In this document: piece by piece, positions 1-56,442 of the stretch
How the letters are laid out: each line of letters begins with the position of its first letter
Numbering within the stretch: the stretch's first letter is position 1
Assembly (NCBI GenBank): GCA_902386535.1
Contig: CABMJK010000024.1
Coordinates: 1 to 56,442 of the forward strand
Source: Candidatus Burarchaeum australiense
GTDB lineage: Archaea; Micrarchaeota; Micrarchaeia; Burarchaeales; Burarchaeaceae
Direction: 5' to 3'
DNA length: 56,442 bases
Made by a program: the position numbers and the translations under genes
Notes under the pieces: generated by a model
Told to the model about the DNA's origin: nothing
The model's database searches: none
The model's input: the letters and a program-made list of their open reading frames with translations, nothing else

Positions 1-4
1 GGGG

Positions 5-649
5 TCAACGGGGCCGGCGTAGCCTGGTGGCCGGTTTTTTGATGCCGCCCCGCGTGGTGGGCTCCATGTGCTGGGCCGGCGCCTCGATTCTGTGCACCTG
101 CAGGCCTGCGTGCCTTATGCGGTCGTGCATGTCCCGGTCCTCGAAATAGCGCAATGACTCGTTGAAGCCGCCCAGGCGCTCGAAGGTCTCGCGCTTGTAG
201 GCATGGGGGACTTCCATTATGTCGCCCGCGGCCCTGCCCGAGAGGTGCGAGATTCTCACGTAGTTGCATTTTTCCATGAAAGTCTTTGGCGGACGCGGGG
301 GGTTGAACCACTGCACCAACTCTACGCCCGGCACACGGAACTTTTTTTCTATGAGGTCGAGCGAGCGTGGATCGAGCAGGACGTCGGCATCGAGAAAAAC
401 CAGTATGCCGCCCTTCGCCTCCCGGGCGCCCAGGTTCTTGGCGGCCGACACGCCCCGACGGGCGCCGCGCACGAGGCGCACTGCCTTGTGTTGTTTTGAG
501 AACTTCCCGACCACTTGCGGGGTCGAATCAGTGGAATCGTCAACCACCACGACCTCGTCCGGCCTGCGGGTCTGGCCAATCACGCGCTCAAGGGTGGCGA
601 GAATCGTGGCCGACTCGTTGTAGGTGGGAATTATGACGCTTATTTTCAT
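5..649 (-). CDS. Family 2 glycosyltransferase
   Basis: ORF MKISVIIPTYNESATILATLERV...VVVDDSTDST...LDADVLLD; GT-A fold GT2 motifs; last gene of the minus-strand operon. Confidence 0.88.
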   Translation of the reverse strand: MKISVIIPTYNESATILATLERVIGQTRRPDEVVVVDDSTDSTPQVVGKFSKQHKAVRLVRGARRGVSAAKNLGAREAKGGILVFLDADVLLDPRSLDLIEKKFRVPGVELVQWFNPPRPPKTFMEKCNYVRISHLSGRAAGDIMEVPHAYKRETFERLGGFNESLRYFEDRDMHDRIRHAGLQVHRIEAPAQHMEPTTRGGIKKPATRLRRPR

Positions 650-652
650 CGA

Positions 653-1435
653 CTAGCCCCTGTCCAGCTTCCTTGCGGTCCATGCCTTCGTGAGATAGGG
701 CACGGAGAGTTCTTTTTTGTCCTTCAGCAGGCCCTCGATTTCGGAGATTATTTTGTCGAAGACCTTCGGCCCGCGCTTTTCGGCCTCGGTCTTCAGGTGG
801 TTCGCGGCCTTCCATGCGCTCACGTAGTTCTCCCTGCTCACGAGGGCCTCGTGCTGGTGCCTCAGCTCAATCACGTCCTCGAAAAACCCGCCTGCCAGCA
901 TGAGCCTGCGCGAGTCCTCGCCGCTCCTGAACTCGCGCGAGAAGCCGGGCACGTTGCGCTGTATTATTTCCTCGACCGCCATCTGCACCGGGTCATCCTC
1001 CTTGACGAGCGGATTCCAGAGCAGCGTGAGGTAACCGCCTTTCTTCAATATCCGGTGGAACTCGGGAATCGAGCGCTTGGCGTCGCTCCAGTGGAAGGCC
1101 GAGGCCATGGTCACCCAGTCCGCCGTCGCATCGGGAAGCCCGGTTTCCTCGGCAGCGCCGGCCCGCCACGTGACATTCGTCAGGTCGCCGCTGTATATCT
1201 TGCCATTCGCCATCATGTCGGCATTGGGCTCCACCGCGATGCAGTGCAGGCCGCGCATGGCGAGCTGGCGCGTCCATATGCCCGTGCCTGCGCCTACGTC
1301 GACCACCGTGCCTTTCTTCCTGAGCACGCCCGTGTAGTTGAGAAGCACGTCGAGCACCAGTTCAGAATAGCCCTGCCGGTATTTCCTGTACTTCTCGCCC
1401 ATGCCCGTGTAGTCTGCGGCCTTTTCCATGTTCAT
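653..1435 (-). CDS. Class I SAM-dependent methyltransferase (candidate phosphoramidate O-methyltransferase)
   Basis: VVDVGAGTGIWTRQLA motif I and FHRILKKGGYL; operon position next to phosphoramidate genes. Confidence 0.8.
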   Translation of the reverse strand: MNMEKAADYTGMGEKYRKYRQGYSELVLDVLLNYTGVLRKKGTVVDVGAGTGIWTRQLAMRGLHCIAVEPNADMMANGKIYSGDLTNVTWRAGAAEETGLPDATADWVTMASAFHWSDAKRSIPEFHRILKKGGYLTLLWNPLVKEDDPVQMAVEEIIQRNVPGFSREFRSGEDSRRLMLAGGFFEDVIELRHQHEALVSRENYVSAWKAANHLKTEAEKRGPKVFDKIISEIEGLLKDKKELSVPYLTKAWTARKLDRG

Positions 1436-1457
1436 CTACCTCTGGCTTTCAGCTCGC

Positions 1458-1988
1458 TTATTTTCTCATGGAGAGCGTCAGTATCTTTCTCGCATTCTGC
1501 GAGAGCTGTGCCCGCGTGTTGTTTTCCAGCACGAGCGCCGGCCTTTTCGGGAACTCGGGCCGCTGGTGGATTCCCATCACATTCCTGCCGCGCGTATAGA
1601 GCAGCTTCTTGTTGCGCCTCAAAAGCTCCTCCTCATCCACCCTGAGTAGCACCTCTACGTAGCGCGCATTGTTCTTCGCGTTGTAAGCGTGGATTTCGTG
1701 GAACAGCGAGATTGTGCTTACCACCACAGTTATGCCCTGCCGCGTCAGTGCGGCCGCGAGCCGCGCATATATGCGCGCGGTCTTCTTCCTGTCCTCGAGC
1801 GAGTGGCCGTGCTCGCCCAGAATAGTGCGCATGACGTCGCCGTCAAGATGCACGGTGTTGGGGCGCTGCCTGCAAAGCCCGGTATACACCTTCTCGGCGA
1901 GCAGGGTTTTGCCGGTGCCTGCTAGCCCGGTTATCCAGACCAGCAGCCCGTGTTTGGCGCGCATGCGTGTTTCACCCACCCAAGCCAT
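1458..1988 (-). CDS. APS kinase-family protein; probable cytidine diphosphoramidate kinase (Cj1415-like)
   Basis: P-loop WITGLAGTGKTLLAEKV, HLDGDVMR, APS kinase-like core; context with Cj1416/1417/1418-like genes and no ATP sulfurylase in the window. Confidence 0.75.
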   Translation of the reverse strand: MAWVGETRMRAKHGLLVWITGLAGTGKTLLAEKVYTGLCRQRPNTVHLDGDVMRTILGEHGHSLEDRKKTARIYARLAAALTRQGITVVVSTISLFHEIHAYNAKNNARYVEVLLRVDEEELLRRNKKLLYTRGRNVMGIHQRPEFPKRPALVLENNTRAQLSQNARKILTLSMRK

Positions 1989-2810
1989 TTATGTCTTTTG
2001 CAGGAAGTCCGAAACTGCTTTCAGGACTTCCTCTTTGCATTTGCCGTTTGTCGCGAGTATGCCGTTGGCAAGGCGGGGCGCAGAATAGTCCAGTGGCCGG
2101 CCCTTGAAGTCGAAGACCTGCCCGCCGGCCTCCTCCAGGATTGCCTGCGGCGCGCACATGTCCCATATTGAAAGCCCGCTGAAGTTCCAATAGAACTCCG
2201 CCCTTGCCTCGGCCATTTCAGCCAGCTTCACGCCTATGCTGCCTTTTTGCACCAGCGTGCCGTTGTCGAGGAAGCGGATGAAGACAGCGTCTTTTGCGGT
2301 AAAGTGGTTCTTGCTGTTTATGAGCCTGAACTCATTCAGGTGCGAGCGCGAAGAGGTATGCAAGTCGGCAACCTTCCCATCGGACTCCACGTGCGCGCCA
2401 TTGCCCTTTTCCGCATAATACGTTTTCCCAAGGGCAGGCAGATGCACCACGCCTAAGACCGGCTGCCTGCGCTCGAGAAGGCCGATCATGACCGCAAACT
2501 CGCCGGTCCTGCGCACGAAATCCATGGTGCCGTCGAGCGGGTCCACGACCCACATCTTGTCTTTCGGCAGTTCAGCCTCCGTTTGTTCCTCCTCGCTAAT
2601 CACCGCGTAGCCGGTCTTCTTCAGCCCGTCCAGAATTATGCTGTTCGAGGCCAAATCCGCCTTTGTGAGCTCGCTCCTATCAGGCTTGAGCTCGACCTTG
2701 CTGCCGGCCTTGGCATCGCTGGCGTAAATGCGCATTATTTCCTTGCCCGCATCGATGGCCAGAATTTTTGCGGCAAACAGGTCCTTTGAGAATTTCATTT
2801 CCAAAACCAT
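1989..2810 (-). CDS. Inositol monophosphatase/CysQ-family 3'-phosphonucleotide phosphatase
   Basis: EEEQTE, WVVDPLDGTMDF and WDMCAPQAILEEAGG metal-binding motifs. Confidence 0.85.
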   Translation of the reverse strand: MVLEMKFSKDLFAAKILAIDAGKEIMRIYASDAKAGSKVELKPDRSELTKADLASNSIILDGLKKTGYAVISEEEQTEAELPKDKMWVVDPLDGTMDFVRRTGEFAVMIGLLERRQPVLGVVHLPALGKTYYAEKGNGAHVESDGKVADLHTSSRSHLNEFRLINSKNHFTAKDAVFIRFLDNGTLVQKGSIGVKLAEMAEARAEFYWNFSGLSIWDMCAPQAILEEAGGQVFDFKGRPLDYSAPRLANGILATNGKCKEEVLKAVSDFLQKT

Positions 2811-3463
2811 TTTCTGTCCACGAACGCGCGCATGAGCTTGTCATTGAACTCCGCGTCAGGCGACTCGCGCTCCGGGTGCCACATTATGCCGGCAATGGGC
2901 AGGCCGGGATGGTACGCGCCTTCCACCAGGCCGTCGGCCGTGACTGCAAAGGCCTTCAGGCCGCGGGCGAGTTCGCCCGTGTCGAATCCGAAATCATGGT
3001 AGGAGTTCACGGTCGTTCTTTTTTTCCCGAAATCCGCCTTTTCGCACTTGAGGAGTTCGACCGGGTGGAAGCTGGCAACGTGGTCTTTCACCATGCGCAG
3101 TTTTCCGCCGAAATAAACGTTCAGGAACTGCAGGCCACGGCACACGCACAGCACCGGCAGGCGCTCGGCTTCGGCGAATTGCAGCAGGGCCTTTTCGGTT
3201 GCGTCGCGCTCTTCAGCCACGTTGAGGCCCGCACTTTTGCTCACGCCGTAGAGTTCGGGATTGACGCTGTTGCCGCCCGAGAGAATCATGCCGTCCGGCT
3301 TGAGCTCCCGCAGGTAGGCAGGGATGTTGGGGAGCACGTTCGACACGGGCAGGAGGGTGAGGCCGAACGCACCGTAATATTGCACGTAGCTCTGCTCAAG
3401 GCAGTCGCGCCTCGCGCCCTTGTGCTCGGCGCACACCCGCTGCGATATCGCGATCCGCTTCAT
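2795..3463 (-). CDS. Class I glutamine amidotransferase-like (peptidase C26) hydrolase; probable gamma-glutamyl-CDP-amidate hydrolase (Cj1417-like)
   Basis: MILSGGNSVNPELYG, nucleophile VLCVCRGLQFLN, IMWHPERE triad region. Confidence 0.78.
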   Translation of the reverse strand: MKRIAISQRVCAEHKGARRDCLEQSYVQYYGAFGLTLLPVSNVLPNIPAYLRELKPDGMILSGGNSVNPELYGVSKSAGLNVAEERDATEKALLQFAEAERLPVLCVCRGLQFLNVYFGGKLRMVKDHVASFHPVELLKCEKADFGKKRTTVNSYHDFGFDTGELARGLKAFAVTADGLVEGAYHPGLPIAGIMWHPERESPDAEFNDKLMRAFVDRKWFWK

Positions 3464-3482
3464 CGTTTCACCTGCAAACCAC

Positions 3483-4295
3483 TCACCAGGTCATGTTAAT
3501 GAACCTATTCATCGTGCCGTCAGCTATCCACGAAAGCGCCTTTTCGTAGTCTTCGTTGGTGTCGAACTCCAGCCACCCGTGCGAGGTGCGGACCGCCTTC
3601 ACGGGCACGCGCAGGTCGATGAGCGCCTGCAGCATGCACGTCATCTGCGCTTTCCTGAAGCACATGGAGTGCATCCAGGGCTCGTCGCTTTCCCATAGCT
3701 TTTTCTTGTTCTCATCGAACAAGCGGATGAATTCGGAAACGCCTTTTTTCGAGAAGCGCAGCATGCCGACATAGCGGGCCATTGCCTTTTCGAGAGGGCA
3801 GTTCGGCGCTCCCAGCTCCACGATGTTGTCCTTCTTGTCGATGGCCATGCTTTCAACGTCCTCCTTCCACTTTCCGCCCAGCCGCGCCTTCCAGTAGTCG
3901 AGCCAGTCATCGTCCACCAGCACGCCCATATCGCCCTTGAACGCCATCATCTTCTTCACCAGCGCAGGCTCGTAGAGGATGTCAGAATAAAGGACGAGCG
4001 CGCCGTCGGGCGAGCCGAGCAGCTCGCCGCGCGCCATCACCAGCGTGGCGACCATGTTCGTGGTTGCGTAGTCCGGATTAAGCATGTAGCTCACGCCGCG
4101 GACTTGCGGAATCTTGTCGGCCATGTAGCCGCGCACGACGACGATGTCGCTCTTGGGCACGCCGGCCTCGGCCAGGGCTTCGAGCTGCCGCTCAAGCAGG
4201 GTCTTGCCCCTGACCGAGAGCATGCACTTCGGCATGTCCTTGGTGTATTTGCCCAGGCGCGTGCCGCTGCCTGCCGCGAGGATTATCGCTTTCAT
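3483..4295 (-). CDS. Nucleotidyltransferase; probable CTP:phosphoglutamine cytidylyltransferase (Cj1416-like)
   Basis: MKAIILAAGSGTRLGKYTKDMPKCMLSVRGKTLLERQL signature; operon context. Confidence 0.78.
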   Translation of the reverse strand: MKAIILAAGSGTRLGKYTKDMPKCMLSVRGKTLLERQLEALAEAGVPKSDIVVVRGYMADKIPQVRGVSYMLNPDYATTNMVATLVMARGELLGSPDGALVLYSDILYEPALVKKMMAFKGDMGVLVDDDWLDYWKARLGGKWKEDVESMAIDKKDNIVELGAPNCPLEKAMARYVGMLRFSKKGVSEFIRLFDENKKKLWESDEPWMHSMCFRKAQMTCMLQALIDLRVPVKAVRTSHGWLEFDTNEDYEKALSWIADGTMNRFINMTW

Positions 4296-4314
4296 GCTGG
4301 TTTGCCTCTTGAAA

Positions 4315-6681
4315 TTACATTACCGCTTTTATGTACTTCGACGCGCAGTTCAATTCCACTTTCCCGCAGCCCTTCACGAAGTTGAATAGCGTGGCCCCGC
4401 AGCCAATGGCAGCCGGCATCTTGAACTCGGCGGCCCTGATGGTCATGTGCGAGGCCGCGCCGCCGAACTCGGTTATCAGGCCTGCGATGTCGTGGCTGAA
4501 AATCCAGTCATAGCCCGGGTCGGCATTCTGGATGAGCACTATCTTGCCCGCCAGCTCGAGAGGCCTGGAGTTCGCGCTCAGGTCGAACACCTCGGCGCAG
4601 ACCGTCTTCTGCGTCACGTAGTTGGGCATCATGTCGGTCGAGGTGAAATATTCGACGCTCCGGTCCATGAAGATAAGGGGCGGGAAGCGGAAGAGCTTCA
4701 TCATCGCATAGGCATTCCTGTTCCTTCCGATTTTTTCCTTCATGCCCGCGAGCGAGTCGTGGATGCGCGAGGAATGCGAGAACTTCAGGATGTCGTCTAT
4801 CGTGAGGAAGGCCAGGTCCTCGCGCGAAAGCCCGTGCTTCGAAAGATACTGCTCGACGTACACGAGCATGAGGCTCAGGTTCTTCGTGAACTCGAGCTTG
4901 GACAGCTCGCGCGCCATTGTGGACTTGCGCACGAACGCGAGCAGCTGGTCGGCTGAGACCGAGAAACCGTGCGCCTTCAGCTCGGCGGATATTTTCTTCT
5001 TCGTCGCAGCGCTGAACTCGAAATCCTTCCCGCCCCGCGCGGGCTCGGTGAAGTTCTTCAGGTCGACGTAGCCGTCGAAGCTCTCGGCATAGGTGTGCGA
5101 GCAGATGTCGTAGGTGCCGGGCCTGAGGTGTCCGTATTCCTCCATGAACTGCCGCCGCGTAATCGCGCCCCGCTTGAGCTCGCCGAGCTTGTGCAGGAAG
5201 TCAGTGGCCACCGTGCTGATGGAGGCGAAGAACCGGTCGTACTCGTCCTGCGTGATGATTTTCTTGCGCAGCAGCGAGCGCATGAGCGCGGCGCTTATGA
5301 AGGCGAAGCGCGCGAGTTTGCTGAAGGGCAGCGTGCCGTACATCTTGCAATCGTGGCCCAGTTGCGCGATCTTGCTCGGCAGGGGTATGTCAGACGCGAC
5401 TATTTTCTCGCGCCTCTTCCGCATCTGCTCGGACAGCCCGACCTCGCGCTCGATGGAGGTCACGCGCCCGGCCAGTATGTCGTCCGTGAGAGTGAACAGG
5501 CACGATTTCATCTCGGCTATTTCGGCCTTGGAAAAACCTTCGGCCGCCATTTCCTTTTCTATTTCCCCGTAATCGAGAACGTAGCAGGTATAGACGACCT
5601 TGAACTCGACCTTGTCGTGGAAATCCTGGAAGCGGCGGAGCTTGCGCAGGTAGAAGTTCACGAGCTTTTCCGAAGTTGCGGCCGAGAGCGAGGCAGGCAG
5701 GAAGGTGTTGAAGCTCATGCGTATGTCGACGTAGGGCTTGCCCGCGAGCGAGCAGATGCCCGGCTGGTAGCCTATCGCCTTGTAGCCCACTTCCTCGCGC
5801 GCCTGCGGCCAGACGGTGTCCGTGATGAGGTGGCGGTAGAGAGAGAAGGCGAGCGGCTTCGGGTCGACGCCGATTATCTCCGCGGGATTCCAGTCGGGCA
5901 TTATCCCGTAGGCCACGTTGCTGCCCGCCAGGTTCGGGAACGGCCTGTCGTTTTCGCGCACGAAATCCTTCACGTGCTCGAGCGTGTCCCTGAATTCCTT
6001 GTCCGTGCAGACCTTCTGCTTTGCGATGGTTATGGGCCGCACCTGCAGGGTATGGAGCTTGTCGCCCGCAATCACGAACTCGATGTCCAGCGAGTCGCAG
6101 CCAGTCGCCTTTTCTATCTCGCGCACCGCCTCGATTACCTGCGCCATGTATTTGTCCGAGGGCGTGCGGCCGTAGAGCTTGCAATAGGTGAAAATCTTCT
6201 GCCTGCCGCTGGAGCCGGAAGTTATTACGTCGGTCCTGCCGCTCAGGTCGTCGTAGTTTATCACGTAATAGGGCGCGCCGGTCTCGAGGTCGCGCGTGAA
6301 GGCCACGCCACTCAGCTGCACCTTCCCGACTTGCTGCTGCACGAGAACCAGGTTTCCATCGTCGCTGTTCCTCTTTTCGCTGTAGCTGCCCACCACCTTC
6401 TCGACCGCGGCAGTTATGGCGGCCGGAGAGGCGGCGTCTACGTCAAGGACGCTCCTGAAGCAGCCGGCCATGGAGCTGGCCTGCGAGTCCTCGTTCAGCG
6501 CGCTGCTCCGCACGACTATCTTCTGCCCTTTCACGAACTTCGCCCGCACTTTCGCCACCGCGGCCGCGGCATCGGCCTTCCACTCGCGCACCGTAAAATG
6601 CAGGAGGGGCGGGATTTCGGACTTGCGGAGCCGGCCCTGCAGCCTCTCGAGGGTCTCGGCCTTGGTTGAGAATTCAAACAT
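4315..6681 (-). CDS. PEP synthase-like phosphotransferase; probable L-glutamine kinase (Cj1418-like)
   Basis: N-terminal PPDK/PEP-synthase ATP-grasp (IVVRSSALNEDSQASSMAGCF, LVLVQQQV, LDIEFVI..LHTLQVRPI) and C-terminal phosphohistidine domain GLITEFGGAASHMTIRAAEFKMPAAIGCG; ATG at 6681 preferred over the upstream TTG at 6708. Confidence 0.8.
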   Translation of the reverse strand: MFEFSTKAETLERLQGRLRKSEIPPLLHFTVREWKADAAAAVAKVRAKFVKGQKIVVRSSALNEDSQASSMAGCFRSVLDVDAASPAAITAAVEKVVGSYSEKRNSDDGNLVLVQQQVGKVQLSGVAFTRDLETGAPYYVINYDDLSGRTDVITSGSSGRQKIFTYCKLYGRTPSDKYMAQVIEAVREIEKATGCDSLDIEFVIAGDKLHTLQVRPITIAKQKVCTDKEFRDTLEHVKDFVRENDRPFPNLAGSNVAYGIMPDWNPAEIIGVDPKPLAFSLYRHLITDTVWPQAREEVGYKAIGYQPGICSLAGKPYVDIRMSFNTFLPASLSAATSEKLVNFYLRKLRRFQDFHDKVEFKVVYTCYVLDYGEIEKEMAAEGFSKAEIAEMKSCLFTLTDDILAGRVTSIEREVGLSEQMRKRREKIVASDIPLPSKIAQLGHDCKMYGTLPFSKLARFAFISAALMRSLLRKKIITQDEYDRFFASISTVATDFLHKLGELKRGAITRRQFMEEYGHLRPGTYDICSHTYAESFDGYVDLKNFTEPARGGKDFEFSAATKKKISAELKAHGFSVSADQLLAFVRKSTMARELSKLEFTKNLSLMLVYVEQYLSKHGLSREDLAFLTIDDILKFSHSSRIHDSLAGMKEKIGRNRNAYAMMKLFRFPPLIFMDRSVEYFTSTDMMPNYVTQKTVCAEVFDLSANSRPLELAGKIVLIQNADPGYDWIFSHDIAGLITEFGGAASHMTIRAAEFKMPAAIGCGATLFNFVKGCGKVELNCASKYIKAVM

Positions 6682-6816
6682 CGCTACCGCGGAGAATTCC
6701 GGCGGCAATCTTAAAAGCAGTTTCTGGCAGTTTGGAGGTTTTGGCAGTTCTGGAGGTTCTGGTGCTTTGGCGGTTCTGGCGGTTCGGCGCTTCGGCGCTT
6801 TGGCGCTTTGGCGGCC

Positions 6817-7947
6817 TTAGCGGTATTTCAGGTAGAGATAGCAGAAGCGCGCGTAAAGGAAGGCCTCCTCGGCCATGATGCCGGCATGGATGCCCAGCTT
6901 CAGCAGCGTGCGCACTACAGGCACCCTGGCGCAGGAATCGTAGGCACGCTGCAGCCCGGCGCGCTTGGGCTTCAGGAAGCGCATGGAGTGCAGGTCCAGG
7001 AACTGGGAGAAGAGCACGCGGTAATTCAGGGGAATCTTCTCGTGCGCGGGCCCGCCTTTTTCCGGCTCGTAGGGCTCGTAGCCGAACTCGTCCATTATGC
7101 CCTTCTGGAAGACATCCTGTATGTAGAAAAGTTCGAAGGGGCTGAGCTTCTGCTTCCAGTCGTCCTTCACGAACCGCGGGTCGGGCCGCGTGGAGGTGAG
7201 CTTGTTCGCCGAGAGCGGCCCGCTCTTGTTCGTGCCGTCCCATTTTTTCCCATAGTAGGTCGCATCGTCCATGCATGCATTGTCGGAAATGCCGAGGAAC
7301 GCGCACAGCTTTTTCCTCACCGAAGCATAGTGTCTGTGCAGGTCCTCGTGCCGCATGAAAAGGATTTCCCGCGGCCTGAAGGCATGGCGGTAAATGTGCA
7401 GCAGGAGCGAGGGCGCAAGTATGAAGCGGTAAGTCGGGAAGGAATCCGCGGTTTTCCTGCCCGAAAGCTGCGAGGCGCGGGGATCGCGCACCGTGATTAT
7501 GATCCTCTTCCTAGCCCAAAAAGCCCTGCGCGCGCGCAGCACGTCCTTGATTGCCGCGTGCGTGTGGAAGACGATCCACTTCACCCTCCGGAGGTCCTTT
7601 TTCCTCAGGACCGCGAGCGCGTAGTGCGTGCCTATGAATGCGGTTTTGTCGGAAAGGCCGAACGCCGAGACGTAGGCGAGGAAGTGCGGCTTGAACTGCT
7701 CGAAGCTGAAGGGGAACTCAAAGGGTGTGGCCTCGGCCCACATCGGATTGCGGGCGTAGCCGTAGGCGATGCGCGCCGCCTGCTCGGGCGTTGTGCCGGC
7801 CGGCAGTTCGGGATAGCGGGAGGTGAAGCCCTGCACGAGCTCAGGGTGGCGGTCAAGAAGGGCGTTTAGGAAAAGGCTGCTGGACCTGTTCAGGGGCTCG
7901 ATGAGCAGAAGGCCCATCTTTTCAGGCTCGAAATTGTGGAACTCCAT
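6817..7947 (-). CDS. Sulfotransferase-family protein
   Basis: LLIEPLNRSSSLFLNALLDRHPEL (5'-PSB-like) and IIITVRDPRASQLSGR (3'-phosphate-binding-like). Confidence 0.7.
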   Translation of the reverse strand: MEFHNFEPEKMGLLLIEPLNRSSSLFLNALLDRHPELVQGFTSRYPELPAGTTPEQAARIAYGYARNPMWAEATPFEFPFSFEQFKPHFLAYVSAFGLSDKTAFIGTHYALAVLRKKDLRRVKWIVFHTHAAIKDVLRARRAFWARKRIIITVRDPRASQLSGRKTADSFPTYRFILAPSLLLHIYRHAFRPREILFMRHEDLHRHYASVRKKLCAFLGISDNACMDDATYYGKKWDGTNKSGPLSANKLTSTRPDPRFVKDDWKQKLSPFELFYIQDVFQKGIMDEFGYEPYEPEKGGPAHEKIPLNYRVLFSQFLDLHSMRFLKPKRAGLQRAYDSCARVPVVRTLLKLGIHAGIMAEEAFLYARFCYLYLKYR

Positions 7948-8014
7948 GCAGGTCTTTGACGCTTTCGGCGCACAACTTATTATTTATAGCTACCCAAAGG
8001 TGGCCGTGGTTTGG

Positions 8015-9220
8015 ATGGGGGAAACCGGAGGCGGCAGGGAAATCCGAGTTCTGATGGACTTCGGCGCCTCGGGCAGGCACCATTCGCTCTATGACGAGCT
8101 TCTGCAGGCGCCTCCGGAAGGCATCCGCTATGTCGTGCCCCGCCTGCCGGTGTCGCGGTTTCCGAAGGCAGCGGTGCACATCTATCACCGCATAAGGAGC
8201 GGGCTCGAGGGAAAGGTGGACCTGGCGGCGGTGGCGAGGCGCGTCAACCGCGCGGCCGCGGGAAGCGGGGCAGACCATGATGTCGTCCACTTCGCGAACC
8301 ACCTGGACCCGGCACGAGAGCCGTTCGTGGCAGATTTCGAGCAGGCCCTTTCCCTGCTTCACGCACCGACCGGCACGGGAAGGGTCGAGGCGGATTTCGC
8401 CCGTATCAGGGAGGCGCGGACCAGGCTCATGGAATCCGCCGAGTGCAAGTTCCTGCTTCCGTGGACCGAACAGGGCGCAAAGACGGTGTGGGCTGCCTTC
8501 CCGTCGGCAAAGATAAGGAAGAAGACAAAGGTCGTGAGGCTTGCCATGAGGGTGCCTGAGGAGCACAAGCCCATCAAGCACGACAAGTTCCGCGTGCTTT
8601 TCCTAGGCACGAGCAACCTGAGCGGAGAATGGAATTTCTACTATCGCGGGGGCCACCGGATGCTGAAGGTGTTCGAGAGATTCGCCAGGGGCAGGAAAGG
8701 CTCGGTTGAACTCGTGGTGACCGGCGAGATTCCGCAGCGCGAGCGGCCACTCACCGAGCGCATCGGGTGCTGCAGGGCGGCGGGGCTGCTCAGAAAGGAG
8801 GAAATGGGCCACCTGTTCAGGACTAGCGACGTGCTGCTCTATCCCGCCTACGCGACTCCGGGGCTCGCGTTTCTCGAGGCCATGCGCTACCACATGCCGA
8901 TAGCGACCACGGACGCGTGGGCCAACAGGGAAATAGTTGGCCACATGGAGAACGGCCTCGTGACTCCGTTCACGGAATTCAAAACGCGCGGGAAGTTCGG
9001 GCTTCCGCCAATGCTCGACGCGTTCATGGACTTCGAGCTCAACTGTTCGGACACCGGGCTGGAAAATGGCCTGGTGCAGTCCCTTGAAAAGCTCTACGGC
9101 TCGCCGCGCCTGAGGAGCCGGCTGGGCGAGAACGGCTTCAGGCAGGTGAGCGCCGGGAAGTGCAGCATAGGCGAGAGGAACCGCAGGCTCAGGAAAATAT
9201 ATGAGGCATGCCTGAGTTAA
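8015..9220 (+). CDS. Glycosyltransferase family 4-like
   Basis: FLGTSNLSGEWNFYYRGGHRMLKVFERF, DVLLYPAYATPGLAFLEAMRYHMPIATTD; ATG at 8015 with an upstream TATA-like tattatttata. Confidence 0.8.
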   Translation: MGETGGGREIRVLMDFGASGRHHSLYDELLQAPPEGIRYVVPRLPVSRFPKAAVHIYHRIRSGLEGKVDLAAVARRVNRAAAGSGADHDVVHFANHLDPAREPFVADFEQALSLLHAPTGTGRVEADFARIREARTRLMESAECKFLLPWTEQGAKTVWAAFPSAKIRKKTKVVRLAMRVPEEHKPIKHDKFRVLFLGTSNLSGEWNFYYRGGHRMLKVFERFARGRKGSVELVVTGEIPQRERPLTERIGCCRAAGLLRKEEMGHLFRTSDVLLYPAYATPGLAFLEAMRYHMPIATTDAWANREIVGHMENGLVTPFTEFKTRGKFGLPPMLDAFMDFELNCSDTGLENGLVQSLEKLYGSPRLRSRLGENGFRQVSAGKCSIGERNRRLRKIYEACLS

Positions 9221-9238
9221 TGCGAGGGCGCTGGGCGC

Positions 9239-10243
9239 ATGGGGCGGGTCGATTGCATGGTGGATGCGAAAAAAACGGGCGCGGGGAAGAAAACCGGAAG
9301 GCCCATTGTCACCGTGGTCATGATAACCTACAACGGCGTGCGCTACATTGACGATGCGGTCGGGAGCCTGCTCGGGCAGAGCGACAGGAATTTCGAGGTC
9401 GTGATGCTGGACGACTGCTCCACGGACTCGACGCCCGAGAAGGTGCGGGAGGCCCGTGAGAAATTCCGGAAGGCGGGCATAGCGTGCCGGACTTTCAGGA
9501 ACGAGCGCAACCGCGGAACGGGTTACTCGTGGGATCGCGTCTCGAGGCTTTCCGAAACGCCCTGGATAATGTTCCTTGCGGACGACGACATGTACCTGCC
9601 GCGCAAGGTCGAGCGCACCCTGGGATTCATAAAAAGCCATCCGGCCGCGCCCTGGTTTTACCATGACGTGGTCATAATGAAGGAGGCGACCGGCGAGAAG
9701 AAGGGATACGCGATACCGCAGTTCAACACGGGCCGGGATTCCATGCGGCACTTCTTCGAGCTCGCGCTCGCGAATTGTTTCATGGTTCACAATGCGGTCG
9801 CCATAAGGAAGGACGTCTACGAGAAGGCGGGCGGCTTCAGGGACCTGCGCGGGGTCGAGGACTTCGACTTCTGGATGAGGCTCATCGAACAGGGCTTCCT
9901 GCCGCAGAAGATGGAGGGCGAGCCGCTTCTGGTCTACAGGAGCAGGGGCCTGGATGCGAGCCGCTTCCCCTACCAGAGCTACTACGGCTCCTTCGTGCAG
10001 GTGATGAACGATTTCCTCGACAGGCAGGGGCTGGCGAAGACTGCGGACCGGGAAACGCTGGCGCTTGCGCGCGAATTCAGGACCGGAATTTACATCGCAT
10101 ATTTGATGCGCTCGGCAAGGCGCGGGAACTTCTCGCTTGCGCTCAGGGCGTTCGGGGGCATGGTGAGGCGGGATTTCTCGCCCGTGCAGTTCGCGAAGAT
10201 GTCCGTTAACAAGTTTTCCAGGATATTCAAGGGCGAAAATTAG
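9239..10243 (+). CDS. Family 2 glycosyltransferase
   Basis: IVTVVMITYNGVRYIDDAVGSLLGQS...LDDCSTDSTPE...LADDDMY. Confidence 0.88.
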   Translation: MGRVDCMVDAKKTGAGKKTGRPIVTVVMITYNGVRYIDDAVGSLLGQSDRNFEVVMLDDCSTDSTPEKVREAREKFRKAGIACRTFRNERNRGTGYSWDRVSRLSETPWIMFLADDDMYLPRKVERTLGFIKSHPAAPWFYHDVVIMKEATGEKKGYAIPQFNTGRDSMRHFFELALANCFMVHNAVAIRKDVYEKAGGFRDLRGVEDFDFWMRLIEQGFLPQKMEGEPLLVYRSRGLDASRFPYQSYYGSFVQVMNDFLDRQGLAKTADRETLALAREFRTGIYIAYLMRSARRGNFSLALRAFGGMVRRDFSPVQFAKMSVNKFSRIFKGEN

Positions 10244-10294
10244 TTCAGTTGCCCTTTCGGTTCATCGATTCATTTGTCCGTTCAGTTCATCGAT

Positions 10295-11443
10295 TCATCT
10301 GCCGACCTTCTTTCCGTGCGCATCGGCTGCGCGGGCCGTCGTCTCAACCACATAAGCTGTTTCCTCATCGGTCATGCCAGGCCAGATGGGCAGCGAAAGT
10401 ATGCGCCTCGCCAGCTTCTCGGTGCCGCGCAGCGGCGTCTTGCGGAAGGGCAGGTGCTCGGCATAGGCCTTCTGCTGGTGGCAGGGAATCGGGTAGTGGA
10501 TTTGGGCGCGCACGCCCGCATCGTTCAGCTGCTTGATGACCGCGTCGCGTATGGTTTCGTGCACCTGCACCACGAAGAGGTGGTAAACGTGGCGCCCGCC
10601 TGGGCGCTCGCGCTGGAGCCTCATCAGCGCGCGCTTTTCGAGTTCCCCGAGGCCGGCCACATATTTTTGCGCAATGGCGCGGCGCTGCTCGTTCCATTCG
10701 TGCATGCGCTTCAGCTTGGCAGACAGGAACGCGGCCTGGAGCCCGTCAAGGCGGGAGTTGAAGCCCAGCGAATCATGGTAGTATTTCACCTTTGAGCCGT
10801 AGTTGCGCATGGCCGCAACCGAGTCGGCGAGCGCGTCATCGTCAGTGCAAACTGCCCCGGCGTCGCCCAGGGCCCCGAGGTTCTTGCCTGGGTAGAAGCT
10901 GAAGGCCGCGGCCTTGCCAAAGGTGCCCGCATTCTTTCCGCCGAGGCTCGAACCGTGAGCCTGGCATGCGTCCTCGAGCAGGAGGAGGCCGTGCGCCTGC
11001 GCAATCTCGCCCAACCTGCCCATGTCCGCGCACTGGCCGTAGAGATGCACGGGCATGATGGCCTTTATTTTCTTGGACTTGGAAATCGCGCGCTCCACTG
11101 ATTCCGGCGCAAGGCAGTAGTATTCGTCGACCTCGGCGAAAACCGGCCTGGCACCTGCCAGCGTGACGGCGAACGGCGTGGCCACGAACGTGTGGGAAGG
11201 CACGACAACCTCGTCGCCCTTGCCTATGCCAAGCGCCCTGATCATGAGGACGAGGGCATCGGTGCCGCAGGCCACTCCGAGCGCGCGCTTGGCGCCCACA
11301 AATTTCGCGAACTCGGACTCGAAGGCCTCGACCTCCTTGCCAAGTATGAAGCCAGAACTTGAGAGCACGCGGCCGTAGGCCGCATCGAGCTCGGGCCGCA
11401 TGGCCTCGTGGATGCGCCCAAGATTAACAAAGGGAATTTCCAT
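10295..11443 (-). CDS. DegT/DnrJ/EryC1/StrS sugar aminotransferase
   Basis: IPFVNLGRIHEAM, GVACGTDALVLMIRALGIGKGDEVVVPSHTF, LLLEDACQAHGS, AFSFYPGKNLGALGDAG (PLP lysine). Confidence 0.92.
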   Translation of the reverse strand: MEIPFVNLGRIHEAMRPELDAAYGRVLSSSGFILGKEVEAFESEFAKFVGAKRALGVACGTDALVLMIRALGIGKGDEVVVPSHTFVATPFAVTLAGARPVFAEVDEYYCLAPESVERAISKSKKIKAIMPVHLYGQCADMGRLGEIAQAHGLLLLEDACQAHGSSLGGKNAGTFGKAAAFSFYPGKNLGALGDAGAVCTDDDALADSVAAMRNYGSKVKYYHDSLGFNSRLDGLQAAFLSAKLKRMHEWNEQRRAIAQKYVAGLGELEKRALMRLQRERPGGRHVYHLFVVQVHETIRDAVIKQLNDAGVRAQIHYPIPCHQQKAYAEHLPFRKTPLRGTEKLARRILSLPIWPGMTDEETAYVVETTARAADAHGKKVGR

Positions 11444-11458
11444 TTGATCACCGCATGC

Positions 11459-12463
11459 TTACGCGGAGCTCGAACCCTTCACCTGCTCGTTTATGCGCTC
11501 TATCAGGTCGGTAACCACGAGGCCGAAGGATATGTCGGTTTCGGGTTTCTTCCCGCTGCCGATGCAGTCAATGAAATGCGAGGCCATGTTGGCAAGCGGC
11601 TCGCGGGACTTTATGTACGGGATTATTGTCGAGCCAGGGTTGCATTGCACTACGAAGTCCATATAGGTGGCGGGCGCCTCGAGCGGCCCCTTTATCTCCT
11701 TCTCGTGCACCTCGACCTTGCCCGCAACCCTGACGTCGTCGAATTCCGCCATCTTCCTATCGCCCAGAATCATCACCTTGCGCAGCTTCACGGGCGAGAG
11801 CGAACTCACCATGAGCGTGACCGTCAGGTCGCCGTAATCGAGATAGGCAAAGGCCTCGTCCTCCACGCCCTTTATGAAATGGCTCTTGCCCACCGCGGTC
11901 AGCCTGCGGGGCTTGGCGGCCTTTTCGCCCAACCAGTAGACGAGCATCGAGACGTCGTGGGTCATCAGGTCCTCGACGACGTTCACGTCCCGCCGCAGGA
12001 ACTCGATTGCCTGCCGCTGGAACTGGAATGCGTGCAGGGTGCCCAGCTCCTGCTTGTCGAGCAGCGTTTTCAGGTAGCGCACGCTGTCCCCGTAGATGAA
12101 AGTGTAATCCACCATCAGCGTCAGTTTTTTCTCATGCGCGAGCTTCGCGAGCTCGCGTGCATCCTCCACGTTGGTGGTGACGGGCTTTTCGACAAGCACG
12201 TGCTTGCCGGCCTCGAGCGCGAGCTTGGCCAGTGCATGGTGGGTTTTGGGCGGCGTGGCGATTATGACCGCGTCCACGTCCGGCAGGACCTCTTCGAAGG
12301 AGGAAACCACTTTGATGAACGGATACTCCTCGGCCGCCCGCTCGCGCTTCTTCGCGTCCAGGTCGACGATGTAGCGGAGCTCGGCGCCCTTTGCCTTCGA
12401 GAAGTTCCTCGCGAGGTTGGGACCCCAATAACCGTAGCCCACGAGGACGAGCCTCACAGCCAT
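11459..12463 (-). CDS. Gfo/Idh/MocA-family oxidoreductase
   Basis: MAVRLVLVGYGYWGPNLARNF Rossmann start, IIATPPKTHHALAKLALEAGKHVLVEKPVTT; start trimmed to ATG at 12463. Confidence 0.88.
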   Translation of the reverse strand: MAVRLVLVGYGYWGPNLARNFSKAKGAELRYIVDLDAKKRERAAEEYPFIKVVSSFEEVLPDVDAVIIATPPKTHHALAKLALEAGKHVLVEKPVTTNVEDARELAKLAHEKKLTLMVDYTFIYGDSVRYLKTLLDKQELGTLHAFQFQRQAIEFLRRDVNVVEDLMTHDVSMLVYWLGEKAAKPRRLTAVGKSHFIKGVEDEAFAYLDYGDLTVTLMVSSLSPVKLRKVMILGDRKMAEFDDVRVAGKVEVHEKEIKGPLEAPATYMDFVVQCNPGSTIIPYIKSREPLANMASHFIDCIGSGKKPETDISFGLVVTDLIERINEQVKGSSSA

Positions 12464-12517
12464 GACGGGAATTCGACTCAGAAGGCTTTTATTCGTTTGG
12501 ACGGCCTTGATGTAGGC

Positions 12518-13474
12518 ATGGCTGAAGGCCCTAAAATCGCGGTCATCGGAAACGGCACGATAGCGGTCGAGTGCTGCGCCCACCTGCTGGGCCTGGGCGA
12601 GAACGTCGCGTTCATAGTCGGAGACCACAAGGACGACGGGAGGGACGGCTGGCAGAAGTCTCTCGCGAAATTCGCGCGCGGGCACGACATCCCCTTCCAC
12701 CAGCCAGAGGGCATAAACGAGCAGAAGTGGTACGACTTCTTTGCAAAGGAGGCGCCGGACTTCCTGCTGTCTTTCCAATACCGGTTCATAATCAGGCGGC
12801 AGATAATCGGGAGCGCGCGAAAGCTGGCCGCGAACCTGCATTTCGCGCCCCTGCCCCGCTACCGCGGCATGTACCCTATAGCCTGGGCGCTGCTCAACGG
12901 CGAGAAGGAGTTCGGGGTCACGATACATGAGATAGACCCGGGAGTGGACTCGGGGGACATAATCGCGCAGAAGCTTTTTTCCGTCGAGGAAAGCGACACC
13001 GCGAGAACGCTTTACTTCAAGGCAGTCGAGAAAGGCGCCGAGCTTTTCCGCGAGGCGTGGCCCTCGATGCGCGGCATGAGCTTCAGACGCACCCAGCAGG
13101 ACCCGGCCAAGGCGCTCTACAACCCGAAGGGCTCGATTGATTTTTCCAGGAACCGCATGGACTGGTCGCTGCCGGCCGAGAAGGCGTTCAACTTCGCGCG
13201 CGCCTTCATCTTCGTGCCCTTCCAATTGCCCACCATGATGCATGAGGGCAATGAGCTGAAGATTGTGAGGGTGAGAAAGGCGGATGCAAAAGGCGGGAGC
13301 AGGACGGGGGCGAAGCCAGGCACCGTGCTTGCGGTTTCCGACGAGGGGGCGGAGGTTGCCTGCGGTTCGGGCTCGCTGGTCGTGGCGCTCACGGACGAAG
13401 TCTCCGAGCAGGTGCTGCCGCAGTGCGAGTTCATGAAAAAATATGGAATAAGGAAGGGGGCCTCGCTAGGCTGA
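12518..13474 (+). CDS. Formyltransferase (Fmt-like; likely sugar N-formyltransferase)
   Basis: IAVIGNGTIAVECCAHLL, NLHFAPLPRYRGMYPIAWALLNGEKEFGVTIHEIDPGVDSGDIIAQ (HxPLPxxRG...D motifs); start trimmed to ATG at 12518. Confidence 0.85.
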   Translation: MAEGPKIAVIGNGTIAVECCAHLLGLGENVAFIVGDHKDDGRDGWQKSLAKFARGHDIPFHQPEGINEQKWYDFFAKEAPDFLLSFQYRFIIRRQIIGSARKLAANLHFAPLPRYRGMYPIAWALLNGEKEFGVTIHEIDPGVDSGDIIAQKLFSVEESDTARTLYFKAVEKGAELFREAWPSMRGMSFRRTQQDPAKALYNPKGSIDFSRNRMDWSLPAEKAFNFARAFIFVPFQLPTMMHEGNELKIVRVRKADAKGGSRTGAKPGTVLAVSDEGAEVACGSGSLVVALTDEVSEQVLPQCEFMKKYGIRKGASLG

Positions 13475-13483
13475 GCAACAGAC

Positions 13484-14203
13484 TCAAACCTGCTTGGACT
13501 TTCTCGCTATCGTGCTTGCGCGGTATAGGGACTCGAACGTGCCAGCGTCGGTCCAGTCGCCCTTCAGAAGGTGGAAGCCCAGCTTGTCGGCCTTCACGTA
13601 GTGGTTGTTAACGTCCGTAATCTCGTACTCGCCGCGCGCGCTTGGCTTGAGCGAGCGGATGACGCTGAAAACGGATGGCGAGTAGAGATAGAGGCCGATG
13701 ACCGCGTAGTTGCTCTTCGGCTTCGCGGGCTTCTCGATTATCGAGACTATTTTTTCGCCGCTGACTTCGGCCACCCCGAAGCGGTTGGCATCGGGCACGG
13801 CCTTGAGAAATACCACGGCCTCGTCCTTGCCCGCATCGAACGCGCGTATCGCGCCGCCCACGTCCTCGTCGATTATGTTGTCGCCCAGGATTACGGCGAA
13901 CTTCGAGCTGCCCGCGAAATCCTCGGCCAGCGAAAGGGCCTGCGCTATGCCGCCGCTCTCGTCCTGCAGCCTGTACGTGAGCCTGCACCCGAGGTCATGG
14001 CCGCTGCCGAGCAGCTTCATGAAATCGCCCGCGCTCTCCTTGCCCGTGACTATCAGGATGTCGGTTATGCCGGCCTTCAGCAGCGTGTTGAGAGGATACA
14101 AGATCATGGGCTTGTCGTAGACAGGCAGCAGGTGCTTGTTCGTAATTTCTGTGAGGGGCCTGAGCCTCGTGCCCGCCCCGCCTGCAAGAATCACTCCGCG
14201 CAT
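13484..14203 (-). CDS. Glucose-1-phosphate thymidylyltransferase-like
   Basis: MRGVILAGGAGTRLRPLTEITNKHLLPVYDKPMILYPL, VILGDNIIDED; start trimmed to 14203. Confidence 0.85.
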   Translation of the reverse strand: MRGVILAGGAGTRLRPLTEITNKHLLPVYDKPMILYPLNTLLKAGITDILIVTGKESAGDFMKLLGSGHDLGCRLTYRLQDESGGIAQALSLAEDFAGSSKFAVILGDNIIDEDVGGAIRAFDAGKDEAVVFLKAVPDANRFGVAEVSGEKIVSIIEKPAKPKSNYAVIGLYLYSPSVFSVIRSLKPSARGEYEITDVNNHYVKADKLGFHLLKGDWTDAGTFESLYRASTIARKSKQV

Positions 14204-14292
14204 AGAATCAACCTCCACAAAATAATCACACGCCATCAGTTCGTCTTTCCTTCCTCCTCCCGCGTTTTCATCATCGCCATCATCTCGCGCCA

Positions 14293-15225
14293 TCAGTTCG
14301 TCTTCCCCTCTTCCTCCTGCTTTTTCATCACCATCAGCCCGTGCTCCGAATTCAGAAGTTTCACGCCCGTCTCGTGCTCGGTCCTGGACACGTCGAGGCA
14401 GCCGTTCATGGGCCGGGCCGCGGCCTGGCGCAAGTCCGCTGTCTTGACGGGCGAGATCAGCGTGTCGTCCAGGCCAAAGACCTGCGCAGCCTTGAGCGCG
14501 AACTCGAACCTGCTCAGGCAGTCATTGCCCGTGACGTGCCAGAGGCCGGTCTTCTCGAGCTCCACCAGGCGCAGCAAAACTTCGGCCGCATTGTCGGCCA
14601 GCGTCGGCCCGTTGTACTGGTCGTCGACTATCTTGACCGGCTTGCGTGCGCGCAGCTCACCCAGCAGCCAGGTGACGAAATTCTTTTTCACCGGGTGCCA
14701 GCCGTAGATTACGCTCGTGCGCGCCACCAGGTTGTCCGCATCCATGCCCAGCAGCTCGCCCTCCGCAGTCGACTTGCTCTCGGCATAGACGCTCTCGGGA
14801 TTCGGCTCGTCCTCGGGCTTGTACTTGCCCCGCTTCTTCCCGTCGAAAACGTAGTCTGTTGACATGAACAAATACTGCGCGCCGATTTTCTCGCATGAGG
14901 TAGCAAGGTTCAGCGAGGCATCCACATTTATGAGCCTGGCTTTTGCCGGGTCGGTCTCGCACGCGTCAACCACGTGGAAGGCAGCTGTGTTGATGACTGC
15001 TTCGGGCTTCAGCTCGCGCACGAGCCTGCTGGCAGATTCCAAGTCAGCCACGTCAAGCAGATGGCCGGGCCCGGGGTGCCAGCTCGCGCCCGTGTGGTAA
15101 GTGTAGTCCACGCTGAACTTCCCGCTGGCGCGCGCCTTCTGCACGAGCCTGTTGCCGAGCAAGCCGAGGCCGCCGATTACGAGCAAGGATTTCATCATAC
15201 CACCTTCACCGCACGGATGCGGCAT
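14293..15225 (-). CDS. dTDP-4-dehydrorhamnose reductase-like (RmlD/SDR)
   Basis: LLVIGGLGLLGNRLVQKA, NTAAFHVVDACETDP, STDYVFDGKKRGKYKPEDEPNPESVYAESK. Confidence 0.85.
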   Translation of the reverse strand: MPHPCGEGGMMKSLLVIGGLGLLGNRLVQKARASGKFSVDYTYHTGASWHPGPGHLLDVADLESASRLVRELKPEAVINTAAFHVVDACETDPAKARLINVDASLNLATSCEKIGAQYLFMSTDYVFDGKKRGKYKPEDEPNPESVYAESKSTAEGELLGMDADNLVARTSVIYGWHPVKKNFVTWLLGELRARKPVKIVDDQYNGPTLADNAAEVLLRLVELEKTGLWHVTGNDCLSRFEFALKAAQVFGLDDTLISPVKTADLRQAAARPMNGCLDVSRTEHETGVKLLNSEHGLMVMKKQEEEGKTN

Positions 15226-16006
15226 CCTTCTTCGAATGCACGTTCGCGAACTCGCCCGACACGAGGCAGCCAGAGAGCTTGCCGAGCTTGCTCAGCCGCG
15301 CGAACTGCGCGTCCAGCGGGCCTTTGGCCTCGAGCAGCGAGAAGATTTCGGGCTCCGCGAAGCCAGTCATTGTGGCGACCAGATGGCTCTCGCTTTTCGC
15401 TGGCTTCTCCCAGTAGCGCGTGATGAGGCTGCCGTCCATCATCACGAGCGAGCTCTTTGTCCAGGCAAAGCCGGTGCCATAATAGACTGCGAGCGTGACC
15501 GGGTTGTCCTGGCGCCTGTGGAACTTTAGCACTGTTGAAAGGTCAAAAGTGAAGTAGTGGTCGCAGGGCACGAACAGGAACGTGCCGCTTATGTGCGGCC
15601 GGGCCAGAGCGAGCGTGTGTGCGCTGCCATTGTGCTCCTTTTCCTCGACGTATTTCAGCGAGACGCCGGCCGAGGCGCCGTTCTCGAACTCGTTGAATAT
15701 TGCAGCGTTCACCTTGTGCGAGCCCACAATCATGATGTCCGTGAAGCCGGCCTCGCGGAGCCTTTCGAGCGAGTGGGCGAGCAGCGGCTTGCCCTTCACA
15801 GGGATGAGCGGCCGGTAAGTGTGCGCATCCGCAGACCAGAGGCCCTCAGCAGGCCCGCCCGCCAGCACAACGGCAGTTCGCTTCGCGCCCACGCTGCGGC
15901 CTATGAGCCCCTCAATGGCCTCCGAGCGCGTGCCCTCGCCGTGCTGCGCGTCGAATTCCTTCATGAGGCCCTCGTCGAGCGAGAGCGAAACCCTGACTTT
16001 TGCCAT
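15206..16006 (-). CDS. Ribbon-helix-helix domain fused to sugar nucleotidyltransferase
   Basis: N-terminal MAKVRVSLSLDEGLMKEFDAQHGEGTRSEAIEGLIGRS (RHH/CopG-like), then TAVVLAGGPAEGLWSADAHTYRPLIPVKGKPLLAHSL. Confidence 0.75.
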   Translation of the reverse strand: MAKVRVSLSLDEGLMKEFDAQHGEGTRSEAIEGLIGRSVGAKRTAVVLAGGPAEGLWSADAHTYRPLIPVKGKPLLAHSLERLREAGFTDIMIVGSHKVNAAIFNEFENGASAGVSLKYVEEKEHNGSAHTLALARPHISGTFLFVPCDHYFTFDLSTVLKFHRRQDNPVTLAVYYGTGFAWTKSSLVMMDGSLITRYWEKPAKSESHLVATMTGFAEPEIFSLLEAKGPLDAQFARLSKLGKLSGCLVSGEFANVHSKKDAASVR

Positions 16007-16138
16007 AGTAATACTCCCGTAATACGTTTTAATACCAGGGTATTATAAACCTATGTTTCGTTACTGACTCATTGACTCGGAAGGAGGAGATGACGGGAAT
16101 TGAAGTGAAAAGGAAAGGGCGGAAACGGCGCGGAGGCG

Positions 16139-16615
16139 ATGGCGATGATCGACGGGATTGAAGTGAAGGAACTGAAGATGATAAAGGACAACCGCGGGTT
16201 CCTGATGGAAATCCTGCGCGGCAGCGACAAGATAAAATCCGACGGGCAGGGAGCCTTCGGGCAGATGTACATCAGCACGGCCTACCCTGCGGTGATAAAG
16301 GGCAAGCACATGCACAAGCTGCAGACAGACCATCTCACAGTCATCAAGGGCAGGGGAGCGATTCACCTGGAGGACCAGCGCGAGGGCAGCCCGACCAAGG
16401 GGAAGAAGGAAGTCATACTCGTGGGAGAGGACAATTGGAAGCTCGTGAAGATACCGCCGGGCATCTGGCACTCGACCGAGAATGTCGGGACAGAGGTGTG
16501 CTACTTCATCAACTACGTGACAAGGGAATACAACCACAAGGAGCCTGACGAATACCGGGGAGCGTTTGACGAGAACGAGAGGAAGATGCCCTGGAAGCCA
16601 TTGATTATGGGGTAG
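16139..16615 (+). CDS. RmlC-like cupin (dTDP-sugar 3,5-epimerase family)
   Basis: KDNRGFLMEILR, HMHKLQTDHLTVIKGRGAIHLED, KIPPGIWHSTENVGTEVCYFINY. Confidence 0.82.
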   Translation: MAMIDGIEVKELKMIKDNRGFLMEILRGSDKIKSDGQGAFGQMYISTAYPAVIKGKHMHKLQTDHLTVIKGRGAIHLEDQREGSPTKGKKEVILVGEDNWKLVKIPPGIWHSTENVGTEVCYFINYVTREYNHKEPDEYRGAFDENERKMPWKPLIMG

Positions 16616-16653
16616 GGAACGGGCGATGAAAAATATGCTGCGGGGTTGATGGC

Positions 16654-17613
16654 ATGGTCGTTTTGGTAACAGGTGGTGCGGGCTATATCGGCTCGGAACT
16701 CATACGCGAGATGTCAAGGGACAAACGGTTCGCAGGAGAGACCATCCGCATATTGGACAACATGTTCCGCGAGCGCTACGTTTCGCTTTGGAACCTGCCG
16801 CGCGAGGCGCACTATGAATTCATCGAGGGCGACATAAGGAAAAAAGAGGACGTGGCAAAAGCGATGAAGGACGTGACGCTGGTCTATGACCTGGCGGGCA
16901 TCACGAACGCACCCCTTTCGTTCGAGCGCGAGGAGCTCACGCGCCAGGTGAACTACGAGGGCGCGAAGGTCGTGATGGAGGCTGCCGCAAAGGCGGGTGC
17001 GGAGTTGATTTACTCATCCACGGCGAGCGTTTACGGCCCGACCAAGGGCGTGGTGGACGAGACCTACGACTGCAAGCCCGTCAGCCCCTACGGAAAATAC
17101 AAGCTCATGTACGAGATGGAAATGCTGAAGGCGGCCAAGGAGGGCCGGGTGCGCGGCATGGCGCTGCGGCTCGGAACTGTTTACGGCTGGACCATCGGCA
17201 TGAGGTTTGACACCGTAATCGACAGGTTCTGCTATCTTGCGAGCATAGGCATGCCGCTCACCATCTATGACTCGGCCGTGAACGAGAAGAGGCCCTACGC
17301 GCACGTGAAGGATGTGGTGCGGGGCTTCCTATTCGTGCCAGGCAGAAAGGACATGTACGGCGGGACTTACAACCTCGTGGGCCAGAACGCGGGCGTGGGC
17401 GAGGTGGTGGAGGCTATAAAGGGGTTCCTGCCGCAGGTGCAGGTAACCATAACTTCCACCCCTTCGCTCAACCAGCTTTCCTACGTGCTCGACAACGCCA
17501 AGCTCGCGAAGGCTGGCTTCAAGTGCGAGTACGGACTGAAGTCGGGAGTCAAGGATATAATCGACAAGTTCGAGGCGTTCACGCGCAGCAGTAAGAAGCA
17601 GCGGTTTCCTTAA
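16654..17613 (+). CDS. NAD-dependent sugar epimerase/dehydratase (extended SDR)
   Basis: VLVTGGAGYIGSELIREM, IYSSTASVYGPT, SPYGKYKLMYE (YxxxK). Confidence 0.9.
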   Translation: MVVLVTGGAGYIGSELIREMSRDKRFAGETIRILDNMFRERYVSLWNLPREAHYEFIEGDIRKKEDVAKAMKDVTLVYDLAGITNAPLSFEREELTRQVNYEGAKVVMEAAAKAGAELIYSSTASVYGPTKGVVDETYDCKPVSPYGKYKLMYEMEMLKAAKEGRVRGMALRLGTVYGWTIGMRFDTVIDRFCYLASIGMPLTIYDSAVNEKRPYAHVKDVVRGFLFVPGRKDMYGGTYNLVGQNAGVGEVVEAIKGFLPQVQVTITSTPSLNQLSYVLDNAKLAKAGFKCEYGLKSGVKDIIDKFEAFTRSSKKQRFP

Positions 17614-17658
17614 ATCCAGCTTTTAAGCCTTGTTCCAGAAGGCATAGCAGGCGATCTC

Positions 17659-18567
17659 ATGGGTGAAGTGCTTGCAGTCCAGGTCTCGGGCTTGGAAAAA
17701 TCCTACGGAAGCCACAAGGTGCTCAGGAACCTGTCGTTCGACATAAGGCAGGGCGAGATATTCGGCCTCCTGGGGCCCAACGGCGCGGGCAAGACAACGG
17801 CAATCAGGATACTTTTGAACATCATTAAGGCAGACGAAGGCGCCATTCAAATAGAGGGGGAGAAGTTCAGCGCCGTGCAGAGGGACAGGATAGGATACCT
17901 GCCGGAGGAGCGGGGCCTTTACCTTGAGCTTCGCGTGATGGACCAGCTGCTGTATTTTGCCGCGCTCAAGAATGCCGACCCGGCAAAGGCGAGGCGGAAC
18001 GCGGAAATGCTGCTGGAGCGCGTGGGGCTGAAGGAGTATGCAAAGAGCAAGGTCAATGAACTGTCCAAGGGAATGCAGCAGAAGGTGCAGTTCATCTCCA
18101 CCATAATCCACGACCCCGACCTCATAATACTGGACGAACCGTTCTCCGGCCTGGACCCGATAAATTCCAAGCTCATCAAGGACATGATACTGGAGCTCCG
18201 GGAGCTTGGGAAGACCGTGGTCCTGAGCACGCACCAGATGGAGCAGGTCGAGAGGATGTGCGACAGGATAGTGATGATAAACCGCGGCGACAGGGTGCTT
18301 TACGGCTCGCTGGAAGATGTCAAGGGAAATTACGGAAGGCACTCGCTCGTGGTCGGCTATGCGGGCGAGTTTCCGAAAAAGAAGATGGAGGGCGTGAAAA
18401 AGGCCGAGGTGTATGGGAACAGCGCGGAACTTGTGCTTGAAACGGGCGCCTCGCCGACTGCGGTGCTGGCCAGCCTCCTGAAGGAGAAGCTGGAAATAAC
18501 GAAGTTCGAGCTTACCGAGATGTCGCTCAACGAGATTTTCATATCCATAGTGGAGGGTTCGAAATGA
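17659..18567 (+). CDS. ABC transporter ATP-binding protein (NatA-like)
   Basis: LLGPNGAGKTTAIRIL Walker A, LSKGMQQKVQ signature, LIILDEPFSGLDP Walker B. Confidence 0.93.
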   Translation: MGEVLAVQVSGLEKSYGSHKVLRNLSFDIRQGEIFGLLGPNGAGKTTAIRILLNIIKADEGAIQIEGEKFSAVQRDRIGYLPEERGLYLELRVMDQLLYFAALKNADPAKARRNAEMLLERVGLKEYAKSKVNELSKGMQQKVQFISTIIHDPDLIILDEPFSGLDPINSKLIKDMILELRELGKTVVLSTHQMEQVERMCDRIVMINRGDRVLYGSLEDVKGNYGRHSLVVGYAGEFPKKKMEGVKKAEVYGNSAELVLETGASPTAVLASLLKEKLEITKFELTEMSLNEIFISIVEGSK

Positions 18568-19799
18568 GCAAGCTCCTGAAAATCGCATTGCATGAATACC
18601 TGGCGCAGGTCCGGAGAAGGACGTTCCTGCTGGTCACCATCGGCATGCCCGCACTCCTGCTTTTCGTGGTGGGCATACAGATGTATGTCGCGGGCCAGGT
18701 CACGGCAAGCGAGCAGGCAGGCAACGTGGGCTTTGTGGATGGATCGGGGCTTTTCCAGTCCATTGAAGTTCCTGCGGGAATAAACCTCACATATTATGCA
18801 GGAGCGGAGCAGGCAACGGCGGCGTTGCTGGTAGGGAGCATAGACTACTACTACCTGGTCCCTGTGAATTACCTGAAAACGGGCGTGGTTGCCAGATTCT
18901 CGACAGAAAATGGATTTGCCGGAATCCTCAGCACAAGCAGCGCGAAAGGAGGGGATACCTGGATTCAGGACTCGCTTGCCAGCAAGCTCATGAAAGGGAA
19001 GCTTGACGACGAGACTGCGACCAGGGTTCTTGCGCCCGCCACGGTGGTGCCGCAAAGGCTTGATGCGAATGGAAAGCCGGTGAGCGAGAACCTGCTCCAG
19101 ATTGCATTACCCATTGCTTTCGCAGTCGCGTTCCTCATAGCCATATTCATGACTTCTGGTTACCTGCTGCAGGGCATAGTTGCGGAAAAGGAGAACCGGG
19201 TCATGGAGGTCCTGCTTTCCTCGGTTTCCACGACCGACCTCATGGCGGGAAAGATAATCGGGCTGGGCGCCGCCGGGCTTACCCAAATACTGGTGTGGGC
19301 GGTTGCGGGAATCGTTTTGGTGTTGAACTTCGTGCCCGGAAGTGCCGGCGTTGGGGCGCTCTTTGCAGGAATGCCAATACCATACCTGAACCTGCTGCTC
19401 GTGCTTGTTTATTTTGTTCTCGGCTATGTGCTGTTTGCGAGCGTATATGCCAGTGTGGGCGCCATCTCGACTTCGATGCGGGAGGGGCAGCAGGTCGCCG
19501 GCTTCTTTGCGTTCCTGTCCATAATTCCGATATATTTCATACCCATAATGCTGAAAGAGCCGGACGCGCTCCTCGCCATTGCATTCTCCCTTTTCCCGTT
19601 CACGTCGCCCCTGACGATGGTAATCAGGACTTCGCTTTCAGATGTCCCGCCGCTCGAGATCCTCGCCAGTCTCGGAATCCTGATGGTAACCATAGTGGCA
19701 ATAGTCTGGGCTACGGGGAAGATTTTCAAGATGGGGAGCCTGACCTATGGCAAGAGGCCCGACTTCAGGAGGATTCTGGCGGCGCTCAGGGAAGACTAA
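18564..19799 (+). CDS. ABC-2 type transporter permease (NatB-like)
   Basis: Multi-TM; ATGA overlap with the ATPase gene; GIVAEKENRVMEVLLSSVSTTDLMAGKIIGLG typical of NatB. Confidence 0.9.
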   Translation: MSKLLKIALHEYLAQVRRRTFLLVTIGMPALLLFVVGIQMYVAGQVTASEQAGNVGFVDGSGLFQSIEVPAGINLTYYAGAEQATAALLVGSIDYYYLVPVNYLKTGVVARFSTENGFAGILSTSSAKGGDTWIQDSLASKLMKGKLDDETATRVLAPATVVPQRLDANGKPVSENLLQIALPIAFAVAFLIAIFMTSGYLLQGIVAEKENRVMEVLLSSVSTTDLMAGKIIGLGAAGLTQILVWAVAGIVLVLNFVPGSAGVGALFAGMPIPYLNLLLVLVYFVLGYVLFASVYASVGAISTSMREGQQVAGFFAFLSIIPIYFIPIMLKEPDALLAIAFSLFPFTSPLTMVIRTSLSDVPPLEILASLGILMVTIVAIVWATGKIFKMGSLTYGKRPDFRRILAALRED

Positions 19800-19830
19800 T
19801 TGTTTTAAGAAGTGCTCCCGAAATCCCCGT

Positions 19831-20931
19831 ATGAAGCTTGCAATTGTCTCCCCCTTCTCGACCAGGGCTGCGCATGGGTTCCGCATTTTCAACATAGCGA
19901 AGCAGCTGAAGCCGGCCAAGGTTATATTCCAGAAGCGAGACAGATATGGCGAGAGCGAACAGCAGTACGAGAACCAGGAGCTGCTCTGGTGGAAGAAGAG
20001 CCCCTGGCTGCTCAAGGCGCACGCGCACCAGATAGCCTGGAAGGTGCGGGACTGCGACGTCATCTATTTCTTCAAGCCCCTGCCGCTCAACTACCTGGCA
20101 GCGTGGCTCCTGAAGAACGTTTTCGGCAAGAAAATAATTTTCGACTATGACGAGTGGGAGCCCTACACACAGCGAGAGTACGTGAAAGGCACTGCCATGG
20201 GCATGAGGAACTCTGCCGTGTGTGAGATGCTTGACTGGCTGGGCAGGGCATGCGCCAACCTCTCGTGCTGCATAACCACCTCGAACAGGCGCATAAATGA
20301 AGAGATTCTGCACCACAAAAAGTGCCTGCTCATGCCGAACGGGGTGGACTACGCAGAGTATGCGCTGGATGCGAACGGGAAGGAAAGGAAGTTCGAACTG
20401 CGAAAAGAGGTGGCCTACGCTGGCTCGCTGCATTACGCCTCGCTTCTGCTGCCCTTCCTGCTGCAGGTGCCGAAAGGGTTCAAGCTTCACATTTGGGGCG
20501 AGGGAAAGGCGCGGGGCGAGATTGAGCATGCGCTGAAGCAGAAGGGCATAGACTACGAGTTCCACGGCTACGTGAAGCCCGACGAGCTCTCGCGCGAACT
20601 CAAGAAGTTCCGGGGCATTTTCCTCGCGCCCTACCTGCCCTTGCTGAACATTGCCTACAGCTCGGCCGGCAAGATGCCGCAGTACATGGCGCTCGGGCAA
20701 CCCGTAATCGTGAGCAAGGTCGAGGGGCCGATGGACTTTTTGATGGGCAAGGACTGCGCCTGGCTCGTCGAGCCCGGCAAGGAGAGGAACATCGGGAAGC
20801 TGATTGAGGGCATCTATGCAGACAAGAAGGCCGCGGAGAGGAAGGCAAGGCTCGCGCAGCGGGTTGTAAAGGAAAACTTCGACTGGCGGAAGATGTGCGC
20901 GAAGCTCGAGAAGTTCATTTCCGCTTGCTGA
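19831..20931 (+). CDS. Glycosyltransferase (GT-B, GT4-like)
   Basis: MKLAIVSPFSTRAAHGFRIFNIAKQL, FHGYVKPDELSRELKKFRGIFLAPYLPLLNIAYSSAGKMPQYMALGQPVIVSK; start trimmed to 19831. Confidence 0.83.
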   Translation: MKLAIVSPFSTRAAHGFRIFNIAKQLKPAKVIFQKRDRYGESEQQYENQELLWWKKSPWLLKAHAHQIAWKVRDCDVIYFFKPLPLNYLAAWLLKNVFGKKIIFDYDEWEPYTQREYVKGTAMGMRNSAVCEMLDWLGRACANLSCCITTSNRRINEEILHHKKCLLMPNGVDYAEYALDANGKERKFELRKEVAYAGSLHYASLLLPFLLQVPKGFKLHIWGEGKARGEIEHALKQKGIDYEFHGYVKPDELSRELKKFRGIFLAPYLPLLNIAYSSAGKMPQYMALGQPVIVSKVEGPMDFLMGKDCAWLVEPGKERNIGKLIEGIYADKKAAERKARLAQRVVKENFDWRKMCAKLEKFISAC

Positions 20932-22015
20932 CCTCATTGAGCACGGAGTCATAGACTTTCAGGTATCCGTTCACCATCTTCTCGGGCGAGAAGTCGCGCT
21001 TGACCGTTTTCGCTGCCTCTGAACCGAGGCGGGTGCGCAGGCGCTCGTTGCTTAGGAGCTTTCCCACTTTGTCATAGTAGTCGAGCGTGTCGTACCTGTT
21101 TACGAGGTAGCCGTTTGAATTGTTGCGGATTGCGTCTGGCGCAATGCCGACCTTGAACGAGACCGCCGGCACGCCGTAGCCCATGGCCTCGAGCATGGCA
21201 AGGCCGAAGCCCTCGTAGCGCGAGGTGTTCATGTAGACGTCGCTGGCCTGGTAGAATTTCCATATCTCGTTGTGCGCGGGCTTGGCGAAAATCATCCAAT
21301 CGCGCCGAAGGTTGGGGGGAATGCGCCCAATTACCAGCAACTTTGCGCCATGTTTGTGGTGCAGCCTTTCGCACACGCGCACGAGCATGTCCGTGCCTTT
21401 CGTGTAATCCCCGCGCGTCACCGTGACCAGCAGGGGAGCTTCGGCAGGCAAATGCAATGATTTCCGCAGCGCATCCTTCGGGCTTTTTTTCTTCTCGAGC
21501 ATCACGGCATTGTTTACGACGGTGATTTTGTTGGGCGCAATGCCGTAGCCCCGCACCGCCTCGTTCTTAACTGCGTTCGAGACCGCGACAACTGCATCGC
21601 AGCTTTGCACGCCCTTGCACTCCATGCGCTCGATCACGTGGTGCGAGTAGGCGAGCCTGTGGGGCGCCATTGCCCTTCCCACCCGCTCGTGCAGGCCGAA
21701 TGAGGAACCGTGCAGCGTGACCACGCGCGCGGGCGGCGGGCGGATGAATTGCGCCAGGTAGGAGTTGTAAGCCTGGAAGTGCACGACGTCGTATTTGTGG
21801 GCCCGGGGCTTGAGCTTCGAAAGAAGCAAAGAGTTTATGAGGAATTTTTCCGGGAAGTGCATTGTCTGGAGGACCGCGAGCTCGGAATCCGAGAGGCAGA
21901 GCAGGTCGGCCTTGTGCCCCTTCCTGCGCAGGCCCGCCATCAGGGTTTCGACCACGACCTCGACGCCCCAGTGCACGCGGGTCGGGTAGGTGTTCACCAA
22001 CAGGGCGCGCATCAT
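20915..22015 (-). CDS. Glycosyltransferase family 4
   Basis: RALLVNTYPTRVHWGVEVVVETLM, SDVYMNTSRYEGFGLAMLEAMGYGVPAVSF. Confidence 0.9.
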   Translation of the reverse strand: MMRALLVNTYPTRVHWGVEVVVETLMAGLRRKGHKADLLCLSDSELAVLQTMHFPEKFLINSLLLSKLKPRAHKYDVVHFQAYNSYLAQFIRPPPARVVTLHGSSFGLHERVGRAMAPHRLAYSHHVIERMECKGVQSCDAVVAVSNAVKNEAVRGYGIAPNKITVVNNAVMLEKKKSPKDALRKSLHLPAEAPLLVTVTRGDYTKGTDMLVRVCERLHHKHGAKLLVIGRIPPNLRRDWMIFAKPAHNEIWKFYQASDVYMNTSRYEGFGLAMLEAMGYGVPAVSFKVGIAPDAIRNNSNGYLVNRYDTLDYYDKVGKLLSNERLRTRLGSEAAKTVKRDFSPEKMVNGYLKVYDSVLNEVSKRK

Positions 22016-22176
22016 ATCACCGATTCAATGGTTCTCTGGAGGAAGCCGCGCAGGGGCGGCCAGGACAGGATGAGGAAGAGCCAGTAGAGCGTGAAGCCGG
22101 CGTAGGCCAGCGCGAGCAGCTGCGCATCGCTGAGCTTCTTCAGCGAAGAGGAGATGTTGCTGATTTTCTCACCCAT
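22012..22176 (-). CDS. Small (54 aa) predicted membrane protein
   Basis: Manual translation MGEKISNISSSLKKLSDAQLLALAYAGFTLYWLFLILSWPPLRGFLQRTIESVI*; overlaps the stop of the upstream membrane GT (GAATATGGGTGA) and the start of the GT4 gene. Confidence 0.6.
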   Translation of the reverse strand: MGEKISNISSSLKKLSDAQLLALAYAGFTLYWLFLILSWPPLRGFLQRTIESVI

Positions 22177-24028
22177 ATTCGCACCCCGAACAGGCTGAAT
22201 AATTTATCGCGTAAATCCTCGTGCGGCTGTTGTTGTAAACCTGGCTGAATATGGCGGAGTTGTTTATGTTGGTTTCTATCGCGTTGTCCGCGGGCTGTCC
22301 AGGAGATGCCGAGTCGGTGTCGGCCAGGAAAACGTAATCCACGCCGTGCGCGTGCAGGTAGGCCAGCGCGCCCTCCAGGCTTCCGAACTGCGTTATTTGC
22401 GAGGCCGAATAGAGCGTGCGGTCGATGTAATAGGTCAGGGGCACGTTGGCCAGCACCTTCGAGCCTGCCGGCGTCTTGCTGTTCATGTAGTTGAACCCGT
22501 CGACCACGGGGCCGTAGGCAAAGCGCATGAACTCGTCATTGCTCGGGGGCGCGAGGAAGAGGCGGAACTGCAGCGTGTTGGTTTCGTAGGAGATGCGCGC
22601 GCTCTTGAAGCCCACCGCGCCGATGGCCAGCGAGGGCGCAAGCTCGAGCAGGAGCAGCATTACGGCGAGAACTGCGATGAACTTGCGCCTGCTCTGCGAG
22701 AAGTGGTCGTAGGCATAGGCCGCGAAGAGCGCGGTTACGGGCAGGGCGAGCATGGCAAACCTGGCGCCGAGCTTGAGCAGGAAGAGTTCGGATAGCACGA
22801 ATATCAGTGCGAGCCAGGCAAGCGAGAACTGCGCGGCCCAGTGACGCCCGCGGCTTTCGCGGCCGAAGTACATGAGGACGAGGCCGACGAGGCCGAAGGA
22901 TATGAAGAAGGGCCCGATGCCCTGGTTCACCGCAACCATGCCGTCTAGGAAGAAGTAGGCGAGGTAGCTTGGGAAGCTGTAGGGTGCGTAGGGGTTGAAG
23001 ATGTAGAAGGTCGAGGTCGGGTCAAGGTAATAGGCCGAGTTGGCCGCGAGCCAAATCACGGAGCCGGAGAGCAGCGCGCCAGCGGCAAGGCCGAGCAGGG
23101 GCACGAGCGACTGCCTGCGCTTGAAGTAGAGCGTGAGCAGCACGGCAAGCAGGCCGAAGGAAATCATGCCCGAAGGCTTGACGAGCGCGGCAAAGCCGCC
23201 CAGCGCGCCCGCGGCCACGTAGAGCGAATCGTTCCTTGGCTCGTTCAGCGAGGCTCCGCGCAGGGCGAGAAGGAGCGGGAACAGGCCTGCGAGCATGAAG
23301 AAAAGTTCCGGCAGGTTCAGGTAGACTATCTGGCTGTGCGCCAGCAGCAGGGGCGTGTTGGCGAATATCAGCAGCGTGAGCGCCGCCACCTTCCTGTCAA
23401 AGAGCCGGTGGGCAATCGAATAAACGAAGAGGCAGCTTCCGAGGAAGAAGAGGGGCGAGGCAATGCGGGCGAAAAGGTCGTTGAAGCCGTTAAGCAGGTA
23501 GAACCAGGAGATGAAAAGATGGAAGCCGTGAGGCAGCGGGTTGTAGAGTTCGAGCACGCCCTCGGCCTGCGCCAGCCGGCCTTCCTGGGCATAGAGCTGG
23601 GCGAGCGGGGCGTGGAAGGTCACGGCATCGCCGCCGTCAATCGGGAAGAACGCAGAATAGTAGAAGGCGAAGATGAACTGCAGAGCCACAACGATGAAGA
23701 CCAGGGCCTCGAGCGTCGTGAGGTCTGGCAGGCCGGGCGAGTAGGAGTGCCTCGTGAAGAACTCGCCCACCTCGTCCTTTCGCGCGAGATAGGCAAGCAC
23801 GCTGACAAGGAGGAGCACGAGCAGGGTGCTCCATGCGGAGAAGCCCACGGTCATGCCCAGATAGGTCATAAGCACGCCGATGAGCGCGATGGAAAATGCC
23901 ATCGAGACCGCAATGCGCTCTGCACCGCTCAGTTCGTCGTGCCTGAAGAAAAGGAAGGAAACGAGGAAGCCTGGCAGGAAGTAGCCGATGATGACGGAAA
24001 AGAGGGCGATGAGGGCTTCGGGCAGCAT
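22169..24028 (-). CDS. Multi-TM glycosyltransferase (ArnT/PMT GT39-like, GT-C)
   Basis: 619 aa, many TM helices; YYSAFFPIDGGDAVTFHAPLAQLYAQEG luminal loop typical of GT-C enzymes. Confidence 0.75.
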   Translation of the reverse strand: MLPEALIALFSVIIGYFLPGFLVSFLFFRHDELSGAERIAVSMAFSIALIGVLMTYLGMTVGFSAWSTLLVLLLVSVLAYLARKDEVGEFFTRHSYSPGLPDLTTLEALVFIVVALQFIFAFYYSAFFPIDGGDAVTFHAPLAQLYAQEGRLAQAEGVLELYNPLPHGFHLFISWFYLLNGFNDLFARIASPLFFLGSCLFVYSIAHRLFDRKVAALTLLIFANTPLLLAHSQIVYLNLPELFFMLAGLFPLLLALRGASLNEPRNDSLYVAAGALGGFAALVKPSGMISFGLLAVLLTLYFKRRQSLVPLLGLAAGALLSGSVIWLAANSAYYLDPTSTFYIFNPYAPYSFPSYLAYFFLDGMVAVNQGIGPFFISFGLVGLVLMYFGRESRGRHWAAQFSLAWLALIFVLSELFLLKLGARFAMLALPVTALFAAYAYDHFSQSRRKFIAVLAVMLLLLELAPSLAIGAVGFKSARISYETNTLQFRLFLAPPSNDEFMRFAYGPVVDGFNYMNSKTPAGSKVLANVPLTYYIDRTLYSASQITQFGSLEGALAYLHAHGVDYVFLADTDSASPGQPADNAIETNINNSAIFSQVYNNSRTRIYAINYSACSGCEYG

Positions 24029-24092
24029 GGTTTCACCGGTTGGTTCGCGGTTTGGAATACGAATAAAAACATATGCAAGCTATTTATAGGAT

Positions 24093-25070
24093 ATGTCGTT
24101 TTCCTGGAAAGGCAGGCACGTTCTTGTGACCGGGGCCACGGGCATTCTTGGCCCGTGGATGTGCGCTGAACTCGTGAAACGGGGCAGCAAGGTCGCGGCA
24201 ATCGTGCGCGACAGCGTGCCTTCCTCGAATTTCCACCGCATGGGCCTCGAGGCCCGGACTGCGGTTGAGTCCGGAGAGCTTGAAGACCTGGCATTCGTAA
24301 GGCGCGCCATTGGGAAGCACAAGGCCGAGGTGGTTTTGCACCTGGGCGCGCAAGCCATTGTGGGCGCGGCCAACCGCTCGCCGCTTCCGACTTTCGAGGC
24401 AAACATAGGCGGGACCGTCAATGTGCTCGAGGCGTGCAGGCACGAGAAGGGCGTCAAGCGCATAGTGGTGGCGTCGAGCGACAAGGCCTATGGAGGGAGC
24501 AGGCAGCTGCCTTACAGCGAGGAGACCCGGCTCGAGGGCGAGCATCCCTACGACGTCTCGAAGTCATGCGCAGACCTGATAACGCGCTCGTTCTACGAAA
24601 CTTACGGGCTGCCAGTCTGCACCACGCGCTGCGGCAACATCTATGGGGGAGGGGACCTGAACTTCAACCGCATAGTGCCCGGCACAATAAGGAGCGCGCT
24701 GAGGGGCGAGCAGCCGGTCATAAGGAGCGACGGTAAGTACGTGCGCGACTATTTCTACGTGAAAGATACTGTGGAAGGCTATCTCACGCTGGCCGAGAAG
24801 ATGACCGAGCTCGGGCTGGAAGGCGAGGCGTTCAACTTCAGTTCTGGCAACCACCTGCAGGTGCTCGAGATGGTGGACAGAATCTTGGGGCTCATGGGCT
24901 CGAATCTCTCGCCGCGTGTGCTAAACGGGGCGTCGGCCGAAATAAGGGAGCAGACGCTTTCGAGCAGGAAGGCCGAGAAGGTGCTTGGCTGGAAGCCGCG
25001 CTACGGGCTTGAGAAAGGGCTTCTTGAGACAATCGCGTGGTATAAGGACTACTTTGCGGGAAAGGAGTAA
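24093..25070 (+). CDS. Sugar-nucleotide 4,6-dehydratase-like SDR
   Basis: HVLVTGATGILGPWMCAELVKRG, LGAQAIVGAANRSPLPTFEANIGGTVNVLEACR, VASSDKAYGG; CDP-glucose/GDP-mannose dehydratase-like. Confidence 0.85.
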   Translation: MSFSWKGRHVLVTGATGILGPWMCAELVKRGSKVAAIVRDSVPSSNFHRMGLEARTAVESGELEDLAFVRRAIGKHKAEVVLHLGAQAIVGAANRSPLPTFEANIGGTVNVLEACRHEKGVKRIVVASSDKAYGGSRQLPYSEETRLEGEHPYDVSKSCADLITRSFYETYGLPVCTTRCGNIYGGGDLNFNRIVPGTIRSALRGEQPVIRSDGKYVRDYFYVKDTVEGYLTLAEKMTELGLEGEAFNFSSGNHLQVLEMVDRILGLMGSNLSPRVLNGASAEIREQTLSSRKAEKVLGWKPRYGLEKGLLETIAWYKDYFAGKE

Positions 25071-25108
25071 GGCAACGCGTGAACAGAAGTAAGGCATCAC
25101 ACTTAAAC

Positions 25109-25825
25109 TTACGGCGGAAGGATGCCGAACATCATTTGATTGGCCTTCTTGTAGGACTCGAGCGTGCCGATGTCGAGCCAATACTTCGGCTTGTAGATGT
25201 AACCCGCCAGCCTGCCCTGCTCCGCAAGGCGCGGGAAAATCGATTCCTCTACCTTCACCTTCCTCTGCGGTATCTGCTCTATTTCCTCGCGCTCCAGGAC
25301 GTAATAGCCGGCGTTCGCGAGGTTGGACTTCAGGGGCGAGCTCGGTTTTTCCACGAACTTCTTCACCCTGTCGCCGTCCATTATCGCGATGCCGAAGCGG
25401 CTGGCCTCGCTTGCAGGCACGTTGAAGAGCGCCACCGTGCCGCCCGCCCCGGCCTTGCGGTGGAAGTTCACCAGAGAGTTCACGTTTATGTTCGTCACGT
25501 TGTCCCCGTAGGCGACCACGACCTGGCCCCGGATGTCCTTTTCGACCGCAATCGAGCGCAGGTCGCCGCCCGTGTCCCAGGCAAGGGTCATCACGGGCTC
25601 GATTTTCACGCTGTCGCGCGGGGTGTGCTCGAGGTAGCTCTTTATCATTTCCTGCATGTGCGAGACCGCAACGTAGATGGTGTCGATTTCCGGGCAGGTG
25701 AGGAGATTGTCTATCACGTAGTCGATTACGGGCCGGCCCGCTACCGGGAGAAGGGGCTTTGGTATTGCATAGGTCAGGGGCTTCAGCCTCTCGCCCTTGC
25801 CTGCTGCCAAGATGACTGCTTTCAT
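25109..25825 (-). CDS. Sugar-1-phosphate nucleotidyltransferase
   Basis: MKAVILAAGKGERLKPLTYAIPKPLLPVAGRPVIDYVI. Confidence 0.9.
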   Translation of the reverse strand: MKAVILAAGKGERLKPLTYAIPKPLLPVAGRPVIDYVIDNLLTCPEIDTIYVAVSHMQEMIKSYLEHTPRDSVKIEPVMTLAWDTGGDLRSIAVEKDIRGQVVVAYGDNVTNINVNSLVNFHRKAGAGGTVALFNVPASEASRFGIAIMDGDRVKKFVEKPSSPLKSNLANAGYYVLEREEIEQIPQRKVKVEESIFPRLAEQGRLAGYIYKPKYWLDIGTLESYKKANQMMFGILPP

Positions 25826-25829
25826 ACGA

Positions 25830-26825
25830 TCACGCTGATTTTCTTCCGTTGCCCGAATACCAGCTATAGGTAAGCCGCAGTCCGCGCTCGGGCGGGACTT
25901 TCGGCTTCCAGTGCAGGAACTTCCACGCCTTCTCCATGGAAGGCACGCGCCTGCGGATGTCCTCGTAGCTCCTGCCGTAGAATTGCTCGTAAGGAATTAA
26001 TCTCGGTGCGAGCTGCTTTTTCGAGCGCGAGTTGGCGAGCGAGCAGATTGTGTTGGCGAGCGAGAGAATCGTCGTCTCCTTCGTGTTTCCTATGTTTATT
26101 ACCTGGCCCTCTGCGCGCCTGCCGCGCATGGCCGCGAATGTGCCGTCAACGGTGTCTGTGATGAATGTGAAGCAGCGCGTCTGCCTGCCATCGCCATGCA
26201 CGAGAGGCTGCTGGCCTGCGAGCGCACGGCGCATGAAAATCCCGACCACGCCGGCATAATCATTGCCCAGCGCGCGCGGGCCGTAGGAATTGAAGTAGCG
26301 GAGTATGGCGACCGGCAGGCCGTGCTGCTTGCGATAGGCAAGGCAGAGGTGCTCGTCAAACGCCTTGCTCGTGGAATAGCACCAGCGGTCAACGCTCGTC
26401 GCGCCCAGGAGTCTTTCGCCGTCCTCGCGCAGGGGCAGGGCCGTGCTCCGACCATAGACCTCGCTCGTGGATGCGAACACGACTTTCGCGTCCTGCCTTC
26501 TCGCCTCCTCGAGCACGTTGGACGTGCCGGCGGTATTCACATGTAGGACGCGGAGGGGGTTGGTGACGTAGTGCTTTACGCCGACAACAGCGGCCATGTG
26601 CAGGATTACGTCCGCGCCTGCGCAGGCCTTGCGCATCGTGGCCGCATTGCAGACGTCGCCGCGCATGAACCTGAAGTTCCGCTTGCCCGCGTGCGAGCGC
26701 ACGTTCGCGAGCTTGCCCGTGCTAAGGTCGTCAATGACAACGACTTCATTCCCGCGCTCGGCCATGAGCCGGTCCACCAAGTGCGAACCGATGTAGCCTG
26801 CGCCGCCGGTTACGAGATATTTCAT
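25830..26825 (-). CDS. NAD-dependent epimerase (UDP-glucose 4-epimerase-like)
   Basis: MKYLVTGGAGYIGSHLVDRLMAERGNEVVVIDDLSTG, FASTSEVYG, YSTSKAFDE; start trimmed to 26825. Confidence 0.9.
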   Translation of the reverse strand: MKYLVTGGAGYIGSHLVDRLMAERGNEVVVIDDLSTGKLANVRSHAGKRNFRFMRGDVCNAATMRKACAGADVILHMAAVVGVKHYVTNPLRVLHVNTAGTSNVLEEARRQDAKVVFASTSEVYGRSTALPLREDGERLLGATSVDRWCYSTSKAFDEHLCLAYRKQHGLPVAILRYFNSYGPRALGNDYAGVVGIFMRRALAGQQPLVHGDGRQTRCFTFITDTVDGTFAAMRGRRAEGQVINIGNTKETTILSLANTICSLANSRSKKQLAPRLIPYEQFYGRSYEDIRRRVPSMEKAWKFLHWKPKVPPERGLRLTYSWYSGNGRKSA

Positions 26826-26836
26826 GTGTATCAGAC

Positions 26837-28162
26837 TCAAGCCCTTCCTATGCCGAGATACTTGAAGCCCGCCTTTTTTAACGCCTTCTTGTCGAGAACC
26901 TGGCGGCCCTCGACGACGAGGCGGCCGCGCATGTATTTGAAGGCCGAGAGCGGAATCTTGCCGAAAGACTTCCACTCGGTCACGAGCGCGCACGCATCCG
27001 CATCCTTCAGGGCCTCTTTCGGGGAGTTGGCGTAGAGTATGGCGCCGCCGAGCTCGCGCCGCGCATTCTCGGCCGCCTTCGGGTCATAGGCAACCACGAG
27101 CGCACCTTTTTTCACCAAAGCCCGGGCCACCTTGATTGCGGCCGAGTCCCGTATGTCGTCGGTCTCGTCCTTGAAGGCAAGGCCCAGCAGCGCAATGCGC
27201 TTGCCGCTGAGCGAGCCGAGGCCGCGCTCGAGCAGGTCGACAACGCGGAAGGGCTGGAGCTCGTTCACGCCCATCACCGCGTCCAGGATGGCAGTCCGCG
27301 AGCCCCGCTTCTTGGCCTCGTAGATGAGCGAACTCACGTCCTTCTTGAAGCACGAGCCGCCGAAGCCCGCGCCCGCGTTCAGGAAAGCGCGGCCTATGCG
27401 CCGGTCATAGCCCATGCCGTCGGCCACTTCGTAAACGTCGATTCCGAACTGCTCGCACATGTTCGCGAGCTCGTTGGCAAAGGAAATTTTAGTTGCGAGG
27501 AAGGAGTTGCTGGCGTATTTTATCATTTCGGCGGTGCGCAGGCCCGTTTTGATTAGCGGCACCTTCACGCCGGCATAGAGCCGCCCGACTGCGTCCACGT
27601 CCTTGCGTTCGTTGCCGCCCACCACGATGCGGTCGGGCTGCAGGAAATCATTGACCGCACTGCCCTCGCGCAGGAACTCGGGGTTCATGCACATGCCGAA
27701 ATCCGGCGCGGCCGCCTCGCGCAGGAGCTGGTCCAGCGATTCGCTCGTGCCAGGAGGCACAGTGCTCTTCACAATCACGACGTGTCTTTTCTTTGCCTTG
27801 GATTTCCTGCTGTTAACGTGTTTGTCATGCAATGCCTTGCCGAGTTCCGAGGCCGCGCGCCGGATGATGGACAGGTCGGTGGAACCATCTTCAGCTGAGG
27901 GCGTGCCCACGCACAGGAAAGAGAAGTCCGCCTGCGTGACCGCCTCCGACAGCGAGGTCGTGGCAACCAGCGCATGGCGCTTCAGGCTGCGCTTGAGCAG
28001 CTCGTCAAGGCCCGGCTCGTAGATGGGCGACTTGCCCGCATTTATGAGCGCTACCTTGCGGTCGTCCAGGTCAACGCACCAGACGCGGTGGCCGAGTTCG
28101 GCAAAGCAGGCGCCAGTGACCAGCCCGACATAGCCCGTGCCGACCACGCACAAATCAGCCAT
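26837..28162 (-). CDS. UDP-glucose/GDP-mannose 6-dehydrogenase family
   Basis: ADLCVVGTGYVGLVTGACFAELGHRVWCVD, NPEFLREGSAVNDFLQPDRIVVG, NAGAGFGGSCFKKDV; start trimmed to 28162. Confidence 0.94.
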   Translation of the reverse strand: MADLCVVGTGYVGLVTGACFAELGHRVWCVDLDDRKVALINAGKSPIYEPGLDELLKRSLKRHALVATTSLSEAVTQADFSFLCVGTPSAEDGSTDLSIIRRAASELGKALHDKHVNSRKSKAKKRHVVIVKSTVPPGTSESLDQLLREAAAPDFGMCMNPEFLREGSAVNDFLQPDRIVVGGNERKDVDAVGRLYAGVKVPLIKTGLRTAEMIKYASNSFLATKISFANELANMCEQFGIDVYEVADGMGYDRRIGRAFLNAGAGFGGSCFKKDVSSLIYEAKKRGSRTAILDAVMGVNELQPFRVVDLLERGLGSLSGKRIALLGLAFKDETDDIRDSAAIKVARALVKKGALVVAYDPKAAENARRELGGAILYANSPKEALKDADACALVTEWKSFGKIPLSAFKYMRGRLVVEGRQVLDKKALKKAGFKYLGIGRA

Positions 28163-28214
28163 GCAGGGCATTTGTGCAATCGCTTTTATATCTATATTCA
28201 GATAAGCACGGGCC

Positions 28215-29219
28215 ATGGGAAAACCGGCACTTTACGCAGTTACCCTTTTCGGGATTTCGGTCGCCATCGTCTTAGTTTCGGCAATAATTTTTTTCCTGAT
28301 GCCCAATACGGAATATAGCCGCGGTGCACAGGTTTGGCAGGATGCCGCCAGCTGGCTTGCGGTCTTTGCAGTCGCAATAATCTTCCTCGACTTCGCCTTT
28401 CTCTCGCACTGGGGCAGGGCCAAGCGCACGGTCAGATACGACCCGATTGAGAACCCGAAGGTCACGGTGTGCATGCCAGCCTACAACGAGGCCAGCGTGA
28501 TTGGCAGGGCTGTGAGCGAGTTCAGGAAAGCCGGGATTCCGAATTTGAGCGAGGTCGTCGTGCGCGTGGCATATCCCACGACCGACGATACCGCGGCAAT
28601 CGCCAAGAAGGCTGGGGCGCGCATCGTGATGGGAAAAGCGGATGAGCACGGCTACGGCTATGCGTGCATGCACGCGCTTGCCGAGGCTGCGAAAGGGCCG
28701 GGCGGAGAGGAAGGCGGCGTGAAAGGCGGTGCTGCCGGCCGGGCAAAAGGAAAACCAGATGTCGTGATTCTGTGCGAGGGCGACGGCACGTTCAGCGCAG
28801 TAGACGCCAAGAAGCTGCTGGCCTACATCGAGAATGCCGACATGGTCGTGGGCACGAGGACAGTGGTCGAGGTGCTCGACCCGGACTCGCAGGTCGACTG
28901 GTTCATAAACTGGGGCAACAAGTTCATCGCAAGGATGCTGCAGATGCGCTATTGGGGCAGGGTGAGGCTCAGCGACGTGGGCTGCACATACCGGGCCATA
29001 AGGCGCGACGCGCTCGAGCGCCTGATGCCGAAGCTGCACGACGGCGGGAACACGTTCTCGCTGCACATGCTGCTCGTGGCCCTGGACAACGGCCTGACGC
29101 TGCTCGAGGTGCCCGTGACCTTCAGGCAGAGGGTCGGGGAAAGCAAGGGCGTGGGGAACGCGAAGGTGAAGGGCTTTCTGGTCGGCCTGAGGATGCTGTG
29201 GAGCATATTCATGCACTAG
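28215..29219 (+). CDS. Membrane-anchored family 2 glycosyltransferase (polyprenyl-phosphate glycosyltransferase-like)
   Basis: Two N-terminal TM segments then KVTVCMPAYNEASVIGRAV...VILCEGDGTFSA. Confidence 0.85.
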   Translation: MGKPALYAVTLFGISVAIVLVSAIIFFLMPNTEYSRGAQVWQDAASWLAVFAVAIIFLDFAFLSHWGRAKRTVRYDPIENPKVTVCMPAYNEASVIGRAVSEFRKAGIPNLSEVVVRVAYPTTDDTAAIAKKAGARIVMGKADEHGYGYACMHALAEAAKGPGGEEGGVKGGAAGRAKGKPDVVILCEGDGTFSAVDAKKLLAYIENADMVVGTRTVVEVLDPDSQVDWFINWGNKFIARMLQMRYWGRVRLSDVGCTYRAIRRDALERLMPKLHDGGNTFSLHMLLVALDNGLTLLEVPVTFRQRVGESKGVGNAKVKGFLVGLRMLWSIFMH

Positions 29220-29229
29220 GTGCTGGCTG

Positions 29230-30882
29230 ATGGACTGGGACAGACGAGAACTCGTTGTAGTTTTTGCAATCCTGCTGATCGCGCTCTTCCTGCGCCTGCA
29301 GGACATCGACAGGCCGCTTTACGGCGATGAGGCGGACTGGTACAAGAGCGCGCTCATCATAGTGGACGGAAACCAGCAGTGGCAGAACACGTTCATACCC
29401 GACAGCCCGCCGCTGGGCAAGGCGATTTTCGTTTCCTTCTATTCTCTCGACGTGAAGAACGTGCGCTACGTGCCGCTGCTGTTCGCCATGGCCTCGCTGG
29501 TGGTGGCCTACCTGCTGGCACGGGAATATTTCGGGAAGCCGAGCGCGCTTTTCGGCCTCGCGATTCTCGCGGTCTCGGTTTACGGGGTTTTGGGCGCGCA
29601 GCAGGTCGACCGCGATGGCGGGATGCTGGCCTTCACCGCGATGCTGACTTTCTATAGTTATCTGAAATATGCCGGTTCTAGAGACTCGGGTGCAGGTGCC
29701 GGCAAGCGAAGCGGGGGTTGGCTTCTGCTGACCAGCCTCTCCTTCATCGCCTCGGTGCTCCTGCGGCTGAACATGGTCATGCTGGTCGTGCCGATTTTCG
29801 CGCTCGAATACGTGAACGGGAAAAACAAAACGAAAAAAACAGGCAAGGCCGCGCTTTGGGCGCTGGAAAGGCTCGTTCCTTTCGCAATCGCATTTGCAGT
29901 CGCGCTCGTGCTTTGGCTTTTGCTCGACAGCGCGCTCGGCCTGCCCACGATGGCAAGAACTTTCGACCATTACTTCTCTTATGCGACGAGCGCGAACCAG
30001 GACTTGACCTCCAGGCTCCTGAGAACCGTGGTTTCCGCCGGCCGCGTGATTGCAAGGCTCACGGCACCCCTGGCGCTCGCACTCTGGTTCAGTGCATGGT
30101 GGTTCTGGACGAGAAGGAAGGAGCTGGGCAAGGAAGAGAGGAACCTGCTCGTGGTCCTGTTTGCCTGGATGGGGCTCGGGGTGCTGCAGACACTGCTCGT
30201 CACGCAGGGCAACGTGCCCGCCTACTTTGCATCCATGTTCCCGGCAGTCGCGCTCGTGGTAGGCCACTTCTGCGCCAAGGCGAGGCCATTCGGTCTTGCA
30301 CAGCTTGCGGCAGCCGCGGGCGCGGTGCTAGCCTATTGCGCATTGCTCATGCAGCTGGATTTCAACGAGGTCAACCTGCTGCTCCTGCCGGCCGCGGGCC
30401 TGGGCGCGTTCGTGCTCGCCGCGCTGTATTGGCTGCTTGACCGGAACCTGGCAAGGGTCACGGTCGTGCTCGTGGTGATGTCGCTGTTCGCCTCCGCATT
30501 CATGCTCACTGGCTTCCGCACTTACGACATGCTACGCTCTCAGGCAGTGGCAGATGCCTCAACCTACCTCAACTCCGTGGGTGCGCAGAAAATAGCGGAG
30601 TCGCAGGAGAGGACCCTGGACCTCTACGCAAGCGGCGGGGTGGTCCAGTACGATGCGGGGAAGTGCGTGAAAATGGATGGCAGGCCGTGCGGCCCGGAGG
30701 ACAGCACGTTCCCAGCAGGATTTTACGTGGTGGATTTCCCGCTCCGGCCGCTGAACCTAGACCCGGCCATTGGCGCGCGGTTCAGGTTCAACCTTTTCGA
30801 CAAGAGCGGCGTGGAGGGATGCGAGCTTGCGAGGACTTACGTTGTGAACGAGATTGTCGTGAGCGAATTCTACAAATGCTGA
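29230..30882 (+). CDS. Multi-TM glycosyltransferase (ArnT/PMT-like GT-C)
   Basis: RLQDIDRPLYGDEADWYKSALIIVDG (GT39-like acidic first loop), multiple TM helices. Confidence 0.78.
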   Translation: MDWDRRELVVVFAILLIALFLRLQDIDRPLYGDEADWYKSALIIVDGNQQWQNTFIPDSPPLGKAIFVSFYSLDVKNVRYVPLLFAMASLVVAYLLAREYFGKPSALFGLAILAVSVYGVLGAQQVDRDGGMLAFTAMLTFYSYLKYAGSRDSGAGAGKRSGGWLLLTSLSFIASVLLRLNMVMLVVPIFALEYVNGKNKTKKTGKAALWALERLVPFAIAFAVALVLWLLLDSALGLPTMARTFDHYFSYATSANQDLTSRLLRTVVSAGRVIARLTAPLALALWFSAWWFWTRRKELGKEERNLLVVLFAWMGLGVLQTLLVTQGNVPAYFASMFPAVALVVGHFCAKARPFGLAQLAAAAGAVLAYCALLMQLDFNEVNLLLLPAAGLGAFVLAALYWLLDRNLARVTVVLVVMSLFASAFMLTGFRTYDMLRSQAVADASTYLNSVGAQKIAESQERTLDLYASGGVVQYDAGKCVKMDGRPCGPEDSTFPAGFYVVDFPLRPLNLDPAIGARFRFNLFDKSGVEGCELARTYVVNEIVVSEFYKC

Positions 30883-30966
30883 TGGCTTTCGCAATGCTAA
30901 TGGTTAATAAGCGGGCAAGAAGGAGAGAAAGCGTTGCAGGAATGAGGTGCGCAAGAGGGAAAACAT

Positions 30967-31947
30967 ATGAAAATCCTTGTGACCGGCGCCGCGGGCTTCA
31001 TCGGTTCCCATCTGGTCGAGGCGCTTTTGGCGCGCCCGCTTTCTGCAGGGGCAGAAAGGGGCCCCTTTCCCGAAGGGAAAGAGGGCGGGCACGAGGTTGT
31101 GGGCTATGACAACCTGTGCTCCGGCAGGATGGAAAATCTGGCGGACGCGAGCAGGAGCAAACGTTTCTCCTTCATAAAAGGCGACATACTGGATCCTTCC
31201 AAACTGGTGCCTGCCTGCAAGGGCGTCGAGCGCATCTATCATCTGGCCGCAGACCCGCTGGTGAAGGAGAGCGCGGAAAATCCGGCCAACTCCTTTGAGC
31301 AGAACGTTGTCGGAACTTTCCGGGTGCTCGAGGCGGCGCGGCTGAAGGGCGCCAAGAGTTTCGTGCTGACTTCCAGCTCCACGGTTTACGGGGATGCAAA
31401 GGAGATTCCGACCCCGGAAACCGCACCGCTCGAGCCCGTAAGCAACTATGGCGCGAGCAAGCTGGCGGGCGAGCACTACTGCGCAGCCTATGCGCACACC
31501 TACGGCATCCGCGCTACCGCGGTCAGGTATGCCAACATTTTCGGCGAGAGGAGTGGGCACGGCGTGATGCGCGACTTCTACTTCAAGCTAAAGCGCAACC
31601 CGAAGGAGCTCGAAATCCTTGGCAATGGGAAGCAGGACAAGTCATACCTCTACGTGGAAGACGCCATCGAGGCCACGCTCCTCGCGGTCGAGAGGCAGAA
31701 GCTCGCATTTGACGCGTTCAACATCGGCAGCAGGGAGAAGCACAAGGTGGATGAGATTGCGCTGCTGATTGCGGGCATCATGCGCGCGAAGCCGAAGCTC
31801 GCGCACGGCGGCGGGGCGCGGGGCTGGGCCGGCGATGTGCCAATCATGCTTTTATCGACGAAGAAAATCGAGAGGCTGGGCTGGAGGCCGAAAGTGAAAT
31901 TCGAGGATGGCGTGAAGCGCTATTTGGACTGGCTTGCCGCTAATTAG
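30967..31947 (+). CDS. NAD-dependent epimerase (GalE-like) with an in-frame palindromic insertion near the N terminus
   Basis: MKILVTGAAGFIGSHLVEALLAR..GGHEVVGYDNLCSGRMENL, TSSSTVYGD, SNYGASKLAGE. Confidence 0.9.
   Translation: MKILVTGAAGFIGSHLVEALLARPLSAGAERGPFPEGKEGGHEVVGYDNLCSGRMENLADASRSKRFSFIKGDILDPSKLVPACKGVERIYHLAADPLVKESAENPANSFEQNVVGTFRVLEAARLKGAKSFVLTSSSTVYGDAKEIPTPETAPLEPVSNYGASKLAGEHYCAAYAHTYGIRATAVRYANIFGERSGHGVMRDFYFKLKRNPKELEILGNGKQDKSYLYVEDAIEATLLAVERQKLAFDAFNIGSREKHKVDEIALLIAGIMRAKPKLAHGGGARGWAGDVPIMLLSTKKIERLGWRPKVKFEDGVKRYLDWLAAN
31034..31090. repeat. Three-way-junction-type palindromic insertion inside the epimerase gene
   Basis: Outer GCCCGC(31034-31039)/GCGGGC(31085-31090); CTTTCTGC-AGGG-GCAGAAAG (31039-31058); CTTTCCC-GAA-GGGAAAG (31065-31081). 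Confidence 0.75.
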
Positions 31948-31957
31948 TTGCCAGCTC

Positions 31958-34693
31958 CTAATCCTTCAGCTTGTAGATTCGCACCGGCAGCGAGGCTCCG
32001 AACTGCGCGTTTTCAGCCTGATAGGGATAGACCTGCTCGAAGCCGTCGATGTGGCCAAGGAAGAAGCCCTGGTAGAAGACCGAGTCGTAGGCCAGGCCGG
32101 CCCTGTCCTCATAGCCCTGGCCCACCGGCGGGTAGATTACGAGGAATTGCTCGTAATTCCTGCCGTCGTTGAGCGTCGCCGACCCCTGGTCAAGAAGGAG
32201 GCCGCGGTTCTGCGTGCCGTTTTCCGCATAGGCCATTACGAGCTGGTTCTGCCCATTCTGGACGTAATTGCCCACGCAGTAGCCCGCAGGCCGTATGCTT
32301 GAGGCCGCACGTATGAGCGTGAAATTGGCCCCGCCAATGTTGCAAACGTCGGCCGGAGTGGGCTCGAGGGGCACGTAAACGCGTTCGAAGGAATGCTGGA
32401 CTTCGCAGGGCGACGTGCCGACCTGGTGCGGTATGAACTGCGTCTGGTTGTTCTGCACGCACGAAAGATAGACGAGCGCGCCCCACTTCCCGATGAGGTC
32501 CTGGTCCAGGAGCAGGTATTTCGCCTGGTGCTCGCGCATCCATGCGGCCGCGTTCGCGGGCGTGTTCGAAACCAGCAGGTCAGCCATCTGCAAATCCAGA
32601 TATGGATACTGGTGGTCGTTGCGCGTGACGGTCTTGCGCTGGCCGAAGAAGTTCGTCCAGTGCCCATAATCCCACCAGTGTATCACGCGGTCATTCTCGG
32701 GCACGTTGTTCCTTATCCAGTCCATGGGGTCCATCCACCATTGGGGTATGCGCGAGCAGTAGAGGTAATAGGCCTCGTTGAGCGCCGTAGCCCGCTCCCC
32801 GGACAGGAACTCGATTCCGTTCGACTGTATCACAGGGCTGAGCGCGTTGCAGTCCACTATCTGCTCGCCATTGGAAGTAGTATAGATGGCAGGATTCATG
32901 GATGCCTGCACCAAGAGAACCGACGGCCAGGCAGTAAGCAGCACGAGCGCACAGCCGATGGCGAATGCGCCGTTCTCGAAAAACGCCTTCCGCTTCTCGT
33001 CCTTGGTCGTCTCCTGCAGCAGGCGCACGAAGCCGGCGAGCAGGACCACGAAGCCGATTATCACCGCGGCCGCGAGCTGAAGCACGTATTTTATCTTGCC
33101 CAGGCCGACCCAGACCACGGGCAGCACCATGAATGCGAAGAGCAGGGAGTATTTCGAGTCGCGGTACCAGGCAAGATACAGTGCGGCCAGCGCAGGAAGC
33201 AGGAGCAAAATCATGCCGTTCTGGCCCGAGAGCAGGCCCGCGTCAAACAGCCACTTGAAAGGCGTGCCCAGGGGCCCGAGCGCGGCCACGAAATCATTTC
33301 CCGTGCCGCCCTCCTCTGCCACGGTGTTTGCAAGCGGGTCGTTGGGCACTGCCTGCGAGGCCGCGCTCTGCACGTAGCCAAGAACGGATTGACCGACCGC
33401 AGGTATTGGGCCTATCTGTGGGATGAACAGTGCGAGCACAGCAAGGCCGAGCAAAAGCGCCAGGTAATTGGTCTTGTCGGCTTCCAGGTCAACGAGCTTG
33501 GACAACTCTATCAGGTAGACTGGAAATAGCAGGACTTTTTCGTGCACCTGCCACTCGCGCTTGTGGCTGAGCTTGTCGGCGATGGCCCAGAGAGCGAAGT
33601 AGAAGTAAAGCGCGCCGATCAGAGGAATTATGTCCGTCGGAATGTAGGGCGAGGTGGCAAACAGTGAAAGCAGTATTTGGGCAGCCACGCCAAAGGCAAT
33701 GATGATCGCGTTCGTCTCCAGGAACTTCCAGCTCATCCTGCCCTTCAGGTAATCGATGATGCCCTGAACCGTTATGTAGCCGGCCATGAGCAGGTAGGCC
33801 TGCACATCGGATTTCGAGCCCAGCGTGAGCGAGGCCAGCGCAATTCCGGCCAAAATGGCCGCGCGCCGGTTTTGCCTGCTTATGGCAAGCACATAGGCGG
33901 CGTAGAAGAAGAAGGCGCCGAAGACGCCCCAGGGCGTCTGCTCCTGCTCGCCGGCAGCCAGCTTTTCTATCAGCCTGGGCGCAAAGGCAATCAGGCCTGC
34001 GGCTATGACGCCCATTTTACGCCCGTAGGGCTCGGCAAGAAGCAGGAAGGCAAAGAAAACAGTGGCAGCCGCGACCGCCGGCGGATAAATGCTCTGGGCA
34101 AAGTAGAGAGAGTAGAGGTCAAAGGGCTTGCCGCCGGAATAGATGGAATACCACTCGGCGCCCAGGTAGTTGGAAAGCGGAGGGACGCGGTGGGAGGTCG
34201 GGTTCGGATACCAGGCAAGGTCGTCGAACTGCGGAATCGCGCCCTGCTGCACTATGAACTGCGTGGCGCGCGTGTAGTAATACGGGTCGAACTCGTAGAA
34301 GTACGGGCCCGCGTTTGTCGGGAACGCGCTTTGCAGCCGGATGTAGAATGCGAAGAGCATGAAGAGAAGGACTATGACCCACTGCCAGTCCTTGCTCAAG
34401 CTGAACTTGAATTCGAGCGGAAACACTTTCTCGGTGAAGCAGAGCACGAGGCCCAGGATGCTGAGCAGCAGGGTGTTCAGCAGGAAAAGCTCGTAGGAAT
34501 ACAGGATGCCGAAGAAAGATTCAAACATGAGCAGGAAAGGAGGTATGATGAGGCCCAGCGCAAAGCCCACGCCCAGCGCCTCGGGCACGCCCATCTTCAG
34601 CTTTTTCAGCAGGGGCAGGGCGAGCAGGAAGCCAGGAATCAGGATGGAAAGTAACGCAGGTATGCCTGCAAATAGGAAGTCCTGAAAAGCCAT
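31958..34693 (-). CDS. aglB: Oligosaccharyltransferase AglB/STT3
   Basis: 911 aa, multi-TM N terminus, GPYFYEFDPYYYTRATQ loop, catalytic VIHWWDYGHWTNFFGQRKTV (WWDYG). Confidence 0.93.
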   Translation of the reverse strand: MAFQDFLFAGIPALLSILIPGFLLALPLLKKLKMGVPEALGVGFALGLIIPPFLLMFESFFGILYSYELFLLNTLLLSILGLVLCFTEKVFPLEFKFSLSKDWQWVIVLLFMLFAFYIRLQSAFPTNAGPYFYEFDPYYYTRATQFIVQQGAIPQFDDLAWYPNPTSHRVPPLSNYLGAEWYSIYSGGKPFDLYSLYFAQSIYPPAVAAATVFFAFLLLAEPYGRKMGVIAAGLIAFAPRLIEKLAAGEQEQTPWGVFGAFFFYAAYVLAISRQNRRAAILAGIALASLTLGSKSDVQAYLLMAGYITVQGIIDYLKGRMSWKFLETNAIIIAFGVAAQILLSLFATSPYIPTDIIPLIGALYFYFALWAIADKLSHKREWQVHEKVLLFPVYLIELSKLVDLEADKTNYLALLLGLAVLALFIPQIGPIPAVGQSVLGYVQSAASQAVPNDPLANTVAEEGGTGNDFVAALGPLGTPFKWLFDAGLLSGQNGMILLLLPALAALYLAWYRDSKYSLLFAFMVLPVVWVGLGKIKYVLQLAAAVIIGFVVLLAGFVRLLQETTKDEKRKAFFENGAFAIGCALVLLTAWPSVLLVQASMNPAIYTTSNGEQIVDCNALSPVIQSNGIEFLSGERATALNEAYYLYCSRIPQWWMDPMDWIRNNVPENDRVIHWWDYGHWTNFFGQRKTVTRNDHQYPYLDLQMADLLVSNTPANAAAWMREHQAKYLLLDQDLIGKWGALVYLSCVQNNQTQFIPHQVGTSPCEVQHSFERVYVPLEPTPADVCNIGGANFTLIRAASSIRPAGYCVGNYVQNGQNQLVMAYAENGTQNRGLLLDQGSATLNDGRNYEQFLVIYPPVGQGYEDRAGLAYDSVFYQGFFLGHIDGFEQVYPYQAENAQFGASLPVRIYKLKD

Positions 34694-34740
34694 CCTCTCA
34701 CTCAGGCGTATTTTCGCAGTAAAGTTATTAATAACGCCTT

Positions 34741-35874
34741 TTGCGAAGTCAAGGCGTGCGAGTTTCCATCGTGGGTGCCGGCCCCGCAGGATGCGCCGCC
34801 GGTGCGCGGGCCGCGGAGCTGGGCAGCCGCGTGCGCATTTACGAGGAGCACAAGGTCGTGGGCGAGCCCGTGGCCTGCTCGAGCATAGTCTCGAGAAAGG
34901 GCCTCGAGGCCTGCGGCGTGCCCTACGAGCCCGTGACCTTTAACCGCCTCAGGGGTGCCATCATCCACCTGCCGAACGACATAGTTCTGCGCGTGAAGGC
35001 AAGGCACGACGTGGCGAATGTCTTCGACAGGGCGAAATACGACAAGCTGTGCGCGAAGAAGGCCGAGAAGGCGGGCGCCGAGATAGTGGTCAACAGCAAA
35101 TGCGGGGTGCGCGAGCTGAAAAAACTCGCGGGCGAGGGCGCGCTGATTGGCGCTGACGGCTATTACTCGCTGACGGCGAAGACCTTCGGCTTCCCGCCCA
35201 TCAGCGACTACGTATTCTGCTACCAGGAGGAGCGCGAGGACGCGCATTTCGAGGACCACGAAAGCGTGCACGTGTTCGTTTCCGGCTCGCTGCTGCCGGG
35301 CTTCTTCGGCTGGGCCATCCCGCTCGGCAAGGACAGGGCGCGGGTCGGGTGCGGGGTCGGCATGGGTCACAACGCGAAAGAGGCTTGGGTGAAATTGATC
35401 TAGCATGAGAAGGTCCTGCAGGAGGTGCTCGACGGCACGAGCGTGATGAGCAGGCTGGGCGGCGTGATTCCGGGCCGCGTGAGATACCAGACCGTGGAGC
35501 GCAAGGTCATGCTCGTCGGGGACGCGGCAGGGCAGACCAAGGCGACTACCGGTGGGGGCATTTATTTCGGCAGCATGTGCGGCAGGCTCGCGGGCGAGAT
35601 TGCGGCGCGGGCGAAGAGGGAGGACGAGCTTGCGGAATATGAGAAAGAGTGGCGGGCGCGCTATGGGCGGGACCTGATGCTGCACAGGCGCCTGCGCGAT
35701 TTCGCGGACAACATGGATGACGGGCAGTTGGCCGCCTATGCGACCATTGCCAGGGGCCTCGGGGCCGAGCACTTCCTTGCTGCGCACGGGGACATGGACT
35801 CGCCCGATGCCATGCTGGCGAGCTTCAAGAAAAGCAACCCCCTCGCGCACCTGGTTACGAGGCTGTTCGGCTAG
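34741..35874 (+). pseudogene. Geranylgeranyl reductase family flavoprotein, interrupted by an in-frame TAG at 35401-35403
   Basis: VRVSIVGAGPAGCAAGARAAELG FAD motif, VACSSIVSRKGLEA; after TAG the same frame continues HEKVLQEVLDGTSVMSRLGGVIPGR...VMLVGDAAGQTKATTGGGIYFG. Status (pseudogene, readthrough or error) unresolved. Confidence 0.75.
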
Positions 35875-35934
35875 GGCGCGGGCCGCACAGCGTTATTAAT
35901 TTTTTCACAGGTATGGAAGGATTGAGGAAAGATT

Positions 35935-36030
35935 GAAGACGAGATGGAAGTGCAGGAGTTTGAAGGCAGGACGGAAGTGTAGGGGTTTTGAAGGCGCGAT
36001 GAAAGTGCAGGGATTCGAAGACGTGATGGA
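35935..36030. repeat. Degenerate ~27-28 nt tandem repeat (3-4 copies) upstream of the cis-prenyltransferase
   Basis: gaagacgagatggaagtgcaggagttt / gaaggcaggacggaagtgtaggggtttt / gaaggcgcgatgaaagtgcagggattc / gaagacgtgatggaatg. Confidence 0.75.
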
Positions 36031-36723
36031 ATGGCATTTGCCCGGCCAAAGCACATTGCGGTGATACCCGATGGCAACCGCAGGTGGGCGCGCAAGCACG
36101 GAAAGAGCCCGGTCGAGGGCCACGAGGCAGGCATAGACAACCTGGGCAACCTGCTCAAATGGTGCAGGGAGTTCGGGGTCAGGGAGTGCACGGCATGGGG
36201 CTTTTCGACCGAGAATTTTGACAGGCCGCCGAGCGAAGTCTATGGCCTCATGAAGCTATTCGAGAAGAAGCTGCGCGAGTTCGAGAAGAATGACGACTTG
36301 CGCAAAAATAAAATCCGGGTGTGCGTGCTTGGGGATTTGGGCAGATTTCCTTCGGGACTTCGCAATAAGATAATGGAGCTGGAAAAAAGCACGGAGAAGC
36401 ACGACAAGTATCGCTTCAACGTCCTGCTCAGCTATGGCGGGAGGAAGGAGCTCCTGGATGCGGTCAACCGCGCGCTTGCGGGCGGGGCGCGCCATGTGGA
36501 TGATGCATCGTTCCGCAAATTGCTCTGGACCGGCGCGCTTTCGTCAGACCCCGACCTCGTAATCCGCACCGCGGGCGAGAGCAGGACCTCGGGCTTCCTG
36601 CCCTGGCAGAGCGCCTACAGCGAATATTACTTCTCCAAGAAGCTGTGGCCGGATTTCGGGCGCGCGGATTTCGTGAGTGCGCTGAGGGATTACTCGAAGA
36701 GAAAAAGGAGATTCGGGAAATGA
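36031..36723 (+). CDS. uppS: Polyprenyl diphosphate synthase (cis-prenyltransferase, UppS family)
   Basis: PKHIAVIPDGNRRWARKHG, AWGFSTENFDRP, DLVIRTAGESRTSGFLPWQSAYSEYYFSKKLWPDF. Confidence 0.95.
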   Translation: MAFARPKHIAVIPDGNRRWARKHGKSPVEGHEAGIDNLGNLLKWCREFGVRECTAWGFSTENFDRPPSEVYGLMKLFEKKLREFEKNDDLRKNKIRVCVLGDLGRFPSGLRNKIMELEKSTEKHDKYRFNVLLSYGGRKELLDAVNRALAGGARHVDDASFRKLLWTGALSSDPDLVIRTAGESRTSGFLPWQSAYSEYYFSKKLWPDFGRADFVSALRDYSKRKRRFGK

Positions 36724-36844
36724 GTGCGGGCGGAAGGAACGATAGGAAGAGAAGGTTCGGAGGATGACTCTGCGGCAGAGATAAACTATTGGTTTAGCTG
36801 GAAGAAACGGAACTGCAAAAAGGGCCTGGAGCGAACGTGAGACC

Positions 36845-37201
36845 GTGGGAAAACTCTACAACAAAAGAAGCCGCGCGGTTCTTGCGAACTCGCTGGACGT
36901 GGCGGACTCGTTTTTCGCAAGGGCGCGCGGCCTGATGTTCAAAAGCGAAGTGCGCCGGCCCCTGCTCTTCGTCTTCGACGAGGGAAAGGCGAAAAGCAGG
37001 CAGGCGTGCGCCATCCACGCGCTCTTCGTTTTCTTTTCATTCTCGGCGATTTATTTGGATGCGGCAAAACGGGTTGTGGACGTGCGCGTCTGCGACCCGT
37101 TCTTTTCGTTTGTCGTGCCGAAGAAGAGGAGCGCCTACCTGATAGAAGGCACGCCTGCGCTCGCGGGCAAGGTGCGCGTGGGCGATGTGCTGGAGTTCTG
37201 A
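36845..37201 (+). CDS. DUF192 family protein
   Basis: DSFFARARGLMFKSEVRRPLLFVF...CAIHALFVFFSFSAIYLD...; GTG start. Confidence 0.8.
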   Translation: MGKLYNKRSRAVLANSLDVADSFFARARGLMFKSEVRRPLLFVFDEGKAKSRQACAIHALFVFFSFSAIYLDAAKRVVDVRVCDPFFSFVVPKKRSAYLIEGTPALAGKVRVGDVLEF

Positions 37202-37267
37202 GGGCAGGCGGGGCAGAGGCGGGCGCAGGGAAAAGTGCCGGGGTTTTGACGCAAAGGGATGTGAAAA

Positions 37268-38788
37268 ATGGGCTCTTACGAGGAAAGAAAAGTAAGGGTG
37301 CCGGCAAAACCCAAGCAACGCGAGGAGCAACTCGGTTGGGAGATTGGCAATTGGAAGTGCGATTACCGCGTGGGCATGCCGGGCTTGAGCGAGGAAGAGA
37401 AGGAAGCGGTTGCGGAGCTGACTGAAAAATTCAGGGACGAGTCAAGGCACGCGGAGATTGAGGGCAAGGAAGATGTGAGGCGCGAGATGGGGCGCCTGCT
37501 TGCCGGCTATTGCGCCGAGAACGGAATTGAGATGGAAAAGGCGCAGGCAGACTATTTGCTCCGCGTTGCGGTTGCGCACGTCTATGGATTTTCCGCGCTC
37601 GATGAGCTTCTTTCAGACCCGGAACTGGAGGAGATTGCGGTCACGGGCGTCGGCGTGCCGGTGTTCGTCTACCGGCGCGGTAGGGGCTGGCTGAAGACCA
37701 ACTGCGCGTTCGGGAGCGGCGAGGCGCTTGTCGACGTGATGAACAAGATGGCAAGGGGCATCGGCCGGCGCATCACGTTGCAGAGCCCGCGGCTGAACGC
37801 GGTTCTGCCGGACGGCTCGCGCCTGCACGCGTCGATTCCGCCGATTTCGAATTACGAACTCACGATACGCAAGTTTCGCCGCAATCCGATTCACGTTGCA
37901 GACCTCATCGCCTATCGCACGTTCTCGGCCGAGGCGCTCGCATTTCTTTGGCTGGCGATGCAGGCCGATGCCTCGCTCATGATCGCGGGCAATACCGCGA
38001 GCGGAAAGACTAGCACGCTCAATGCGCTTTTTCAGTTCGTGCCGCTCTCCGAACGCGTGCTCGTTACCGAGGAAACTCCCGAGATAAACGTGCCGCACGA
38101 GCACCAGGTGAAGCTGCTGGCGAGCGCGGAGCTGGGCGTGCCGATGAAGGAGCTGGTGGCTGACTCGCTCAGGATGAGGCCCGACCGCGTGATTGTGGGC
38201 GAGGCGCGCACCGCCGAGGAAGTGGGCGCGCTGCTCGAAACCATAACGAGCGGCCAGGCGCGGGGCTCCTACGCAACGTTCCATGCGCAGAGCGGCCGCG
38301 AGGTGCTGGTGCGCATGCGCTCGCTTGGCGCACTGCCGATCGACCTGCAGTCGCTTGACCTCATCGTAGTGCAGAGGCGCATGATGCGCTATGACCTGAA
38401 GGAGAGGAAGGGGCAGGAGGTGCGGCGATGCACGGAGATAAACGAGGTGGTGCCGCCGGCAAACATGGGCGATGAGGCAAAACTGCCCGGGCTGCGCATG
38501 CTTTTCAAATACAACGCAAGTAGCGATAGCGTCGTGCCAGCCGCAAATAGTTGGAATGGCAGCGCACTCGCCAGGCGCGCGTGCGAAAGTCTCGGCATCT
38601 CGATAAAAGAATTCGGAACCGAACTCGCCCGGCGGGCGGAATTCCTCTCAGGACTCGAGGCCTCGCTGCCGTTTGGCGAGGTGACGAGGGAGATTCAACG
38701 GTTCTCGTTTGCAGACTATGAAGAGGCGGCGTCCAAGCCGGTCGGCGCCCCACTGGGCGTGCCGTTCTTCAATTCTGTGTTCGAGTAG
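37268..38788 (+). CDS. Type II/IV secretion system ATPase (VirB11/CpaF/archaellum-like)
   Basis: LMIAGNTASGKTSTLNALFQF Walker A, LVTEETPEINVPH, RMRPDRVIVGEART Walker B, GSYATFHAQS. Confidence 0.92.
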   Translation: MGSYEERKVRVPAKPKQREEQLGWEIGNWKCDYRVGMPGLSEEEKEAVAELTEKFRDESRHAEIEGKEDVRREMGRLLAGYCAENGIEMEKAQADYLLRVAVAHVYGFSALDELLSDPELEEIAVTGVGVPVFVYRRGRGWLKTNCAFGSGEALVDVMNKMARGIGRRITLQSPRLNAVLPDGSRLHASIPPISNYELTIRKFRRNPIHVADLIAYRTFSAEALAFLWLAMQADASLMIAGNTASGKTSTLNALFQFVPLSERVLVTEETPEINVPHEHQVKLLASAELGVPMKELVADSLRMRPDRVIVGEARTAEEVGALLETITSGQARGSYATFHAQSGREVLVRMRSLGALPIDLQSLDLIVVQRRMMRYDLKERKGQEVRRCTEINEVVPPANMGDEAKLPGLRMLFKYNASSDSVVPAANSWNGSALARRACESLGISIKEFGTELARRAEFLSGLEASLPFGEVTREIQRFSFADYEEAASKPVGAPLGVPFFNSVFE

Positions 38789-38829
38789 GCCTGCCCACGG
38801 TTTTTTAACCTTGTTAACCGTAAAGTAGG

Positions 38830-38935
38830 GTGAACCTTCGTAAGGGAGGGTTACACGCATTCCGCCCGCGAGGCGGAATGGTGCCCCTTTCTCGGTGCGC
38901 CGAGAAAGCGGGACGTAAGGGAACTGTAGGTTCCC
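38830..38935. repeat. Array of four consecutive hairpins upstream of the tRNA
   Basis: GTGAACC..GGTTACAC; CATTCCGCC-cgcga-GGCGGAATG; CTTTCTCGG-tgcg-CCGAGAAAG; GGGAAC-tgtag-GTTCCC. Confidence 0.7.
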
Positions 38936-38939
38936 TGTG

Positions 38940-39124
38940 GCCTAGGTAACTCAGCTTGGTTTAGAGTGCCAGACTCATAATCTCCCTTCCGCCTTGCGGA
39001 CGGGCTCAAAATGGCACGAAAGTCAGTTGAGAAATCTGGAAGTCGCGAGTTCAAAAATAAGGGGGCACGACGCGTCGCCCCCTTATCAGCTCCCTACGGG
39101 GCTTTGAAAATCTCGCCCTAGGCA
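38940..39124 (+). tRNA. tRNA with CAU anticodon (elongator Met or Ile2) containing two introns
   Basis: Exons fold into a 76-nt cloverleaf: acceptor GCCTAGG/CCTAGGC+A, D stem ACTC/GAGT, anticodon stem CCAGA/TCTGG with loop CTCATAA, T stem GCGAG/CTCGC with loop TTCAAAT. Introns ~38980-39033 (37/38) and ~39056-39110 (T-loop, ~59/60). Confidence 0.87.
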
Positions 39125-39199
39125 TTTGCAGGAACGGAGAAGAAAGGCTTAAATTAGGCAAAAGGCATAGGTTAACCTGGTTCTGCTAGAGGGATTGAA

Positions 39200-39898
39200 T
39201 TGGGCATCATGAAATGGGAGCCGCAAGTGCCACTCATCGCCCTGGCGAAAGCGCCGCAAAACGGCGCGGTGCCCGGCAGGGCGCTCGACATGAACCGGCT
39301 CGTCGGCGGAGTCATATACGCGCGCTATTTGCAGGACGTGAAAGAACGCAGTGAGATTGATTTGGAAAAGGGCAACGGCGCGAAGGTCAATAGAGGAATT
39401 GAGAAGGGATGGAAAAACCTCGCAACAACGTTTCTCGATCAGAAGACAAGAATACTGGAAATCTTCGAGATGCTGACCAGGTTTGAAGCTCACCGGAGGA
39501 TGACCGGAGGGCAGCCGTGGCGGTTCGAGGAAGACGCCAGTCGGCGTGCAGGCGAACTCCTACGCGAATGGGGGGTGACGGACGTCGGGGCGTTCAGGCT
39601 GATGGAAAAAATCATTGCGGAACGGTGCCTCATGTCGACGATTTTTGCTGAAGGCGGGAACATTAGGAAAACTATTGATGAATCGATAGCGCTGTATGGA
39701 GCAGTGATATTCACTTACAGGATTGGCCAGGCAATAGCGAAAATGTCGGATTGGGAGTGCAACAATTGCATTGAGACAGAGTTGAAGGCCGTGAAGGCAG
39801 AACTGGCGCACGTAAACTGCGCCGAGCTTCAGCCGCCCGACGTGTTCGCAATGTTTCTTTCGGGAGAACTGAAACTGCCGCGCGGAAAGGAAGGCTGA
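39200..39898 (+). CDS. Hypothetical protein (232 aa)
   Basis: Complete ORF between tRNA and RNase P RNA; no recognised motif. Confidence 0.55.
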   Translation: MGIMKWEPQVPLIALAKAPQNGAVPGRALDMNRLVGGVIYARYLQDVKERSEIDLEKGNGAKVNRGIEKGWKNLATTFLDQKTRILEIFEMLTRFEAHRRMTGGQPWRFEEDASRRAGELLREWGVTDVGAFRLMEKIIAERCLMSTIFAEGGNIRKTIDESIALYGAVIFTYRIGQAIAKMSDWECNNCIETELKAVKAELAHVNCAELQPPDVFAMFLSGELKLPRGKEG

Positions 39899-39912
39899 TT
39901 GAAATAGGATGT

Positions 39913-40197
39913 GGAGCGATAGGCAATAGTCCGCCTTCAGTACTTGCAGCATTTGACTAAGCGGCCTAACGGCCTTGCACCACGCACACCGCTCTTTCGC
40001 CGGCGCGTTTCACCCCGCCTCCTTCGCTCGGTTTCCCTCATCGCATTCCGGATTTGGGTATCGTTTCTGTTCCGGCTAAGGCCCTTGAAGCCATTTCGAG
40101 CTCTTGTGGTGGGCGGAACTTCCTCAGAAAAGAACCCCTGCATGGTTCCTTTCGGAACCCGCTGGAATTCCCTCCGTAAGCTGCTGCCTACCGCTCC
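39913..40197 (-). ncRNA. rnpB: RNase P RNA (archaeal type)
   Basis: On minus strand: P1 GGAGCGGTAGGCA pairs with terminal TGCCTATCGCTCC; P4 segments TTCCGCC / GGCGGA; conserved GAGGAAGTTCCGCC, GGAACAGAAACGATACC, GATGAGGGAAACC, GGGGTGAAACG; TATA-like ctatttaaat ~30 nt upstream. Confidence 0.87.
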
Positions 40198-40290
40198 GAA
40201 ATAATTAGGAAGCCGGGATTTAAATAGCCCGCACATGCACGCATTTAAATTAAGTTTAAGGCATAAATGCTGCTGGTAGGGAGGGGTAAA

Positions 40291-40854
40291 ATGCAGAAGC
40301 CGCAAACCACTGGAAAAATTTCTGTAATTGCCAGGGAAGCAGTGACTTGGACGCTGATGGGAGTTCTTGCAACGGGTATTTTTGCAGGCGCAGGGTGCTC
40401 GCCCAGGGGAAGAGATGCCGGGGAATCCGGGGGACGCGCAGTTTTGACTTCTCAACTGTTCGGGATGACGGATATCCAGAAACGAGAGGCGCGAACGGGA
40501 GAGAACCCGGCTGCAGGCGCGGTGCCAGTTTTCATAACATTGAGCCAGGATAGATTTATGGGCGTTCAGATAGACGGCATAGAGGTAGGCGGCATTAACA
40601 ATGCGAACCTCACCAGAGCGGGCGGCAGCTACGGGTTGGGCGTCGGCGGCTCACAGCAAACTGGAAGTGGTGGAATCACCATTGTGAAAAAAGGCTCGGC
40701 GCAAATCGCGATCTTGATTCCAGACCCGGCCACGATGACTCCTGACAAGGACGGTTTCGTCACCATGACCGTGCATTTTTTGGGGAAGAACGCGGCTGGG
40801 GAAACAATAAGCGATACTGCAACCCTGAGGCTTCCCGCGGACTTCGCCAAGTAA
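40291..40854 (+). CDS. Hypothetical secreted/membrane-anchored protein
   Basis: N-terminal hydrophobic segment WTLMGVLATGIFAGAGC then polar mature region; RBS gaggggt before ATG 40291. Confidence 0.6.
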   Translation: MQKPQTTGKISVIAREAVTWTLMGVLATGIFAGAGCSPRGRDAGESGGRAVLTSQLFGMTDIQKREARTGENPAAGAVPVFITLSQDRFMGVQIDGIEVGGINNANLTRAGGSYGLGVGGSQQTGSGGITIVKKGSAQIAILIPDPATMTPDKDGFVTMTVHFLGKNAAGETISDTATLRLPADFAK

Positions 40855-42210
40855 TTACGAGCCTGCGCCTGGCGCGCCAGGCATGCCGCCGCCCGGCATC
40901 CCGGGGAATCCGCCTTTCATCATCTTCTCCATCTGCCTGCGGAAGCCCCGGTTCCGCTTGAACTGGGTCATCATTTTCTGCACTTTCTCGAACTGCGAAA
41001 GCAGGTCGCGCACTTCCTCGGGCTTCCTGCCGCTGCCACGCGCAATGCGCTCCATCCTGCTCCTGCTCTTCTTCAGCAGGCTCGCGTCGTCCCGCTCGGC
41101 CGGCGTCATGGAGTTGATGATTACCTCGTAGGCCTTTAGCTTGTCCTCGCTCTGCTCGACCATCTCCTTAGGGATGTCGGGCGCGCCGAGCATCTGGAAA
41201 ATGCCCTTGAGGGGGCCCATCTTCTTCGCGGCCTTCAGCTGCTCGTAGAAAGTCTTGATTGTGAGCTTCTCCTCCATCAGCGCCTTCTCGTCCACCTGCA
41301 CGCCCGCACCCGCCTCCTTCACCTTTTCCATCAGCGCCTCTAGGTCAGGGAAGCCGAGCAGCCTGCCCACGAACTTCTTGGCGTCAAACAGCTCCAAATC
41401 ATCCTGCTTCTCGCCCACGCCGATGAACGCGACCTTCGTGCCGCTGGCCGCGACAGCGCTGAGCGCGCCGCCGCCCTTTCCAGAGCCGTCCATCTTCGTG
41501 ATTATGACACCGGTCAGGCCCACGGCATTGTTGAACTCTTCGGCCTGCCGCTTGGCCACCTGTCCTATGTCCGCGTTTATAACGAGCAGCTTCTCGTCGG
41601 CCCTGAACTCATCGTTGATTTTCTTCAGCTCGGAATTCAACTCATCATCGAACGCGCTCCTGCCCGCGGAATCTAGAATCAACACGTCCTCCTTGGCTTG
41701 CGCAAGCGCCTCGCGCGCTATGCGCGATGCGTCGGTTTCTCCCTTCTTGCCGTAGAAGCGCGCGCCCGCGCGCTCGGCCACCTGCTGCAGCTGCTCGTAG
41801 GCAGCCGGCCTTGCCACGTCGCAGCAGATGACGCCCACGCTCAGGCCTTTCTTCTTGAAGAAGTGCGCAAGCTTGCCGGCAGTGGTCGTTTTGCCGCTGC
41901 CGAACAGCCCCAGCAGCATGATTTTCTGCTTTGCAATCTTGGGCTCGTGCTTTTCGCCCAGCATGGCGGCCAATTCTTCGTAGACCACTTTCACGACGTG
42001 CTCGCGGCCGCCCACGCCCCTGAGCGCCTTCTCGTCCAGGGCGCGCTTCTCGATGCGCTTGCTCAGCTCGCTCACGAGCGAGACGTTCACGTCGCCCATG
42101 ATGAGCACTCGCTGGATTTCCTTCACGGTCTCGCGCACGACCCGCTCGTCCACTAGCGCCGCTCCGGTGAGTTTCTTGAGGGCCCGCCTGAGGCCTGCGC
42201 CAAGGTCCAT
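40855..42210 (-). CDS. srp54: Signal recognition particle 54 kDa protein
   Basis: LLGLFGSGKTTTAGKLA, VLILDSAGR, TKMDGSGKGGGALS, Met-rich C-terminal M domain; start trimmed to 42210. Confidence 0.96.
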   Translation of the reverse strand: MDLGAGLRRALKKLTGAALVDERVVRETVKEIQRVLIMGDVNVSLVSELSKRIEKRALDEKALRGVGGREHVVKVVYEELAAMLGEKHEPKIAKQKIMLLGLFGSGKTTTAGKLAHFFKKKGLSVGVICCDVARPAAYEQLQQVAERAGARFYGKKGETDASRIAREALAQAKEDVLILDSAGRSAFDDELNSELKKINDEFRADEKLLVINADIGQVAKRQAEEFNNAVGLTGVIITKMDGSGKGGGALSAVAASGTKVAFIGVGEKQDDLELFDAKKFVGRLLGFPDLEALMEKVKEAGAGVQVDEKALMEEKLTIKTFYEQLKAAKKMGPLKGIFQMLGAPDIPKEMVEQSEDKLKAYEVIINSMTPAERDDASLLKKSRSRMERIARGSGRKPEEVRDLLSQFEKVQKMMTQFKRNRGFRRQMEKMMKGGFPGMPGGGMPGAPGAGS

Positions 42211-42277
42211 GGTTTGCTTTTGCGCGGGAAAGGATAAAAAGCGTGGGAAGCGCGCGCATTTGCGCCTTGCTTTGAAG

Positions 42278-42297
42278 ATTACCCGTTTTTGGGTAAT
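42278..42297. promoter_or_regulatory. Inverted-repeat candidate operator next to TATA box atttaaataa (42301-42310)
   Basis: ATTACCC-GTTTTT-GGGTAAT, in the divergent srp54/ECF intergenic region. Confidence 0.5.
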
Positions 42298-42331
42298 TAC
42301 ATTTAAATAAGTGGCCAGCGCAGGATTGCCC

Positions 42332-43093
42332 ATGAAATCCTACGAGCTTTCGGCACTGGCCATGCTTTCGGCCATCGCGGTCGTATTCCAGCTTTTGAAC
42401 AACATCGTCGGCGTGCCGACTGCATTCGGCATGACCATAGACCTGGTGGGCGTGCCGGCCATTCTCGCGCTCTTCATCTTCGGCTTCGAAGCCGCACTCT
42501 ACGTCGCCGCAGTCACGGCGCTCGCCATAACGTTCATTGCACCCACCACCTGGCTGGGCGCAAGCATGAAGTTCGCGGGCACCATACCCTTTGTCATGGT
42601 GGCGGCCTTCCTCGCCTTTGCGCGGGGCAGGAACGTCATTGCCATAGGACTGGGAGGCATGGGCATCGCGGCCTGCGCGACCCTGCTCTTTTTCGTGGCG
42701 ACGGGCCACACGGGGGTGCTGATAAGGGGTGCCGGGATTGCGGGGCCGCTTGCGCTCGGCCTTCTTCCGATAGCAGTCCTGTTCCTGCTCGCCCTCGGCA
42801 TGGCGACCCTCTGGAGCCACTACGTGGGCAAGCTCAACTTCCACGTGTTCTCGGACTGGCGCATATTCGGGGTGGCGCTCGTGCTTTCGATCATCGTGCG
42901 AGGCATCGTGCTGACGGTGGCCAACTATTATTATGCCCTGCCAGTGTTTTACGGAATGAGTTCCGAGCAGGCAATGGCAACCATCCCGTGGTGGCTGATT
43001 TTCGGCGCCAACGCGGTGCAGAGCGTTGTGGAGTGCACGGCGGCGTGGGTGCTGGCCTACAAATACAGGCTGGCGAAATACGGCCTCAGGTAG
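42332..43093 (+). CDS. ECF transporter substrate-specific (S) component-like membrane protein
   Basis: MKSYELSALAMLSAIAVVFQLLNNIVGVPTAFGMTIDLVGVPAILA; multi-TM; followed by EcfA- and EcfT-like genes. Confidence 0.78.
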   Translation: MKSYELSALAMLSAIAVVFQLLNNIVGVPTAFGMTIDLVGVPAILALFIFGFEAALYVAAVTALAITFIAPTTWLGASMKFAGTIPFVMVAAFLAFARGRNVIAIGLGGMGIAACATLLFFVATGHTGVLIRGAGIAGPLALGLLPIAVLFLLALGMATLWSHYVGKLNFHVFSDWRIFGVALVLSIIVRGIVLTVANYYYALPVFYGMSSEQAMATIPWWLIFGANAVQSVVECTAAWVLAYKYRLAKYGLR

Positions 43094-43114
43094 ACTGACG
43101 GGGAAGGTGGATGC

Positions 43115-43996
43115 ATGGCTGCTGCAATCGAATTGCGAGGGGTATCCTTCGCTTATTACGAAAAAACCGTGCTGCGCGGCATTGACCTGACCGTAAGGCA
43201 GGGCGAGTTTGTCGCGCTCATGGGTCCGATAGCCTGCGGCAAGACCACGCTGCTCACAGTCATGAACGGCCTCATACCGCACGTCGTGAAGGGAAGTTTC
43301 GGAGGCACCGCGAAGCTGGTGGGCAACGACACGCGCACCACCCCGCTGAGGGAACTCGCTCGCCACGCGGGATTTCTTTTCCAGGAGCCGGACAGCCAGA
43401 TTTTCTCGTTGAGCGTGCAGGACGAGGTGGAGTTCGCGCTGCGGAATTTCGGCGTGAAGGAAGCGGAGCGAAAGAAGCTCGTGGAGCAGACACTGGCAGA
43501 ACTGTCGCTCAGCAATCTTGCGGATGCCGACCCGCGCGAGCTTTCGCAGGGCCAGAAGCAGAAGGTGGCGCTGGCCAGCGTGCTGGCCTACGGGCCCGAG
43601 GTGCTGCTGCTGGACGAGCCGGCCGCGAGCCTGGACCACTACAGCTCCGAGGAAATCTACGACGTGGTGAAAGGGCTGAACAGGAAAGGCAAGACCGTGG
43701 TCGTGGTCGAGCATGACACTGAGCTGATTGTGGACCGCGCCGACCGGCTGGTGGTCATGAACGAGGGAAGACTCGTTGCCGATGGCAAATTCGAGGAAGT
43801 TTTCGGCAAGAAAACCACGGGGCTTGGGATAAAGGAGCCGTGCTTCTCGCGCATTGCGCATGAGTTGGGCGTGCAGGTGAGGAGCGAAAGGGAGTTCGTT
43901 GAGCACCTGAAGGGGCATGGTGCGGGCGCAGCATCAAAGAGTGAAAGTAGGGGTGCAAAGGGAACGCGGAAGTCGCCCTGGAGCGACGCAACGTAG
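43115..43996 (+). CDS. ECF transporter ATPase (EcfA/CbiO-like)
   Basis: LMGPIACGKTTLLTVMNGL, LSQGQKQKVALASVLAYGPEVLLLDEPAASLD. Confidence 0.92.
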   Translation: MAAAIELRGVSFAYYEKTVLRGIDLTVRQGEFVALMGPIACGKTTLLTVMNGLIPHVVKGSFGGTAKLVGNDTRTTPLRELARHAGFLFQEPDSQIFSLSVQDEVEFALRNFGVKEAERKKLVEQTLAELSLSNLADADPRELSQGQKQKVALASVLAYGPEVLLLDEPAASLDHYSSEEIYDVVKGLNRKGKTVVVVEHDTELIVDRADRLVVMNEGRLVADGKFEEVFGKKTTGLGIKEPCFSRIAHELGVQVRSEREFVEHLKGHGAGAASKSESRGAKGTRKSPWSDAT

Positions 43997-44006
43997 AGGG
44001 AGCCAC

Positions 44007-44600
44007 ATGCTGCAGTATTTGAAACAGAAATCGTTCTTGCACGCGCTTGACCCGAGGATAAAACTAGCGCTCCTCATCCTGCTGAATGTGGCCCTGTTTG
44101 CCACCAACATGCTGGGCGCGATTTCGTTTTTGCTGGTCCTCATCTTTGCATTTTACCTGCTGGCGCGCATAAGCCCGATACAGGGCGCGGGCGAGCTGGG
44201 CGCGGTCTGGCTGTTCGTGCTGCTGCCGCTGCTGTTCGCCCTGCTGGGAGGCGAGGCTCTCGACGCGGCAATCAGGGCAACCCTGAGGCTGGTCACGGTT
44301 TCCATGTCAGCGGTGCTGTTCATCTATACGACCAGGCAGAGGGACATTGCCTCGGCGCTCGTGTTCTTCAAGGTTCCCGCCACCCTGGCGCTGATGCTCA
44401 CCATGGCCTTCAGGTTCGTGCCGGTTTTCCAGGACGAGGTGCAGCGCGTGCAGGCTGCGCAGATGGCGCGGGGCTACACGCGGAGCTGGCTGGTTTTCCC
44501 GATCCTGGTGCCCGTGCTCCACCGCGCCTTTGCGCGGGCGCGGGCGCTAGGAATGTCGATGGATGCCCGGGGCTTCGAACCTGGAAGGGGAATTATTTAG
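44007..44600 (+). CDS. ECF transporter T component (EcfT/CbiQ-like)
   Basis: FLHALDPRIKLALLILLNVALF, QAAQMARGYTR, RARALGMSMDARGF. Confidence 0.88.
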   Translation: MLQYLKQKSFLHALDPRIKLALLILLNVALFATNMLGAISFLLVLIFAFYLLARISPIQGAGELGAVWLFVLLPLLFALLGGEALDAAIRATLRLVTVSMSAVLFIYTTRQRDIASALVFFKVPATLALMLTMAFRFVPVFQDEVQRVQAAQMARGYTRSWLVFPILVPVLHRAFARARALGMSMDARGFEPGRGII

Positions 44601-44623
44601 GCGACTCGGGCAGATCTTGGCAG

Positions 44624-45463
44624 CTATTTAGGGAACTCTGCCGGCACTTTGCCCTCGATGACGAAGGCGCGTATCTCGGGCCCGTCGAACCAATCGCGAA
44701 CATATATGCAGTGATCGGCAGACCCAAATTTGGTGTAAACTCCGCGCGTGAAGGGACCGGAGAAGGAAGAAGACACATTGTGATAGGAAGGGTCCTTGCG
44801 CTGGAGATAAAGCAGGCTCTTTTTGGGGGACTGCAGGGTGCCGTTGGAAATGTCCAAATGGTCTTCCCCGTGCGGCACGTAGTGAGGGTTGTCATCGGCC
44901 CGGTAGGTCCCGTTCTCGCCCGGCCAGTCTTTGAAAAAGGTGAAACAGCGGTCTTCGGGTATGCAATACTGATACTTGCTGGGCGTGATTTCCTCGAGGT
45001 CAATCACGGGTTCATATAGGGTTGCGCCTCCGGGGTTTGTCTTGAGCCACCCGCAATCCACAGTAACGGCGCCGGTTGTTGGTTTTTTCAGGAGGCTCCA
45101 GGCGCGGGCGATGCCGGGAGGAAGCACCAGGTAGGATATCGAGGAAGAGTAGCGGGCATGGTAAGTCAGCACCGACTCGCCTTCCATGATTTCGGGAACC
45201 CCGCAGAAAAGGAAGGTGCCGACCACGAACTTGTTTTTTTTATCGAGGCTCTGCAACAGGGGAGACGGCCCGCCGGAATTGAGGAGCTTGTGCATGAAGG
45301 AATTCGTGGCCATCGTCCAGCCATTGTCGTTTATGGTGTTCAGCAAGGTTGGCAGATTGCGGGCAGTCATGAGTTTCATGCCTGGCAGTGGACCGGTAGA
45401 AGTGGATGCAGGTAGTTGAGCGGTCATTGCCATAGCGTCACGTTCCTGCATGAAACTATGCAT
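44624..45463 (-). CDS. Hypothetical protein
   Basis: ~270 aa ORF, no recognised family; start uncertain. Confidence 0.5.
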   Translation of the reverse strand: MHSFMQERDAMAMTAQLPASTSTGPLPGMKLMTARNLPTLLNTINDNGWTMATNSFMHKLLNSGGPSPLLQSLDKKNKFVVGTFLFCGVPEIMEGESVLTYHARYSSSISYLVLPPGIARAWSLLKKPTTGAVTVDCGWLKTNPGGATLYEPVIDLEEITPSKYQYCIPEDRCFTFFKDWPGENGTYRADDNPHYVPHGEDHLDISNGTLQSPKKSLLYLQRKDPSYHNVSSSFSGPFTRGVYTKFGSADHCIYVRDWFDGPEIRAFVIEGKVPAEFPK

Positions 45464-45473
45464 TCCAAGGTTT

Positions 45474-45860
45474 TTAAATTAGATTCTCGACCCTGCGGTT
45501 TATCTCCCGTGCCCTTTTCGCCGTGACGGTGAAGTTCTTTTCCTTCTCGCCGAGCTCGTCCAGATGGAGGAAATACCAGCCTTCGCGAGAGAGGTGCCAG
45601 GCAATCATGGTCGTCATGCCCGTATTTTCAGACCAGTGGCGCAACTCGGCGAACTTCGACTTCTCGATGCCCAGGCTGCCCTTGTCCCAGGCCTTGCACT
45701 CGAACCCGTACTGCTTGCCGCGCATGAAGAGCAGGATGTCGGGGGAGGGAGTGCCCACGCCGGAGCCGGCTGAGCGGATGACGGAGTAGCCCTTCTGCTG
45801 GAAGATGTCGATGAGCTCGCGCTCGTAACGCGAGCCTTTCCTGTATGTGCCAAAAACCAT
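45474..45860 (-). CDS. hjc: Holliday junction resolvase Hjc
   Basis: YRKGSRYERELIDIFQQKGYSVIRSAGSGVGTPSPDILLFMRGKQYGFECKAWDKG. Confidence 0.9.
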   Translation of the reverse strand: MVFGTYRKGSRYERELIDIFQQKGYSVIRSAGSGVGTPSPDILLFMRGKQYGFECKAWDKGSLGIEKSKFAELRHWSENTGMTTMIAWHLSREGWYFLHLDELGEKEKNFTVTAKRAREINRRVENLI

Positions 45861-45938
45861 GCAATGCGACCCCGTAGCTTGTGTATAGGACTATGTAGGC
45901 AAGTTTATTAACCTCGGACGGGCCAAAATTATCGGAAG

Positions 45939-46397
45939 GTGTTTGGTGAGAAAATCAAATATCAGCGGGCGTTGCTGGGAACTTCTGGTGTCGAGGCAAG
46001 GGAACTCCTCGAAGTAGCTGAAGCCTTGCACGACGAGTGTCTCACGGAAGGACCAGTCAAATTCTTGAGAAAGTCTGTTGGCCCGATAGCTTCCGGCACG
46101 GTAGCGGGGCCAGGACAGGCGAGGCTGGTGGAGAAGCAGTTCGGCATTGTCACGCCAGTGCCCGAGCTGGACGAGGTCATCGAGCGCACGCGGCGGGCAA
46201 AGGACCTTCCGGGCAAGAAGAAGAAACGGGAGCTCCAGCTTCTGCTCGCCCTGAAGAGCAGGAACGAACCCTGTTCGATTGAAATCCGGCACGAGGCGGA
46301 GCGTCTCAGACTGCCTGCATCTGCGCTGAGGAGTATAGAGGCGGGCAAGCTGGTGCGGGCAGGAGAAAACCGCCGCCCGAGCCGTATGAGGATTTAG
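45939..46397 (+). CDS. Hypothetical protein (152 aa)
   Basis: Complete ORF with GTG start and upstream TATA-like tttatta. Confidence 0.5.
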   Translation: MFGEKIKYQRALLGTSGVEARELLEVAEALHDECLTEGPVKFLRKSVGPIASGTVAGPGQARLVEKQFGIVTPVPELDEVIERTRRAKDLPGKKKKRELQLLLALKSRNEPCSIEIRHEAERLRLPASALRSIEAGKLVRAGENRRPSRMRI

Positions 46398-46545
46398 AGT
46401 GGAGGAAGGCGCAGCGGAGGCACCGGCAAGAGCCGGCCAGACCGGCCGTTCTGGCGACGTTCCTCATCCGCTGATTCGGGGTGCGCGAGGCGCCGTGCTC
46501 CCTGCGATGGGCAGGTTTATAAGAGTTGGCTGCCCAGACTACACC

Positions 46546-47088
46546 ATGAAGACAGATATCCGAGTGGGCGAAGTGATGACCCGCGGAGTGGTGACGCTGG
46601 AAGCCGATGAGAGCGTCTACGAGGCAGCTAAGGCGATGAAGAAAAACGCCATCGGCTCCGTCGTGATAGTCCGCAAGGGCAAGGCCATAGGAATAATCAC
46701 CGAGCGAGACATCGTGCTAAAGGTCGTGATGACCGGCAAGAATGCGAAGAAAACGCAGGTCGGGACTGCGATGAGCCGCCCGCTCAAGACAACTACAGTA
46801 AGCAGCACATTAGCGGAGGTCGCGGAAAGGCTGAAGAATTTGCAAATCAAGCGCCTGCCGGTGGTGGACGAAAGGGGCCGCCTGGTCGGCATGATTACCG
46901 ATGATGACTTGGTCAGGATATATCCGGGACTGATAGATGTGTTGCTTGAGGAGGCAGAGATACAAAAATTTGGGAAAAACGAGGAATTCACTGGAACGTG
47001 CGAGAAGTGTGGCGTTTACTCAGAGGAGCTTGCCCGCGAAGGCAACAAGCTCCTGTGCGAAGAGTGCCGGGAAGAGGAAGAGGTTTAG
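46546..47088 (+). CDS. CBS-domain pair protein with C-terminal zinc ribbon
   Basis: VGEVMTRGVVTLEADESVYEAAKAMKKNAIGSVVIVRKGKAIGIITERDIV..., CEKCGVYSEELAREGNKLLCEEC; TATA gtttataag upstream. Confidence 0.88.
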   Translation: MKTDIRVGEVMTRGVVTLEADESVYEAAKAMKKNAIGSVVIVRKGKAIGIITERDIVLKVVMTGKNAKKTQVGTAMSRPLKTTTVSSTLAEVAERLKNLQIKRLPVVDERGRLVGMITDDDLVRIYPGLIDVLLEEAEIQKFGKNEEFTGTCEKCGVYSEELAREGNKLLCEECREEEEV

Positions 47089-47236
47089 GAAAAACGCAGG
47101 AATATAAAGCCCGGGCACCCTAAATCAGTTCGCTGTGCGTGGATGGCTGCGGGAGCACCAAGCGAGCGTTGAACGCCAGTCAACAGCGCACAGCACATTT
47201 ACGCTTTTTCCCGCGTTCCAAGGCATTCCTGATTGA

Positions 47237-47698
47237 GTGGTTACTGTGCGTGCAAAAAGCCCGGAGCAGGGCAGACTCGAAAGGAAGGAAAAGCTGCTCG
47301 CGCGCCTGCTGGAAAAACTGGACGAATCGGTGGTGATTGTAGAGGGGAAAAAAGACGTTAGGGCGCTGAGGAACATCGGCGTGAAGGGAAGGCTGGTGGA
47401 GGCGAGCGGAAGGGTGAAGGGAATCTGCTCTCGCCTGCGCGGAAGCGGCGGACGGGAGGGGGATGCTGCTTCGGGCCCCGGCACCGATGTGGAATCGGCC
47501 GTGATACTTACGGACAACGATGAGGCCGGCAGGGAGCTGGCAGAGATGCTCGCAAGCGAGCTGGAGGGGTGCGGAGTAAAACCCGACCTCCAGACCCGGC
47601 GGGATTTGAGGTATGTTCTCGGCTTCATGTGCGTGGAGGAAGTGCCCCGCAAGCTCGAGGAGTTCAGGGAGAAAGTCAGGATGAGAATCGGGATCTGA
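47237..47698 (+). CDS. Small TOPRIM-domain protein
   Basis: SVVIVEGKKDVRALRNIGV...AVILTDNDEAGRELAEML. Confidence 0.75.
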   Translation: MVTVRAKSPEQGRLERKEKLLARLLEKLDESVVIVEGKKDVRALRNIGVKGRLVEASGRVKGICSRLRGSGGREGDAASGPGTDVESAVILTDNDEAGRELAEMLASELEGCGVKPDLQTRRDLRYVLGFMCVEEVPRKLEEFREKVRMRIGI

Positions 47699-47747
47699 AG
47701 CAACCGTGATGTTTGAAAAAAAAATGAAATGGATTTGGGTGATTCAA

Positions 47748-48206
47748 ATGGGAAAAACATACATAGACACCGTGAAGTACGTGGTGCACGCTGACCTGGA
47801 AATCGGCGGCATGGTGGAGAAGCCAGACGTCGTGGGCGCTCTCTTCGGCCAGACCGAGGGCCTGCTGGGCGACGAGCTGGACCTGCGCGAACTCCAGAAG
47901 AACGGCAGGATAGGAAGGATAGAGGTGGACCTGCACCCGCGCGCAGGAAAGAGCCAGGGCAAGATTCAGCTGCCTTCGAGCCTGGACATGGTCGAGACAT
48001 GCATACTCGCCGCGGCGCTCGAGACCGTGGACCGCGTCGGGCCATACACGGCAGCGATAAAGGTCGAGAAAATAGAGGACACACGCAACGTCAAGAGGCG
48101 CACCGTCGTTGACAGGGCCAAGTTCCTGCTCAGAAACATGCTTACCACCGAGATACCCGAGAGCGGCGAGATAAGCGAGATGGTCAGGGAGGAGGTCAAG
48201 GTCTAG
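47748..48206 (+). CDS. dnaG: DnaG-type primase, N-terminal part (ends at in-frame TAG)
   Basis: MGKTYIDTVKYVVHADLEIGGMVEKPDVVGALFGQTEGLLGDELDLRELQKNGRIGRIEV. Confidence 0.88.
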   Translation: MGKTYIDTVKYVVHADLEIGGMVEKPDVVGALFGQTEGLLGDELDLRELQKNGRIGRIEVDLHPRAGKSQGKIQLPSSLDMVETCILAAALETVDRVGPYTAAIKVEKIEDTRNVKRRTVVDRAKFLLRNMLTTEIPESGEISEMVREEVKV

Positions 48207-48212
48207 GAAATC

Positions 48213-49163
48213 GTGGAATACGGGGTTGAGAAACTGCCCGCAGGACCTGGCGTGCAGACCTCCGAAGCCATCATCGTGGTGGAGGGAAGGGCCGACGTGC
48301 TGAACCTGCTCAAGAACAACATGGACAATGCGGTTGCGATTGGCGGGGCGAACGTGCCGAAGACTCTCGCAGGATTGTGCAAGCAGAAGGAGGTCACGCT
48401 CTTCCTGGATGGGGATCGGGGCGGGGACATCATACTGAAGGAGATAATGTCGGTAGCCGAAATAGACTACGTGGCCCGCGCGCCCGCAGGCAAGGAGGTC
48501 GAGGAGCTTTCGCGCAAGGAAATAATCAAGGCGCTGCGCTCCCGCGTGCCTGTTGAGCAGAGCGAGGGAGGCTCGAGCTCCGGTGGTGCTGGCGGCAGTG
48601 GAAGCCAGGCACCCAGGTATGAGCCCGAAAAGCCGCAGGGCACTTTCAGGAGCAGGGAACTCGTGAGGTCGGTTGGCGCATCTTCGCTTTCGCCGTCCCG
48701 GCCAGCCATGGCATCACAGTCGATGCCAACGCCGATATCCAGGCCGGCAATGCAGGCGCCCACGGGATATGCACCGCGCTCATCAATGGCTGCGCGACCG
48801 ATGATGCCGCAGCAGCCAATGGCAGCGCCTGCACCGAGCAGGCCGGCGGCGAGCCAGCCAGAGGTCGAACTGCCGATGCCGGCAGTGCCTGAAGAGCTCT
48901 ATTCAAGCCTTTCCGAGTTGGAGAATACCGCAAGGGCGAAGCTCTATGACAAGGCTGGCGCGCTGAAAAGCGAGATTCTCGTGAAGGACATCCTGCCGTC
49001 CATAGAGGCCGGCAGTGACGTGCACGCAGTCGTGTTCGACGGCGTGGTCACGCAGAGGCTCGTGGACCTGGCCGCCAAGAAGGGCATCAGAATCCTGCTT
49101 GGCGTGAAGGTGGGCAACATATTCAACAGGCCCTCGGGCATGTTCATAGGCGGAAAGAAGTAG
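48213..49163 (+). CDS. dnaG: DnaG-type primase, TOPRIM and C-terminal part (same frame, after TAG)
   Basis: EIVEYGVEKLPAGPGVQTSEAIIVVEGRADVLNLLKNNMDNAVAIGGANVP...LFLDGDRGGDIILKE. Confidence 0.85.
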   Translation: MEYGVEKLPAGPGVQTSEAIIVVEGRADVLNLLKNNMDNAVAIGGANVPKTLAGLCKQKEVTLFLDGDRGGDIILKEIMSVAEIDYVARAPAGKEVEELSRKEIIKALRSRVPVEQSEGGSSSGGAGGSGSQAPRYEPEKPQGTFRSRELVRSVGASSLSPSRPAMASQSMPTPISRPAMQAPTGYAPRSSMAARPMMPQQPMAAPAPSRPAASQPEVELPMPAVPEELYSSLSELENTARAKLYDKAGALKSEILVKDILPSIEAGSDVHAVVFDGVVTQRLVDLAAKKGIRILLGVKVGNIFNRPSGMFIGGKK

Positions 49164-49216
49164 GGGTGCACTCCGGGAAGAAGGACAGGGGCGCCCTGCA
49201 CTTGCTCAAGGCGAGG

Positions 49217-49987
49217 TCAGGGAGCCAGCACGGGCGGCATCTTCCGCTTGTGCTCGCTTCTCCCGAGCATTTCAGCCACCCGCGCGACCAGCTGCGCATT
49301 GCGCACCTTCTTTGCCACGAGCGCGGGCTTCATTTTCTTGTCCACCAGCAGGCGCAGTATTTCGTCTATCTTTTCATAGCCCGCGCCGAGCTCGCCCTCC
49401 GCGGTCTGGCCATGCCAGAGCGATGGCGAGGAGGGCTTGATGATCACCTGCTGGGGCACGCCAAGGCTGCGGGCGAGCTCGCGCACCTCAGTCTTGTAGA
49501 GCGAACCGATGGGCAGGAGGTCGCAGGCGCCATCCCCGTATTTCGTGAAATAGCCCAGCAGGAGTTCGCTCCTGTCGCCGGTGCCGACGACCAGGGCGCG
49601 CCTTCTCGCCGCAAGGTTGTAGAGCACCACGGCGCGGAGCCGGGCGGTTATGTTGCCGTTCGTCAGGTCATCCTGGGGCACGAGCCCAGGGCCGTGGAGG
49701 CGGACGCTCATGGAATGCGCCAGGTCCGAGATGTCGAATTGGTAATGGTCGATGCCGAGCGAGCGGGCCACCACGTGCGCATGCTCGCGGTCGAGCCTGC
49801 CCGAGGCATGGGAGGGCAGGAGCACGCCGATGACGCGGTGCTCGCCGAGCGCCTGCACGAGCAGGTAGGCCGTGGTCGAGGAGTCGAGGCCGCCGCTCAG
49901 GCCGATGACTGCGTTCTCGAGCCTGGCTGCGGCGAAATAGTCCGCCGTCTTCTTGGAAAGTTTTTTCGCGAGTTCGGAATAATTCAT
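49217..49987 (-). CDS. nadE: NAD+ synthetase
   Basis: NAVIGLSGGLDSSTTAYLLVQALG (SGGxDS), VVGTGDRSELLLGYFTKYGDGACDLLPIGSLYKTEVREL. Confidence 0.94.
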   Translation of the reverse strand: MNYSELAKKLSKKTADYFAAARLENAVIGLSGGLDSSTTAYLLVQALGEHRVIGVLLPSHASGRLDREHAHVVARSLGIDHYQFDISDLAHSMSVRLHGPGLVPQDDLTNGNITARLRAVVLYNLAARRRALVVGTGDRSELLLGYFTKYGDGACDLLPIGSLYKTEVRELARSLGVPQQVIIKPSSPSLWHGQTAEGELGAGYEKIDEILRLLVDKKMKPALVAKKVRNAQLVARVAEMLGRSEHKRKMPPVLAP

Positions 49988-50023
49988 TTGATCGCCTTGC
50001 CACCGGAGTTCATCGCAGTCTTC

Positions 50024-50899
50024 TCATCTGAGTTCGTCTATGCGCCTACCGTGCTTCAGCACAACGTTTTGGAGCCTTATGAACCTTCCGGCGCACACGA
50101 CGTTCAGGTAACGTTCGCGCTCGGCTGCCGGCAGCCGCATCGCATCCCCCCAGACGGTCCTGCCGGCCGAGAAACCGCTGGCGCCGCCCTTGCACGCGAT
50201 CTCGAGCTGCCAGAGGAACTGCAGGAAATCGGATTGGTCGGTCAGCAGGAACCAGGGGATGCGGATGGCGTCGCTGAGGCGCTTGCACGCCATTGCCGCA
50301 GGCGCTTCCTCGATGGAATTGGTCGGGAACTGGAGGCCGAGCGCGTCGCAGTAGGGCGAAAGGTCGCGCGCAGAGCCCAGCACCGCGCCTTCCCACATGG
50401 GGAGCGGAATCTCGTAGTGCTTTACCTCGAGAACCAGCGGGATGCCGGCTGCAAGGCAGGACTTCCGCACGACCTTCAGGAGCTCGAGCTGCCTGGCCGT
50501 GGAATCGTGGTAGCGCGGGTTGTAGTAGAGCAGCAGCTTGACCGCGGCTGCGCCTGCCTTCCGCGCCTTGAGGGGCGTGGCGTGCGGGTCGGGTTCGTTT
50601 ACGCGCTCGCCCGCGCGGTCTGAAAAGCCCGACTTCTCGAGCGCCGCCAGAAGCGCGCTGTTCTGGGCCAGCGCACCGGATTTTCTGCAGATGATGGCGG
50701 AATCGTAATCGAGCAGCGTGGCGCTGGCAAAAGGCGAGATTGCCTTGACTATCGCGCACTTCGCGGCCAGGAGCGCTGAAGCGGAAACCGATGCTGGCTT
50801 GGCGGGGTTGAGCATAAGGCGCAAGGAGGTACGGTGGTCGGCAGCAAGGAGTGTGAGCAGGCCGTCCTGGGCTATGCCGAAAATGCTCAGTTCGCTCAT
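50024..50899 (-). CDS. Class I aldolase, tagatose-1,6-bisphosphate aldolase (LacD)-like
   Basis: LLTLLAADHRTSLR, ATLLDYDSA, AAAVKLLLYYNP, IPLVLEVKHYE, GGASGFSAGRTVWGDAM. Confidence 0.8.
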   Translation of the reverse strand: MSELSIFGIAQDGLLTLLAADHRTSLRLMLNPAKPASVSASALLAAKCAIVKAISPFASATLLDYDSAIICRKSGALAQNSALLAALEKSGFSDRAGERVNEPDPHATPLKARKAGAAAVKLLLYYNPRYHDSTARQLELLKVVRKSCLAAGIPLVLEVKHYEIPLPMWEGAVLGSARDLSPYCDALGLQFPTNSIEEAPAAMACKRLSDAIRIPWFLLTDQSDFLQFLWQLEIACKGGASGFSAGRTVWGDAMRLPAAERERYLNVVCAGRFIRLQNVVLKHGRRIDELR

Positions 50900-50988
50900 T
50901 TGCTCACCCGGCGCAGCCATCGGAGCCTGCGCTGCCATCGCGCGTTTCCGTCGCCATCAGCCTGCATCGCCATCGCTCATTTCCATCA

Positions 50989-52290
50989 TCACCGCACAGT
51001 AAACGTTTCGCCGGTTTTCGGTATCCTGACGTCATATTTGCCCAGCGCGTCGCGGAGTTCCGCGAGCTTGGGCTTTTCGCCGTGTATCAGGAAGACACGC
51101 TTCAGGCCCTTTGTGGTGCGCGCCAGCTGCACCAGGCCGGAATGGTCGCAGTGCGCGCTGAGGTCGAATTTCTTGACTTCCAGATTTATCTTGACCTTCT
51201 CGCCGTCCAGCTCGACCTCCCGCTCTCCGTCGATTATGCGTCTTCCGGGAGTCCCTTCGCTCTGGTAGCCCACGAATGCGAGCAGGCTGTTGCGGTCCTT
51301 TGCAAGCGCCTTGAGGTAGATGTGCGCAGGCCCGCCCGTGAGCATGCCCGAGGTCGAGACTATGATGGCCTGCTCGTTCAGCACGTCTGCGCGCGAGCGC
51401 GTCTTGGGCACGTGGAAGTGCCTGCTCTGGAACGGGTCCTGGCCGCTGTGCAGCACTCGGCGCCGCACTTCGGGCTTGGCGAAATCCAGGTTCTGGCGGT
51501 AGATTTTATTGGCCTTGAGAATCATGCCGTCCACGAAAATCGGCACCGGGCTGAGAGCGCCGCTGGTCATGTGCTGCTCGAGAATGAAGAGCACCTCCTG
51601 CGCGCGGCCGACCGCGAAGGAGGGTATGAGCACCGAGCCGCCCTTGATGAGCGTTGTCTCTATCGAGTCGATGAGGTCCTTCACCACGTCCTTGAGCGGC
51701 TTGTGGCTGTCCTTCGCACCGCCATAGGTGCTTTCCATTATCAAAGTCTCGGCCCTGAGGCCCTGGTGGCACGGCTCGAGGAGCCGCGAGACGCGGTTGT
51801 TCACGTCGCCGGTATAGAGAACGCGCTGGCGCCCGTGCACGAGCACCAAGCCGGAGCCGAGAATGTGGCCCGAATTGTGGAATGAGAATTTCATGTCCTG
51901 GCCCTGAATCTGGTTGAAGTGCAGGGGCCGGCAGAAGCCCAGGACCCGCTTTATGTCGTCGGGCGTGAACAGGTTGCTAAGCCGCTGGTAATCCGCGAGC
52001 AGGAGGCTCATCAGATCCATAGTGGGTTTTGTGGCGTAAATCGGGGCGCGGCAGTGCTTGGCCCTGGAGTAAAGCGTGGGCAGGTAGCCGATGTGGTCGA
52101 GGTGCGCGTGGGAGATGGCTATTTGCGCGTAGGAGCGGGCGTCTGCATCCGGGATTTCCGGGTTGCGGGCCGCCGGAGTCTCGGCGCCCACGTTCACCCC
52201 GCAGTCCAGCAGAAGCGAGGCGCGGCCGTCCCTGAGGCCTATGCAATTGCGCCCGACCTCGCCTGCGCCGCCGTAGAAGGCGATTTCCAT
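50989..52290 (-). CDS. Beta-CASP metallo-beta-lactamase-fold ribonuclease (aCPSF2/RNase J-like)
   Basis: ISHAHLDHIGYLPTLY (HxHxDH), NSGHILGSG, YTGDVN, LIPSFAVGRAQEVLFIL. Confidence 0.9.
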   Translation of the reverse strand: MEIAFYGGAGEVGRNCIGLRDGRASLLLDCGVNVGAETPAARNPEIPDADARSYAQIAISHAHLDHIGYLPTLYSRAKHCRAPIYATKPTMDLMSLLLADYQRLSNLFTPDDIKRVLGFCRPLHFNQIQGQDMKFSFHNSGHILGSGLVLVHGRQRVLYTGDVNNRVSRLLEPCHQGLRAETLIMESTYGGAKDSHKPLKDVVKDLIDSIETTLIKGGSVLIPSFAVGRAQEVLFILEQHMTSGALSPVPIFVDGMILKANKIYRQNLDFAKPEVRRRVLHSGQDPFQSRHFHVPKTRSRADVLNEQAIIVSTSGMLTGGPAHIYLKALAKDRNSLLAFVGYQSEGTPGRRIIDGEREVELDGEKVKINLEVKKFDLSAHCDHSGLVQLARTTKGLKRVFLIHGEKPKLAELRDALGKYDVRIPKTGETFTVR

Positions 52291-52356
52291 GCACGGATTT
52301 CGCACGCAGGCTTTTTAACCCTCGCCCGCGATAACTACGACGTGGTTGACCTCAAG

Positions 52357-53100
52357 ATGCCCTCCATGCCTTTCGGCAAGAAAAAGGCGGGAAAGGGAAA
52401 GGAGGAGGCAGGGGGCAGGAAGGCAGGCGGCGCTGAAGCGACCGGCAGTGCGGCCATTGCCGCCCGGGCGGCTCAGGCTGCCTCAGCTGCCCAGACCGCG
52501 CCGGAGCCGAGCGAGGCCGAAGTCGAACTTGGGACGCTCAGGCGCAGGGTTGCTCTTTATCGGAGAATTCTTGAGCGCTACCGCGAGATGATTGAGAAGG
52601 CGGAGACGAAAACTGTCACCGAGCTCCGCACGCTCATCGTGCCCGACGACCCCGAGGTCGTGAAGCTGAGGGACGAGATTCTCGAGGCCTTCAGGCCCTA
52701 CATCTACCAGCAGCACTTTGAGGCAGCTGCCCACAAGGCATATGAGTTCGTGCTCGGCGAGGTCGCGAACGAGGAGCTGCCGGTCGACTACTGGCTCGAG
52801 CCGCGGGACATCATCGAGCTCCGCTCTGCGGACGAGATGGACAAGGCCGTGCTGCTCTGCTCGCTGCTGCGCTCGCTCGAGTGCGAGTCGGCCAAGGTCG
52901 TGGTCGAGAGCAACGGCGAGAGGCACGTGTTCGTGGGCTTCGAGGTCGGGGGCAGATACGTGCTGATGGACCCGGCGCACAAGAAGGTCGTGGAGGGCGT
53001 GCGCGAGGACGTGCTGATGAGGATGTTCGGGGGCGGAAGGAAGAACGTTTACGAGTTCAATGACAAGGAGTATGACGAGATTGTGGGTGGGGAAGAATAG
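52357..53100 (+). CDS. Transglutaminase-like domain protein
   Basis: DYWLEPRDIIELRSADEMDKAVLLCSLLRSLECESAKVVVESNGERHVFVGFEVGGRYVLMDPAHK; Ala/Gly/Lys-rich N terminus. Confidence 0.65.
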   Translation: MPSMPFGKKKAGKGKEEAGGRKAGGAEATGSAAIAARAAQAASAAQTAPEPSEAEVELGTLRRRVALYRRILERYREMIEKAETKTVTELRTLIVPDDPEVVKLRDEILEAFRPYIYQQHFEAAAHKAYEFVLGEVANEELPVDYWLEPRDIIELRSADEMDKAVLLCSLLRSLECESAKVVVESNGERHVFVGFEVGGRYVLMDPAHKKVVEGVREDVLMRMFGGGRKNVYEFNDKEYDEIVGGEE

Positions 53101-53221
53101 TTGGGAAGGGCGCGGACGAGCGTGCCGGGATTGCGGGTGGAGAGGAGTAAAGGCAGGCGCATGCGTTTTTTAACTTAAGCCCTCATAATAGGCATCTCTA
53201 AAGCTTACGCGTGGTGATCTC

Positions 53222-53398
53222 ATGGTGGAAGACCTCAACAGGTTCGAGAAGGCAAGGCTCATCGGAGCCAGGGCGCTGCAGCTCGCCATGGGCGCGCCTC
53301 CGCTTATTGAAGTGAAGGACCTCACCAACCCCGTGAACATCGCCTTCGAGGAGTTTGACAAGGGCGTCATACCTCTCGTGGTTCTCAGGGATGCCTGA
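53222..53398 (+). CDS. rpoK: DNA-directed RNA polymerase subunit K (RpoK/omega/Rpb6)
   Basis: Manual 58-aa translation MVEDLNRFEKARLIGARALQLAMGAPPLIEVKDLTNPVNIAFEEFDKGVIPLVVLRDA*. Confidence 0.92.
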   Translation: MVEDLNRFEKARLIGARALQLAMGAPPLIEVKDLTNPVNIAFEEFDKGVIPLVVLRDA

Positions 53399-53451
53399 GT
53401 CCAGACCAAGGGAGAAGCTCGCGCGGTGCGGGTGGAAAACGACTGCCCCAG

Positions 53452-54126
53452 CTACGGCTGATTAGCGAGTTCGAAAGGTGCCGAGACCAGTTTGATGTGG
53501 AACGGCGGGGAGTCGGAAGCCAGCAGCACGCGCTTCTGGGCGTCGACCCAGAGCATGAATTCGAGGGAGTCGGAAGCAGCGCCGTTTATCACGCGCACTG
53601 AAGTCGCGCGCACCTTGAACGCGTCCCGGCCCCGGAAAGTCCCCCGGCCGACGACCGTAACCGTGACGTTGGTCACGTCCTCCATCTCGACCGGTTTTGG
53701 ATAGACTATGCGGGATGCCGAGCCCCAGCTGAAATTGTCGTGCAGCGAGAGCATCCAGGGCTGGAAGAAGTCCACGGTCAGGCCCGAGTCCTGCGCCTGG
53801 CCGGTGCGCAGGTCTATGCAGATGGATGCGGCTTCTGGCGCGTCCTCGCCCGTGGCCGTGGCGCTCACCCGCATGCAATTGCCGGCGAGGCCGAGGACGC
53901 TGTAGGTTGCATTCGAAGGCTTGCCGCCAAGGTCATATTCGTAAACATAGGTCTCGCCTGGAAGAAGCTGAAGCTGGACGTTGGGGGAGAGCGGGCGGGC
54001 GGTGTAGTTCAGGGAAACCTTGGAAAGGTCGAGCGGCGTTGAGAAGAAAGCTATCACGATTATGAAGAAGGCGAGGATGGGCACCACGTACCAGAGGATG
54101 GTTGAACGCGAAATGTGCAGGGCCAT
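53452..54126 (-). CDS. Hypothetical membrane-anchored extracytoplasmic protein
   Basis: Single N-terminal TM IVLWYVVPILAFFIIVIAFF-like segment then beta-rich domain; no family recognised. Confidence 0.6.
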   Translation of the reverse strand: MALHISRSTILWYVVPILAFFIIVIAFFSTPLDLSKVSLNYTARPLSPNVQLQLLPGETYVYEYDLGGKPSNATYSVLGLAGNCMRVSATATGEDAPEAASICIDLRTGQAQDSGLTVDFFQPWMLSLHDNFSWGSASRIVYPKPVEMEDVTNVTVTVVGRGTFRGRDAFKVRATSVRVINGAASDSLEFMLWVDAQKRVLLASDSPPFHIKLVSAPFELANQP

Positions 54127-54135
54127 GGCTTTGGA

Positions 54136-54213
54136 ATGGGCGCGAAGATTTTAATTGGTTCGCGAGGGAGAGAACGATGGGCGGACGGGCGGGACGAAGA
54201 GTTTAATTGGTTC
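54136..54213. repeat. Imperfect tandem duplication of promoter-like sequence
   Basis: gaagattttaattggttc (54144-54161) and gaagagtttaattggttc (54196-54213), offset 52 nt. Confidence 0.75.
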
Positions 54214-54250
54214 TTTGGATTGTAATTTTGATAAATGCGGGGCAGTATGA

Positions 54251-54634
54251 ATGGAGTCTGAAAAGGCACCGGACGTGCAGGAGCGGGTTTCGAGGCTGCT
54301 GGCTAGCGGAGAATTCCCGCACGTGAACGCCTACAGGCTTATTTGCATGCGCTCGCACGGGGCGAGCGCAAGGGCTTACGCGCGCATCTGGAGCATGCCC
54401 TCGATTTGGCAGAAGGCGCTGGACGTGGAGCCATTCTACGTCATCGAGGTGCTGGAACAGCACTTCGACAAGCTCGACGAGGAGCGGAAGGACAAGGTGA
54501 TGATTCACGAGCTGCTGCACATACCGAAGACCTTCAGCGGCGGGCTCGTGCCGCACAGGTGCTTCGGGAAGATAATCGATGAGAGGAGGGTGCGGGAGAT
54601 TTACGATAGGATACGGGCGGGCAGGAAATGGTAG
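54251..54634 (+). CDS. Predicted metallopeptidase-like protein (HELLH motif)
   Basis: KVMIHELLHIPKTFSGGLVPH. Confidence 0.72.
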   Translation: MESEKAPDVQERVSRLLASGEFPHVNAYRLICMRSHGASARAYARIWSMPSIWQKALDVEPFYVIEVLEQHFDKLDEERKDKVMIHELLHIPKTFSGGLVPHRCFGKIIDERRVREIYDRIRAGRKW

Positions 54635-54652
54635 GGGAAGGAAAGGCGCAAT

Positions 54653-55819
54653 TCAGCCGACCAATGCAGGCACCTTTTCCTTAAAAGAGTCGACATATTC
54701 TTTGCAGATGATGACGAACTTTTGCAGCATTTTGGGCCATGCGAACGCATCCTTTATTCGTTCAATCACGCTTTCTTCGATCCTTTCTCCGTTTTTGTGT
54801 ATAGCCTGTATCTTTTCAGCCACTTCACCGTTTTCAAATCCGGCAATGTCCACTATGAAACGTTGCAAGCCCAGCTGCCCAAATACCTCCGCAACGCCCA
54901 TCGTGGAGGTTATTACGGCGGGCGTCCCCGTGGCAACGGCCTCAAGCGGCACGTTCCCATAGGTCTCGAACCGCGAGGGACTGACCATCACACCGACCGT
55001 TTGGTAGAATTTCACTATGTCCTCCTGAGACATCGGAGGCACGAAGACCACGCCCGCGGCCGTCATTTGTGCGGCAATCTCAGCATCCTTTGGAGTCATG
55101 ACCGCCCTGACCGGCAGCCCGGTTGCGGAGGAGAGGTTTCCCAGATATTTGAAGTTCTTTATTGGATCCCACCGGCCCACGAAGCCGATTGAGAATTCCC
55201 TTGCCGGGTCGCGGTTCTCAGGCAATGAGAAAATTTCCGGCGGAACTCCGTTGAACACGACGTAGCTTCTGGGAAACTCGGAGCCCGCAAGCGCATGAAC
55301 CGTGTTTTTGGCGAGTGTTGAGGGGAAGATGTAGGCGCGGCTTTCGTCGAAGAAATCGCGCTCTATTTCGTGCAAGAGTTGCTTTAGCGGTTCCGGGTAG
55401 TGGACTATCTCCTGGCTGAGGATTCCCTGGTAGGAGTGAATTATGGGGATGCCTTCGCGTTCCGCGGCTTTCATAATGACCCACGGGAACCAATATGTGC
55501 CTCCGATGAGTGCGCAATCGGGCTGCTCCTCGCCGATGAGCCGCCGCATGTCTTCGACGATCGGTTCGAAACGCTCGTGAAACTGCCGTACGTTCTCAAG
55601 ACCGCCGTAAGCCCCGGTAAAAATGCCTTCGTTGACCTGATAGAAACGCGTGGAAACGTTGCCGTCAACGCTTTTCCCCGCTTCGAGGGCAGGACCTATG
55701 AGGGCCAGAGAGAGCCCCGGATGCACCGGAGAGGCATCGTTGGCGAATTTTCTCCAAGCGTCCTTCTGCCGCCCTATCCCGCCTTGGGGTGAAAATGCAG
55801 TATTGGATAAGACCCTCAT
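54653..55819 (-). CDS. Glycosyltransferase family 4
   Basis: IGFVGRWDPIKNFKYLGNL, VGVMVSPSRFETYGNVPLEAVATGTPAVITSTMGVAEV. Confidence 0.9.
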   Translation of the reverse strand: MRVLSNTAFSPQGGIGRQKDAWRKFANDASPVHPGLSLALIGPALEAGKSVDGNVSTRFYQVNEGIFTGAYGGLENVRQFHERFEPIVEDMRRLIGEEQPDCALIGGTYWFPWVIMKAAEREGIPIIHSYQGILSQEIVHYPEPLKQLLHEIERDFFDESRAYIFPSTLAKNTVHALAGSEFPRSYVVFNGVPPEIFSLPENRDPAREFSIGFVGRWDPIKNFKYLGNLSSATGLPVRAVMTPKDAEIAAQMTAAGVVFVPPMSQEDIVKFYQTVGVMVSPSRFETYGNVPLEAVATGTPAVITSTMGVAEVFGQLGLQRFIVDIAGFENGEVAEKIQAIHKNGERIEESVIERIKDAFAWPKMLQKFVIICKEYVDSFKEKVPALVG

Positions 55820-55862
55820 TACAGATATTTACACGGGAAGATAATAAAAAGATAGCCCCGGG

Positions 55863-56442
55863 TCACTTTTTGGCCAGTTCCCCGTCGATTATCCCTTTCA
55901 TCGCATCAAAGCTCATGTAGCCCACGTGCCTCTGGCCGTTTATGAAGAAAGTCGGGGTGCCGTCAATGCCGAGCGCAAGCCCGTCCTGGAAGTCCTTCTC
56001 GACTGCAGCCACCTTCAGCCCGCCGTCGAGGCAGTCGGAGAAGGAAGTCTGGTTCAGGCCGAGAAGCGCGGCATAACCCTTCAGGCTCGTGATGTCGAGC
56101 GCGCCCTGGTTCGTGAAAAGCGCATCATGATACTCGAAGAACTTGCCCTGGTCGGCCGCGCACTCGCTCGCCTCGGCCGCCTTCTCTGCGAAAGGATGAA
56201 TCGACCGGAGAGGGAACTGCTTGTAGACGAATTTTATCTGATTGCCGTAGGCCGACTCGACCTGCTTCATGACCTGGTAGGCCCGGCCGCAGACGGGGCA
56301 CTCGAAGTCCGAGAACTCGACTATAAGGACCGTGGCATTCGCGGAGCCGAAGAAGGGCTTGCCATCGATTGGAGGATTCCCGCTCGGCAGCGCGCCATTG
56401 CCCCCGCAGCCCGCGAGAAGGAGGAAAACCGCCAGCGAGGAC
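55863..56442 (-). CDS. DsbA-family thiol oxidoreductase, lipoprotein-like N terminus, truncated by the window end
   Basis: Reading past the track ORF start: VFLLLAGCGGNGALPSG...ATVLIVEFSDFECPVCGRAYQVMKQVE...GIDGTPTFFINGQRHVG (CPVC, cis-Pro TPTFF). Confidence 0.9.
   Translation of the reverse strand, partial: SSLAVFLLLAGCGGNGALPSGNPPIDGKPFFGSANATVLIVEFSDFECPVCGRAYQVMKQVESAYGNQIKFVYKQFPLRSIHPFAEKAAEASECAADQGKFFEYHDALFTNQGALDITSLKGYAALLGLNQTSFSDCLDGGLKVAAVEKDFQDGLALGIDGTPTFFINGQRHVGYMSFDAMKGIIDGELAKK

Follow-up and report, generated by a model that had tools for sequence, protein, structure and literature searches.

A probable phosphoramidate donor operon in a glycan island of the archaeon Candidatus Burarchaeum australiense

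A nearly gapless operon of seven minus-strand genes in Candidatus Burarchaeum australiense (Micrarchaeota), running from position 7947 to 653, quite probably serves to synthesise a phosphoramidate donor in activated form and to pass the group on, the expected acceptor being an N-glycan or another surface glycan. The window analysed is an entire contig (C24; 56,442 nucleotides) of this 1.2-Mb genome, which is 91% complete. The sequences of the predicted proteins give the donor pathway good support, its first four steps resting on homology and catalytic residues as well as on linked genes and natural fusions, while the assignments of transferase, methylation and acceptor are no more than reasoned guesses; in the absence of biochemical or glycan data for this archaeon, transfer, by-product clearance, methylation and acceptor are all inferred. 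P-N bonds are rare in biology. Since one archaeal operon here unites the donor genes with one methyltransferase, a possible transferase and a phosphatase for the by-product, both the transfer of amidate by sulfotransferase-fold enzymes and the identity of the methylating enzyme become testable with few proteins, and the operon suggests that archaeal N-glycans may bear a modification never looked for.

In C. jejuni, Cj1415-Cj1418 convert glutamine, ATP and CTP into CDP-phosphoramidate 3'-phosphate (PMC11800397). In the archaeal operon the glutamine kinase homologue would open the pathway, followed by activation with CTP to give gamma-glutamyl-CDP-amidate; the hydrolase would then take off the glutamyl group, leaving CDP-amidate, whose ribose 3'-OH would be phosphorylated by the APS-kinase-like protein. 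The sulfotransferase-fold protein may then transfer the amidate onto a hydroxyl group of a sugar, the 3'-phospho-nucleotide playing the part that PAPS has for sulfotransferases; the by-product 3'-phospho-CMP would be cleared by CysQ, and the methyltransferase would O-methylate the tag or its donor.

The genes are transcribed in the order sulfotransferase fold, kinase, nucleotidyltransferase, C26 hydrolase, CysQ/IMPase, APS-kinase-like and methyltransferase, and then a GT2 gene; all seven proteins were found with the folds, placement and order given in the original prediction, which had also rightly set them inside a glycan island, as AglB/STT3, several glycosyltransferases and sugar-nucleotide genes share the contig (Table 1). 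The hydrolase and CysQ genes overlap by 16 nt, and the CysQ gene directly abuts that of the APS-kinase-like protein. Upstream of the operon lies an exact TATAAATA box, inferred to be a promoter element (TATA box); the window holds 2 such boxes against 0.08 expected by chance. The second (24081-24088) stands upstream of a minus-strand gene for a PMT_2-like membrane glycosyltransferase (22169-24028).

Table 1. Features of the window referred to in the text, with the match or observation on which each rests.
Feature	Position	Strand	Basis
GT2 glycosyltransferase	5..649	-	PF00535 6e-27; at contig end
SAM methyltransferase, homologue of Cj1419/Cj1420 pair	653..1435	-	PF08241
APS-kinase-like P-loop kinase, proposed CDP-amidate 3'-kinase (Cj1415 type)	1458..1988	-	NF004041
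CysQ/IMPase phosphatase	1989..2810	-	PF00459 3e-51
C26/GATase-type hydrolase, proposed gamma-glutamyl-CDP-amidate hydrolase (Cj1417 type)	2795..3463	-	NF045546
Nucleotidyltransferase, proposed phosphoglutamine cytidylyltransferase (Cj1416 type)	3483..4295	-	full-length homology
L-glutamine kinase homologue (Cj1418 type), 788 aa	4315..6681	-	NF004508; phospho-His at residue 745
Sulfotransferase-fold protein, proposed phosphoramidate transferase	6817..7947	-	PF00685 E 1.8e-5
TATAAATA box, putative TATA box	7981..7988	-	exact match; 33 nt upstream of first operon start codon (ATG at 7947)
GT4 glycosyltransferase, divergent	8072..9220	+	PF13692
GT2 glycosyltransferase	9239..10243	+	PF00535
Sugar-nucleotide genes: DegT aminotransferase, GFO/IDH/MocA oxidoreductase, formyltransferase (+ strand), RmlA-like, RmlD-like, second nucleotidyltransferase	10295..16006	.	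Pfam
AglB/STT3 oligosaccharyltransferase	31958..34693	-	PF02516 2.8e-12; AglB core-like 6.6e-6

As a yardstick, a Campylobacterota locus (L125) was used whose gene order copies cj1413-cj1425. It contains heptose genes, a MeOPN transferase, two methyltransferases, the kinase, hydrolase, nucleotidyltransferase and 3'-kinase, and a KpsC-like protein, the heptose genes and the latter being assigned from sequence and position, and its transferase scores 739 bits against a cut-off of 600 in the curated MeOPN transferase family (NF058596). Five window proteins align full-length with their L125 counterparts at 27-38% identity. In a search of curated families the window kinase exceeds the cut-off of NF004508 (855 against 501 bits), the same family in which the L125 kinase reaches 1175 bits, and the two are 36% identical over 788 aa. 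The phospho-His motif GGAASH lies 43 residues before the C-terminal end and is kept in 86 of 86 kinase relatives. Sequence evidence supports placing the product in one family with the Campylobacter glutamine kinase, and phosphorylation of the L-glutamine amide itself is inferred. A phmmer search of the kinase against PDB sequences gave no match at E 0.001. The reading as PEP synthase or rifampin phosphotransferase was rejected, the best score, 65 bits, lying far below the cut-off of 883. In public records the kinase family is labelled 'PEP-utilizing enzyme' or 'hypothetical protein', and relatives on Azospirillum, Vibrio, Cupriavidus and Agrobacterium plasmids (records H1-H14, e.g. NZ_CP029835.1 and NC_011981.1) are almost always annotated as just a PEP-utilizing or PEP/pyruvate-binding enzyme.

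The nucleotidyltransferase is 29-34% identical over its full length (about 255 aa) to Campylobacter-type orthologues (31% for that of L125), with which it has the motifs TNM, Y.DI.Y and D..W...W..R in common. Its best PDB match is CTP:phosphocholine cytidylyltransferase, and both base and substrate are inferred, there being no curated family model for the Cj1416 type. The hydrolase, 27% identical to its L125 counterpart, keeps the Cys/His/Glu motifs CRG, VNSYH and WHPER in alignment with Campylobacter-type orthologues, and its best NCBIfam family is NF045546 with 88 bits; because this misses the equivalog cut-off of 250, the protein can be termed only Cj1417-like and not a proven family member. 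The L125 hydrolase passes that cut-off with 327 bits, and relatives from Sulfuricurvum and Helicobacteraceae likewise fall under it (122-190 bits). A PuuD reading was rejected, PuuD reaching 44 bits in the comparison of curated families. The proposed 3'-kinase, the one APS-kinase-like protein found in the genome, scores 151 bits with NF004041 (cut-off 127), a model that itself carries the label adenylyl-sulfate kinase, and is 38% identical to its L125 orthologue, which reaches 292 bits. Identification as a canonical APS kinase was set aside, with apsK at 81 bits under its cut-off of 138.7.

The original prediction had placed the four folds of Cj1415-Cj1418 together in near pathway order, and would have been refuted had the kinase clustered with PEP synthase or rifampin phosphotransferase, the P-loop kinase with canonical APS kinases and the hydrolase with PuuD-type enzymes. 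This did not occur: the homologues were confirmed and the refuting matches score far lower, at most 65 against 855 bits for the kinase, with NF004041 preferred over apsK for the P-loop protein and NF045546 (88 bits) over PuuD (44 bits) for the hydrolase. The residues it had singled out, the phospho-His of the Cj1418 type and the Cys/His/Glu of Cj1417, are present, and its Cj1417-type hydrolase stands as regards best family and catalytic motifs but not as regards the curated cut-off.

For the later steps, the AlphaFold2 model of the sulfotransferase-fold protein (pLDDT 79) is matched best in the PDB by PAPS-dependent tyrosylprotein sulfotransferases with PAP (E 9e-8), at a modest TM-score of 0.47/0.62. 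The protein conserves the RDPR...S motif, which in sulfotransferases binds the 3'-phosphate; it has no NCBIfam match, and so none to the O-methyl phosphoramidate transferase family NF058596. The CysQ protein scores 175 bits with TIGR01331, under the cut-off of 228.8, and its removal of the 3'-phosphate from 3'-phospho-CMP is inferred. Since a Sulfuricurvum cassette (L046:28-4500) also has CysQ, there between hydrolase and nucleotidyltransferase, this association is not confined to archaea. The methyltransferase is 35% identical over 263 aa (E 2.5e-51) to the L125 protein in the Cj1420 position. Two types of methyltransferase occur, both of them in Campylobacter but only one in any DPANN cassette: the window enzyme, with those of L011 and L013, is closer to the Cj1420-position protein, whereas those of L006, L007 and L012 resemble the Cj1419-position protein more.

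Scanning each species through a single genome gave at least 538 loci related to the cassette, and the best 80 are spread over Micrarchaeota, Pacearchaeota, Woesearchaeota, Altiarchaeales, Haloarchaea and many bacterial phyla. The haloarchaea Natronomonas gomsonensis and Haloferax elongans, both in culture, have the core genes. Kinase, hydrolase and nucleotidyltransferase genes are grouped together in nearly all of these best 80, so their association is not due to chance. Moreover, among the matches listed, the glutamine kinase carries an N-terminal domain of the window's 3'-kinase family (203-218 bits) at 9 loci of Acidobacteria and Gammaproteobacteria (L039, L040, L047, L048, L058, L059, L070, L084 and L089; e.g. 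L048:7423-10389), and a domain of the Cj1416-like nucleotidyltransferase family (82-215 bits) in the same place at 21 others (such as L043:9308-12388, L033:9116-12358 and L015:9314-12358); these fusions tie both families to one pathway. At one Altiarchaeales locus (L050:3150-3750) the N-terminal domain of the kinase is of the CTP_transf_like type instead.

Among 65 loci with enough flank, sulfotransferase-fold genes accompany the cassette in 22 of 39 with the 3'-kinase against 2 of 26 without it, and the methyltransferase in 26 of 39 against 1 of 26, while glycerophosphotransferase-like genes occur in 10 of the 26 without and in none of the 39 with. The latter genes, of the CDP-glycerol glycerophosphotransferase-like kind, were seen at L030:13736-14863 and nine other loci, only in cassettes without the 3'-kinase, which hints at a variant pathway with CDP-amidate as the direct donor. 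Fisher p-values for these associations are small; on the kinase tree, however, they rest on no more than 4-6 independent contrasts, which almost all point the same way but do not reach significance, and the co-occurrence pattern supports a PAPS-like logic without proving it. A broader proposal is for now evenly balanced between acceptance and rejection: that phosphoramidate tagging of surface glycans is widespread in prokaryotes, archaeal N-glycosylation included, and follows two designs, one with 3'-phospho-CDP-amidate and a sulfotransferase-fold enzyme in the manner of PAPS, the other with CDP-amidate used directly, perhaps by glycerophosphotransferase-like enzymes.

Occurrence of the cassette is patchy. 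The kinase is found in 3 of 301 Micrarchaeota genomes, not including the one other sampled from the same genus, and in 9 of 371 and 5 of 394 genomes of two further archaeal phyla; the hydrolase lies above its curated cut-off in 54 of 298 Campylobacterota genomes, and none of the viral contigs searched encodes a relative. Horizontal spread is the likely cause, as an inference. The kinase tree requires at least 4 changes of domain for the archaeal kinases overall, and in it the window kinase falls within a supported (98) six-member DPANN clade together with two Micrarchaeota and three Pacearchaeota/Nanoarchaeota. DPANN sequences also cluster in the nucleotidyltransferase (95) and 3'-kinase (97) trees; as the methyltransferases split into two types despite this clustering, the cassette is not strictly one evolutionary block.

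The alternative that survives best, unlikely but not to be neglected, is that the phosphoramidate is unmethylated, or carried by a lipid, protein or small molecule rather than a glycan, with the methyltransferase acting elsewhere. Knockouts of Cj1419 and Cj1420 produced no visible change, methyl transfer remaining unassigned even in C. jejuni (PMC11800397), and Campylobacter phosphoramidate is found without the methyl group too (PMC9561416), but the methyltransferase tracks the 3'-kinase across the loci compared above and the operon is surrounded by glycan genes with AglB. Because AglB lies in the same window, decoration of an N-glycan is likely, and it has not been shown. In this regard, the predicted capacity of the archaeon for phosphoramidate-modified surface glycans is borne out for the donor pathway by family scores and residues, whereas placement on a glycan is still an inference.

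Considerably less probable is an ordinary PAPS sulfation module, formed by the APS-kinase-like, CysQ and sulfotransferase-fold proteins and merely adjoining the phosphoramidate genes. All three resemble PAPS-pathway proteins, down to a putative transferase whose fold matches PAPS sulfotransferases, but NF004041 scores above apsK for the kinase, the same kinase domain is fused to glutamine kinase in 9 genomes among the matches listed, and neither ATP sulfurylase (PF01747; CysN lay outside the search) nor PAPS-reductase/CysD (PF01507; found in 14 of 14 controls) was detected in the 91% complete genome. Sulfation is unlikely because these proteins were not detected, although the missing sulfate pathway could reflect a gap in the assembly. 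A bacterial origin of the contig, with misplacement into an archaeal bin, is scarcely credible, for all that the pathway was previously known from bacteria and bin contamination is 5.4%, since AglB on the same contig marks the genome as archaeal, the TATA boxes exceed chance, GC is even and the closest kinases lie in two other Micrarchaeota, one of them on a 921-kb contig, within the supported DPANN clade.

The phosphoramidate operon is less novel than was first claimed, and the cassette more general than was then known. MeOPN genes have been described across Campylobacter (PMC3907429), and a 2022 review termed the glutamine kinase C. jejuni-specific (PMC9561416). No report of a phosphoramidate cassette in DPANN, or of a version with a sulfotransferase-fold protein and CysQ, was found in the open-access literature, subscription papers being outside the search. 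The claim that nothing similar was described in archaea proved too strong, given the patchy presence in several archaeal phyla, the at least 538 related loci and an O-methyl phosphoramidate cluster reported in 2025 in the Cobalt Borg element of Methanoperedens, an archaeon (PMC12660748). That cluster is likewise archaeal, with phosphoglutamine cytidylyltransferase-like proteins within a glycoconjugate region; it differs in being extrachromosomal and was assigned there via predicted structures (PMC12660748). With PAPS-dependent sulfation the operon shares the APS kinase, sulfotransferase and CysQ folds and the scheme of a 3'-phosphorylated nucleotide donor followed by by-product removal, but the genome is without a detected ATP sulfurylase and the proposed donor would be based on CDP-amidate, not adenosine. 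The MeOPN system of C. jejuni comprises Cj1415-Cj1418 and Cj1419/Cj1420, with Cj1421/Cj1422 as transferases. Each of the four donor enzymes has a homologue in the archaeal operon, which also holds a homologous methyltransferase; the four donor genes stand in the pathway order kinase, cytidylyltransferase, hydrolase and 3'-kinase. In contrast to Campylobacter, the operon has a sulfotransferase-fold protein where the NF058596 transferase stands, an inserted CysQ and one methyltransferase instead of two, and it belongs to an N-glycan (AglB) island rather than to a Kps capsule locus.
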